DNA from: Deltaproteobacteria bacterium
GTDB taxonomy: Bacteria; Desulfobacterota; GWC2-55-46
Direction: 5' to 3'
Length of the DNA: 44,754 nt
Assembly (NCBI GenBank): GCA_016234405.1
Contig: JACRCC010000102.1
Coordinates: forward strand, 1 to 44,754
The position numbers were made by a program, and so were the translations under genes. Below the pieces are notes generated by a model. It worked only from the letters and a program-made list of their open reading frames with translations. It had not been told where the DNA came from and made no database searches. Shown here one piece after another: positions 1 to 44,754 of this stretch; the stretch's first letter is position 1, and each line of letters begins with the position of its first letter.

Positions 1-692
1 GTTAGAGGTATCGCAAGCTCCATGTACCCGGCGAAATGGTTTCTATTGACATACGGCCCGAATATGCGCGATGCGCGCGAGGACAACTCGGGTCTCAGCG
101 GATAAAACCAGTAGAGACTTCCGTTCCACGTCATCTTTTGAACGACGGCAAAAACCATTAGCGCAATCCCAATGACGATTATCGCGCCGAAAAGCCTTCC
201 TATCTGCCTTTTGCTTCTGTAGTGGTTCACAACGACAAAAAAGACAGCCGCGTAGGACAAGAGCCTGAAAAACCCGTCCATGGTCTCGCCTCTTGCAAGG
301 CTGAGAGCCAAGGGGCGGTCAACCCCGGTTTCCGTAAAGATGGCGTATATCCGAGCCGTATTAGATGAAATCGCCGAAACGGCTCCCGATGGCAAAGGCA
401 TTGCCTGAATGAAAACCAAGACAAGGAAAAACGCGAAGGGGATTACGAGACACGCGGGTGTGAGCCTTATGTTGCCGTTTAGAGATTCCTTTAAAAGGAA
501 GACGCCGAGGACGACGAATGAAAGCGTCTCCATTACAAAAGCGGCCCACGGCTGAACGGAGCCGAACGCGAAGGGCGTAAAGACAAGTATGGCTATGATG
601 CCGGCCTCGGCAACGTTGCCGAGGCCGCGGAATTTAGACGCGGGGTTCGCGCCCCCCGCCTCTACCTTTGCGGAAGGATCCGTTGTAGCCAT
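1..692 (-). CDS. O-antigen ligase-like membrane protein (3' end cut by window)
   Basis: An open frame read from the ATG at 692-690 runs off the left edge, so only about the first 230 residues are visible. After a polar N-terminus of about 25 residues come hydrophobic segments typical of the Wzy/WaaL (O-antigen ligase) superfamily. The motif GPYVNRNHFAGYMELAIPL near the end of the visible part is the pattern I recognise from the ligase-like proteins of exopolysaccharide loci. The expected role is polymerisation or ligation of lipid-linked repeat units on the periplasmic side of the inner membrane. The start lies 31 bases inside the end of the upstream phosphatase gene, so translation is probably coupled. 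It is the last visible gene of the FecR-wza-wzc unit. A second Wzy-like protein lies at 11650-12972; which one polymerises cannot be told. Confidence 0.82.
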   Translation of the reverse strand, partial: MATTDPSAKVEAGGANPASKFRGLGNVAEAGIIAILVFTPFAFGSVQPWAAFVMETLSFVVLGVFLLKESLNGNIRLTPACLVIPFAFFLVLVFIQAMPLPSGAVSAISSNTARIYAIFTETGVDRPLALSLARGETMDGFFRLLSYAAVFFVVVNHYRSKRQIGRLFGAIIVIGIALMVFAVVQKMTWNGSLYWFYPLRPELSSRASRIFGPYVNRNHFAGYMELAIPL

Positions 693-1456
693 CTTTTTTT
701 GGCAGCCGGTTTGAGTTCCACAGGGTGCGGCGGGGTAAGGGGCAGACCTTGGGCTATCGCCTCCGCGTTACCGGTGAAAAGAGGCTCGGCCCTTTCATCC
801 CCGATTATCTCAGCAGCCGCCCTTCTCGCCGCGGAGAGCACCGGCGGTCTAAACGTTACCGAGTGCCCGTCGCTTGCGACCACGTGCGCGAGATTCCTTT
901 CAAGCAGGTATGAGGAAAATGCCTTTATCATGGGGCCGAGTTCTCCGGTTATGCTCACGCCGGTAATCTGCACGAGCATTATGCCCTTCTCTACGGCGTC
1001 GTATAAAGCCTCGGGCCGGTTCAAAAACCAGACGTTGCGCTCAGGATGGGCCATCACGGGGCAATACCCCGCGCCTTTCAAAGACATCAAAAACAAATCC
1101 CAGTTCGGCGGCATGGTCTCGACGGGGAATTCCACGAGGACGTATCTGCCCTTTGCGTCAAGCGTGAGTACCTCGGAATTTTTAAGCCTTGCGACGAGGT
1201 CCGGCGCGGCAAAGACCTCACACCCTGCCTGTATCGAGAGCGGGATGCCGGACCCGCTCAAGAGGACGTTGAGTCTTTCGGTAAGTTCGATGATCCGGGC
1301 GGTTCCTGAATCGTAGACACAAGGGTTGCCGTGAGGGGTGGCGATGATCTTTTTAATGCCGTCGGAGGCGGCGATGCGGCACATCTCGATGGATTCTTCA
1401 AAATTAGACGGGCCGTCGTCAACGCCGGGCAGTATATGGCAATGAACGTCTATCAT
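662..1456 (-). CDS. CpsB/YwqE-type PHP-fold protein-tyrosine phosphatase
   Basis: This 264-residue protein starts with the PHP metal-binding signature HCHILPGVDDG (His5, His7, Asp13-Asp14). It continues with ATPHGNP around His42, AHPER around His137 and SDGH near residue 196, the metal-ligand blocks of the CpsB/CapC/YwqE family. These manganese-dependent phosphatases remove phosphate from the tyrosine tail of the partner BY-kinase and so control polymer export and chain length. Its ATG overlaps the kinase stop codon by 4 bases (ATGA at 1453-1456), so the two are translationally coupled, which fits the functional pairing. Length is normal for the family. No signal peptide or membrane segment is seen, as expected for a cytoplasmic enzyme. 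Confidence 0.94.
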   Translation of the reverse strand: MIDVHCHILPGVDDGPSNFEESIEMCRIAASDGIKKIIATPHGNPCVYDSGTARIIELTERLNVLLSGSGIPLSIQAGCEVFAAPDLVARLKNSEVLTLDAKGRYVLVEFPVETMPPNWDLFLMSLKGAGYCPVMAHPERNVWFLNRPEALYDAVEKGIMLVQITGVSITGELGPMIKAFSSYLLERNLAHVVASDGHSVTFRPPVLSAARRAAAEIIGDERAEPLFTGNAEAIAQGLPLTPPHPVELKPAAKKRWLQRILPQR

Positions 1457-3684
1457 GTTTTACGCTTCTTCCCTGAGGATTCCCCGTACCCGTACCCATA
1501 CCCATACCCGTAAGAATAGTAAGGATAGTACTGATAGCCGCTCCTTCTGGTAATCTTCACGTTGTTAAGACAAACCCCGAGTACCTTCGCGTTGACGTTC
1601 GCAATCATCTGTGAGGTCCTTTTGAGAAGGTCTCCGGTAATCATCCCTCCCCATGCGACGAGCACCACGCCGTCCACGTGTCTGCAGATGAGCAAAGGGT
1701 CGGAGACCGCCATCACCGGCGGCGAATCCAATATTATGCGGGTATATTTCTTTTTCGCCTCAGCGATGAATTCGGATATCCGTGTTGAGCTAAGAAGCTC
1801 GGAGGGGTTAGGCGCGTGCGCCCCGGAGGTCAATATGTCGAGCGAAGGTATGCCCGCCGCATTTTTTACGTGGGCCGACAATGCCCCTCCCTCCATTATA
1901 AGGTTCGTAAGGCCGGTGGAGTTGTCCAAATCGAATGTCTTGTGTATGGCGCTCTTTCTTAAATCAGCGTCTATCAAAAGCACCTTCTCTCCCATGCCGG
2001 CCATTGCCGCGGCCAGGTTCGAGGACGTGGTGGTCTTGCCCTCGTTAGGCGTCCCGCTGGTTACGAGTATCACCTGCGGGGATTTGTCTATTGAAGCAAA
2101 TATAACGCTCGTCATCAGGGTTCTGTAGGATTCGGCTATCGGGGTCTTTGCCTCAGGGGAGACGAATATCATGCCCTTTTCCTTCTCCTTTATGGCCGGT
2201 ATGACGCCGAGAAACGGCAGCCTGAGGAGTTTTTCAACCTCTTCAGGCGTCTTTACGGTATCATCCATGTAGTCCACGAAAAACGCAAGAAATATTCCGG
2301 TAAAGGCGCCGATGAGCGCGCCTAAAAGCGTATACAGCCCCTTTTGGGGGCTGACGGGCGCAACCGGCGTAACTGACCTATCAACGACCTGCACGTTGGA
2401 GATGGTTATGCCGCTGGAAAGAGATGCCTCCTGAAGCTTTTTAAGGAGGAGCTCGTAGAACCTCTTGTTGCTGTCCGCCTCCCCCGCCACCACGTTGAAC
2501 TCTATGGCCTTTCTGCCGAAATCCAACACATCTATCTTCTGCTCCTCTATCGTCTTCTTGATGGAATTCTCCCTTGAAAGCGCTATATCGAAATCGGTCT
2601 TTGCGGCGCTGAGCATCTTTCTCGCTTCATCGAGCAGATTTTTCCTCACCACCTCGAGTTCGGTTTTAGCCCTTACCATCTGCGGGTGCTTAGGGCCGTA
2701 CTTCTCCGAGAGTTCGGATATCTTTTTCCTGAGGTCCAGCTCCCCTATCCTCAGGTTCTGTATGACCATGTTGTTCATGATGTCGGGGACGGTCGAGAGG
2801 AGTTCGGGTTTGTCAATCACGCTTTTAATCTGGTTGTATTTGACCTCGGTCTCCTGACGCTTCGCGCCGGACTGCACGAGTTGGGTTACGAGTTCCTGGA
2901 GCCTCTGCACGAGCACATTATCCTTCGACTCGAAGGATACTATGCCCTTGCCCTCTCTGTAGAGCTGGAGGACCTTCTCGGATTCCTCGACCCTTGTCCT
3001 CAAGTCAACCATGCGCGCGGAGAGCCACTCGACTGCGTCCTTGTAGGGCTTGACGCGTATATCGAGGTTATGCTCGATATACGTGTCCGCTATGGCGTTG
3101 GCCATGGCCGCGGCCACCTTAGGGTCCCCGGACGCGAAGTTTATCCTCAATATGTTCGCCTTGCCTCCGGGCACCACGGTCATGTTGTCAAGGAGCATGT
3201 TTGTAATGGCCATGTCGAGTTCCACATACGGCTGGATATTCAGGAACTGCTCGGCGGAGGAGGGCTTCTTGTCCGGGAAAAACGACTTGATGGAGTCTCT
3301 TATAAACGCCTTGATACTCGGCAATAATGCCTCGGCGTTCGCGCGCTTTTGAGCCTGAAAATACAAACTCTTGTCGAGCTGAAGCTTCCTTACCACCCTG
3401 TCGGCGAAGGTCCTGCTTGTAAGTATCTGCTTTTGCGTGTTGAAGTAGTCGTTGAAGGACTTCATCTGCAGATACGGCGAGCCGCCTTCGGTGAAGGTCA
3501 TGGTGGGGTTATTTTCAAGGTCAACAAGCACCTGCGTCGAACCCTCGTAAACGGGCTTGGCCGTAAAGGAGTACGTTGCGGAGATGCCCGCGATGACGGC
3601 AAAAGTAAGAAAAGCGACGTTGCGCCGTTTTAAAAATATCTTCCAGTAATCTCTAAGGTGTATCTCTTCTTCGCTTACGTGCAT
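1453..3684 (-). CDS. Wzc/GumC-type polysaccharide co-polymerase with tyrosine autokinase domain
   Basis: This 743-residue protein has a Wzz domain: a membrane segment near residues 20-40, a long periplasmic coiled-coil region, and a second membrane segment after the proline-rich stretch VTPVAPVSPQKG. A cytoplasmic BY-kinase domain follows with Walker A GTPNEGKTT near residue 540, Walker A' LLIDADLRKS and Walker B IILDSPP. The C-terminal tail carries a tyrosine cluster that includes a (YG)5 run, the usual site of autophosphorylation. It should govern chain length and couple polymerisation to export through the Wza-like protein encoded just upstream. A GGAGG Shine-Dalgarno lies 10 bases before the ATG. 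The tail is encoded by a hexanucleotide tandem repeat, listed separately. Confidence 0.95.
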   Translation of the reverse strand: MHVSEEEIHLRDYWKIFLKRRNVAFLTFAVIAGISATYSFTAKPVYEGSTQVLVDLENNPTMTFTEGGSPYLQMKSFNDYFNTQKQILTSRTFADRVVRKLQLDKSLYFQAQKRANAEALLPSIKAFIRDSIKSFFPDKKPSSAEQFLNIQPYVELDMAITNMLLDNMTVVPGGKANILRINFASGDPKVAAAMANAIADTYIEHNLDIRVKPYKDAVEWLSARMVDLRTRVEESEKVLQLYREGKGIVSFESKDNVLVQRLQELVTQLVQSGAKRQETEVKYNQIKSVIDKPELLSTVPDIMNNMVIQNLRIGELDLRKKISELSEKYGPKHPQMVRAKTELEVVRKNLLDEARKMLSAAKTDFDIALSRENSIKKTIEEQKIDVLDFGRKAIEFNVVAGEADSNKRFYELLLKKLQEASLSSGITISNVQVVDRSVTPVAPVSPQKGLYTLLGALIGAFTGIFLAFFVDYMDDTVKTPEEVEKLLRLPFLGVIPAIKEKEKGMIFVSPEAKTPIAESYRTLMTSVIFASIDKSPQVILVTSGTPNEGKTTTSSNLAAAMAGMGEKVLLIDADLRKSAIHKTFDLDNSTGLTNLIMEGGALSAHVKNAAGIPSLDILTSGAHAPNPSELLSSTRISEFIAEAKKKYTRIILDSPPVMAVSDPLLICRHVDGVVLVAWGGMITGDLLKRTSQMIANVNAKVLGVCLNNVKITRRSGYQYYPYYSYGYGYGYGYGESSGKKRKT
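1483..1512. repeat. Hexanucleotide tandem repeat coding the (YG)5 kinase tail
   Basis: Five consecutive six-base units, CCCGTA or CCCATA on the plus strand, encode alternating Tyr-Gly at the C-terminus of the tyrosine autokinase. The units differ only at one synonymous position. Because the unit is 6 bases, gain or loss of copies would keep the reading frame and change only the number of tyrosines. Confidence 0.85.
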
Positions 3685-3710
3685 TTATTAAAGACCTCCG
3701 TATGAAAACC

Positions 3711-3767
3711 GTGAATCGTGAGACGAAACGGCCATAAGGTTTCACGATTCACGTTTCACGGCCGTTT
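3711..3767. repeat. Interleaved heptad-type inverted repeats between wza and wzc
   Basis: The gap holds two perfect inverted repeats in alternating order: GTGAATCGTGA (3711-3721) with TCACGATTCAC (3742-3752), and AAACGGCC (3726-3733) with GGCCGTTT (3760-3767). The arms interleave, so both stems could form together only as a pseudoknot; otherwise they exclude each other. The right part is three heptads of the form TTCACGN (3741-3761). The element touches the stop codon of the wza-like gene. A weaker relative (GTGAACC-type heptads) lies at about 40037-40066. It could act as a transcript hairpin tuning wzc relative to wza, or be a passive dispersed repeat. Confidence 0.7.
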
Positions 3768-4612
3768 TAAAATATGCTCTCCGGCACATAAACTATGTCG
3801 TCCGGCATCACAAGGTCTTCCATGTTTGCGTCGAGAGTCGTCTCTCCTAAGAGGGTTATACCCTCCTTGAGGGCTATACCCTCCTTGACGGTCTTTCTTA
3901 TTATCTTGGTCCTGCCCTTCGACGCCTTCTGCGTGAAACCTCCGGCGATGGTAACGGCCTTCAAGACGGTTAAACCCTTCGTTATCTTGTAAGCGCCTGG
4001 ACTTCTGACCTCGCCGTTCACGTAGACGAAAGCGGCCCTGGGCACGTAGATGCTGTCGCCGTCGCGCACCTGCACGTTCATTTTGACGTCCCCGTCTTCA
4101 AGGAGCCTTTTAAGCTCGACCGTAATGGTTAAATCCGCGTCTTTGCCGCCCCCGGGCTTAACAACCTTTCTCTGGATATAGAGGGTCTCTCCGGCCTTGT
4201 CGGTAATCCCGCCCGCTTTTGAGATGACCTCGAGAAGCGTTGAATTTTTCGTCAGCTCCACGAGGCCCGGTTTTATGAACTCCCCGAGCACCGTAACCTT
4301 CTTGCTCTTGTATTCCACGATGAAGACCGAGACCTGCGGGCTTATGATAAACCCGTCCGCATACCTCTGTCTTATCGCCTTCTCCGCGCCGGACAACGTC
4401 ATCCCGCCGAGACTCACCTCCCCGATGAGGGGCAGCGTTATCTTCCCGTCGCCGCTTATCCGCGCCTCCACGGTAAGATCAGGGTGTTCATATACCGCGA
4501 TCTTCAGGAGGTCCCCCTCTCCCACGAGGTAGTCTTCGGAGTCCGCGACGGACGACGCGGCCGGAAAGATACAGACAAGGAGAAATAATGTAATTATAGA
4601 CTTCTTTATCAT
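3767..4612 (-). CDS. Wza-type polysaccharide export protein with SLBB domains
   Basis: This 281-residue protein has an N-terminal signal peptide (hydrophobic residues 6-20, cleavage near ASSVADS). The Poly_export domain begins at YLVGEGDLLKIAVYEHPDLT (residues 28-47). Two SLBB-like segments follow, around VTVLGEFIKPGLVEL and VYVNGEVRSPGAYKI. Proteins of this family form the periplasmic/outer-membrane channel through which capsular or exopolysaccharide leaves the cell. No clear lipobox is visible; the one signal-peptide cysteine is inside the hydrophobic core, so it may not be a lipoprotein as E. coli Wza is. It starts two bases after the FecR-domain gene and precedes the autokinase, the standard wza-wzc order. 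It is shorter than E. coli Wza (about 380 residues), and no extra C-terminal helix is obvious. Confidence 0.93.
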   Translation of the reverse strand: MIKKSIITLFLLVCIFPAASSVADSEDYLVGEGDLLKIAVYEHPDLTVEARISGDGKITLPLIGEVSLGGMTLSGAEKAIRQRYADGFIISPQVSVFIVEYKSKKVTVLGEFIKPGLVELTKNSTLLEVISKAGGITDKAGETLYIQRKVVKPGGGKDADLTITVELKRLLEDGDVKMNVQVRDGDSIYVPRAAFVYVNGEVRSPGAYKITKGLTVLKAVTIAGGFTQKASKGRTKIIRKTVKEGIALKEGITLLGETTLDANMEDLVMPDDIVYVPESIF

Positions 4613-4614
4613 CG

Positions 4615-5298
4615 TTATCTTAGAGAATTCAACAGCGACAATTCTCTTATTAATTCCTTTCTGTCATCCGGGCCGAGAGAGGCGGGGCTTGACGGAGGGG
4701 TCTTTTTGGCCACGGTCGTCTTGCGGTTCATCCGCAAGGTCTCGCTGCCGACCGTAAAACTATTCGAGTTTCTCACGATTACGGCGCCTGCAAGCACGGT
4801 CACCTGAGTTTTCTCATCCGACGCATCAACCACGAAATCCGCCGCAGACGCCGAAAGGAGCGCCGTAGGACTCTCTACGGTAAACGCGGACCCCGGCGCC
4901 ATCCTCTCGAATTGGATATACCGCGCCCTGCCCTTCAACGCCTTGACATAAACCTTGAGTCTCTTGGCGTCAGGCTCGTATATGTATTGGATAATGCTTA
5001 GGGCGGCGTCCTTTCCGAGATTCACGAATGAACCATCGTCGAGGGAAATCCTTGCGTAGCCGTCTGCCTCCGCCGTAATCCTGTCTCCTATATAAACCTT
5101 AAATGCCGGAAGACCCCCCTCCACCTCTATCGGCTTCAACACCCCTATCCTTACGACTGTAACTTGTCCGCGCGCCGCCTCTATCCTCCCGACCATGCCG
5201 CGCTCTCCTGCCCGCGCTCCACTATGGGTTGCCATAAAAACTGCAAGAAAGATTATCGCCGCGGACGCTCGGTTGAAGGGAATTTTTGCTCCAATCAT
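4615..5298 (-). CDS. Secreted FecR-domain protein
   Basis: This 227-residue protein has a signal peptide (hydrophobic core about residues 13-22, cleavage near SGARAGE). A FecR-type beta-rich domain follows, with the recognisable order VGRIEAARGQVTV, GDRITAEADGYARISLDDGSFVNLG and the ALKGRARYI / FTVESPTALLSA block. In classical FecR this domain relays a TonB signal to a sigma factor. Here no sigma factor or membrane anchor is seen, and the domain is apparently fully periplasmic. It leads the transcription unit containing wza, wzc and cpsB, so a structural or sensing role in polymer export is likelier than iron signalling; that is inference. A promoter-like sequence lies 150-180 bases upstream (5451-5479). 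Confidence 0.88.
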   Translation of the reverse strand: MIGAKIPFNRASAAIIFLAVFMATHSGARAGERGMVGRIEAARGQVTVVRIGVLKPIEVEGGLPAFKVYIGDRITAEADGYARISLDDGSFVNLGKDAALSIIQYIYEPDAKRLKVYVKALKGRARYIQFERMAPGSAFTVESPTALLSASAADFVVDASDEKTQVTVLAGAVIVRNSNSFTVGSETLRMNRKTTVAKKTPPSSPASLGPDDRKELIRELSLLNSLR

Positions 5299-5364
5299 TG
5301 ATATGTATGCCGGGGAGATATCCTTAGGTATCGGCTAATGACAACCCGCTCTTGTATATTGGTT

Positions 5365-5425
5365 GTAGCTCAGGCCTTCAGGCCTGATTGTATCAGATTA
5401 TATCAGGGCTAAAGCCCTAAGCTAC
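5365..5425. repeat. Palindromic element with GTAGCT...AGCTAC ends
   Basis: A 61-base element bounded by GTAGCT (5365-5370) and AGCTAC (5420-5425). It holds the inner palindromes TCAGGCCTTCAGGCCTGA and AGGGCTAAAGCCCT. A related element with the same GTAGCTCAG start and a TCAGGCC-type inner palindrome occurs at 41085-41180. It lies in the presumed 5' leader of the FecR-wza-wzc transcript, where it would fold into hairpins. No coding content. Confidence 0.7.
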
Positions 5426-5450
5426 GGGACACGGTAAGTGGCCACTCATT

Positions 5451-5479
5451 ATTATAACAAAAAGACCTGCGGTTAGCCA
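5451..5479 (-). promoter_or_regulatory. Putative internal promoter for the FecR-wza-wzc unit
   Basis: On the minus strand a perfect TATAAT -10 (5451-5456) is preceded, 17 bases away, by a weak -35 TGGCTA (5474-5479). Transcription would start near 5444 and give a leader of about 145 nt before the FecR-domain gene. The site lies just downstream of a terminator-like hairpin, which supports a separate transcription unit. The weak -35 keeps confidence low. Confidence 0.35.
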
Positions 5480-5510
5480 GATTAAAGAGCAGGCTCAACT
5501 CGCAAGTCTT

Positions 5511-5541
5511 TTATTATAAAAGTCCGCCAAAAAGCAGACCT
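5511..5541 (-). terminator. Putative intrinsic terminator after the beta-barrel gene
   Basis: Read on the minus strand, GTCTGC and GCGGAC form a stem with one G-U pair around the loop TTTTTG, extended by two further weak pairs and followed by TTTTATAAT. It lies about 90 bases past the barrel stop codon and before the promoter-like site at 5451-5479. The U-tract is short (four). Confidence 0.5.
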
Positions 5542-5552
5542 ACTGAGCTTAC

Positions 5553-5619
5553 GTAGGATGGGTGAAGCGCACCCGTCAAAACATTTTGTGTTGGGTCAGC
5601 TGCGCTTGACCCAACCTAC
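5553..5619. repeat. Dispersed palindromic repeat, simple copy (GTAGG...CCTAC)
   Basis: A 67-base element begins GTAGGATGGGTGAAGC and ends GCTTGACCCAACCTAC, with complementary ends. It starts 11 bases past the stop codon of the barrel gene. The same element occurs at 36662-36808, but there it is interrupted by two other palindromes, so this copy shows the uninterrupted form. The 5299-5629 gap otherwise holds only the elements listed here and no gene. Confidence 0.8.
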
Positions 5620-5629
5620 GGGTCTGCCG

Positions 5630-6802
5630 CTACAGACCGACGTTCAATGTCACGGAATAAGAGTTCTCGTCGTAATCAAAGGCGTCTTGGGTGGAATTCC
5701 GGGTCCTGTGGCGGTAGTGGACTGCGGCCTCGATCATATCCGACGGCAGATACTTGAAACCTATACCGCCACTGACGTATACGTCTTCCCTTGCAAGATC
5801 CCTCGGCGCGTTCTTGAAAGTATATTTATCCCTGCCGTACGAACCGTTGAGGGTTACCCCCGCGCTCCTCGTGAAGAAGTGGCTAAACTCCGCGAAGCCG
5901 CCGGTGGTCTGAAAGAAGCTTGCGGTCTGAAGATTCGACTCGTTGGTCTTCCTCTCTCCGATGAGTTTTATGCTCGTATAATCGCTCAAGGCGTGGGTAA
6001 TGTCCAAAGAGGCCACCCACGTATCGTATGTCATTATAGTGGGGTCATTGAACTTCTTCCATTGATAGCCGCCTTTTATCGTGCCCTTGAGTTGTTCGGA
6101 GACTTCCCACGTTACGCCGCCGAGCGCGCGCTCGGCCGTGTTGTCGAGGTCCGGCGCATCCCTGTCGAAGTTGAAGTTGTTAACGTCGTACTCCAAGAAC
6201 GCCGAGGTCTTGGGCAGAAACCTGAAATAGACGAAACCTTGGGCAAGATGCTCGATTCTATTTCTGAATTTGGACGACAGGAACTCTTGCTTGACGGCCG
6301 TATAATCCACCTCTATCTTCGAGATGTCGGCAAGTTTGTACTCAATGGAGCCTCCGGCCGCGTTTCTGTCGAACTTTTCTATGAAGCCCGTGGACGAAGA
6401 ACCCCTCGGCTCGTGGCCTCTTGCGTAATCGTCCCTTAACTGTAAAGTGAAATCACCCATGATATTGAACTTCGCAAGCCCGCGCAGGGCCTGGTCCTGC
6501 GTGTTGTCCTCGGAATAGGTGTCGTGTCTTTCCAGCGCAGTATTGTATTCCGCCTCGAGGTAATGCATCCTCACGGGCCACTGGAGCTTCAGACCAGGCA
6601 CGGTCGTCGTAACCGTATCCTGCCTCTGCAGGGTGCCGGTGGCGTATACGTTGTCGGTGTATCTCTCTTTCATGACGAGATACGGATGCACCTCCAAACC
6701 CCCGAAGTTTATCCGCGCCCCGGGCGCATTCTCTGCCGTATAAGAGATTGCAGGGAACAGGAATACGAGAGAGAAAAACAGGGCTGATTTTATGATGCGC
6801 AC
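5630..6802 (-). CDS. Outer-membrane beta-barrel protein (BBP2-like) of the polysaccharide locus
   Basis: The protein (390 residues from the GTG at 6802-6800) has a signal peptide (SALFFSLVFLFPAISYTA, then ENAPG). After it, alternating polar and hydrophobic beta-strands rich in Tyr, Phe, Thr and Asp run to the end, finishing with the strand SYSVTLNVGL. The pattern and the opening INFGGLEVHPYLVMKERYTDN fit the putative-beta-barrel-porin-2 family found in exopolysaccharide loci. The GTG start is preferred over an ATG at 6922 because a strong promoter (6845-6873) lies between them, GGAG sits 9 bases before the GTG, and the signal peptide starts there. It appears monocistronic, with its own promoter and terminator. 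Likely an outer-membrane pore or anchor for the polymer; function is inferred. Confidence 0.88.
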   Translation of the reverse strand: MRIIKSALFFSLVFLFPAISYTAENAPGARINFGGLEVHPYLVMKERYTDNVYATGTLQRQDTVTTTVPGLKLQWPVRMHYLEAEYNTALERHDTYSEDNTQDQALRGLAKFNIMGDFTLQLRDDYARGHEPRGSSSTGFIEKFDRNAAGGSIEYKLADISKIEVDYTAVKQEFLSSKFRNRIEHLAQGFVYFRFLPKTSAFLEYDVNNFNFDRDAPDLDNTAERALGGVTWEVSEQLKGTIKGGYQWKKFNDPTIMTYDTWVASLDITHALSDYTSIKLIGERKTNESNLQTASFFQTTGGFAEFSHFFTRSAGVTLNGSYGRDKYTFKNAPRDLAREDVYVSGGIGFKYLPSDMIEAAVHYRHRTRNSTQDAFDYDENSYSVTLNVGL

Positions 6803-6844
6803 GCCGATTGTCTCCACTATACAAAAAATGATTGTTGACGTTAT

Positions 6845-6873
6845 TTTATAAGATATTCCCGCGCTCATGTCAA
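6845..6873 (-). promoter_or_regulatory. Sigma-70-like promoter for the beta-barrel gene
   Basis: Minus-strand TTGACA (6868-6873), a 17-base spacer and TATAAA (6845-6850) give a near-consensus promoter. Transcription would start near 6838, about 35 bases before the GTG start at 6802. It rules out the upstream in-frame ATG at 6922 as the main start. Confidence 0.65.
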
Positions 6874-6949
6874 ACGATTTTACCGTTTTTATCGTTTTCT
6901 TCCCTGAAAAGCAACGGGCCATGTCTGGAAAAAACCGGCGTTAAAACGG

Positions 6950-8044
6950 CTAGTTGAGCGATGCGAATAACGACAGATACCTCTCAGCCGCCTTATCCCA
7001 TGAATAATACACCCGTATCCTGTCTTTGGCCCCCTCTTCAAGGGAACGCCTTTTCTCTGCCGTCATTGACTCTATCTCTTTTACGGCGGCCGGGATGTCT
7101 TTTTCCGCGTCTTTAAAATAAAACGCCTGCGGCGCAACCTCGCGGTTGAATGCGTTGTCATGGGCAACGACGACGTTGCCGCAGGAAAGGGCCTCGAGGA
7201 GAGACGGGTTCGTGCCGCCGACGGTATGGCCGTGAAAATAAGCCGCGCAATGGAAGCGAAGGGCGGCGAGCTTCATGCGATCATAGACCGCCCCGATAAA
7301 ACGCACCCTCTCTTTGGCGTTACCGGCAAGCATCTTCACATACGGCGTATCCGCCTTATGGTTGCCTGCTATGACAAGCGGCCTCCTCGTGTCCGATGAC
7401 TTGAAACCATTTATAATCTCCGCAACGTTATTTTCAGGCTCAAGCCGGCATACGACTAAATAATATTCCCGGGGACGCAAACCCCATTCATCAAGCATGG
7501 CCGGATTCGGCGCGGCGCCGATTACCTCGGCGCCGTAAGGGATGACGGCGCACTTGGGTATTTTTTTATGACGGCGCAGGAGATGGTCCTTAATGCCTTC
7601 GGCGTCGGCGATAATCATGTTAGGCGTCTTCATGGCCAAAAACTCCATGACCTTGAAGTAGGTCTTTGCAGCGCCCCCCCACTTGCCCCGTGCCCATTCT
7701 ATGCCGTCCATGTTTATCAAGACTTTGGAGCCGAAAAGGCGCGGGATAAAGCAGAAAAACGACGCGCCGTAGCCGAGCATGTAGACGGCGTCATAGGAGC
7801 GCCTTGCGTGCCAGAGACACCGCAAGTCGTAAAATATCGTCGTCAAGGGGCCGAGGGCAGGGGAGGGCACGTATGCAAGTTTTACTCCCCTGTATGAGGC
7901 GGGAGACGATGCGCCCGTCCCTTCGCAATAGACCGTTACTTCAACGTCCAATCTGACGAGCCGCGCGGATAGCTCTTCCGCGAAGGTCTCAAACCCGCCG
8001 TACTTCGCGGGTATACCGCGGGCGCCGAGGATGGCGAGCTTCAT
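6950..8044 (-). CDS. DUF1972-type GT4 glycosyltransferase
   Basis: This 364-residue GT-B glycosyltransferase has the DUF1972 N-terminus MKLAILGARGIPAKYGGFET, a family often annotated as rhamnosyl- or other deoxysugar transferases. The acceptor-side domain covers about residues 1-175. The C-terminal nucleotide-sugar domain includes VVCRLEPENN, the region HTVGGTNPSLLEALSCGN and the EALS(C)GN donor-binding loop. It adds a sugar to the lipid-linked repeat unit on the cytoplasmic face. The start overlaps the GH20 stop by 4 bases (ATGA), so it ends the long operon that begins near 23349. The donor and acceptor cannot be read from sequence. Confidence 0.92.
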   Translation of the reverse strand: MKLAILGARGIPAKYGGFETFAEELSARLVRLDVEVTVYCEGTGASSPASYRGVKLAYVPSPALGPLTTIFYDLRCLWHARRSYDAVYMLGYGASFFCFIPRLFGSKVLINMDGIEWARGKWGGAAKTYFKVMEFLAMKTPNMIIADAEGIKDHLLRRHKKIPKCAVIPYGAEVIGAAPNPAMLDEWGLRPREYYLVVCRLEPENNVAEIINGFKSSDTRRPLVIAGNHKADTPYVKMLAGNAKERVRFIGAVYDRMKLAALRFHCAAYFHGHTVGGTNPSLLEALSCGNVVVAHDNAFNREVAPQAFYFKDAEKDIPAAVKEIESMTAEKRRSLEEGAKDRIRVYYSWDKAAERYLSLFASLN

Positions 8045-9417
8045 TTGCCGTTATCCGCTCCCGCGTTCCAGAAGGCGTCGGAAGAGGTCTTCATTATGCG
8101 GTCTACGGTATCCCATTCCTTTTTCTGGACATGGAACCAAGTGGTGGCTATCATCCCCTCTGCCCCCGGCATACCAGCCATATATCTGCTGAAGTTCCTC
8201 GTCGTAGGGACGGCCGTCCACGTGGCGCCGAGCACCCCGTGTCCGTCTTTTGCGAAGGCCGCGGCGCTGGGAAACTCCAAACCCGGTTCAGAATAGCGCC
8301 AATCGCAGATGACGACGTCTTTGGGTATTTTACCCCTAATCTGCGCATATCCTTCGACACCGTGCAGGTACCTGAAATTCATGCCCGGGAATTCATACGG
8401 AGCGGCGAGCATGTCGCCCCACATCCACGTCTCAACGCCTTTTTTCTTGAGATACCCGTGAAGCCTTTCTACGTCCTTCAAAAAAAGCTCCGGCGGCAGC
8501 ATCCGCTCTCCTTTTGGAGCCGCCGCCTCATCGTGGCCTATGTGGACGGCCCTCGGACGGATAAGCTCGATTATCTCGTCGAGCATGGCGGTTACGAACC
8601 GATAGGTCTCCTCCTTACGCGGGTCATAGGTGAACTTGTTATACATGAGCTCCGGTCGAGAATTCTTCAAAAACCAATACTGGTGGGTCAGCAGCTTCAC
8701 CTCCGGCACCACGTCAAGTCCGTTTTCCACGGCAAAGGATACGACCTCCATGAAATCCTCGGCGCTCCATGCGCCTTTGAGCGCGGTCTCGGCGTTTGCC
8801 TTGAAGCGCACCCCGTCGGAGACGTCCATTATCAAAATATTGAAGCGTCCGAGGCGCGCCTTGTTGATAAGAGTTTTTATGTCTTCTTTGTTAGTATGCC
8901 GCACGACAAGATGCAGGGCGCGCGCCTTGTGGTCGGGCCAGTCAATGATAGCGCCCTGCCGGAACGCTCCGCCCTCTTTCGTTATAAGCCCCTCCATGGT
9001 CGCAAGCCCGTATAAGACGCCTATTTCGTCGGCCCCGGCAACGGTTATGACGCTGCCCGCCACTTCGATTACATAACCGCCTCTGCGGGTCAAGGCTGCC
9101 CGGCGTTCTGATGAATCCGCCTCTGTCGGCGCCGCGACCTCCGCCTTGATGCCCGGGCTGCCTTTTTCCAAAGGCAGCGAAGCCATTGCCGCCTTGAAGG
9201 AACTGACCGGCGACTTATATGTCCGCTCAAACGCCGGAGGAATGTCCACTGCCGCATTCTTGCCGAGTCTGACGGCAGAACCGCTTAAATTCATTTTCTT
9301 AGGCTGCGGCGAAAAGTCCCCGGCGTTGACGCCGAAAGAAGACGCGCGCGTCAAAAAGATGATCGCCGCCGACAAAAAGACCGGACGAAGAACCCCGATA
9401 CCGCGGCATGCCTTCAT
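8041..9417 (-). CDS. Secreted GH20 family hydrolase (beta-hexosaminidase-like)
   Basis: This 458-residue protein has an N-terminal signal peptide (hydrophobic residues 10-22). A GH20b-like domain covers about residues 35-155, and the catalytic barrel starts at IIDWPDHKARALHLVVRH. The catalytic Asp-Glu pair is at residues 296-297 in HIGHDEA, where most GH20 enzymes have HIGGDE. GH20 enzymes cleave terminal beta-linked N-acetylhexosamine by substrate-assisted catalysis. Encoded between a glycosyltransferase and a sulfotransferase with 4-base overlaps at both ends, it is an integral part of a biosynthetic operon. That suggests trimming, release or turnover of a HexNAc-containing polymer in the periplasm. 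The glycine-to-histidine change in the motif may alter specificity. Confidence 0.86.
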   Translation of the reverse strand: MKACRGIGVLRPVFLSAAIIFLTRASSFGVNAGDFSPQPKKMNLSGSAVRLGKNAAVDIPPAFERTYKSPVSSFKAAMASLPLEKGSPGIKAEVAAPTEADSSERRAALTRRGGYVIEVAGSVITVAGADEIGVLYGLATMEGLITKEGGAFRQGAIIDWPDHKARALHLVVRHTNKEDIKTLINKARLGRFNILIMDVSDGVRFKANAETALKGAWSAEDFMEVVSFAVENGLDVVPEVKLLTHQYWFLKNSRPELMYNKFTYDPRKEETYRFVTAMLDEIIELIRPRAVHIGHDEAAAPKGERMLPPELFLKDVERLHGYLKKKGVETWMWGDMLAAPYEFPGMNFRYLHGVEGYAQIRGKIPKDVVICDWRYSEPGLEFPSAAAFAKDGHGVLGATWTAVPTTRNFSRYMAGMPGAEGMIATTWFHVQKKEWDTVDRIMKTSSDAFWNAGADNGK

Positions 9418-10406
9418 TCGTACCCCATCTCCTTCATGGTCTTTTCAAAAACGGAACGCACGAGCGGGTGGAGGTCAAAAGGTTTTTTCCGAGCGGCGGG
9501 GACAAGCGTTTTATACGCATAGCCCAAAAACTTCCCGTCGTTGCGTAGTCCGCAAAATTTCAGTATCCCGGCAAGCGACTTTTTGGGGTCTTCGACAAGC
9601 GATTCGTATCTTACAAGCATGACTGCCGGATCACTTTTGAGAAGCTTGATCCCCTCTCTCATCGTGAGCGCCCACTCCACGGCCGCCCTGTCCGCGTGGC
9701 CGGTCAGCGCCTTCAACTCCGCAACCGAACCGCAGAGGTCAGGGTCTTCGCAAGCGACCTGCTCGATTAACAGCCTCCACTTCCTGTCGTTGACCCCCCA
9801 CCAGTCGTGAACCTCTCCCTTGACGTTTTCACCAAGACGCTTTGACCACGTATCAATGGAGCGGCATGTGTCCCAACCGCTGCGCGCAAGGAACAGGAAC
9901 TTAGCGTCGGGGAATATCGCCTTGACGAACTGGACCCTGAAGATAAGCTCCGGGTATTTGTCCACGACCCGTTTTGAAAACGTCGCGGCAAGATACGCGC
10001 CGTATAGTCTGTGCGCGTTTTTTATGACATCCTTGCCTGCGTCATCCGCGCCAAGTCTGTACCGGGCGGGACCTTTAGTATAGCCGCCGATTATGTCCTC
10101 CTCATTATAAAGCGAATGCCACAGGGCCTTTGGTTCGTTGAGAAACGCAACGTCCCGGTGCATGGAGAGGACTACCCCAAGTATGGTCGTGCCGCTCCTT
10201 CCCGTGCCAAGTATGAATATAGGCATCTCGACCTTTTTAACGGCCGGGAGGCGCTTCTCAAGCGAATAGAGAGCGAAGACGAGCGGGTTTATCCACCTGC
10301 CTCTCGTCGTGAGAGGACGCCCCTCGAAGAGGGCATAGCTTACAAGGCGCGATACGGCCTTTGTAGGCCGCGTCCTGATATAAAGACCGTCGAGTTGGGC
10401 TATCAT
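9414..10406 (-). CDS. Sulfotransferase family protein 1
   Basis: This 330-residue protein carries the PAPS 5'-phosphosulfate loop GTGRSGTT at residues 67-74 and a 3'-phosphate-binding segment FLARSGWDTCRSIDTW, the two hallmark blocks of the sulfotransferase fold. An N-terminal extension of about 60 residues precedes the fold, with no clear membrane helix. It would transfer sulfate from PAPS to a sugar hydroxyl or amine of the repeat unit. It overlaps the GH20 gene by 4 bases and the upstream GT4 gene by 4 bases, so it is coupled to both. A second, distinct sulfotransferase lies at 15658-16647. No PAPS-synthesis gene lies in the window. Confidence 0.88.
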   Translation of the reverse strand: MIAQLDGLYIRTRPTKAVSRLVSYALFEGRPLTTRGRWINPLVFALYSLEKRLPAVKKVEMPIFILGTGRSGTTILGVVLSMHRDVAFLNEPKALWHSLYNEEDIIGGYTKGPARYRLGADDAGKDVIKNAHRLYGAYLAATFSKRVVDKYPELIFRVQFVKAIFPDAKFLFLARSGWDTCRSIDTWSKRLGENVKGEVHDWWGVNDRKWRLLIEQVACEDPDLCGSVAELKALTGHADRAAVEWALTMREGIKLLKSDPAVMLVRYESLVEDPKKSLAGILKFCGLRNDGKFLGYAYKTLVPAARKKPFDLHPLVRSVFEKTMKEMGYE

Positions 10407-11653
10407 CTAACCCTCCAGCCTCCCGGCCTTCCGGATGCTTCCCCGTAAACGTCCATCAGTTTTTCGTAGTAAATGTCCTTGTTGAACCGGGTTTCAACGC
10501 ACCTTCTCGCCTCGACTGACATGACTCCGTATCCCTCCGCTCCGATGCGTTCCGCCTTCCCGACCGCCTCTATCAACGAAGATACGTTCTTGCTTTCAAA
10601 GAGTAACCCGTTTACTCCGTCGCTTACGACCTCCGGGATGCCGCCTATCCTTGACGCGATGGCCGGCTTGCCCAGCGCGAACCCCTCTATAATGGAGAGG
10701 CCGAATGTCTCATAGCACTCGGAAGGCACAATCAAGAATCCCGCCCCTTTGATGGTTTCCGATAAGGCACGGCCCTTGAGATAACCGCACATCTCCACGT
10801 TGGCAAGGTTATTCGCCGCCGTATATTTGACAATCTCGTCCCTAAGAGGCCCGTCTCCGGCAATCTTGAGCCTCCTGCGCGGGAACTCTTTCCACGCCTT
10901 CAAAAGCGTCATTACTCCCTTTTCCCTCGAGAGCCTGCCTGCGTAAAGGTAATATTCACCGCGGACATGCGACGGCGCGCAGATCCCCGCGTCTATGAAA
11001 TTATATATCCGCGCGGTCTTGCCCTCAAGGGCGGGCCTGTATTTCAAATGTTTATCCTCGATAAATCCACTGACCATAATGAACCTGTCAACGTATTTCT
11101 CGTAAGGGAAGAAAAAATCCCTCACATAGCATTCAAGCGCCGAGAGGGCGCTGTACGCGAGCCCGCCCCTGTTGCACCTTTTCAACGCGCAGTGATAATA
11201 ACTCCCTCGGGCGCATCTTTCACATATCTCGCCTGAGGCGTCTATGAACAGATAAACCGGGCAGAGCATCCTAAACTCGTGCACGGTCATTACAACGGGT
11301 ATGCCGCGCCTTTTAAATACCGGCAGTATCGCGGACGTAAGCCTCCCGTAAAAGATATGCAGGTGCGCGACGTCCGGCCTGTGCCTCTCGATAAGGGCTT
11401 CGAGTTTTCTTTTGGCCTCCCGCGAGTAGACGAACCGAGCGGAGGAAATCGCCCTCTCTAATAAACCGCCGCCGAAAAAGTCCACCGGGGCCGCAAACCA
11501 TTCCCTGTACGGGGTGTCAACGATCTCCGCGTCCGCGACGCTGAACTCTATGACCTCGCGCCCCTTTTCACGCAGGAGCCTCGATGTCTCGAGATAGACC
11601 CTCTCGGAGCCGCCCTTCAGATAATGGTGGTTATTTACCTGCAGCACTCTCAT
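10403..11653 (-). CDS. GT4 family glycosyltransferase
   Basis: From the ATG at 11653 the product is 416 residues and opens MRVLQVNNHHYLKGGSERVY, the usual GT4 N-terminus with a glycine-rich loop. The C-terminal domain shows YYLYAGRLSREKGVMTLLKAW and the donor-site region ETFGLSIIEGFALGKPAIAS (E-x7-E). This start is chosen because ATG overlaps the upstream stop as ATGA at 11650-11653; a start further upstream at 11722 would run 70 bases into the polymerase gene. A cysteine cluster around ICERCARGSYYHCALKRC is seen near residue 140, a feature of some GT4 enzymes. It extends the lipid-linked repeat unit in the cytoplasm. Confidence 0.92.
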   Translation of the reverse strand: MRVLQVNNHHYLKGGSERVYLETSRLLREKGREVIEFSVADAEIVDTPYREWFAAPVDFFGGGLLERAISSARFVYSREAKRKLEALIERHRPDVAHLHIFYGRLTSAILPVFKRRGIPVVMTVHEFRMLCPVYLFIDASGEICERCARGSYYHCALKRCNRGGLAYSALSALECYVRDFFFPYEKYVDRFIMVSGFIEDKHLKYRPALEGKTARIYNFIDAGICAPSHVRGEYYLYAGRLSREKGVMTLLKAWKEFPRRRLKIAGDGPLRDEIVKYTAANNLANVEMCGYLKGRALSETIKGAGFLIVPSECYETFGLSIIEGFALGKPAIASRIGGIPEVVSDGVNGLLFESKNVSSLIEAVGKAERIGAEGYGVMSVEARRCVETRFNKDIYYEKLMDVYGEASGRPGGWRVR

Positions 11654-12972
11654 CGCTTTAAGACGGTCCCCTTTCCGTTTGGCTGCGAAAGCACCGAGAA
11701 CGTGAGCCCCATAAACGCCCAAAGATAAAATGAGAACTGCCTTACCTCAAAGGTCTGGTTGACAAGGTTAAGCGGGATCAAAAGTAACATGAGTATCCTG
11801 CACGCAAGGAGCGCGTCTTTCCGGAATCCGTCCACGTCCGCAAGCAGGTTGAACGCCATCAGCTTCTTGTATAAGTAGTACAACGTCAGGGCAAAAAATG
11901 ACAACCCGATTATCCCGTAGTAGAACAGGAGCGCGAGCCAATATACGTCTTCAAAGGCCTTAAGCATTTTTTCAGAAAACAAATACGGCATGCGGTAGTT
12001 CATGGCGAGATAATCCGTAAGAAACTGCTTATCGGGACTAAGCCCGTAGAGCAGATGCCGGTCCGCGCTGGTCAGATAATCGAGGAATATCCTTACCATG
12101 CCGAGCCTCTGTGACTCAAGATTGTCAAGGTACTGAGGAGAAAGGAAAAACAAAAAATCCCGGCTCGTATTGCCCTTGTCCGCGTATAAAAGAACGAACA
12201 GGAGAACGAGTATGCCTGGGGTCAGGTAAAAGACCACCCTTATGCCGCGCTTGAAAAAGATGTAAAGCCCGCCGGCTATAATGGCAGAAAGGAACGCGGC
12301 CCGCGACCCGGAAAAAAGTATCGCCGCGAAGAGATACGCAGCGCCTGCGCCGATGGCCGCCGTCCCAAGCCCGACCCTCGTTCCAAAGACAAAAAGAAAC
12401 ACCAACCCTATCAAAAGAAAACTCGCGTAGCTGATGGTGTAGGCCATTGTGCCGAAGACCTCGTCGCCGGTTACCGTGGTGAACGCAATGCCCATCTCTC
12501 CGGAGAGTTCCCTGGGCCTAAAAAACTCCAACACCGCGTCGCCGCCGATGTACTGTAGATTACCTATCGTGGCCTCCACGAAGGCCAGCGCAATCACGAC
12601 CTTAATAAACGCCAACGCCTGTTTTTCAGAGGGCTTAATCCAGCAGAGGATGTAGACCAAAAAGACGTACCTTAGCAGCGCCTTTAAGCTAAGGACGGCG
12701 GTTATGAGCGAGGAATTATTTATGACAACCGTCAGCAGGGCAAACCCCATGAACATGAGCAGAAAAAAGGAGGACTTCTTGCTCACCACGCTTAGCCTCG
12801 ACTCGAAGACGGACTTGAGAAAAATAACTAACGCAAGGGAGAGCACCAGCGCGTCAGGCGCCTGCCTCAAGATAAGATACGCCTTCTCAGGCATCGGAAA
12901 CCACTTGAGGATGAAATCCTCGAACGGGAGGTAAAACCCCAATAAAAAAACGAGATATACCGATCTATTCAT
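11650..12972 (-). CDS. Wzy-like O-antigen polymerase/ligase membrane protein
   Basis: This 440-residue protein is hydrophobic throughout, with about ten membrane segments. The short motif FSGSRAAFLSAIIAG (S-x-S-R-x-A) in the middle is typical of the O-antigen ligase/polymerase family. A large periplasmic loop follows (about residues 270-340). Its place inside the glycosyltransferase and flippase cluster makes it the likely Wzy polymerase, joining flipped repeat units. GGAGG lies 7 bases before the ATG. The related protein at 1-692 would then have another task, for example ligation; sequence alone cannot separate the two. Confidence 0.85.
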   Translation of the reverse strand: MNRSVYLVFLLGFYLPFEDFILKWFPMPEKAYLILRQAPDALVLSLALVIFLKSVFESRLSVVSKKSSFFLLMFMGFALLTVVINNSSLITAVLSLKALLRYVFLVYILCWIKPSEKQALAFIKVVIALAFVEATIGNLQYIGGDAVLEFFRPRELSGEMGIAFTTVTGDEVFGTMAYTISYASFLLIGLVFLFVFGTRVGLGTAAIGAGAAYLFAAILFSGSRAAFLSAIIAGGLYIFFKRGIRVVFYLTPGILVLLFVLLYADKGNTSRDFLFFLSPQYLDNLESQRLGMVRIFLDYLTSADRHLLYGLSPDKQFLTDYLAMNYRMPYLFSEKMLKAFEDVYWLALLFYYGIIGLSFFALTLYYLYKKLMAFNLLADVDGFRKDALLACRILMLLLIPLNLVNQTFEVRQFSFYLWAFMGLTFSVLSQPNGKGTVLKR

Positions 12973-13061
12973 TCATCGTCCTCCCCCTCTCGATGAGAAT
13001 AAATCCCTTTGAGACGGCAAGCGCCCGGGCGAAACTAACGGGGATATGACGTGAGTCCGGT

Positions 13062-14171
13062 TCATCTAACGCTCAAGCGGCTTTTTTCTCCGCTCAACAC
13101 GGACTTCCAAACTTCAAGATAACGGCCGGCCACCTTGACCGAGTCATGGTTGTCCTCGACATATTGTCTCGATACCCTTCCAACCTCGGCGACCCTGCCT
13201 CTATCTTTTAAAAACGATTCTATCTTCCTCATGATATCGTCCTCATCAGGTCTTATATTCACAACCGGGCAGGCACCGAGGCCCATCGCCTCAACTGCCT
13301 TATCCTCCGCGCCGCTGAACACGACCTTGCCCATGGCCATCGCATAAACGGCGTTCATGCCGTAAGAATACGAAAAACACTGGTCTATCACTATATTCGC
13401 CCTCGACAGCAACACAAGATAGTCCGCAAGCGGGAGCCTGCCTTCGATTACCGCCTCGATGTCATTAGGGTATCTTTCCTTCAGCCTTTTCAGCGCATTC
13501 TCGATGATGCGCGTGCCTTTGAAACCGGCCCTGTTTAAGCCGTGAAAGACAACGAGCCTCCCCTTCACTTTGTTTTCCGCGCATTCAATCCCGGCGGTAT
13601 TTATGGGCAACGGTATGATGGGCTTTAGGTTCGGGCAACCCTCGTAACTAAGCGCATACTCATAGCCAATCGGTATTATGGCGTCTACCGTTGATGCGAA
13701 CTCAGCGTCCCACGCCCCCCGCGTTTCACCGTCATAAAGGCAATGGCCACCCTCCGTGTCAAGCGCGGCGCACGAAGGACACGGCGAGTAATCAAGCTTC
13801 CTTACGGCGTTTAAGTAGCGGCTGCTGCACCCGCACGCCACCAAAAAAGACGACGCATTGCCCTTGATAAGCCGCCTCATAAGCGCGCCGTTAAGACCTT
13901 GCAGCGACCTTCTTGCAAAAAAATACGGCCCCATGAACTGGACGACGTCGTGTCCGGTAAGCCTCTTCATCTTCAAAAACGGCGCGGCCAGCCTCTGGGC
14001 AACCCTGACCGGATTTCTGCTCCTTGTCCTGCCAAGGGATACGTCGCCCGGTATCTTCCTCCATCCGCTTCCGGTGCCGGCTATGGTGACATCGGTATAA
14101 CCGAGCGCAAGGAGCCCCTGTTTCAAATTTTTGTGCACGCCGCTGAACTCTTCAAACAGCAGTATCTTCAA
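13062..14171 (-). CDS. GT-B fold glycosyltransferase with internal cysteine cluster
   Basis: This 369-residue protein begins with a rare TTG codon (14171-14169) behind a G-rich Shine-Dalgarno. The GT-B layout is seen from MKILLFEEFSGVHKNLKQGL and, in the second half, LVVFHGLNRAGFKGTRIIE followed by YSYGMNAVYAMAMGKVVFSG, which resembles the donor-binding loop of GT4/CgeB-like enzymes. Between the two lies a cysteine-rich insert (C-G-C near residue 115, then CPSC about 25 residues later and another C after GGH), which could bind zinc. The exact family is uncertain. It sits between the Wzx flippase and the polymerase genes with short gaps, so it should add one sugar of the repeat unit. Confidence 0.78.
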   Translation of the reverse strand: MKILLFEEFSGVHKNLKQGLLALGYTDVTIAGTGSGWRKIPGDVSLGRTRSRNPVRVAQRLAAPFLKMKRLTGHDVVQFMGPYFFARRSLQGLNGALMRRLIKGNASSFLVACGCSSRYLNAVRKLDYSPCPSCAALDTEGGHCLYDGETRGAWDAEFASTVDAIIPIGYEYALSYEGCPNLKPIIPLPINTAGIECAENKVKGRLVVFHGLNRAGFKGTRIIENALKRLKERYPNDIEAVIEGRLPLADYLVLLSRANIVIDQCFSYSYGMNAVYAMAMGKVVFSGAEDKAVEAMGLGACPVVNIRPDEDDIMRKIESFLKDRGRVAEVGRVSRQYVEDNHDSVKVAGRYLEVWKSVLSGEKSRLSVR

Positions 14172-14195
14172 ACGCCCCCCAAAAAAACACTCCTT

Positions 14196-15665
14196 CTAAA
14201 AACCCTTCCCCCTGAGCAATATTGAAACAAGCTTGTTTTTTTCGCCCTTATTGAGCGTCATCCATGAATACGCCAAAGCAAGACATATCCATGCCGCGGA
14301 TGCCCTCAAGTTCACCGCCCGGCTCGACCACGTGTGCCATGACGCCGCGGCAATTATAAGCAGCCCGCCGCACCAAACGGCGATAATCCGCGCCGACGGC
14401 ATGAACCCGTGGCGCTTCTTCGCATAATACAGGAGATAGGCGAGATTGCACGCATACAGAATGAAATAGACAAACCCGACGCCTTCGGTGGTTTTGAAAT
14501 AGACTATCGCCGCGGCGCCTAACCCAAGCAACGCCGCCCACCAAAGAACCTCTTTCCATAAGAGCACCTTCACGTCGGCATAGGCGAGTATCGTCATGCC
14601 AAGCACCCAGCTTGCAACCTTGAGGTAATCGCCGAGGAGCATCCATCGGACGATATCCAGAGACGGCATGAACTCCTTTGTATATAAAATATTGACCACA
14701 AGGGGTTTCAGCGCTATTACGCCCACGACCAACGGCACGGCAAACAGGAGCGAGAAGCGCAGCATATTGTTCATAAGCCTCAGACGTTCTTCCTTGTCTA
14801 CGATGCCGCTCAACGCCGGCAGATAATAAGTCCCGAAGGATTGCAGGATGAGCATCATGTAGACCATGCTCAGCGACCATGCGACATTGAAAATCCCGGC
14901 GCCCGCAAGGCCTTCGTGCCGTGTAATAAACACTCTTATGGCCAACAACGCGCCCGTTGACACGAGCGACGCCGCAAACACGGCGCCTGCGAAACGAAAA
15001 AAATCCCTGAGCGACGCCATGTCCAGACCAAACCCGCCGGACACTATGGGTTTAAGCCATCCTTCTCTGTATGCCATCCATAACCCCAATAACGATCCGG
15101 CCAAGGACGAAATGCCAAGCAGCCATATAAAGGCAACGGTATAACCCTGTTCCACGAACTTGCTTACGGGATATACCATTATCGCCGCCGCTGCGGCAAC
15201 GGCTATTTGTACAAGCGCAAGTCTGCCGATGGCCCTGAAACCGTTCAAAAGCCCGTTCACAAAGACGGATAACGCCGTCAGCGCGACCGGGACGGCAGTC
15301 CAACGCACAAGGCTCACGGTCTTCGCATCGCCAGCCTCGAAAACGACCGCGCTTATCCATGGGGCGAACAAAACGAATATCGCGGCGGCCGCAATCCCTC
15401 CGGCCGCAAAAAGCCAAAAGACCGTTGCGAGGTATCTGTCTTTTTCCAAGCCTTCCCTGACGGCAATGCCCTGGACAATCGGCGTCGGACCGCCGAGTGT
15501 GCCGCCGGCGGAAGCAGTCTGAATTATCTGGCGTAAAAGCGAATACAAACCGGCGCCGGAAGGCCCCAAGACCACCGCTATTATCTTGGAGCTGAACATG
15601 TTGAGCAGTATGCTTGCCGCGGAGCCTAAGCCGGTTTTGAAAAAAGCCTTTAGGATGTCACGCAT
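14196..15665 (-). CDS. Wzx-type lipid-linked oligosaccharide flippase
   Basis: This 489-residue protein has about 12-14 predicted membrane segments. Its N-terminus, KTGLGSAASILLNMFSSKII then AVVLGPSGAGLYSLLRQI, matches the polysaccharide transporter family (Wzx/RfbX), particularly the WzxE-like O-antigen translocase branch. It should flip the undecaprenyl-linked repeat unit across the inner membrane to the polymerase. It starts 8 bases inside the end of the sulfotransferase gene (15658-15665), so translation is coupled. Length is typical or slightly long for the family. Confidence 0.92.
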   Translation of the reverse strand: MRDILKAFFKTGLGSAASILLNMFSSKIIAVVLGPSGAGLYSLLRQIIQTASAGGTLGGPTPIVQGIAVREGLEKDRYLATVFWLFAAGGIAAAAIFVLFAPWISAVVFEAGDAKTVSLVRWTAVPVALTALSVFVNGLLNGFRAIGRLALVQIAVAAAAAIMVYPVSKFVEQGYTVAFIWLLGISSLAGSLLGLWMAYREGWLKPIVSGGFGLDMASLRDFFRFAGAVFAASLVSTGALLAIRVFITRHEGLAGAGIFNVAWSLSMVYMMLILQSFGTYYLPALSGIVDKEERLRLMNNMLRFSLLFAVPLVVGVIALKPLVVNILYTKEFMPSLDIVRWMLLGDYLKVASWVLGMTILAYADVKVLLWKEVLWWAALLGLGAAAIVYFKTTEGVGFVYFILYACNLAYLLYYAKKRHGFMPSARIIAVWCGGLLIIAAASWHTWSSRAVNLRASAAWICLALAYSWMTLNKGEKNKLVSILLRGKGF

Positions 15666-16647
15666 ATCTTCTGCTCAGCCGCCTTACCGTCAAGACCGTC
15701 CGCCTGGCCAGATTTTTAATCGGCGGGATACCCATTAAGGCCGATATGCCCCTGCCGGCCAATGAACCCCCTGCGGTTACCGCTTGCGAGAAAAATCTGA
15801 CCGGCCATGATATGTCTGCATCAGTAAACTCATAACCAATCCTATTTAGATCACCGTTGTCTTTAAATGCGCCGTTGATTCGAACTATCTGCAGACTATT
15901 CAATTTTCCCTTCCACTTGTCAACTTCGGACTTTTCTATATTCCTGTAATACGTCTTGCTGTCATAAAATACGCCGTCCAGTCCTGCCTCCCCGGCGTGT
16001 GGTTTTTCCCCGGGGCGCAGCATATCTCTGCTCCAGCCTATGCCAAGAAAGCCGCAGATCTTCTTGGTCCGGCCTTCCGGGTCGGCCACTAATTCTTCAT
16101 ATACGACCGGCAATATCCTGTCAGGGGCAAAACGAAGCGCGTCGAACCCGGCTTTAAAGCAATCCTGAACGTGGCAAATTGCGTCGGGTACGTGCCTGCT
16201 GATTGGACCGGCGGCTACGTTCAGCGCCGCCGCCTTTTTGCCGACCTCCATGAGGGAGGCTATTATCGCCCTCGGGTCCCTGATTACAAAAATAAATTTT
16301 GCCTTGGGGCAAATCTTCAACAATTGGTTGAACACCAGAACGTTATCAGGCGTCTTTTCGCTCAGGAAACTTTTTTTCCGCTCATCCGCGAAAGGGAGAA
16401 GGAGACCCTCAATCAACGAGCATACATGCGCGTCCACCTCGCCCTGCGAACGGAATATACCCGTCCTGCCGTTTGAAATGGACTTTTGAAGTCTGTCTCT
16501 CAGCCGCACTATCTCCGGGATATTGTCGAACTCGGGGCCGCCTGCGACATCCTCATGGGAATCGAGTATATTCTGGAGCAGGGTCGTCCCGGAGCGCGGC
16601 GCGCCGCCCACGAAAATCAGACGCCTGCCCTCATCGTAATTGCTCAT
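15658..16647 (-). CDS. Sulfotransferase family protein 2 (TPST-like)
   Basis: This 329-residue protein has the PAPS loop [18 protein letters not shown] at residues 14-31 and a 3'-phosphate-binding segment [18 protein letters not shown], the arrangement seen in bacterial relatives of tyrosylprotein sulfotransferases. EKTPDN near residue 95 is another conserved block. The C-terminal 55 residues are basic with hydrophobic stretches and may contact the membrane. It would sulfate the repeat unit at a different site from the enzyme at 9414-10406, because the two share little beyond the PAPS motifs. It overlaps the aminotransferase gene by 4 bases and the flippase gene by 8. Confidence 0.88.
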
Positions 16648-17750
16648 GATGCAAACCTTCTTCCGAATTCACCAATCACGTCCGCCTGTTCACGAGGCTC
16701 GATATGCGGCCCCATCGGGAGGCTCAAAACCGATTTGGCAAGCCCTTCAGTAACGGGAAAATCGCCGGCCTTTAAACCCGTATCCGCGTAGGCCTCGGAC
16801 AGGTGCGGCGGCACGGGGTAATGTATGAGCGTGCCTATGCCTTTTTTCTCAAGGTGCGCCCTTATCGCGTCCCGCTCGGCATGTCGCGCCACAAACAAGT
16901 GCCAGCACGGTTCAGCCCAATCAGGGACAAAAGGCAGAACAAGACCCGCGCAGTCTTTCAATGCGTCAAGATAACGCTTGGCGATTTGCTTCCTGCGGCC
17001 GTTCCACTCGTCGAGTTTTTTGAGTTTCACCCTTAAAAAAGCCGCCTGCAGCTCATCGAGCCTGCTGTTAAAACCTTTTACCTCGTTATGATATTTGACC
17101 TTTGACCCGTAGTTCCTAATGAGCCTTACTTTTTCCGCAAGCTCACCGTCGTTTGTCGTAACGGCCCCTCCGTCTCCAATCGCGCCGAGATTTTTTCCGG
17201 GATAGAAACTAAAACCCGCGGCATGGCCAAGCGCGCCCGCGCGCCTGCCTTTGTATCCGGCCCCGTGCGCCTGGGCCGCGTCTTCAATCACCTTCAGGCC
17301 GCGCCTTTTCGCCGTCGCATTTATCGCGTCCATGTCGGCGCACTGTCCGTAGAGGTGGACCGGCATAATGGCCTTCGTCTTTTTTGTAATCGCCTTTTCT
17401 ATAAGCTCAGGATTGATGTTACATGTCCTCTCATCCGGCTCCACCGGCACGGGGGTCGCCCCGGAGTAAGAGACGGCCAGCCACGTGGCGATGAACGTGT
17501 TGGCGGGCACTATGACCTCGTCGCCCTCACCTATTCCGCAGGCCCTGAGTATCAGATGCAGGGCGTCAAGCCCATTGCCGACGCCGATGCAATGTTTAAC
17601 CCCGCAGTAGGAGGCGAACTCGGCCTCGAACGCCTCTACCTCTTTACCGAGGATGAACGAGCCGGATTCCATGACGCGGCGATACGCTGCGTCGAGGTCG
17701 TCTTTGAGTTCAAGACGCGCATAATTAAGATTAAGAAACGAGACGCTCAT
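16644..17750 (-). CDS. FdtB/QdtB-like DegT aminotransferase
   Basis: This 368-residue PLP enzyme belongs to the DegT/DnrJ/EryC1/StrS family. The block [18 protein letters not shown] binds PLP phosphate, EDAAQAHGA carries the ring-contacting Asp, and [17 protein letters not shown] contains the PLP lysine (Lys186). The sequence [20 protein letters not shown] is the pattern I associate with FdtB/QdtB, which aminate dTDP-3-keto-6-deoxyhexoses at C3. This assignment is strengthened by the FdtA-like ketoisomerase at 19034-19444. The product would be a dTDP-3-amino-3,6-dideoxyhexose. RmlA and RmlB, which supply the substrate, are not in the window. Confidence 0.92.
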
Positions 17751-17756
17751 AATTCG

Positions 17757-19028
17757 TCAATTCGCCAGAAAGTCGGCAAGCACCCTCTGCGCCTTATCTA
17801 CATCTATCGTAAAGTTGACGTGGATATCGCGTCTTCCATCTTCGTCATCGCCGAGACATTGCAAATCCAATCTTAGATATTTTGCAATGGTCGAGAACGC
17901 GGATATATCGTTCCTCTTCGGCTGAAAACATAATATTTTGCAATTGGGACTGCAAAATATTATGTTGGTAAAGGCCGCCCCCGTGGCGCCTGCAATAAAT
18001 TCCGCGTTGTTGAACAGCGAGACCTGCTCAGAGATAGACCAACTTTCGAGCGTTACCACTTCAAAATCGTATTTCTTGAAAACGTTTATAACCTCGTCTT
18101 CATTGTATCTCCTTAGCCGCGAGGCGTTTTGCCGCGACAAGAAAATTCTTTTCGGATGATTTGCCGGCCCTCTCAGCCGCAGCAATTTATTTCTCAAAAA
18201 ATCAATGCCCCGGGTGTCGAATTGAAAATCGGTAAAGTCTGCGGCGTCAACGTCCTTATAGTTGGGAGGGATCACGTTTATGAAGGACAGGTAATATAAT
18301 CTTTTGATTTTATAACCATAACCCTTTTTCAGATATATTATTTCACGGCCCTCCGCGTTAAAAAAATCCAACAGCTCCTTGAATTGAGGCACGTCGGCGA
18401 CAACGTCATCCACCAGCAAGGGCGCGCTTTTCGGGACATGCATCTCATTTAACAGATTGAACTTGGGCAGTATCTCGCAGACAAAATGATAATAATTGTA
18501 AGAATAGTTCGCCGACAGCATGATGCCTTCTTCTATTCCCTTGCCGCTGTCCTTATGCCGGATTATCATCTTGCCGCCGGAGAAGCACAGCGCGACCGTA
18601 TCGGAGTATCTGAACTTATTTTTTTTATCATGGGCCGGCAATTCGTAAATTGCCTTCTCACGGCCGGCGACAACGACGTTTGACGAACCGAAGACAACGG
18701 CGTTATCCAATTGAGCGGCGTAAACGTCATGCCCGTCAAAAAAAACCAGACCGTTGTCCTGACGGTAATATTGCGGTTTGGCCGCACAGAGCCTGTTTTT
18801 CGCCTGAAAAAGTATCTTCTTCGATTCGACGTCTTTCACCCCTATTGCTTCGACATACCGGTACTTTTGCCTGCCCGGGCTGATGAACGTAAGAACGGTA
18901 ATTATTTTATTGACCTGCTTCTTATTTAAATGATTGGTTGTGAATAAGAAAAAAAATTCTCGCGCTTTTCTTAGAGGCCTAAAAAATGCTTTTTTGATAT
19001 TTTTAAACCATATTTTGCCAATCTCCAT
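17757..19028 (-). CDS. GT61 family glycosyltransferase
   Basis: This 423-residue protein has the C-terminal signature of DUF563/GT61: KRIFLSRQNASRLRRYNE, then VTLESWSISEQVSLFNNAEF and GATGAAFTNIIFCSPN. An N-terminal basic region (residues 1-25) may associate with the membrane. GT61 includes xylosyl- and other transferases; the sugar is unknown. The gene is visibly richer in A and T than its neighbours: 18301-18360 has 21 G/C of 60 and 18901-18960 only 13 of 60. That points to more recent acquisition. It lies 5-6 bases from genes on both sides and is in the same operon. Confidence 0.88.
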   Translation of the reverse strand: MEIGKIWFKNIKKAFFRPLRKAREFFFLFTTNHLNKKQVNKIITVLTFISPGRQKYRYVEAIGVKDVESKKILFQAKNRLCAAKPQYYRQDNGLVFFDGHDVYAAQLDNAVVFGSSNVVVAGREKAIYELPAHDKKNKFRYSDTVALCFSGGKMIIRHKDSGKGIEEGIMLSANYSYNYYHFVCEILPKFNLLNEMHVPKSAPLLVDDVVADVPQFKELLDFFNAEGREIIYLKKGYGYKIKRLYYLSFINVIPPNYKDVDAADFTDFQFDTRGIDFLRNKLLRLRGPANHPKRIFLSRQNASRLRRYNEDEVINVFKKYDFEVVTLESWSISEQVSLFNNAEFIAGATGAAFTNIIFCSPNCKILCFQPKRNDISAFSTIAKYLRLDLQCLGDDEDGRRDIHVNFTIDVDKAQRVLADFLAN

Positions 19029-19033
19029 CTAAC

Positions 19034-19444
19034 TTATCCCCGCGCGCGGCCTTCGATAAATTCCCGGTAATCCCTGTAATAATCCGATTCCTCATAGACA
19101 TTAGACGCCAAAACAAGACAAACCGAGCCGGATGAAAAATTATCAAGTTCCCTCCATATCATCGGGCACACGTACAATCCGTAGTACGAGCGGTTCAGGT
19201 GAAATCTCTTTTTCTCCCTCCCGTCGTCCAACACCACGTCAAAACTCCCGGACATGGCGACGATGAACTGATGCAGGTCCTTGTGCGCGTGCCCTCCCCT
19301 CTCCGCGCCACCCGGAACGTCATAGAGGTAATAGACCCTCTTTATCTCAAAGGGCACATTGCGCTGCCCCTCGATGAAAGTCAGGTTGCCGCGCGGGTCG
19401 GCAATCTTGGGGAGGTCAATCATCTTACAATCGGTTATGCCCAC
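19034..19444 (-). CDS. FdtA/QdtA-like sugar 3,4-ketoisomerase (cupin)
   Basis: From the GTG at 19444 (GGAG 9 bases upstream) the product is 136 residues. A start further upstream at 19486 would overlap the methyltransferase gene. The cupin core reads LPKIADPRGNLTFIEGQRNV, then VYYLYDVPGGAERGGHAHKD (metal/active-site histidines) and FHLNRSYYGLYVCPMIWREL. This is the pattern of dTDP-4-keto-6-deoxy-glucose 3,4-ketoisomerases. It isomerises the 4-keto sugar to the 3-keto form, the substrate of the aminotransferase at 16644-17750. Together they support Fuc3N or Qui3N synthesis. Whether the C4 outcome is galacto (FdtA) or gluco (QdtA) cannot be told by eye. Confidence 0.9.
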   Translation of the reverse strand: MGITDCKMIDLPKIADPRGNLTFIEGQRNVPFEIKRVYYLYDVPGGAERGGHAHKDLHQFIVAMSGSFDVVLDDGREKKRFHLNRSYYGLYVCPMIWRELDNFSSGSVCLVLASNVYEESDYYRDYREFIEGRARG

Positions 19445-19463
19445 GATATGTCTCCTTTGCCTG

Positions 19464-20171
19464 TTACCGCGGCTCGCACACCGCATACAACTCGGCCGCG
19501 TATCCGGGAAAATCTTTTCCGAGTTCGTAAAAACCCCGCATCATATCTTCGGTCCAATGGTCTTCAATCTGCTTGTTGGAAAGAGGTTTGAAGAACACCC
19601 CGCCCTCCGCCACGACCTTAAGCCCTGCGTCCGTTATATCCGCGCTCAAGGTGTCTGACGTATAAACCCTGCGATGGCCCAAGGCAACGTCCCTTGCGTT
19701 GAGTTGACAGGGCTGCTCGAGCAGCCCCATCTTCACGGCCGCAAGCCTGTGTATGGAATTGCCGTTCGGCACCCCGGCGATTATCCTGCCGTCTCCGGTC
19801 AACCAGCCCCTTGCGCGCCTGAGGATCCCGACCGGTTCCTCCACGTGCTCAAGGACGTGTTCCATTATAATGGTGTTGAACTTGCGCTCCGGTTCGTATG
19901 TCTCGAAGAGCGAATTGACCTTCGTGAGGTTCGGCGCATCCGGTATGCGCTCAAGAAGCTCGGCCGCCGCCTCGACAACCGTCAGGTTCTCGAAGTCGTT
20001 AACAAGCAGCCCCGTCATCTCGCCTTCGGCGGGGCCCATCTCCAGACCGCGCGGCCCCCTGAGATGCGGCCTTAGACTCTGATAACGGAAGCGAATGAGC
20101 CGCTTATCGAAATCAAGCTGCTCCTTCAGATACCAGCCTGAAATGCCTTGTATCCTACCCTCCTCGCTCAT
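19464..20171 (-). CDS. SAM-dependent methyltransferase
   Basis: From the ATG at 20171, which overlaps the epimerase stop as ATGA (20168-20171), the product is 235 residues. The class I methyltransferase fold shows motif I LEMGPAEGEMTGLLV, an acidic residue after the second strand (LTVVEAAAEL), and IIMEHVLEHVEEP, the motif-IV block common to methyltransferase-11/23 types. The family acts on very diverse substrates. In this place it may methylate a sugar hydroxyl or a carboxylate of the product made with the neighbouring ATP-grasp and epimerase enzymes, with which it is translationally coupled. Confidence 0.87.
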   Translation of the reverse strand: MSEEGRIQGISGWYLKEQLDFDKRLIRFRYQSLRPHLRGPRGLEMGPAEGEMTGLLVNDFENLTVVEAAAELLERIPDAPNLTKVNSLFETYEPERKFNTIIMEHVLEHVEEPVGILRRARGWLTGDGRIIAGVPNGNSIHRLAAVKMGLLEQPCQLNARDVALGHRRVYTSDTLSADITDAGLKVVAEGGVFFKPLSNKQIEDHWTEDMMRGFYELGKDFPGYAAELYAVCEPR

Positions 20172-21106
20172 GCCAAAACCTTCTTCATGCTCTCCCATTC
20201 AAGCCTTAAACCCTCTTCGAGCGGCACGAAGTCCCATTTGCCGAGAGACTTCAGCATCCTTGAATTGTCGAGACGCATGGAGTATCCGGCGGGCTTGTCC
20301 GTGATAAGCCGCGGTCTGCCGGAAAATCCCGATATCCTCACGAGCGTCTCCGCCGCTTCCAATAGCGTTGTCGAGGAGCCCCTGACTATGTTCACCGGCC
20401 CTATAGCCTTTTCATCGGAGGCCGTTGCCCTTAAAGCGGCCTCCACCGCGTCCGAGACGTAGAGGTAATCCCTTTGGGCGCTCCCGTCGCCGTATACGGC
20501 CGGTGGCTCACCTCTGAGAAGCGCCCTTATGCTCTGCGGTATGAACTTTTGGTACGCCTCCTCGCCAGGGCCGAAGATATGACCTAAGCGCAATACCGCG
20601 TAACCGCACCCGCAGCCTTTGGCGTGCGCCCTCACGAGGCTTTCACAAAAAAGCTTGGATGCGCCGTAAAGACCGGAAGGTGAAACAGGCGTGTCCTCGT
20701 CAATGACCCGCCCGTCCATCGGAGGGCCGTAGACGTCCAACGTGCTTGCGAAGACTATCTTTTCTGGGGGTTCCGGCAGGCTCTCAAAGAGGGAGCGTGT
20801 GCCAATGAGATTGTCGCGGAAGATTGCCCCGGTATTATCCGCATCCTTAGACGTTTTTGGGGTGAACCCCCCTATGTGAATCACAATGTCGAATTTTTTT
20901 ATGCCTGCCGTTTCCCATGTGCCGCGGACAAGTCCCTCAAGCGGCGCGTTCACCCATTTTATCCCATCCGTTTTTTCCCCGCAACCGCTCCGGCTCAGGG
21001 CAACGACCTCGGCGCCTGTCTCCCGCAGGAGACGCCGGAGAAGATGGCTGCCGATGAACCCCTTCGGGCCGGTCAGAAGAACCCTCTTGCCGTTAAGTGA
21101 AATCAC
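20168..21106 (-). CDS. NAD-dependent nucleotide-sugar epimerase/dehydratase
   Basis: This 312-residue extended SDR has the nucleotide-binding motif GPKGFIG at residues 13-19, the catalytic Ser in VFASTLDVYGPP (near 121), and YGASK with Tyr147 and Lys151. The first glycine-rich motif reads TGPKGFIGSH in place of the usual TGxxGFIG. It acts on a nucleotide-activated sugar as epimerase, dehydratase or reductase; the exact reaction is not recognisable. The gene overlaps the ATP-grasp gene and the methyltransferase gene by 4 bases each, so the three enzymes are probably made in step and may form one decoration module. Confidence 0.9.
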   Translation of the reverse strand: MISLNGKRVLLTGPKGFIGSHLLRRLLRETGAEVVALSRSGCGEKTDGIKWVNAPLEGLVRGTWETAGIKKFDIVIHIGGFTPKTSKDADNTGAIFRDNLIGTRSLFESLPEPPEKIVFASTLDVYGPPMDGRVIDEDTPVSPSGLYGASKLFCESLVRAHAKGCGCGYAVLRLGHIFGPGEEAYQKFIPQSIRALLRGEPPAVYGDGSAQRDYLYVSDAVEAALRATASDEKAIGPVNIVRGSSTTLLEAAETLVRISGFSGRPRLITDKPAGYSMRLDNSRMLKSLGKWDFVPLEEGLRLEWESMKKVLA

Positions 21107-22161
21107 CGCGCGCGCCTCTCCAACTTCTCAAGTTCCTCAACCCTTGTCAATACGGGTTCCCTGTCCATGCCGCGTATCCAGACGAGTCCGTCTGGGAGCG
21201 GGTTCATCTTTTTTGCAAGCACGGGGAATCTTCCGTCAAGCGCGATGTTGCAGTATATCTCAGGAAAGTTCAGCCCCGCCTTGGTGAAGAAGTAATGGGT
21301 GGTGAAGAACCTGCCGATGTTTATCTCGGTGGGGTTGGGAAAACCCGATACGTCGCACGTCATGTCCACGGAGAATATCCCGTGAGGTTTTTTGTCTATC
21401 GCGAGTATCGCGTCCAACGCGGCCCTGTCCACCTTTTCATCGGAAAACGTCTCGGCGACGCCGGTTATGCCGGTAACGCCGGAGAGCGTCCTGTTGCCGA
21501 AGTTCCAACTGCGTCTTTTTCTGCCCTGCGCGACTACAAGCTCCCCGTCATGCCAGATGGACTGCCACGTAACGGTCTTTTCGGTGAGCAGTTCGGAAGC
21601 GGTAAAACTCCCCCAACCCTTGAACCTCTCGACCCAAAGCCTCGCAAATTCGTAATTATCCGTTGGCAGCGCGCCCCTGCCGCCGCCACCCTCCGTTGCG
21701 CGGAGCCAGATGGTCTTGCCGAGTGTGTCGAACGCGAGTTTCAGGTCTGATTCGTCTTTAAGCAGCACGGTCTTAGGCACCCGGATACCGGCCGCATCCC
21801 AGACCTCATACGACATCCCCTTGTCAACGCAGGTCTCGATAGTTTCCGCGTCAGGCAAATATAACTTAACGCCCAAAGCCGTAATATCCGCCCTGAGCCT
21901 CGATATTGCCCTGACCTCAAAATCGTTCTGCGGGTGAAGAAAATCCGGTCTTGCCGACTCAAGGAGATTCAAAAGCCTGCCGCGATATTCCCCGGACATG
22001 GCCGAAGGCACCACGTGCCTTTCATCCACGTCGGCTAAAAAGAGGTCTGACGGAATGCATGACGCGCCTATAAGATAATCCCTTCTGCCCGATTCCCTCA
22101 AAGACCGTGTAAAGTTATTTGACGGGGCGCCCCCTGCCCCGCAGACGTATATCCTGGCCAA
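21103..22161 (-). CDS. ATP-grasp ligase of the polysaccharide locus
   Basis: This 352-residue protein starts with TTG (22161) behind AGGAG. A Rossmann-like pre-ATP-grasp domain (IYVCGAGGAPSNNFTRSL; HPQNDFEVRAI) precedes the ATP-grasp fold, with KTIWLRATEGGGGRGA as the glycine-rich phosphate-binding loop and FPNPTEINIGRF near the magnesium site. It resembles carbamoyl-phosphate-synthase-large-chain-like ATP-grasp proteins. Such enzymes join a carboxylate to an amine, thiol or similar through an acyl-phosphate. In a polysaccharide locus the plausible job is amide formation between an amino sugar and an amino acid or other acid; substrate unknown. It is coupled to the epimerase gene by a 4-base overlap. 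Confidence 0.86.
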   Translation of the reverse strand: MARIYVCGAGGAPSNNFTRSLRESGRRDYLIGASCIPSDLFLADVDERHVVPSAMSGEYRGRLLNLLESARPDFLHPQNDFEVRAISRLRADITALGVKLYLPDAETIETCVDKGMSYEVWDAAGIRVPKTVLLKDESDLKLAFDTLGKTIWLRATEGGGGRGALPTDNYEFARLWVERFKGWGSFTASELLTEKTVTWQSIWHDGELVVAQGRKRRSWNFGNRTLSGVTGITGVAETFSDEKVDRAALDAILAIDKKPHGIFSVDMTCDVSGFPNPTEINIGRFFTTHYFFTKAGLNFPEIYCNIALDGRFPVLAKKMNPLPDGLVWIRGMDREPVLTRVEELEKLERRAR

Positions 22162-22208
22162 AATTTGGCTCCTGTTTTCGTGCCGCTGATTTAATTACAT
22201 GCCCGCCA

Positions 22209-22246
22209 ATAAAAAAGGACTCGCGTTTAAAAACGCCTCCTTGTCC
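22209..22246 (-). terminator. Hairpin with T-run in the gap before the ATP-grasp gene
   Basis: On the minus strand GGAC and GTCC (22243-22246 / 22217-22220) enclose an inner perfect hairpin built on GCGTTTTTAAACGC, followed directly by TTTTTTATT. The shape fits an intrinsic terminator or attenuator between the sugar-phosphate transferase gene and the rest of the operon. An overlapping alternative stem (GCCT/AGGC) could compete with the outer stem. Confidence 0.5.
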
Positions 22247-22287
22247 CGTAGGCAACCCAGTAAATATTTTTGCGAGGAAAATATCCT

Positions 22288-23349
22288 TCAAGCGGTGAGG
22301 TTCGTTTCCTGCGCGGCGTTTTTCCGGCCCTTTTGCGCTTTTTTCCTCATCTCGAGGAGGAGCGCTATGAATATCCCGATGAGGGCATAAGCGTTGAAAA
22401 GGAATATCAGTTGTATCCACCCGGTCTCGTCTTTAAGGAGTATCGCGCCAACCCCGAAAATCGCGCTCATAAACCAAATGGACGCTGAGACGGTCTTGGG
22501 GCAAACGTCCGCGGCAAGGAGTATGTGATGAAAATGCGTCTCGTCGGCCATGAACGGATGGGCGCCGCGGAGCGCCCTGTGCGCCATCACCCGCACCGCG
22601 TCGCCTATCGGGACCGCGAGGATGAGCACCGCCAGCATGGGCTGATAATGATGCTGCATCCCCTGGAAAATCTGTATGGAGGCGGTTGCAAGGAGAAAAC
22701 CCGCAAGCATGGAACCGCAGTCGCCGAGGAATATCCTGCCGTTCGGGAAGTTATATCTCAGGAAGGCCAAAAGGGCCGCGGTCGCGGCCATGTTTATGTA
22801 AACGAGGTTCGAGTAACCCGCGATGTATGCGAAATACGTTAATACCGCGAAGGCGATGACCGAAATGCCGGCCGCCAAACCGTTAATCCCATCAATGAGG
22901 TTTATCGCGTTAACGACCCCTATGATGCAAAAATATGTAAATGGGATGCTCCAAACGCCGAGTTCGACCTGACCGTTTCCGAAGAGGTCTCCAAGGTGTT
23001 TGAGTCTTATGTTCCCGTAGAAGATGACAAGCGTGCTTGCCGCGAAGATGCCGAGCATCTTGACCTTCCAGTTTATGCCCTTTACGTCGTCCCAGAGTCC
23101 GACCGCAAGGATAATGGCGCTTCCGAAAATCGCGCTCACGATCCTTTCACTAATAACTATGAACGGCAGAGCAATTAAAAAACCCGCGTAGATGCCCAAG
23201 CCGCCTATCCTGACGGTAGGGACCAGGTGCACCTTCCTTTCTCCGGGCTGGTCAAGACCGATGGAATTCCTATAACTCCACTTGATTATCCAGTACGTGG
23301 CCAGATAGGTTGCAACGAATGATGCGATGATTATTGCGGTTGTTTCCAT
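22288..23349 (-). CDS. WecA/MraY-like polyprenyl-phosphate sugar-1-phosphate transferase
   Basis: This 353-residue integral membrane protein has about ten helices. It carries the catalytic and nucleotide-binding loops of the PNPT superfamily: GERKVHLVPTVRIGGLGIY near the N-terminus, NLIDGINGLAAG (Asp pair region) and IFLGDCGSMLAGF. The family transfers HexNAc-1-phosphate, or a related sugar-phosphate, from UDP to undecaprenyl phosphate, starting the repeat unit. As first gene after the predicted promoter it opens the large minus-strand operon. A C-terminal tail rich in Lys/Arg extends into the cytoplasm. The histidine-rich AHRALRGAHPFMADETHFHH is the WecA-type loop thought to contact the acceptor or sugar. 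Confidence 0.93.
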   Translation of the reverse strand: METTAIIIASFVATYLATYWIIKWSYRNSIGLDQPGERKVHLVPTVRIGGLGIYAGFLIALPFIVISERIVSAIFGSAIILAVGLWDDVKGINWKVKMLGIFAASTLVIFYGNIRLKHLGDLFGNGQVELGVWSIPFTYFCIIGVVNAINLIDGINGLAAGISVIAFAVLTYFAYIAGYSNLVYINMAATAALLAFLRYNFPNGRIFLGDCGSMLAGFLLATASIQIFQGMQHHYQPMLAVLILAVPIGDAVRVMAHRALRGAHPFMADETHFHHILLAADVCPKTVSASIWFMSAIFGVGAILLKDETGWIQLIFLFNAYALIGIFIALLLEMRKKAQKGRKNAAQETNLTA

Positions 23350-23378
23350 AGTGATGATAGTCTTCCGGCTGTCAGAGT

Positions 23379-23407
23379 ATTGTCTTATTTATTCTCTTTT
23401 TTGTCAA
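23379..23407 (-). promoter_or_regulatory. Predicted sigma-70 promoter of the exopolysaccharide operon
   Basis: On the minus strand a perfect TTGACA (23402-23407) is followed by a 17-base spacer and GACAAT (23379-23384, four of six). The predicted start near 23372 leaves a leader of about 23 nt before the sugar-phosphate transferase ATG. GGAAGA lies 11 bases before that ATG. Confidence 0.5.
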
Positions 23408-23450
23408 GATTATTATGTCAAAATCTTGGCTTGAAACAACGCTAAGCGCG

Positions 23451-23456
23451 TATAAT
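23451..23456 (+). promoter_or_regulatory. TATAAT -10 candidate for the dehydrogenase gene
   Basis: A perfect plus-strand TATAAT lies about 360 bases before the UDP-sugar dehydrogenase start. The best -35 candidates (TTGGCT at 19 bases, TTGAAA at 14) have poor spacing. It is divergent from the operon promoter at 23379-23407, so the two may share regulation. The rest of the 23350-23813 gap holds only the dGTPase remnant. Confidence 0.28.
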
Positions 23457-23484
23457 TAGGCACTTAGGACTGAACTTCCATACA

Positions 23485-23573
23485 ACGGCGATAAAATACT
23501 CGCACACCACGCGGTAATCCCCGGCCCTGGCCTTGACGATAAGCGTGGAGACGCGGGACGGCAGCTTATGATA
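23485..23573 (-). pseudogene. Degenerate copy of the dGTPase 3' end
   Basis: Plus-strand 23500-23564 matches 25228-25292 inside the dGTPase gene with about 10 mismatches in 65 positions, including an identical run of 23 bases. Translated on the minus strand it reads VSTLIVKARAGDYRVVCEY against VSTLIVKGQAGDYRVVCDY in the intact enzyme. Upstream and downstream the similarity fades within 10-20 codons. The surrounding 89-codon frame (23442-23711) has no other recognisable sequence, so I treat this as a fragment and not a gene. It is in the same orientation as the intact gene, with the dehydrogenase gene between them. Confidence 0.8.
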
Positions 23574-23813
23574 AACTATAAATTCCTTAACCCGTAAAAG
23601 CGCAAAGACATGGGGATAATCCCCTAAGTTCCCGTAAAAATAGTTGTAGAATAAACTGCCGGGTAAAGAAAACAGACTTAAAACTCCGGGGCAATTTAAA
23701 AGACATTGCATAAAACGGCTTCCTTTGCTAAATTTAGCATCAAATGCCGCATCCTCGAGGGCGTAAAGGGTTTCCTTAAATGACCCCTTTCCTTAAAACA
23801 ACCGGAGAGTATT

Positions 23814-25139
23814 ATGCAAATGACACACGGGGAGTTTCTTAACGCCATAAAGAAGAGGAAGGCTAATGTCGGCCTTATCGGCCTCGGCTATGTCGGGCTG
23901 CCGCTCGCGCTACGCTTCGGCGAAGAAGGTTTTCAAGTGTTGGGCTTTGATATTGACGGCGCAAAGACCGAGAGGCTCAATAAAGGGGAGAGCTACATAA
24001 AGCACATCCCCGCCGAAAAGATTTCCGCCCTCGTCAAGGGCGGCAAGATAAAGGCCTCCAAGGACTTTTCAAGGCTGAAGGAGTGCGACGCCGTTCTCAT
24101 CTGCGTGCCGACCCCTTTGACCCCGCAGAGAGAACCGGACATGAGCTGCGTCGTCAATACCTCCGAGCGGGTGGGCGAACACTTGAGGAAGGGGTCTCTC
24201 GTAATCCTCGAGAGCACGACATATCCCGGCACCACCGAGGAGGTAGTGCGACCCATCCTCGAAAGGGGCGGGCTTAAGTGCGGAACGGATTTTTACTTGG
24301 CCTTTTCCCCTGAGAGGGAAGACCCGAACAGAAAGGATTTTGACTTGAAGAGCACGCCAAAGGTCGTCGGCGGCTCGACCGCAAAATGCCTCGAACTTGC
24401 AAACGCGCTTTATTCCCAAATAGTGGACAGGACGGTGCCCGTAAGGGACACCCGGACCGCGGAATCGGCCAAGCTCCTCGAAAACATCTTCAGGAGCGTC
24501 AACATCGCGCTCGTGAACGAGCTTAAGATCATCTTCGACAGGATGGGCATTGACGTGTGGGAGGTCATAGAGGCCGCTTCCACGAAGCCCTTCGGCTTCA
24601 TGCCGTTCTACCCCGGCCCCGGCCTCGGCGGCCACTGCATCCCCATAGACCCTTTTTACCTCGCATGGAAGGCGCGCGAGTACGAGGTTTCCACGAAATT
24701 CATCGAACTCGCCGGAGAGATAAACACGTCCATGCCGAATTATGTCGTCTCAAAACTCATTGACGCGCTCAACGACCGCGGCAAAAGCCTGAAGGGGTCT
24801 AAAATCTTGATACTCGGTCTGGCCTACAAAAAGGATATTGACGACATGAGGGAGTCGCCTTCGATAAGGCTCATCGAGATGCTCTCGGGGAAGGGCGCGG
24901 TCGTCCAATATAACGATCCGTTCGTGCCGGTCTTCCGTCTCCCGCGCGGCCATGCCGTCGCCTTAAAGAGCGTTAGGCTCGATGAGAAGACCCTGAAGGA
25001 GTATGACGCCGTTGTCATAGTAACAAACCACAGCGCGTATGATTACGAATGGATAGCCAAGCACTCAAGCCTCGTAATAGACACCAGAAACGCGGCTAAA
25101 AACGTAACCGCGCACAGGGACAAGATAGTCAAGGCGTAA
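23814..25139 (+). CDS. UDP-sugar 6-dehydrogenase (WbpA/Ugd-like)
   Basis: This 441-residue protein has three domains. The N-terminal NAD domain shows VGLIGLGYVGLPLALRFGEE, the central domain contains the catalytic cysteine Cys275 in GLGGHCIPIDPFYL, and the C-terminal UDP-binding domain opens ILILGLAYKKDIDDMRESPS. The loop STTYPGTTEEVV and the overall pattern favour the UDP-N-acetyl-glucosamine/mannosamine 6-dehydrogenase branch (WbpA, WbpO, TviB) over UDP-glucose dehydrogenase. It oxidises C6 to a carboxylate using two NAD, giving a UDP-HexNAc uronic acid. GGAG lies 6 bases before the ATG. Divergent from the main operon, it likely supplies the acidic sugar. It ends 12 bases from the convergent dGTPase gene. 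Confidence 0.93.
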   Translation: MQMTHGEFLNAIKKRKANVGLIGLGYVGLPLALRFGEEGFQVLGFDIDGAKTERLNKGESYIKHIPAEKISALVKGGKIKASKDFSRLKECDAVLICVPTPLTPQREPDMSCVVNTSERVGEHLRKGSLVILESTTYPGTTEEVVRPILERGGLKCGTDFYLAFSPEREDPNRKDFDLKSTPKVVGGSTAKCLELANALYSQIVDRTVPVRDTRTAESAKLLENIFRSVNIALVNELKIIFDRMGIDVWEVIEAASTKPFGFMPFYPGPGLGGHCIPIDPFYLAWKAREYEVSTKFIELAGEINTSMPNYVVSKLIDALNDRGKSLKGSKILILGLAYKKDIDDMRESPSIRLIEMLSGKGAVVQYNDPFVPVFRLPRGHAVALKSVRLDEKTLKEYDAVVIVTNHSAYDYEWIAKHSSLVIDTRNAAKNVTAHRDKIVKA

Positions 25140-25151
25140 CGCGCCGCCCGT

Positions 25152-26333
25152 CTACACCCTCTCGTAAGGGTCAAAGAGTTTTTTGTACTCATCGAGCGCG
25201 AAACGGTCGGTCATGCCCGCGATATAGTCGCACACCACGCGGTAATCCCCTGCCTGCCCCTTGACGATGAGCGTGGAAACGTGCGGCGGCAGGAGTTTCG
25301 GCGCGCGCAGATATGCCTTGAAAAGCTCCTTCAATATCCTGTCGGCCTTGTCCGCCATCCTTATAACCCTGTGATGGCGGTAGAGATTCTCCATCAGAAA
25401 CCGCTTGAGCCTTTTATTCTTGGCCTCCATCTGAGGACTGAAACGGGCTAGGGGTTTCTTTCTTTTTCTCACGTCAAGGGCGGTCTTTATGCCTTCTTCC
25501 TCGAGCGTCTTTCTCACGCCGTCCACGAGGTCGGTAACCTGCGCGTTTATTATGCGCACGATGGTCTGATGCCTCATGAGTTTAAAGTCAGCGCCCGGAT
25601 GAGCGGACTTTATCGCATCGGCGTTCTCACGCCAGATGTCAACCTCATAGAGCGCATCAGGGTCGAGCATCCCGGATGAGAGGCCGTCGTCAATGTCGTG
25701 GTTGTTGTAGGCAATCTCATCGGCCATGTCCGCCGCCTGTGCCTCGAGCCCCGGGGCAAGGCCCGGCTCATATTCGGCGTTGTCCACGGGAGAGTCGTGC
25801 TCGCTCTTGTGCTTCACTATCCCCTCCCTCACCTCCCAAGTGAGATTCAGACCGTTGAAACCCGCATATCGGGTCTCAAGCTCCTCGACGATACGCAGGC
25901 TGTGCGAGTTGTGCTCAAAGCCGCCGTGCTTACTCATGAGTTCATTTAAGGTCGTCTCGCCGGAGTGCCCGAAGGGCGGGTGCCCAAGGTCGTGCGCGAG
26001 GGCAATGGCCTCGGATAAATCCTCGTTAAGCCCCAACGCCCGCGCTATGGTCCGGGATATCTGCGCCACCTCTATCGTGTGCGTCAGGCGCGTCCTGTAG
26101 TGGTCGCCCTCGTGGTAGACGAAGACCTGCGTCTTATACTCAAGCCGCCTGAAGGCGTTGGAGTGTATGACCCTGTCCCTGTCCCTCTGAAATGCCGTCC
26201 TAAAAGGGTGCTCCGCCTCCTTATGCCGCCTGCCTCTGGTTTGGGCGCTCTTTGAGGCGTACGGCGCAAGGATGATTTCCTCCAACTCGGCAAAACCCGG
26301 CCTCGGTAACGTCAAGGATTTAGTGTCGCGCAT
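25152..26333 (-). CDS. dgt: Deoxyguanosinetriphosphate triphosphohydrolase-like protein
   Basis: This HD-domain dNTP triphosphohydrolase is 393 residues from the ATG at 26333, chosen because GGGGAG lies 9 bases upstream; an in-frame TTG at 26354 lies ahead of that Shine-Dalgarno. The family blocks are clear: RDRVIHSNAFRRLEYKTQVF, TRLTHTIEVAQISRTIARAL (metal His) and AIALAHDLGHPPFGHSGE (HD pair). Further on is ADMADEIAYNNHDIDDGL. The enzyme cleaves dNTPs to nucleoside and triphosphate and influences dNTP pools. The length and the C-terminus ending in FDPYERV are normal. A decayed copy of its 3' end lies at 23485-23573. Confidence 0.94.
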   Translation of the reverse strand: MRDTKSLTLPRPGFAELEEIILAPYASKSAQTRGRRHKEAEHPFRTAFQRDRDRVIHSNAFRRLEYKTQVFVYHEGDHYRTRLTHTIEVAQISRTIARALGLNEDLSEAIALAHDLGHPPFGHSGETTLNELMSKHGGFEHNSHSLRIVEELETRYAGFNGLNLTWEVREGIVKHKSEHDSPVDNAEYEPGLAPGLEAQAADMADEIAYNNHDIDDGLSSGMLDPDALYEVDIWRENADAIKSAHPGADFKLMRHQTIVRIINAQVTDLVDGVRKTLEEEGIKTALDVRKRKKPLARFSPQMEAKNKRLKRFLMENLYRHHRVIRMADKADRILKELFKAYLRAPKLLPPHVSTLIVKGQAGDYRVVCDYIAGMTDRFALDEYKKLFDPYERV

Positions 26334-26399
26334 ATATTTGGTTACTCCCCGCAAGCCTTTGCAGCTCGCGCATCAATTGCCCATGCGGCGCCTTTGTCA

Positions 26400-26427
26400 T
26401 TGACAAATCCTTTAAGCAGATTAAAAT
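26400..26427 (+). promoter_or_regulatory. Strong promoter placing slp transcript start at its ATG
   Basis: TTGACA (26400-26405), a 16-base spacer and TAAAAT (26422-26427) match sigma-70 consensus in 11 of 12 positions. Only 6 bases separate the -10 from the ATG at 26434, and no Shine-Dalgarno precedes that ATG. The predicted transcript would therefore start at or next to the A of the start codon. Confidence 0.6.
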
Positions 26428-26433
26428 GTAATT

Positions 26434-27045
26434 ATGACGCGATTGCTCCTCATATCTGCGGCAATACTGCTCGCCGGGGGTTTAGCCCCCTTGGGCTGCT
26501 CAATCATCTCAAAAGACGTCTTGAAAGAGGTTGACCGCTCCGCGACGCTCATCCTCGCGCAGGCAAACCCTCCCGCCTTCACGGGCAAAAAAATCCTCTG
26601 GGGCGGCGTCATACTCAAGACCGACAACCTCGAAAACACGACCGAGATTGAAGTCCTCGAATCGGAACTCTCCTACGGCGACACCTCTGAAGACGGCAGG
26701 TCGCGCGGAAGGTTCATAATCGAGGCAACGGGCTTTCTCGACCCCAACGTCTATAAACCATCCAAGAGGATAACCGTGGCAGGCGCGATAAAAGGCGCGT
26801 CCACGAGAAAGATCGGCAAGATGGACTACACCTACCCTGTTATCGCGCCGATAGAGATGAAGGTCTACGAATACGTCCCGCAGCCGGACTACCCGCTGCC
26901 GTGGTGGTACGATCCATACTACCCGGGGCCTTACTATCCGTATGGGCCGTATGGCCCCTATCCCGGCCCATATCCGTACAACCCGTACAGATACCAGTAT
27001 CCGTATAACTACCCTTACGCAACGCCGCCGCCTGCGGGTAATTAG
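26434..27045 (+). CDS. Slp-family outer-membrane lipoprotein with Pro/Tyr-rich tail
   Basis: This 203-residue protein has a lipoprotein signal ending in LAPLGC (lipidated Cys22). The Slp domain follows, with the recognisable stretch GKKILWGGVILKTDNLENTT and the GRFIIEATGFLDPNVYKPSKRITVAGAI block. Slp proteins are outer-membrane lipoproteins first described as starvation-inducible in E. coli. From about residue 150 an extra tail is built almost only of Pro, Tyr and Gly, with repeated PYxPGPY-type units. The gene ends convergent with the small gene downstream of queC, their stop codons overlapping in TTAG (27042-27045). The promoter geometry suggests a leaderless mRNA. Confidence 0.9.
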   Translation: MTRLLLISAAILLAGGLAPLGCSIISKDVLKEVDRSATLILAQANPPAFTGKKILWGGVILKTDNLENTTEIEVLESELSYGDTSEDGRSRGRFIIEATGFLDPNVYKPSKRITVAGAIKGASTRKIGKMDYTYPVIAPIEMKVYEYVPQPDYPLPWWYDPYYPGPYYPYGPYGPYPGPYPYNPYRYQYPYNYPYATPPPAGN

Positions 27046-27182
27046 TCCTTTGGGGCGCAGCCGTCTTTAGTCTGTTTCAGATATGCGAGGTACTCGTCGT
27101 AATATTCGTCCATAAAGTCGAAGACGTTTTTGCCGTCGGTCTCTATCTTCTTTTTTATTTTCAGGAATTCAAGAAACGTCAT
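27042..27182 (-). CDS. 46-residue protein coupled to queC
   Basis: A longer reading frame extends upstream, but the supported start is the ATG at 27182, preceded by AGGAG five bases away and lying 14 bases inside the end of queC. The product, MTFLEFLKIKKKIETDGKNV and onward, has a basic first half and an acidic, tyrosine-rich second half (FDFMDEYYDEYLAYL), probably two short helices. No signal peptide or cysteine pair is seen apart from one Cys near the end. I do not recognise a family. Its tight coupling suggests a partner or regulator in 7-deazaguanine or nucleotide metabolism, which is inference. Confidence 0.7.
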   Translation of the reverse strand: MTFLEFLKIKKKIETDGKNVFDFMDEYYDEYLAYLKQTKDGCAPKD

Positions 27183-27843
27183 CTTCTCTCCTATACGGTA
27201 TCGGGTCTTCAATCCCCGCCTCTTTAAAACCTCGAAGCCGCAGCAAACACGAATCGCATTTGCCGCAGGCGCGCCCCGAGTCTTTGTAGCACGACCACGT
27301 GAGATGCAAAGGGGCATTTAGTCTGACGCCGAGCCTCACAATCGCGGCCTTGCGTTTGTGAATTAAGGGCGTCTTTATCTTTATCTTCTTTTTTTTCACG
27401 CCGAGGTTTACCGCCTTTTCAAAGGCCTTGAAAAAGGCCTCCCTGCAATCCGGGTACCCTGAGCCGTCTTCCTCGACCGCGCCTATGTAGACCTCTCCAG
27501 CGCCTATTGTCTCGGCCACCGAAACCGCAACGGACAAAAGGTGCGCGTTCCTGAAAGGCACGTAGGTAACGGGTATTCCCCTTCTCTTGAGCCTCCCCTT
27601 GGGGACTTCGATGCTTTTATCCGTCAGCGCGGAACCGCCTATTTTTTTGAAATGAGATATGCCGGCCACGAGAGAGCGCGTGCCGTAGCGGCGAGCGATG
27701 CCGTTGAACGCCCTAAGTTCACGCGCCTCGGTCCTTTGGCCGTAATTCACGTGCACGAAGGTGCACCTGCTTTTTCCAACGGCTATCGCGGCCGTAACCG
27801 CGCTGTCAAGCCCACCGCTCAAAAGGACAACGGATTTTTTCAT
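27169..27843 (-). CDS. queC: 7-cyano-7-deazaguanine synthase
   Basis: This 224-residue enzyme has the N-type ATP pyrophosphatase loop SGGLDS at residues 9-14 and FVHVNYGQRTEARE nearby. VPFRNAHLLSVAVSVAE and GAVEEDGSGYPDCREAFFKA are family-specific, and the C-terminal zinc site reads WSCYKDSGRACGKCDSC. QueC converts 7-carboxy-7-deazaguanine to preQ0 with ATP and ammonia, in the queuosine pathway. The other pathway genes (queD, queE, queF) are not in the window. It lies 33 bases after the APH/AAA kinase gene and overlaps the 46-residue gene by 14 bases, so it belongs to a minus-strand operon beginning with hpt. Confidence 0.96.
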   Translation of the reverse strand: MKKSVVLLSGGLDSAVTAAIAVGKSRCTFVHVNYGQRTEARELRAFNGIARRYGTRSLVAGISHFKKIGGSALTDKSIEVPKGRLKRRGIPVTYVPFRNAHLLSVAVSVAETIGAGEVYIGAVEEDGSGYPDCREAFFKAFEKAVNLGVKKKKIKIKTPLIHKRKAAIVRLGVRLNAPLHLTWSCYKDSGRACGKCDSCLLRLRGFKEAGIEDPIPYRREDDVS

Positions 27844-27876
27844 ACTATGGATTTAAACACAGGAAGATGCCGCGCC

Positions 27877-29445
27877 TCAATCTAAATCTTTAAAACCGCA
27901 GACAAATCCGATTGCGGCTGCGACGTTTTCTTTAAGAGGCCTTTGGGCCTCTACGATAAGACGCCTTGCGTCAACCGCCTCGAATCCGGTTTTTTGTCTT
28001 TTGTATATCTCCCAATCCGCGTCCGATGCGCCGCCCCGCTGCCCGGATGCCCTATTAAAAAGTCTTGCTCTAACGGTCTCGTCATCAGCCCTGCATTCCA
28101 TCACATAAACCGTTGCCCCGGCGTTGTCCGCGGCTTTCAAAGCTTCTTTCAGATGCGCCGCCTTTGAAAACGTCGCGTCCGCAATGCACGTCCTGCCGGA
28201 GCGCACAAACGCAACGGCTTTTTTTATCAGCCCCGCGTAAGTCCTCTCCGTCCACTCCGGCGAATATATGCCCTGTCCCCAGGCCGCGCCTTTATGCTCC
28301 GAGGGTTTGACGCCCGCGAGTTCTTTTCTTATTACATCGGATGAAATGTGCGCGCCGCCGAGCGTATCTTTTAGCGCGCCCGCGAGCGCGGTCTTCCCCG
28401 CGCCGGAAAGCCCCCGAATGATTACGAGCGCGGGCTTGAATCCGCCTCCTGCATAGAGCGCGGCCATACGAAAGTGCAGCATGGCGTCAAGGAGCGCGTC
28501 TTCTTTGTCTTCTGGCGGAACCTCTTCTTCAAGGGACTTAAACCCCGCGACCTTTCCGCGCACGTAAGCCCTGTAGCATTTATAAAAATTAAGCAGTCTT
28601 ATTCCATCCGCGTCCGAGGCGGCCTTGAAGTATTCATCAACGAGGGCGCGGGATAAGTCCCCCCTGCCGTGATACTCGACGTCCATGGAGAGAAAAGCGA
28701 CATCCGAGACGATATCCGAAAACCTGAACCGCTCGTTGAACTCTATGCAGTCAATTATTGCGATGCCGTTTGATATGGAGACGTGCTCGGCGTGCATATC
28801 CCCGTGGCAGTCCTTGATAAAACCGCCTTCCACCCTTTTCCTGAAAAGCGCGGCATTTGAAGCGAGGAAATTATCGGTAAAGGCCTTCAACCCTTCAAAC
28901 TGTCTTTTCGAAATGGTCTTACCGATGAAGGCCGCGGTCTGGGCAAAGTTCTCGCCGGTATTTTTTCTTATGGCCTCTATCCCGCCGAACTCGTTTATAT
29001 GTCCGCCTGTTTCGGCCTTAGCGTGAAAGGCGGCTATGACCCGCGCAATCCGCCTCATGGTCTGCGCGTCCGCCTTTTCTCTTTTTATCGCATCTTCAAG
29101 GATGGTATCGTCCGCGAGCCTTTTCATCTTTACCGCCCACTCGACGGGAACTCCCTTGCCCTCCATCATGACGCGGCCGCCTTCCTCGGCGACCGGCACG
29201 ACGCCGAGGTATACGCCCGTTGAAAGACGCCTGTTGAGCCGCACCTCTTCTTCGCAAAAAAAACGTCTCTTCTCAAGGGTCGTGAAGTCGAGAAAACCCA
29301 AATCAACCGGCTTTTTTATCTTGTAGGCATATCGGGGGGTAAGAAGGACGTAAGAGATGTGCGTTTGTTTCAACTCCACGGACGGCGGGTTTTCTTGGTA
29401 TGCGCCCGGGTCGAGAAGGGAATTTATAAGGGGAGGCAGCGCCAC
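27877..29445 (-). CDS. Fused aminoglycoside-phosphotransferase-like kinase and P-loop ATPase
   Basis: This 522-residue protein starts at GTG 29445 with AGGAG 8 bases upstream. The N-terminal domain (about 1-330) is an APH/choline-kinase fold with FIKDCHGDMHAEHVS (catalytic HGD) and IAIIDCIEFNERFRFSDI (metal Asp). The C-terminal domain opens with a P-loop, VIIRGLSGAGKTALAGAL near residue 345, followed by a nucleoside/Zeta-toxin-like kinase pattern (ISSDVIRKELAG; CIADATFSK). Such fusions are widespread and annotated as bifunctional phosphotransferase/ATP-binding proteins; the true substrates are unknown and antibiotic resistance should not be assumed. It lies 18 bases after hpt and 33 before queC. 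Confidence 0.88.
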   Translation of the reverse strand: MALPPLINSLLDPGAYQENPPSVELKQTHISYVLLTPRYAYKIKKPVDLGFLDFTTLEKRRFFCEEEVRLNRRLSTGVYLGVVPVAEEGGRVMMEGKGVPVEWAVKMKRLADDTILEDAIKREKADAQTMRRIARVIAAFHAKAETGGHINEFGGIEAIRKNTGENFAQTAAFIGKTISKRQFEGLKAFTDNFLASNAALFRKRVEGGFIKDCHGDMHAEHVSISNGIAIIDCIEFNERFRFSDIVSDVAFLSMDVEYHGRGDLSRALVDEYFKAASDADGIRLLNFYKCYRAYVRGKVAGFKSLEEEVPPEDKEDALLDAMLHFRMAALYAGGGFKPALVIIRGLSGAGKTALAGALKDTLGGAHISSDVIRKELAGVKPSEHKGAAWGQGIYSPEWTERTYAGLIKKAVAFVRSGRTCIADATFSKAAHLKEALKAADNAGATVYVMECRADDETVRARLFNRASGQRGGASDADWEIYKRQKTGFEAVDARRLIVEAQRPLKENVAAAIGFVCGFKDLD

Positions 29446-29463
29446 ATCAAAAACTCCTGTAGG

Positions 29464-29982
29464 TCAATCGGTAACAATATATATTCCGGACAGACCCCTG
29501 TAATGCTCCTTGTAGTCCATGCCGTAACCCGCGACAAACCCATGCCCTATCCGCGTTCCGAAATAATCTATGGTGATGTCAGCGGCAAGCGTGTCCCGCA
29601 CGAGGAGCGAGCAGAGTCTCACTGACAACGGCCCTTTTGCGTTGAAGTAATGGAGGAGCGCCCTTACAGTCTTACCGCTGTCCACTATGCCCTCGACGAT
29701 AATAACGTCCCTGCCCTTGATGTCGGTCGTCATGTCCCGCGTGATGAGCACCTCTGTGGCGGGCCCTGTCTTTTTTCCATAACTCGCGGTCTGGATGTAG
29801 TCCACCTCGAACGGGATGTCGAGCCTTCTGACGAGGTCAGCGACAAAGACGAACGCGCCCTTCAAGACCCCGACGAGCACAGGGTCTTTGGAGGCGTAGT
29901 CCGCGTTGACCCGCGCCGCTAAAGTCTCGACGATGGATTCTATCTCCTGCGCGGATAAGATGGGTTTCAGGTTGCTGTTCAT
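29464..29982 (-). CDS. hpt: Hypoxanthine phosphoribosyltransferase
   Basis: From the ATG at 29982 the product is 172 residues, the normal length. An open frame extends 52 codons further upstream (to 30138) but crosses the predicted promoter and has no family similarity. The PRPP-binding motif reads VIIVEGIVDSGKTV (usually VIIVEDIVDTGxT), so one acidic residue of the classic motif is glycine. VGVLKGAFVFVADLVRRL, VDYIQTASYG and the C-terminal DYFGTRIGHGFVAGYGMDY match HPRT. It salvages hypoxanthine/guanine to the nucleotides. It is the first gene of the hpt - APH/AAA - queC operon. Confidence 0.94.
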   Translation of the reverse strand: MNSNLKPILSAQEIESIVETLAARVNADYASKDPVLVGVLKGAFVFVADLVRRLDIPFEVDYIQTASYGKKTGPATEVLITRDMTTDIKGRDVIIVEGIVDSGKTVRALLHYFNAKGPLSVRLCSLLVRDTLAADITIDYFGTRIGHGFVAGYGMDYKEHYRGLSGIYIVTD

Positions 29983-29997
29983 GCGGGGCTTTGTATA

Positions 29998-30026
29998 AGC
30001 ATATAACCTCGGCAAAGTGGTGTCAA
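29998..30026 (-). promoter_or_regulatory. Putative promoter of the hpt-queC operon
   Basis: Minus-strand TTGACA (30021-30026), 17-base spacer, TATGCT (29998-30003, four of six). The predicted start near 29991 leaves about nine bases before the ATG at 29982, which supports that start over the upstream frame. Confidence 0.42.
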
Positions 30027-30097
30027 GAACGGCTTTTGCGCAAACGCAGGGGCGTTTCTTGATGTGTTTGAAAAAACTTTGAGCAAAAACAAGAGGC

Positions 30098-30127
30098 TTG
30101 TAACCTAATGCGCGGTTAGGGTATAAA
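30098..30127 (+). promoter_or_regulatory. Putative promoter of the restriction-modification gene
   Basis: TTGTAA (30098-30103), an 18-base spacer and TATAAA (30122-30127) precede the ATG at 30145. The start site would be near 30134, giving a leader of about 11 nt without a clear Shine-Dalgarno. Confidence 0.42.
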
Positions 30128-30144
30128 GAAGTGGACAAACATCC

Positions 30145-33100
30145 ATGCTAAAAGCCTACCTCAAAAAGATAAGTGAAATCACCATACGCGGGGACGCGCG
30201 GGAGGAAAGCTATTATTCCGCGCTCGAAGAGCTCCTCGTCTCTTACGCAAATCAATCCGGCAGAAAAAACACCGTGGTCACAACGCTGCCCAAGACAACT
30301 GAGGCCGGCAATCCTGATTTTCGCGTATGGGACGGTAGTCAGCACATAACAGGCTACGTCGAAGCCAAGAGGCCGACTGAGACGAACCTCGACAATATCG
30401 AGGCCGGGGAGCAGGTCAAAAGATACATCCATACGTTCCCCAACGTCATACTCACGAATTTCCTCGAGTTCAGGCTCTACCGCGACGGCGAACGGGTCGC
30501 AGAAGCGCTCATAGCGCGCCCCGTGATACTCCATAAACTCAAGACGCCGCCGCCTCTTGAAAAAGAAAGAGAGTTCACTGAACTCCTCGACAGATTTTTT
30601 TCTTTTTCGCTCCCCAAGACATATTCGGCAAAGACCCTTGCGGTCGAGCTTGCCAAGAGGACGCGCTTTTTGAAAGATATTATCCGCGACGAGTTAAAGG
30701 CGGACTCCGCGGACAAGGGTCAACTCAGGGGCTTTTTCGAGCTTTTCAAGACTCACCTGATACACAACCTCGCGGAGGACGATTTTTCAGACCTCTACGC
30801 CCAGACCGTCACGTACGGGCTTTTTGCCGCGCGCACGAGGTCACAAAATGGTTTTACCCGGCAACAGGCATTTGACAACATACCGCACACCATAGGGATA
30901 CTGCGCGACGTTTTCCGCTTCATCTCATTGGGAGACGCGCCCAAACAGATGGAGTGCTTGATTGACGACATATCCGAGGTTCTTGCCGTCGCTGATGTAA
31001 GCCGCCTCCTTCACGACTACTTCCACGAGGGCAAGGGCGGGGACCCGATAATACACTTCTACGAGACCTTCCTTGCCGAATACGACCCGAAAGAGCGGGA
31101 GAGAAGAGGCGTCTACTACACGCCTGAGCCTGTGGTTTCATACATCACGCGCTCGCTCAACGCCATCCTCAAGGATTACTTCAATCGGCGCGACGGTTTC
31201 GCCGCCTCATCCGTTACGGCTCTCGACCCTGCCGCCGGAACCCTGACGTTTCTTGCGGAGGCGTCAAAGATAGCCGTCTCGGAATTCGTCGAAAAATACG
31301 GCGAGGGCGGAAAGTCCGGCCTCATAAAAGATCATATACTTAAAAACTTTCATGCCTTCGAGCTTATGATGGCGCCTTACGCGGTCGGCCACTTGAAGAT
31401 GTCTTTTCTCCTCGAAGAACTCGGCTACCGACTCAAGGACGACGACAGGTTCAAACTCTGTCTCACCAATACCCTTGAGATGGAGGAACTCGCGCAATCG
31501 AAGCTGCCCGGCATGTCTTCTTTAGCCGAGGAGTCGCGCCTTGCCGGAAAGGTCAAAAAAGAAACCCCGATACTCGTGATACTCGGCAACCCGCCGTATT
31601 CGGGACACTCTGTAAACGTATATGACGAGGTGAAGGCGTATTATAAGGTTGACGGCAAACCGCTCGGAGAGAAAAACCCAAAGTGGCTTCAGGACGACTA
31701 CGTAAAATTCATCAGGTTCGCGCAGTGGAAGATTGACCTGGCTGGAGAAGGAGTTTTAGGATTTATCACTAACCACAGCTACCTCGACAACCCGACGTTC
31801 AGAGGCATGAGGCGGTCTTTGATGGAGAGTTTCGACCATATCTTTCTCCTCGATTTGCACGGGAACGCGCTCAAGAAGGAAAGATGCCCTGACGGGAGTA
31901 AGGACGAAAACGTCTTTGACATCATGCAGGGCGTTGCCGTCGCGCTTTTCATAAAGAAAAAGGGGCTTAAAAAAAAGCTCCATCACGCGGAACTTTGGGG
32001 CACCAGGGATGATAAGTACGGCTATCTCTTAAAAAAGGATTTTAAGACTACACGGTGGAAGACGTTAGACCCGAAGTCTGATCTGTATCTCTTCGTGCCC
32101 AGAGACGAGCGCTCGCTTAAGGTCTATGACAGGTTCATGAAGATAACCGAGATATTTCCGGTGAACGGGGTTGGGGTCGTGACCGCGAGGGACGGGTTTG
32201 TCATAGACTTTGACAAGGGTGCGCTTAAAAATCGCATTATGATGTTCAGAAATGAACGGCTGCCGGATGAGATTATAAATCAAACCTTCGGGCTTAAAGA
32301 CAACGGCTATTGGAAGACGCCTGAAAAAAGACGCGGTATCATCGCTGACGACCGTTGGGAAGATTCGATAACCAAAATCCTTTACCGGCCGTTTGATGTC
32401 AGATGGATTTTCTATCACGATGACGTTGTCGAGCGGCCGCGAAGAGAAGTCATGCGACACATGACGCAGGGTGAGAATTTGGGGCTGATAACAAGGCGCC
32501 AAATGCTTTCATCACAACCTTGCAATTATTTTTTTGTTTCAGAATATATTATTTGCGACGGCGTAATCCGTTCTGATAATAAAGGCGGTGAATCTCTCTT
32601 TCCCCTTTATCTCTACGAGGAAGGCAATCCATCCGCAGGCCCTGCTTCCAAAAATGGGGCGAGGAGGGATTTCAAGAAAGACAAAAGGGCCGCTATAATG
32701 GCGCTCTTTGAAGACACCGCCGGCTATTGCGCTAAAAAACCCAATATAGCGCCTTTGCTCATGGAAGGGCTTTCGAAGGCGTATAAAAAAACGCCTTCGC
32801 CCGAAGACATATTCAATTACATCTACGCAGTCCTTTACTCAAACGCCTATCGTGAAAAATACAAGGAGTTCCTCAAGACCGATTTCCCCCGCGTGCCCTT
32901 CGTGAAATCCTACAAGACCTTCAAGGTCGTGGGCGAAAAAGGACGCGAACTTGTCGAACTACATCTCCTCAAATCCCCTGACCTCGAAAAACCTTACGCG
33001 AGGTTTCAAGGCAAAGGCGATAACAGGGTCGAAAAGCACAAATATGACGCGAAAGAGAAAAGGATCTATATAAACGCTGACCAGTACTTCGAAGGCGTAG

Positions 33101-33300
33101 AGGAAGACGTCTGGGCATACATGGTCGGCGGGTATCAGGCGCTCGATAAATGGCTCAAGGAACGCAAGGGCAGGCCCCTCTCCCACGAGGACATCCGTTT
33201 ATATTGCAGGATAGCCGCCTCCTTGAAAAAAACCATCAGGATACAAAAGGAACTCGAAAAACTCTATCCGCGCATAGAAGAAGACCTATGTGAGTTTTAA
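30145..33300 (+). CDS. Single-chain restriction-modification enzyme, type ISP-like without helicase
   Basis: This 1051-residue protein carries an N-terminal PD-(D/E)xK nuclease motif: NPDFRVW with Asp58 and YVEAKRP with Glu73 and Lys75. After a helical linker, the adenine-methyltransferase core shows motif I LDPAAGTLTF (Asp361) and motif IV GNPPY (Asn482-Tyr485). The C-terminal third (about 600-1050), including YRPFDVRWIFYHDD and the residues after SRREVMRH-like positions, resembles the target-recognition domain of type ISP enzymes such as LlaGI. Those proteins are about 1,570 residues and have a helicase motor; no Walker A is seen here, so this is a helicase-less variant. The third glycine of motif I is replaced by Leu. 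It should cut unmethylated DNA and methylate its own site. It stands alone, with no other defence genes nearby. Confidence 0.88.
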   Translation: MLKAYLKKISEITIRGDAREESYYSALEELLVSYANQSGRKNTVVTTLPKTTEAGNPDFRVWDGSQHITGYVEAKRPTETNLDNIEAGEQVKRYIHTFPNVILTNFLEFRLYRDGERVAEALIARPVILHKLKTPPPLEKEREFTELLDRFFSFSLPKTYSAKTLAVELAKRTRFLKDIIRDELKADSADKGQLRGFFELFKTHLIHNLAEDDFSDLYAQTVTYGLFAARTRSQNGFTRQQAFDNIPHTIGILRDVFRFISLGDAPKQMECLIDDISEVLAVADVSRLLHDYFHEGKGGDPIIHFYETFLAEYDPKERERRGVYYTPEPVVSYITRSLNAILKDYFNRRDGFAASSVTALDPAAGTLTFLAEASKIAVSEFVEKYGEGGKSGLIKDHILKNFHAFELMMAPYAVGHLKMSFLLEELGYRLKDDDRFKLCLTNTLEMEELAQSKLPGMSSLAEESRLAGKVKKETPILVILGNPPYSGHSVNVYDEVKAYYKVDGKPLGEKNPKWLQDDYVKFIRFAQWKIDLAGEGVLGFITNHSYLDNPTFRGMRRSLMESFDHIFLLDLHGNALKKERCPDGSKDENVFDIMQGVAVALFIKKKGLKKKLHHAELWGTRDDKYGYLLKKDFKTTRWKTLDPKSDLYLFVPRDERSLKVYDRFMKITEIFPVNGVGVVTARDGFVIDFDKGALKNRIMMFRNERLPDEIINQTFGLKDNGYWKTPEKRRGIIADDRWEDSITKILYRPFDVRWIFYHDDVVERPRREVMRHMTQGENLGLITRRQMLSSQPCNYFFVSEYIICDGVIRSDNKGGESLFPLYLYEEGNPSAGPASKNGARRDFKKDKRAAIMALFEDTAGYCAKKPNIAPLLMEGLSKAYKKTPSPEDIFNYIYAVLYSNAYREKYKEFLKTDFPRVPFVKSYKTFKVVGEKGRELVELHLLKSPDLEKPYARFQGKGDNRVEKHKYDAKEKRIYINADQYFEGVEEDVWAYMVGGYQALDKWLKERKGRPLSHEDIRLYCRIAASLKKTIRIQKELEKLYPRIEEDLCEF

Positions 33301-33307
33301 CGCGCGG

Positions 33308-33340
33308 TTGCGGGTTCTATTTTGCAAATCGAACCCGCAA
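33308..33340 (+). terminator. Hairpin after the restriction-modification gene
   Basis: A perfect 10-base stem, TTGCGGGTTC (33308-33317) with GAACCCGCAA (33331-33340), around a 13-base loop, begins 8 bases after the stop codon. No U-tract follows, so it may protect the 3' end or aid Rho-dependent termination instead of acting alone. Confidence 0.4.
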
Positions 33341-33421
33341 GTAAAGCTCCCCTTTAGCAAAGGAAAGCGTCTAAGTAAACCCAGACAGGACGACTTCCGC
33401 GCGTGAAAAAAATATAACATC

Positions 33422-34126
33422 GTGAAACGCAAATCCCCGATTAAAGCATTCGAGGGCAAGAATTTAAAAATCCTCCTCCTCGTCCTCGTCCTTTCGGCGG
33501 TCTTCGTTGCCTTCCGCGTTGCCGGGCTCCACGGTTATCTCGACGAGGGTCGGCTTAGAGACTGGATATCCGGTTTCAAGGACTGGGGCCCGGTTGTCTA
33601 CATCCTCATATTCTCCGTGGCGCCGTCCCTCATGCTGCCGGGCCTGCCCATCACCGTAATAGGCGGCGTCCTCTTCGGCCCGTTCTGGGGGAGCGTCTAC
33701 ACCGTCATCGGCGCGACCATCGGCGCGACCATCGCATTTCTCATCGCCCGTGCCATGGGACGGGGCTGGGTGGAAGGATTCATATCCGGCAGACGCGGCA
33801 AGCCCGGCAAAATAGAAGAACTCGACGCCCTCGTAAAGGCGCAGGGCTGGAAGGTCGTGGCCCTCACGAGGCTCATCCCGCTTTTTCCATATAATTTTCT
33901 CAACTACGCCTTCGGGCTTACCGACATAAAAATCGCGCACTACGTCATAGCCACTTTCATATTCATGATACCGGGGACCGTTGCGTATGTGGTATTTTCA
34001 AGCTCGATATTTGATTTGCTCAAAGGCAATGTCTCCGTCAGGCTCGTCATCGGGGCCGCGCTCCTGCTAATCGTCTCCCTCATTCCTGTAATCTACAAAA
34101 GATACAAAAACCCGAACACGCGATAG
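33422..34126 (+). CDS. TVP38/TMEM64 (DedA-like) membrane protein
   Basis: This 234-residue protein starts with GTG (33422). It has about six membrane segments: one near residues 17-32 and then the SNARE-associated/VTT domain. The domain shows LPGLPITVIGGVLFGPFWGS, IGATIGATIAFLIARAMGRG, and VALTRLIPLFPYNFLNYAFG, with the conserved Arg and Pro of the re-entrant loops. The superfamily includes DedA undecaprenyl-phosphate and lipid scramblases/transporters; the substrate of this member is unknown. A hydrophobic final segment is followed by a basic tail. No Shine-Dalgarno is visible before the GTG. Confidence 0.92.
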   Translation: MKRKSPIKAFEGKNLKILLLVLVLSAVFVAFRVAGLHGYLDEGRLRDWISGFKDWGPVVYILIFSVAPSLMLPGLPITVIGGVLFGPFWGSVYTVIGATIGATIAFLIARAMGRGWVEGFISGRRGKPGKIEELDALVKAQGWKVVALTRLIPLFPYNFLNYAFGLTDIKIAHYVIATFIFMIPGTVAYVVFSSSIFDLLKGNVSVRLVIGAALLLIVSLIPVIYKRYKNPNTR

Positions 34127-34208
34127 GCGATTATCTTTTTGCCTCTCCCTGCGTTTTATGTTAAAAATATCATAAGGCGTCCGTTAGTCGTCCTCGTCTT
34201 TTAGACCA

Positions 34209-36419
34209 ATGCTTACAAACCTAAACCCCATCCAAAAAGAGGCCGTCACCTTCGGCGACGGGCCGCTGCTCATATTGGCCGGAGCGGGCAGCGGCAAGAC
34301 CCGCGTCCTTACCGCGCGCATCGCTTATTTAGTGCGCGAAAAAGGCGTGGCCCCGGGGCGAATCCTCGCCGTAACCTTCACCAATAAGGCCGCCGGGGAG
34401 ATACGCCGCAGGCTCGGCAGACTAATCGGAGACAAGGCCAATGCGCTCTGGCTCGGCACCTTCCATTCGGTTGGTTTGAGGCTCCTCCGAAAAGAGGCGC
34501 GCATTGCCGGAATATCGCGCGACATGACCGTATACGATGACGACAACCAGTTGAGCCTCGTTAAACAGGTCATGAATGAGCTGAACTTGAACGAAAAGTC
34601 CTTCGCGCCCAAGGCCATGCTCACGCGCATAAATCAAGCCAAGAACGAAAACATAAGCGCGACGGAATTCAGTTCGCAGGCATCGGATTTTCTCTTTGAG
34701 ACGACGGCAAAGGTCTACTCCCTCTACCAGAGACGCCTGCGTGAGATGAACTGCTTTGATTTTGGCGACCTGATATGCGAGCCGGTGAGGCTCCTCAAAG
34801 AAAACCCGAATCTTCTCAACCGCTACAGGGACGAAATCCAGCACGTCCTCGTTGACGAGTTTCAAGACACGAATAGGGCGCAGTACGAATTCACGTCCCT
34901 CGTTGCAAGCGGGGCGCGAAACCTCCTCGTGGTCGGCGACCCGGACCAATCCATATACGCGTGGAGGGGCGCGGACATCAATAATATCTTAGACTTCAAC
35001 CGCGACTACCCGGACGCGACGGTCGTGCGCCTCGAGCAGAACTACCGCTCCACCGGCAACATCCTCTGTGCGGCAAATTCCGTCATAAAATACAACCAAA
35101 AACGGCTTGAAAAAAACCTCTGGACCGAGAACGCCCACGGAGACCGCCTCACGCTCATCGAATGCAGCGACGAATATGACGAGGCCCGGGCCGTCATCTC
35201 GCGGATAAAGACCCTGCGCGACGAAGACAAAACCCTTGCCTACCGGGACTTCGCGGTCTTCTATAGAACCAACGCACAATCAAGGGTCTTCGAGGAAACG
35301 CTTTTGCGCGAAGGCATACCGTATGCGGTTATAGGCGGCATGAGGTTCTACGACCGCATGGAAATAAAAGACGCGATCGCGTATCTGCGCGTGATGTCGA
35401 ACCCGGAAGACGCCGTTAGTTTAAGGCGCATAATCAACACGCCTCCGAGGGGCATGGGCCCGGCTGCATTTGAAAAGATAAAGTCCGTCAAGGCCGAATC
35501 GGGGGTTACTTTACTCGACGCGGTGAGAGAGACCTTTGCAAGGAACCTCATCGGAAAATCCAAGGCAGGGGAGTTCATCGCCGCGTGCGCGGCCTTTATC
35601 GTCAACCTCGGCAAAACGCCCCTGCATGAATTAACCCTGCGTCTGCTTGAGGACTCCGGTTACATGCTCATGCGGCAAGACGACGGCAGCGAAGAAGCCA
35701 TTGAGCGCGTCGAGAACCTCTTTGAATTCGTATCCGCGATAAAAGACTTCGAGTCCGTAAACCCGGGCGCGTCTTTGAGCGATTTTCTCGACCACGTCGC
35801 TCTTATCACGGACATAGACTCGCACGACGAGTCGAAGGACAGGCTCACCCTGATGACCCTCCATTCGGCCAAGGGGCTTGAGTTCAATACCGTCTTTCTC
35901 ACGGGCATGGAGGAGGGGCTGTTCCCCCATTCGAGAAGTTCAGGCAACGACGAAGAGCTTGAAGAGGAGAGACGAGTCTGCTACGTGGGCATGACGCGCG
36001 CCGAGAGGCGATTATTCCTCTCTTCCGCAAAGACGCGCAGCGTATACGGCGAAACGAGATACCAGTTAAAGTCGCGGTTTTTGGAGGAGATACCCGGGGA
36101 ATTTATCGAGACGGTAGAGGCGCAAACAGCGGGGTTCACGACTGTTGGAGGCCGGAAGGAGGCCGCGTCAACGGCGCCGGGCGAGCCGCGCTACACCACA
36201 GACGACTCTCAGGTTTTTCATTACAAGGAAGAAACATACGAAGCCAACCCCGCAAGTCCGTGGAGGGTCGGGATGATGGTCAGGCACCCGTCATTCGGGA
36301 TAGGCATCATCAAAGACAGAAGCGGCGCGGGCGTTGACACGAAGCTCACCATAAACTTCAAGGACGCGGGCATGAAAAAGATAATCGTGAAGTACGCGGC
36401 GATAGAGGCGATGGGGTAG
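34209..36419 (+). CDS. pcrA: UvrD/PcrA-type DNA helicase
   Basis: This 736-residue SF1A helicase shows motif I LILAGAGSGKTRVLTARIAY near residue 22, motif Ia VTFTNKAAGEI, motif II VLVDEFQDTN, motif III VVGDPDQSIYAWRGA, motif IV RLEQNYRST, and later motifs VTLMTLHSAKGLEF and RVCYVGMTRAERRLFL. The C-terminal Tudor-like domain (WRVGMMVRHPSFGIGIIKD) is characteristic of PcrA/UvrD and absent from Rep. It unwinds DNA 3' to 5' in excision repair and clears replication-transcription conflicts. A 13-base tandem duplication (36409-36433) repeats the end of the gene including the TAG stop. Pcr versus Uvr naming is a matter of lineage. Confidence 0.95.
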   Translation: MLTNLNPIQKEAVTFGDGPLLILAGAGSGKTRVLTARIAYLVREKGVAPGRILAVTFTNKAAGEIRRRLGRLIGDKANALWLGTFHSVGLRLLRKEARIAGISRDMTVYDDDNQLSLVKQVMNELNLNEKSFAPKAMLTRINQAKNENISATEFSSQASDFLFETTAKVYSLYQRRLREMNCFDFGDLICEPVRLLKENPNLLNRYRDEIQHVLVDEFQDTNRAQYEFTSLVASGARNLLVVGDPDQSIYAWRGADINNILDFNRDYPDATVVRLEQNYRSTGNILCAANSVIKYNQKRLEKNLWTENAHGDRLTLIECSDEYDEARAVISRIKTLRDEDKTLAYRDFAVFYRTNAQSRVFEETLLREGIPYAVIGGMRFYDRMEIKDAIAYLRVMSNPEDAVSLRRIINTPPRGMGPAAFEKIKSVKAESGVTLLDAVRETFARNLIGKSKAGEFIAACAAFIVNLGKTPLHELTLRLLEDSGYMLMRQDDGSEEAIERVENLFEFVSAIKDFESVNPGASLSDFLDHVALITDIDSHDESKDRLTLMTLHSAKGLEFNTVFLTGMEEGLFPHSRSSGNDEELEEERRVCYVGMTRAERRLFLSSAKTRSVYGETRYQLKSRFLEEIPGEFIETVEAQTAGFTTVGGRKEAASTAPGEPRYTTDDSQVFHYKEETYEANPASPWRVGMMVRHPSFGIGIIKDRSGAGVDTKLTINFKDAGMKKIIVKYAAIEAMG

Positions 36420-36438
36420 CACGATGGGGTAGCCGTTA

Positions 36439-36468
36439 TTGACAACCCCGTCCCTTCCGTGTTATTTT
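36439..36468 (+). promoter_or_regulatory. Putative promoter of tRNA-His
   Basis: TTGACA (36439-36444), an 18-base spacer and TATTTT (36463-36468, four of six) lie just after the helicase gene. The transcript would begin near 36475, run through a palindromic repeat and reach the tRNA at 36549. Confidence 0.42.
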
Positions 36469-36480
36469 AAAAACTCGCCG

Positions 36481-36513
36481 TTATCGTTCCCACGCTCCGG
36501 CGTGGGAACGCAG
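36481..36513. repeat. Palindromic repeat TTATCGTTCCCACGCTCCGG-type, copy 1
   Basis: A 33-base sequence contains the perfect stem CGTTCCCACGC / GCGTGGGAACG. It occurs again, base for base, at 36745-36777. It is followed here by a second small palindrome, GGGACGCCCCAGCGTCCC (36518-36535), which copy 2 lacks. The element is of a kind widely dispersed in proteobacterial-type genomes, by my recollection. It lies in the predicted tRNA leader. Confidence 0.8.
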
Positions 36514-36548
36514 CCAGGGACGCCCCAGCGTCCCGTCCTTTTTCCGAT

Positions 36549-36625
36549 GGTGGGTGTAGCTCAACGGTTAGAGCACTGGACTGTGACTCCAGGGGCTGAG
36601 GGTTCAAATCCCTTCATCCACCCCA
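36549..36625 (+). tRNA. tRNA-His (anticodon GTG)
   Basis: A cloverleaf folds from G-1 at 36549. The acceptor stem GTGGGTG (36550-36556) pairs with CATCCAC (36615-36621) with one G-U. The D-arm carries TAGCTCAACGGTTAGAGCA, the anticodon arm CTGGA-CTGTGAC-TCCAG has anticodon GTG (histidine), and the T-arm GAGGG-TTCAAAT-CCCTT follows. The extra G at -1 opposite C73 is the tRNA-His identity pair. CCA is encoded (36623-36625). The gene lies alone between pcrA and gyrB among dispersed repeats. Confidence 0.95.
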
Positions 36626-36661
36626 AATAAACTTCCTCAATCCTCCTTTAAGACAAGTTAT

Positions 36662-36808
36662 GTAGATGGGTGAAGCCCATTCGCGGAGTTTACACTGAGA
36701 GAAACGAACGTGCTCAGGGTAAACTCCGCGCACCCATCAAAACATTATCGTTCCCACGCTCCGGCGTGGGAACGCAGTGTTGGGTCTGCTTCGCTTGACC
36801 CAACCTAC
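36662..36808. repeat. Composite repeat: GTAG...CCTAC element interrupted by two palindromes
   Basis: The outer element (GTAGATGGGTGAAGC at the left, GCTTGACCCAACCTAC at the right) is the same as at 5553-5619. It is split here by two unrelated palindromes. One at 36682-36730 has 11-base arms CGCGGAGTTTA / TAAACTCCGCG. The other at 36745-36777 is copy 2 of the CGTTCCCACGC repeat. Between them remains the outer element's CGCACCC-TCAAAACATT portion. In the 36420-36968 gap, everything outside this element, the tRNA, the other repeats and the two promoter sites looks non-coding. Confidence 0.82.
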
Positions 36809-36846
36809 AAACTTCTCCCTCAGTCGCTTTTAGCTTCAACTTCGAC

Positions 36847-36875
36847 TGGCAAAAGCAACGGTCGTGTGCTATCAT
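36847..36875 (+). promoter_or_regulatory. Putative extended -10 promoter of gyrB
   Basis: TGCTATCAT (extended -10, hexamer 36870-36875, five of six) with a weak -35 TGGCAA (36847-36852) at 17 bases. The start near 36882 would give a leader of about 87 nt carrying the hairpin repeat at 36922-36953. Confidence 0.33.
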
Positions 36876-36921
36876 TTAACACTGAGCCTTATCGCCGTTT
36901 CACCCTAAAATTCCTCTTAAT

Positions 36922-36953
36922 TGAGCGAGAAGCAGATTCTTCGCTTCGCTCAG
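36922..36953. repeat. Hairpin repeat TGAGCGAGAAG...CTTCGCTCAG, copy before gyrB
   Basis: This 32-base element folds on itself (TGAGCGA with TCGCTCA) and is identical to 40117-40148. A diverged copy is inside a coding sequence at 39501-39530. The base run directly after this copy, AAGGA (36954-36958), is the Shine-Dalgarno of gyrB. Confidence 0.85.
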
Positions 36954-36962
36954 AAGGATTAA

Positions 36963-39425
<2,463 letters not shown>

Positions 39426-39470
39426 AAGGCTCAGACAAAACAGCAAAAAAAACATCTAAAGGAGAAAGAT

Positions 39471-40031
39471 ATGCGCGAAAAACTGCTGCAATCGTCAAAG
39501 GGCGAGAAGAAGATTACCCGCTTCGCTCAGAACGCCGGACTTCTTGCAGTTCTGTTTTTTACACTCGCGGGCTGCATGCAGGTGTGGCACCCGGGGAGCG
39601 TGCCTGACTTAAGCCTTGACAAGGTCGGCGCGTTAAGCGGCGGGTACTCCGTTGCGCTCGTGAACGACCAGCGCGAGATGAGGCCTCAACCCGTCATCGG
39701 CAACGCGCACGTAAACTACAACGAATGGACGGAATTCTTCATAAATTACTACGCGAACGAACTCAGAAAAAGGGGCGTCAACGTGGACCCCGGAAGCCCC
39801 AACAAGATACTCGTCAAGCTCGACGGTTTCACGGTCCAACAGGGGTTCGCCAAGATGAGGGCAAACATACACTTCCGGTTTTCGACTTCGGACGGAAGGA
39901 TAATAAAGGAGATGTATGAAACGGACACCTCAGGCATGAGCGCGGGCCGCGCCTTTGCCGGCGTCATATACCATACCGCTGAAAAACTCCTCACGGACAG
40001 GGAAGTCCTCGACAGGATGAAAGGCTACTGA
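39471..40031 (+). CDS. Putative lipoprotein downstream of gyrB
   Basis: This 186-residue protein has the lipobox TLAGC (Cys35) after a hydrophobic segment of about 12 residues and an unusually long polar lead-in of about 20 residues. The ATG has an excellent Shine-Dalgarno (AAGGAG, 6 bases away). The mature part (SVALVNDQREMRPQPVIGNA; FTVQQGFAKMRANIHFRFST) resembles small outer-membrane lipoproteins of the YajG or LptE-like size class, but I cannot assign a family. The long lead-in (GEKKITRFAQ) is encoded by a diverged copy of the dispersed 32-base hairpin repeat. It lies 45 bases after gyrB and could be co-transcribed. Confidence 0.8.
   Translation: MREKLLQSSKGEKKITRFAQNAGLLAVLFFTLAGCMQVWHPGSVPDLSLDKVGALSGGYSVALVNDQREMRPQPVIGNAHVNYNEWTEFFINYYANELRKRGVNVDPGSPNKILVKLDGFTVQQGFAKMRANIHFRFSTSDGRIIKEMYETDTSGMSAGRAFAGVIYHTAEKLLTDREVLDRMKGY
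39501..39530. repeat. Diverged hairpin repeat inside the lipoprotein reading frame
   Basis: Twenty-nine aligned bases, GCGAGAAG...CGCTTCGCTCAG (39502-39530), match the 32-base repeat at 36922-36953 and 40117-40148 with four differences and no gap. They encode residues 11-20 of the lipoprotein, just before its signal peptide core. Confidence 0.65.
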
Positions 40032-40070
40032 TTTAATGGCCGTGAACCATGACCGTTAACCGTGTCTCGT

Positions 40071-40096
40071 GCCGTCGGGAGTTTCCTCCTGACGGC
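40071..40096 (+). terminator. Strong hairpin after the lipoprotein gene
   Basis: GCCGTCGGGAG (40071-40081) pairs with CTCCTGACGGC (40086-40096), one G-U, around the loop TTTC. It follows the stop codon by 40 bases. There is no T-run after it. Degenerate GTGAACC-type heptads precede it (40037-40066). Confidence 0.45.
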
Positions 40097-40102
40097 AGTC
40101 TT

Positions 40103-40148
40103 CGCGGAGTTTACACTGAGCGAGAAGCAGATTCTTCGCTTCGCTCAG
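40103..40148. repeat. Combined repeat: CGCGGAGTTTACACTGAG plus the 32-base hairpin
   Basis: The left part, CGCGGAGTTTACACTGAG (40103-40120), equals the left arm of the palindrome at 36682-36730. It runs directly into the 32-base hairpin repeat (40117-40148) and ends CTCAGGATGACAATAAG. It shows that the two families can share an end. It sits 32 bases before the NYN-domain gene. Confidence 0.75.
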
Positions 40149-40180
40149 GATGACAATAAGAAAGGCAGGAAACCCTAAGT

Positions 40181-41068
40181 ATGGCAAAAGACAGATCTCA
40201 AAGGGTCGGCGTCTACGTTGACGTTGCCAACATCGCGCGCAACGGCGGATACGGCATGAGGTTCGACATCCTGCGGGAATTCGCCTGCCGCGAAAACGGC
40301 GAGGCACTGCGCCTGAACGCCTACGTCGCCTACGACGAAGACCGCGCAAAGACGGACCACGACTACCGCGACAGGACGTTCAACTTCCACTCCACGCTGC
40401 GCGACTTCGGATACAAGGTCATAGAAAAAACCGTGGCGTGGTACGTGGACGAGACCGGCAACAGATTCGGCAAGGCCAACGCGGACCTCGACATGGCGGT
40501 TGACGCCATACTCCAATCCGAAAACCTCGACAAGGTCCTGCTCGCCACGGGCGACGGGGACTTCGTTCAGGTGGTAAGGGCGCTGCAGAACAAGGGATGC
40601 AGAGTCGAGACCGTCGCGTTTCAAAACGTCTCATCCAACCTCAAAAGGGAAGTGGACTCATACGTGTCGGGGTATCTGATACCCAATCTTCTGCCGGTAT
40701 TACAGACGGAAAGCGGGGAGGGCAAAAAACCGTGGGGCGACGTGGGGGCTCGGGTGCGCGGCATCTGCTACACGTTCAACCACACCAAGTGCTTCGGGTT
40801 TATGAGGTATTTGAAGAAGATAGCCCCCGGACTTTGGATAATAGACACGCGGCTTGCCGAATCGCCTTACGGCACGGCCTTTGTCCACGAATCCGCGCTC
40901 GACCCTAAGATTGACGTTAGGGTCCTGCCGAGCAGGGACTTTATCTTCGAGTTCGATTTGTCGCAAGGTGAAAAGGGCGTGCTTGCGACAAACGTAACAA
41001 GGGTCTATCCAAAGACAGTGGAATTTGTTGAGGCGAAGGCCGCGCCTGCAGCGCCCGTTGCCACATGA
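40181..41068 (+). CDS. NYN-domain ribonuclease fused to a cold-shock-like domain
   Basis: This 295-residue protein has an N-terminal LabA-like NYN (PIN-fold) nuclease domain: VGVYVDVANIARN with Asp14 and Asn17, ANADLDMAVDAI with Asp102 and Asp104, and LLATGDGDFVQVVRAL with Asp125 and Asp127. These acidic residues form the metal site of the fold. The C-terminal part (about 185-290) aligns with cold-shock domains: TFNHTKCFGFMRYL is the RNP1 position, GTAFVHESAL the RNP2 position, and FEFDLSQGEKGVLATNVTRV the last strand. The fusion suggests a single-chain RNA-binding ribonuclease; its target is unknown. AGGA lies about 10 bases before the ATG. Confidence 0.87.
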   Translation: MAKDRSQRVGVYVDVANIARNGGYGMRFDILREFACRENGEALRLNAYVAYDEDRAKTDHDYRDRTFNFHSTLRDFGYKVIEKTVAWYVDETGNRFGKANADLDMAVDAILQSENLDKVLLATGDGDFVQVVRALQNKGCRVETVAFQNVSSNLKREVDSYVSGYLIPNLLPVLQTESGEGKKPWGDVGARVRGICYTFNHTKCFGFMRYLKKIAPGLWIIDTRLAESPYGTAFVHESALDPKIDVRVLPSRDFIFEFDLSQGEKGVLATNVTRVYPKTVEFVEAKAAPAAPVAT

Positions 41069-41084
41069 TCCAGACGGTCGCGCC

Positions 41085-41180
41085 GTCATTGAAAACTGTA
41101 GCTCAGACCTTTAGGTCTGAGTCTTCGCTTTAGCTCTGATAAGCTCAGGCCTGAAGGCCTGAGCTGCTGCTTACAATGAC
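41085..41180. repeat. Nested inverted-repeat element between convergent genes
   Basis: Outer arms GTCATTG (41085-41091) and CAATGAC (41174-41180) enclose GTAGCTC...GAGCTGC. Inside lie two hairpins, CTCAGACCTTTAGGTCTGAG and GCTCAGGCCTGAAGGCCTGA(GC). The family is shared with 5365-5425. Placed between the convergent NYN and metallo-hydrolase genes, it could end transcription from both sides. Confidence 0.7.
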
Positions 41181-41200
41181 AAGGCTGCATTCCCCGCCGC

Positions 41201-42583
41201 TTACAGCTCAACCTCATCCCCGTCATGGGCCCTCACCGCGTTCAGTCCGAGTCTTTCCTTTGCAAGCCCGATAAAGGCCTCGGCCGACGACTCCTCGGCG
41301 TGAACGACGTATACCCGCGCCGCGTCTTTGAAGACCGAGGCCCATTCAAGCAGCTCGTCGCTCCCGGCGTGCGCCGAGAAACCGTTAATCGTGCAGACAT
41401 GGGCATTGACGGATATTTCCTCTCCTAAGACGTTGACGGTCTTTGCGCCGTCAACTATCTTTCTGCCCAATGCCCCGCCCGCCTGATAGCCCACGAATAT
41501 GACGCTGCACTCCTGCCTCCAGAGATTGTGCTTGAGGTGGTGCTTTATGCGCCCGCCGTCGCACATGCCGCTGCCCGCGATGACGATGTTGCCTGATTTA
41601 AGTTTATTCAGGCGCATGGACTCCTCCGCGGTCTTCACGAAATGCAGGCGTATCGAGTGGTCGCTCGCGCGCGTCGTAAAAAACCTGCGCGCCTCTTCGT
41701 CAAAACACTCCGGGTGCGCGACATATATCTTCGTAACCTGCTCGGCCAAAGGGCTGTCGAGGTAGACGTCTATCTTGTAGAGCCTGCCCTCACGCACGAG
41801 GTTATTCAGGATATAGAGGATGTCCTGAGTCCTCCCTACGGCGAAAGACGGTATGTAGACGTTGCCGCCGCGCTTGAAGGTCGTCTTAATCGCGGCCACG
41901 AACTCGGCGATGCTCTCGCCAATCGCCCTGTGCGTGCGCCCGCCGTATGTGGCCTCCATCACCACGTAGTCCGCGGTCATGGGGACGGACGGGTCTTTTA
42001 TGATCGGGTTGCCCTTCTTGCCTATGTCGCCGGAGAAGACAATCTTTTTTTCCCTCTCGCTGTCCTGAAACCATATCTCAAGGGATGCGGAGCCGAGTAT
42101 GTGTCCGGCGTCGAGAAATCTGAATTTGACGCCCTTGCCGAGGTGTATTATCTTGCCGTATTCCCTGACGTCGAAGAGCCCCATCATGCCGTCAACGTCG
42201 CTTATGGTGTAGAGCGGAAGGGCCGGGGGTCTACCGGACCTCATGCCCCTTCTCGTGGCCCACTCGGCGTCGCTTTGCTGGATGCCCGCCGAGTCGTGCA
42301 GCATGGGGTCAAGCAGATCGCGCGTTGCGGGCGTGGATATTATCTTGCCTTTAAAACCGTCCTTGCAGACCTTAGGGAGCAACCCGGAATGATCTATGTG
42401 CGCGTGGGTGACGAAGATGAAATCCAACGCCGCTGGGTCGAACGGAAACGGACGCTTGTTCGCTTCCACGGAGTCAATGCCCTGATGCAGACCGCACTCC
42501 ACGAGGAACTTTAATTTATTCACCTCCACGTAAAAGCACGAACCGGTTACAGTGGAAGCGCCGCCGATAAACTTGAGCTTCAA
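41201..42583 (-). CDS. Beta-CASP metallo-beta-lactamase-fold RNA nuclease
   Basis: This 460-residue protein starts with TTG (42583) behind AAGGAG. The MBL metal motif is HAHIDH at residues 60-65; FLDAGHILGSASLEIWF and VFSGDIGKKG complete the zinc site. The beta-CASP segment shows IPSFAVGRTQDILYILNNLV, IAGSGMCDGGRIKHHLKHNL, and the RNA-specificity C-terminus NGFSAHAGSDELLEWA. The family, related to CPSF-73 and RNase J, is usually annotated as an MBL-fold RNA-specificity hydrolase, acting as endo- or 5' exoribonuclease. It is convergent with the NYN ribonuclease gene. Length is normal. Confidence 0.94.
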   Translation of the reverse strand: MKLKFIGGASTVTGSCFYVEVNKLKFLVECGLHQGIDSVEANKRPFPFDPAALDFIFVTHAHIDHSGLLPKVCKDGFKGKIISTPATRDLLDPMLHDSAGIQQSDAEWATRRGMRSGRPPALPLYTISDVDGMMGLFDVREYGKIIHLGKGVKFRFLDAGHILGSASLEIWFQDSEREKKIVFSGDIGKKGNPIIKDPSVPMTADYVVMEATYGGRTHRAIGESIAEFVAAIKTTFKRGGNVYIPSFAVGRTQDILYILNNLVREGRLYKIDVYLDSPLAEQVTKIYVAHPECFDEEARRFFTTRASDHSIRLHFVKTAEESMRLNKLKSGNIVIAGSGMCDGGRIKHHLKHNLWRQECSVIFVGYQAGGALGRKIVDGAKTVNVLGEEISVNAHVCTINGFSAHAGSDELLEWASVFKDAARVYVVHAEESSAEAFIGLAKERLGLNAVRAHDGDEVEL

Positions 42584-42599
42584 GAAAAACTCCTTTTAA

Positions 42600-42629
42600 A
42601 ATTTATCCGGACTTATGTTAACACATCAA
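42600..42629 (-). promoter_or_regulatory. Putative promoter of the beta-CASP gene
   Basis: Minus-strand TTGATG (42624-42629), an 18-base spacer and TAAATT (42600-42605). The -10 lies only about 10 bases before the Shine-Dalgarno, so the 5' leader would be short. Moderate match only. Confidence 0.33.
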
Positions 42630-42798
42630 GGGCGGCGCTTGCCCACAAAAAAATCCCCGGCCGCTTGACGAATGAGGAAAAGTGAGATTTAATTATACTG
42701 GATTTAATGCCTCTTTGCCCGCGCCCGGAGTTCATGTTTGTTCGTTATTGGATTGGGGATAGTCAAGATTCATAAAACTTTTAACCGAAGGAGGGCAC

Positions 42799-42999
42799 GT
42801 GCAAATGCAAATAGAGGAAATCAAGAAAAGAGCCAAGGCAGTGGGTCTTAAACCGCCGGCGGGCAAGGTGAAAAAGCTCGACTTGGTGCGCGAGATTCAG
42901 AAGGCCGAAGGGAATTTTCCGTGCTTCGGAACCGCCGAAAAATACTGCGACCAGCTCGGCTGTTTTTTCAGGGAGGACTGTCTGGCGGGGAATTTTTAG
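42799..42999 (+). CDS. Small SAP-domain-like protein with four cysteines
   Basis: This 66-residue protein begins at GTG (42799), or two codons later at ATG, behind AAGGAGG. Residues 4-36 (IEEIKKRAKAVGLKP and KVKKLDLVREIQKAEG) form a SAP-like helix-turn-helix of the kind that binds DNA or RNA. The second half, NFPCFGTAEKYCDQ then GCFFREDC, has cysteines at 42, 50, 55 and 61, a likely zinc site. I recognise this compact SAP-plus-cysteine architecture from Desulfobacterota and Nitrospirota genomes, where it is uncharacterised. It ends near a perfect hairpin shared with the convergent rho gene. Confidence 0.82.
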   Translation: MQMQIEEIKKRAKAVGLKPPAGKVKKLDLVREIQKAEGNFPCFGTAEKYCDQLGCFFREDCLAGNF

Positions 43000-43077
43000 C
43001 AGGCCGTCCGTTTACCGGCCGTCTCGGCGTCTGTAATTTAAATCTTCCGATTGCGTGGATGTCTTTAACGCGGAATA

Positions 43078-43120
43078 ATATAAGGCCGCCATTTCGCACG
43101 ATGAAATGGCGGCCTTATAT
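43078..43120. terminator. Perfect 18-bp hairpin between convergent SAP-type gene and rho
   Basis: ATATAAGGCCGCCATTTC (43078-43095) pairs perfectly with GAAATGGCGGCCTTATAT (43103-43120) around a 7-base loop. It lies 80 bases past the SAP-type gene and 30 past the rho stop codon, with A/T-rich flanks on both sides. It fits a bidirectional intrinsic terminator. Confidence 0.75.
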
Positions 43121-43148
43121 ATTTATGAAGGATGCAGATTGCGCGCCG

Positions 43149-44399
43149 CTACTTGCCCATGGATTCGAGAAAACCCTTATTGGACGACGTGTGCTGAACC
43201 TTGTCGAGCAGGAATTCCATTGACTCTACCGGGTTTAACGGCTGCAAGACCTTTCTGAGTATCCAAATCCTGTTGAGTAATTCTTTCGAAAGCAGGAGTT
43301 CTTCCTTGCGCGTGCCGGATTTATTCAGGTCTATGGCCGGGAATAGCCTCCTCTCGGCAAGTTTCCTGTCAAGCACTATCTCCATGTTGCCCGTGCCCTT
43401 AAATTCCTCGAATATGACCTCGTCCATCCGGCTTCCGGTGTCAATCAAGGCCGTCGCTATGATGGTGAGGCTTCCGCCCTCTTCGATATTTCTTGCCGCG
43501 CCGAAAAACCTCTTGGGTTTATGGAGGGCGTTGGAGTCAACGCCTCCGGAGAGCACCTTGCCGCTCGGCGGCACTACGGTATTATAAGCGCGAGCCAGCC
43601 TCGTGATGGAATCGAGGAGTATGACCACGTCTTTTTGATGCTCCACGAGCCTCTTTGCCTTTTCTATGACCATCTCCGCGACCTGAACGTGCCTCTGCGG
43701 AGGCTCGTCGAAGGTCGAGCTTATGACCTCGCCCTTGACGGAACGCTGCATGTCCGTAACCTCTTCCGGACGCTCGTCTATGAGGAGGACGAGCAAGACG
43801 ACCTCCGGGTGGTTCGTGGTTATCGAGTTGGCGATTTTTTGCAGGAGCATGGTCTTGCCGGCCCTCGGCGGGGACACGATAAGCCCCCTCTGCCCTTTTC
43901 CGACTGGGGTAAAGAGATCCATTACGCGCATGGACATGTCGCCGTTGGGCGCAATTTCAAGGTTTAGCTTTTCCTGCGGATAAAGCGGCGTGAGGTTGTC
44001 AAAAAGTATCTTATCCCTCGCGATCTCCGGGTCTTCGTAGTTTACCTTCTCGACCTTGAGGAGCGCGAAATACCTCTCCCCTTCCTTAGGGGGCCTTATC
44101 TGGCCGGAGACTATGTCTCCGGTCCTTAGATTGAACCTTCTTATCTGCGAGGGCGAGACGTATATGTCGTCCGGGCCCGGCAGGTAGTTGTAATCCGGCG
44201 CCCTCAAGAACCCGAAACCGTCTGGAAGGGTTTCGAGAACCCCTTCACCGTAGATCATCCCGTTCTGGTCGCTTTGGGACTGCAGGAGGGCGAATATTAA
44301 ATCCTGCTTTCGCATGCCGGATGCGCTCTCGATGTTGTATTTCTTGGCGAGCAAGGTAAGCTCGCCGATCTTTTGTTCTTTTAATTCTTTAAGGTTCAT
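43149..44399 (-). CDS. rho: Transcription termination factor Rho
   Basis: This 416-residue protein is of standard length. It has a Rho_N/SAP-like start ([20 protein letters not shown]), a cold-shock RNA-binding domain ([20 protein letters not shown]), a Walker [21 protein letters not shown] near residue 176, Walker [17 protein letters not shown], and the Q/R loops around [13 protein letters not shown]. It is the hexameric RNA helicase that ends transcription at C-rich unstructured RNA. AGGAG lies seven bases before the ATG. A promoter candidate about 235 bases upstream gives a long leader, as in other autoregulated rho genes; a 33-codon ORF in the leader overlaps this start. Confidence 0.98.
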
Positions 44400-44497
44400 A
44401 CATGCTCCTGTGGCGGGTTTTGTAGGGGGATTCCTTTTTCGCGGGTTGACCTAAATTGAAGAAAAATGGAAATAGGGCGTTCTTCCAAGGGGGTCAT
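44396..44497 (-). CDS. Possible 33-residue leader ORF overlapping the rho start
   Basis: An ATG at 44497 opens 33 codons ([20 protein letters not shown], then [13 protein letters not shown]) and stops at TGA 44398-44396, overlapping the rho ATG by 4 bases. No strong Shine-Dalgarno precedes it, and I recognise no family. Its C-rich, G-poor message is also what Rho prefers to bind. E. coli has a short leader ORF (rhoL) before rho, so translation-coupled control is plausible but unproven. Confidence 0.35.
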
Positions 44498-44633
44498 GCG
44501 GAACTTTTGCGGTTTAGTCCATCCGAAATCAGGGTTTAATCCTCTGGGCTTAAATCAGCAGTTTTGTAGATGGGCGCTCTGAGGCATGGGTTATCGTTTG
44601 ATCAACTGACCGTCTCTTTTGATAGGTAAGTAA

Positions 44634-44662
44634 ACCATAGCACGGTTCTTAAACCCTGTCAA
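44634..44662 (-). promoter_or_regulatory. Predicted promoter of rho
   Basis: Minus-strand TTGACA (44657-44662), a 17-base spacer and TATGGT (44634-44639, four of six). Transcription would begin near 44627, leaving about 225 nt of leader before the rho ATG. Confidence 0.55.
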
Positions 44663-44753
44663 CTTTTTTTTGAAGGTTTTTTTGGGTCCGCCTGATGGAC
44701 GCCTGCGCCGATATTTCCGTGAAGGCCATTGCCCCGCGCCCCTGCAAAATGAA
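44649..44753 (-). other. Open frame running in from the right edge
   Basis: Thirty-four codons are open on the minus strand from the edge to TAA at 44651-44649 (visible end RRTQKNLQKKVDRV). It could be the C-terminus of a gene upstream of rho, but it is short, overlaps the rho promoter, and a plus-strand frame with high third-position G/C also crosses the edge. I cannot decide. The rest of the 44400-44754 stretch is the rho leader and promoter. Confidence 0.2.
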
Positions 44754-44754
44754 C

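Follow-up and report, generated by a model that had tools for sequence, protein, structure and literature searches.

Introduction

Short OPX proteins have an empirical size limit of 280 aa (PMC9601211), and a dedicated barrel has been proposed as their working partner (PMC9601211, PMC9603273). In the composite OPX/β-barrel translocon, represented by EpsY/EpsX of Myxococcus xanthus and VpsN/VpsM of Vibrio cholerae, a short OPX protein without a membrane-spanning helix is encoded beside an 18-stranded, AlgE-closest barrel in a Wzx/Wzy-type cluster (PMC9601211, PMC9603273). AlgE is reported as the nearest structural homolog of EpsX of M. xanthus (PMC9601211). The main texts of PMC9601211 and PMC9603273 contain 0 occurrences of FecR. 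In the group 4 capsule system of Escherichia coli (GfcB/GfcC/GfcD/GfcE), the periplasmic GfcC and GfcB are reported to bind the polysaccharide barrel GfcD (PMC9603273). FecR-type proteins are known to bind outer-membrane receptors at the periplasmic signalling domain of the receptor (PMC9249621). The locus described here agrees with the composite translocon in its short OPX protein, its barrel and its cluster type, but here a FecR-domain gene lies between the barrel and OPX genes.

Layout of the polysaccharide export locus

The window, which is the whole stretch of DNA analysed here (44,754 nucleotides), is the whole of contig C91 in a genome of 2.04 Mb, 106 contigs and 97.76% completeness. 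At E<=1e-3 the whole genome has one OPX match, one BBP2_2 match and four FecR matches, the latter on contigs C53, C79, C68 and C91. On the minus strand the gene order is glycosyltransferase, barrel, FecR, OPX, PCP and CpsB-type phosphatase. The features are as follows.

22288–23349, minus strand: initiating transferase of the Glycos_transf_4 family (PF00953, 5.8e-41)
14196–15665, minus strand: Wzx-like flippase (PF13440, 2.3e-16; PF01943, 2.8e-13)
11650–12972, minus strand: Wzy-like ORF (PF04932, 21.4 bits, below the Pfam cut-off of 31.7)
6950–8044, minus strand: glycosyltransferase, ahead of the barrel in transcription order
5630–6802, minus strand: outer-membrane β-barrel of the BBP2_2 family, 390 aa (PF10082, 2.1e-33)
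5299–5629, minus strand: barrel–FecR spacer; strong hairpins (fold z −7.2), palindromic element
4615–5298, minus strand: FecR-domain protein, 227 aa (PF04773, 6.6e-13)
3767–4612, minus strand: short OPX (Wza-like) protein, 281 aa (Poly_export and two SLBB stretches, no Wza_C)
1453–3684, minus strand: PCP with Wzz and tyrosine autokinase regions (Wzc-like, from domain matches), 743 aa
662–1456, minus strand: CpsB/CapC-type phosphatase, 264 aa (PF19567, 3.6e-53)

The barrel, FecR, OPX, PCP and CpsB genes of the window were all confirmed as real, and the FecR ORF ends 2 bp ahead of the OPX gene. The BBP2_2 frame is open over 5630–6922 (minus strand), and the barrel probably starts at GTG 6802, behind GGAGA. 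Since an initiating-transferase-family gene, Wzx-like and Wzy-like genes and more glycosyltransferase genes lie upstream, together with two sulfotransferase genes, the locus is a Wzx/Wzy-type cluster. The sulfotransferase-family genes, at 9414–10406 and 15658–16647 (both minus strand), suggest that the polymer is sulfated. The cluster also holds a GH20-type hexosaminidase-like protein with a signal-like start (8041–9417, minus strand), and elsewhere in the window there is a large Type ISP-like restriction-modification gene (30145–33300, plus strand; PF18135).

The OPX protein, PCP and barrel also match the NCBIfam models EpsE, EpsF and EpsL of PEP-CTERM/XrtB export, but all of these matches fall below the curated cut-offs. 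A PEP-CTERM/exosortase system in this genome was rejected, since EpsL scores 53.6 bits against a cut-off of 275 and the exosortase family PF09721 has 0 matches in the genome.

Transcription signals around the barrel gene

The gap of 331 bp between the barrel and FecR genes folds strongly and carries an inverted repeat, 5552–5583/5589–5620. This palindromic intergenic element (5552–5620) has a second copy in the window at 36780–36803 and looks like a dispersed repeat. The earlier note had given the barrel gene its own promoter and terminator. The terminator scan lists none in 5290–5660, and the promoter scan finds only overlapping 9-of-12 promoter-like matches across the barrel start (6816–6787), so that neither signal is borne out by the scans. 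By eye, a hairpin followed by UUUUAUAAU is seen in the gap and could be a terminator. In relatives, where gene starts were set mechanically and gap sizes are approximate, the barrel–FecR gap is −11 to 81 bp in six of 11 loci and 223 to 913 bp in the other five. Therefore, separate transcription of the barrel is no constant feature.

The Wza-like protein as a short OPX protein

The domain search gives no Wza_C match in the OPX protein at E<=1, and its alignment to Wza chains stops at residue 284 (2j58) to 324 (26gs) of 359. The membrane-spanning segment of Wza 2J58 consists of residues 326–359 (PMC9603273), so the alignment ends ahead of it. At 281 aa, the protein is one residue above the short-OPX limit of 280 aa, and its two SLBB stretches fit the D1D2D2 type described in PMC9601211. 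A Wza class 1 OPX protein was rejected, the C-terminal Wza_C helix that marks this class being absent from the matches. These features indicate a short OPX protein, which should be insufficient to cross the outer membrane alone. The general statement that Wza suffices for this step, from which the earlier note had started, is thus wrong for this protein: a Wza-like sufficient pore is ruled out by the missing Wza_C match together with the alignment that ends before the Wza membrane segment. Because the OPX protein has no membrane-spanning part of its own, another pore is needed.

The outer-membrane barrel

A model of the barrel built from 13 sequences (pLDDT 85.8) has 18 long strands. When it was compared with 996 re-aligned solved chains, AlgE took the first nine rows (Z 19.0–19.7); the preference for AlgE is slight, since LamB ties at Z 19.0 and others lie within about Z 1. 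The barrel gene is two genes upstream of the OPX gene, within the five-gene distance used for composite translocons. By analogy with these systems, the barrel is expected to be the main exit pore for the polymer. It has no signalling domain like those of the receptors to which FecR is known to bind.

If the termini are taken to be periplasmic, which fixes the side of each loop, 13 of 13 barrel rows from loci with the barrel, FecR and OPX genes (hereafter cassettes) have an extracellular loop HE(P/A/G)R, as does the row of genome G047, versus 0 of 12 other rows. A periplasmic KTS turn is present in all 13 cassette barrels and also in the FecR-less G114 and G090. Relatedness alone could explain both the loop and the turn. 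A second barrel of the genome, on contig C79, matches only the barrel model built here (1e-8).

The FecR-domain protein

The FecR model, built from 15 sequences (pLDDT 89.9), consists of a signal-like helix at residues 10–25 and a mostly β body. It matches the FecR subdomain of PupR (6ovk) with Z 17.4 over 141 residues, and 4m0h and 4m0n with Z 15.8 and 15.7. The PupR stretch that is matched covers residues 111–251 and the second periplasmic subdomain of PupR covers residues 250–324 (PMC9249621), so the FecR protein of the window lacks this second subdomain. It also lacks the cytoplasmic and inner-membrane parts of PupR. Ahead of the hydrophobic helix there are only about 10 residues and no cytoplasmic anti-sigma region, and the domain search returns no anti-sigma family match for the protein. 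The N-terminus, judged by eye, and the model helix together predict a signal-like start and a secreted protein. It comprises little more than the FecR domain and has no surface-type repeats.

The earlier description of a FecR-domain protein without a sigma factor agrees with the PF04773 match in the 227-aa ORF and with the absence of any Sigma70_r2 match on C91. The note had named a cognate sigma factor elsewhere, paired with this FecR protein, as a finding that would refute its proposal. The six Sigma70_r2 matches of the genome are on other contigs (C48, C2, C5, C58, C61 and C86), and the one opened, a small sigma gene of 176 aa on C61, is followed by its own anti-sigma-like ORF, judged by eye. 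The FecR subdomain fold is thus common to this protein and to the FecR/PupR cell-surface-signalling regulators, but the anti-sigma region, the inner-membrane helix after it, the second periplasmic subdomain, a sigma partner on the contig and the signalling domain of the receptor barrel are all missing from the window.

Distribution of the FecR–OPX–barrel cassette

An OPX alignment search of genome contigs gave 18 loci. OPX identity is at least 54% in 13 of these, and 12 of the 13 have FecR as the gene directly ahead of OPX. Six of the 13 match contigs of the query rows in length; with these set aside, the pairing holds in 7 of 7. The 13th locus (L094) has FecR and the barrel together on the opposite strand, further on. 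In L102 the barrel and FecR are followed by 730 bp and then a shortened OPX ORF, and L100, L101 and L103 have no FecR at the locus; L099 stands outside this count. Counting the window, 13 genomes share this arrangement of FecR immediately ahead of OPX, to which L102 and L094 are added. The barrel is upstream of FecR in all 12 loci where this can be viewed (the window, L087, L089–L093, L095–L098 and L102; L086 and L088 end at contig ends and were left out). A second FecR gene lies upstream of the barrel in two cassettes (L068/L093, 1430–2290; L095, 6676–7968), and L071 (G073, 3832–8513) is another variant gene set, with FecR, barrel, a CsgG-like plus LytR_C protein and OPX.

Seven loci carry a Nitrospirota label (L086, L089, L090, L092, L095, L098 and L102), L087 is labelled Geobacteraceae and the remaining cassette loci are labelled Deltaproteobacteria. 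L087 groups in the OPX tree with a Thermodesulfovibrio bin and may be mislabelled or a transfer. Of the 13 genomes that have FecR immediately ahead of OPX, at least seven are labelled Nitrospirota or Geobacteraceae, so the gene set does extend beyond close relatives, a point on which the earlier proposal could have failed. The spread is patchy: in the window's own order, FecR is beside OPX in at least six of 48 genomes, with G003 as a split case. When the OPX model was run against 395 genomes of the phylum, 64 scored at E<=1e-50; G000 and G003 reach about 1e-132 or better, and a gap follows down to 1e-95. In an OPX tree of 31 rows, from which L102 was left out, the 14 cassette rows form one group with support 98/97.

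The control set consisted of the 20 next-nearest OPX loci, picked by OPX similarity alone. In 20 of 20 the barrel gene immediately precedes OPX, and FecR lies between them in 0 of 20; one control locus (L216) has FecR upstream of the barrel and another (L211) has a weak FecR match (0.0024) about 5.5 kb away. The next-nearest G090 and G108, outside the 20, also have no FecR between barrel and OPX, and FecR is found in 0 of 33 loci of a further set, in which most of L160–L179 were picked for having no FecR listed nearby, so that the 20 similarity-picked loci are the unbiased control. Since barrel and OPX are adjacent throughout the control set and FecR is never between them, barrel–OPX looks like the base plan, with FecR inserted in one branch as what looks like a clade-specific addition. 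The translocon runs without FecR in both sets, and therefore FecR is no core part of it. Among 12 cassettes the FecR, barrel, OPX and PCP distances correlate (r 0.61–0.75, Mantel p <=0.0015), which is the pattern that a single unit, inherited or transferred, should give.

Linkage of FecR and barrel genes

Neighbours within 4 kb on the same strand were counted in 117 related genomes from positions typed by hand (147 FecR rows; 69 barrel places, rows of one ORF being merged; 116 OPX rows), and the chance expectation was computed with one mean genome size, 2.6 Mb. About 37 listed OPX rows, mostly open frames longer than 400 aa, were left out, which makes the OPX counts lower bounds; checked by eye, none of them lies within 4 kb of a listed FecR. 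FecR is near OPX in at least 8 of 147 typed FecR places (about 0.21 expected). Of the 69 typed barrel places, 27 are near FecR and at least 35 near OPX (about 0.16 expected in each case), and at least six are near both. The count of adjacent FecR, barrel and Wza genes that had been proposed as a check thus places these neighbours far above chance among the 117 genomes.

In the rearranged clusters of G003 and G047, FecR is kept with the barrel and away from OPX. In G003 it stays beside the barrel and not beside PCP or CpsB; in G047, a genome 87% complete, the order is FecR–barrel, with no OPX among the matches listed. FecR is also found just upstream of the barrel in L071, L093, L095 and L216. 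Outside OPX clusters, 21 FecR–barrel pairs were counted and 20 fetched. In 18 of the 20, the barrel ORF (475–692 aa) comes first and the FecR protein (399 to 1425 aa) second; contig ends cut some of them. N-terminal TPRs are present in both of the two barrels scanned from such pairs, and Ig-like or propeller matches in two of the four FecR proteins scanned. These longer-barrel pairs may be another system, and they loosely support the FecR–barrel link; they could be an undescribed export pair. The recurrent pairs of a longer barrel gene and an often long FecR-domain protein are L002, on contig C79 of the window's own genome, and L140–L157. One scanned longer barrel resembles surface lipoprotein assembly modifiers, but weakly and with a score below the cut-off. 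On contig C53 of the same genome (L001), a FecR-domain gene is directly followed by an ORF that is CHASE2-like by eye.

Possible roles of the FecR protein

That the window encodes a composite OPX/β-barrel translocon is well supported by analogy with the described systems. The OPX–barrel part is of an already known kind, and FecR is the new element. The evidence leans towards FecR as a secreted protein of the FecR fold that was gained in this clade as a periplasmic adaptor of the barrel. The polymer would pass PCP, then OPX, then the barrel; FecR would most likely dock at the periplasmic mouth of the barrel, and the docked FecR would couple, seal or gate the OPX–barrel joint. The group 4 capsule, with helper proteins on a barrel beside OPX, offers a works-like analogy only, since its helpers GfcB and GfcC are not FecR and GfcE is a class 1 OPX protein with its own helix (PMC9603273). 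As the barrel has no signalling domain, any contact between FecR and the barrel must be of another kind than that of the signalling regulators. Several observations count against the adaptor: the correlated distances also fit joint inheritance without contact, the general translocon works without FecR, FecR is patchy in the window's order, the barrel lacks a signalling domain and its preference for AlgE is slight. The earlier idea that FecR and barrel make an alternative or additional exit or anchoring device comes close to the finding as far as an exit device is concerned, but not in "alternative or additional", the barrel being the expected main pore.

FecR might instead be a surface or polymer-holding protein, passed out through or seated in the barrel, that tethers the polymer. 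The longer-barrel pairs, with FecR second in order, several FecR proteins long and Ig-like or propeller matches in half of those scanned, would suit such a role, and the FecR model weakly matches a 'cell surface anchoring domain' (5ix9), a lead only, as its Z of 6.8 is under the tool's own caution line of 8. It is nevertheless unlikely, because the cassette FecR has little beyond its FecR domain and no surface-type repeats. Alternatively, FecR might stand outside the conduit and sense or regulate export, for example by signalling to the PCP kinase or the phosphatase that polymer is passing. FecR-fold proteins are known in signalling (PMC9249621), and in Burkholderia FecR-LysM genes share a biofilm-regulating operon with the gene of a CHASE2 kinase (PMC5192318). 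This role is improbable here, since no sensor kinase or regulator was found among the neighbours scanned and since in G003 FecR remains beside the barrel, apart from PCP and CpsB.

The barrel itself could be a Wzi-like anchor instead of the exit pore, as Wzi is likewise an 18-stranded barrel of capsule clusters (PMC9601211). The domain search gives no Wzi family match for it at E<=1, the OPX protein needs another pore and the barrel adjoins OPX in all 20 control loci, all of which make an anchor very unlikely; that no Wzi chain is among the 50 matches listed for the barrel model excludes nothing. It is scarcely credible that FecR is an anti-sigma regulator of the usual type, or a decayed one, whose sigma partner lies elsewhere. 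The family name and fold agree with this, but an anti-sigma factor was rejected as largely refuted by the signal-like N-terminus, the missing anti-sigma region and the absence of a sigma gene on the contig, and the small sigma gene on C61 appears to have its own partner.

Implications for polysaccharide export

The literature searched on FecR domains, OPX, exopolysaccharide and PEP-CTERM yielded no description of FecR joined to polysaccharide export or to an OPX–barrel translocon, and the FecR addition is a consistent clade-specific variant beyond what that literature describes. More tentatively than for the adaptor, the FecR domain might serve outer-membrane barrels in general as a docking module in the periplasm. 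It would then have three settings: iron signalling, where the barrels are TonB-dependent receptors; the pairs of longer barrels and long, surface-type FecR proteins; and the present cassette, where it would be an inserted third subunit that links a short OPX protein with its barrel. The polysaccharide translocon of the last setting would have three parts and would have spread between phyla as one cassette. A clade with a small soluble protein encoded between OPX and barrel offers a candidate for the joint at which a short OPX protein hands the polymer to a separate barrel, and a compact three-gene set. If true, the adaptor reading would give a function to a secreted FecR protein without a sigma factor.
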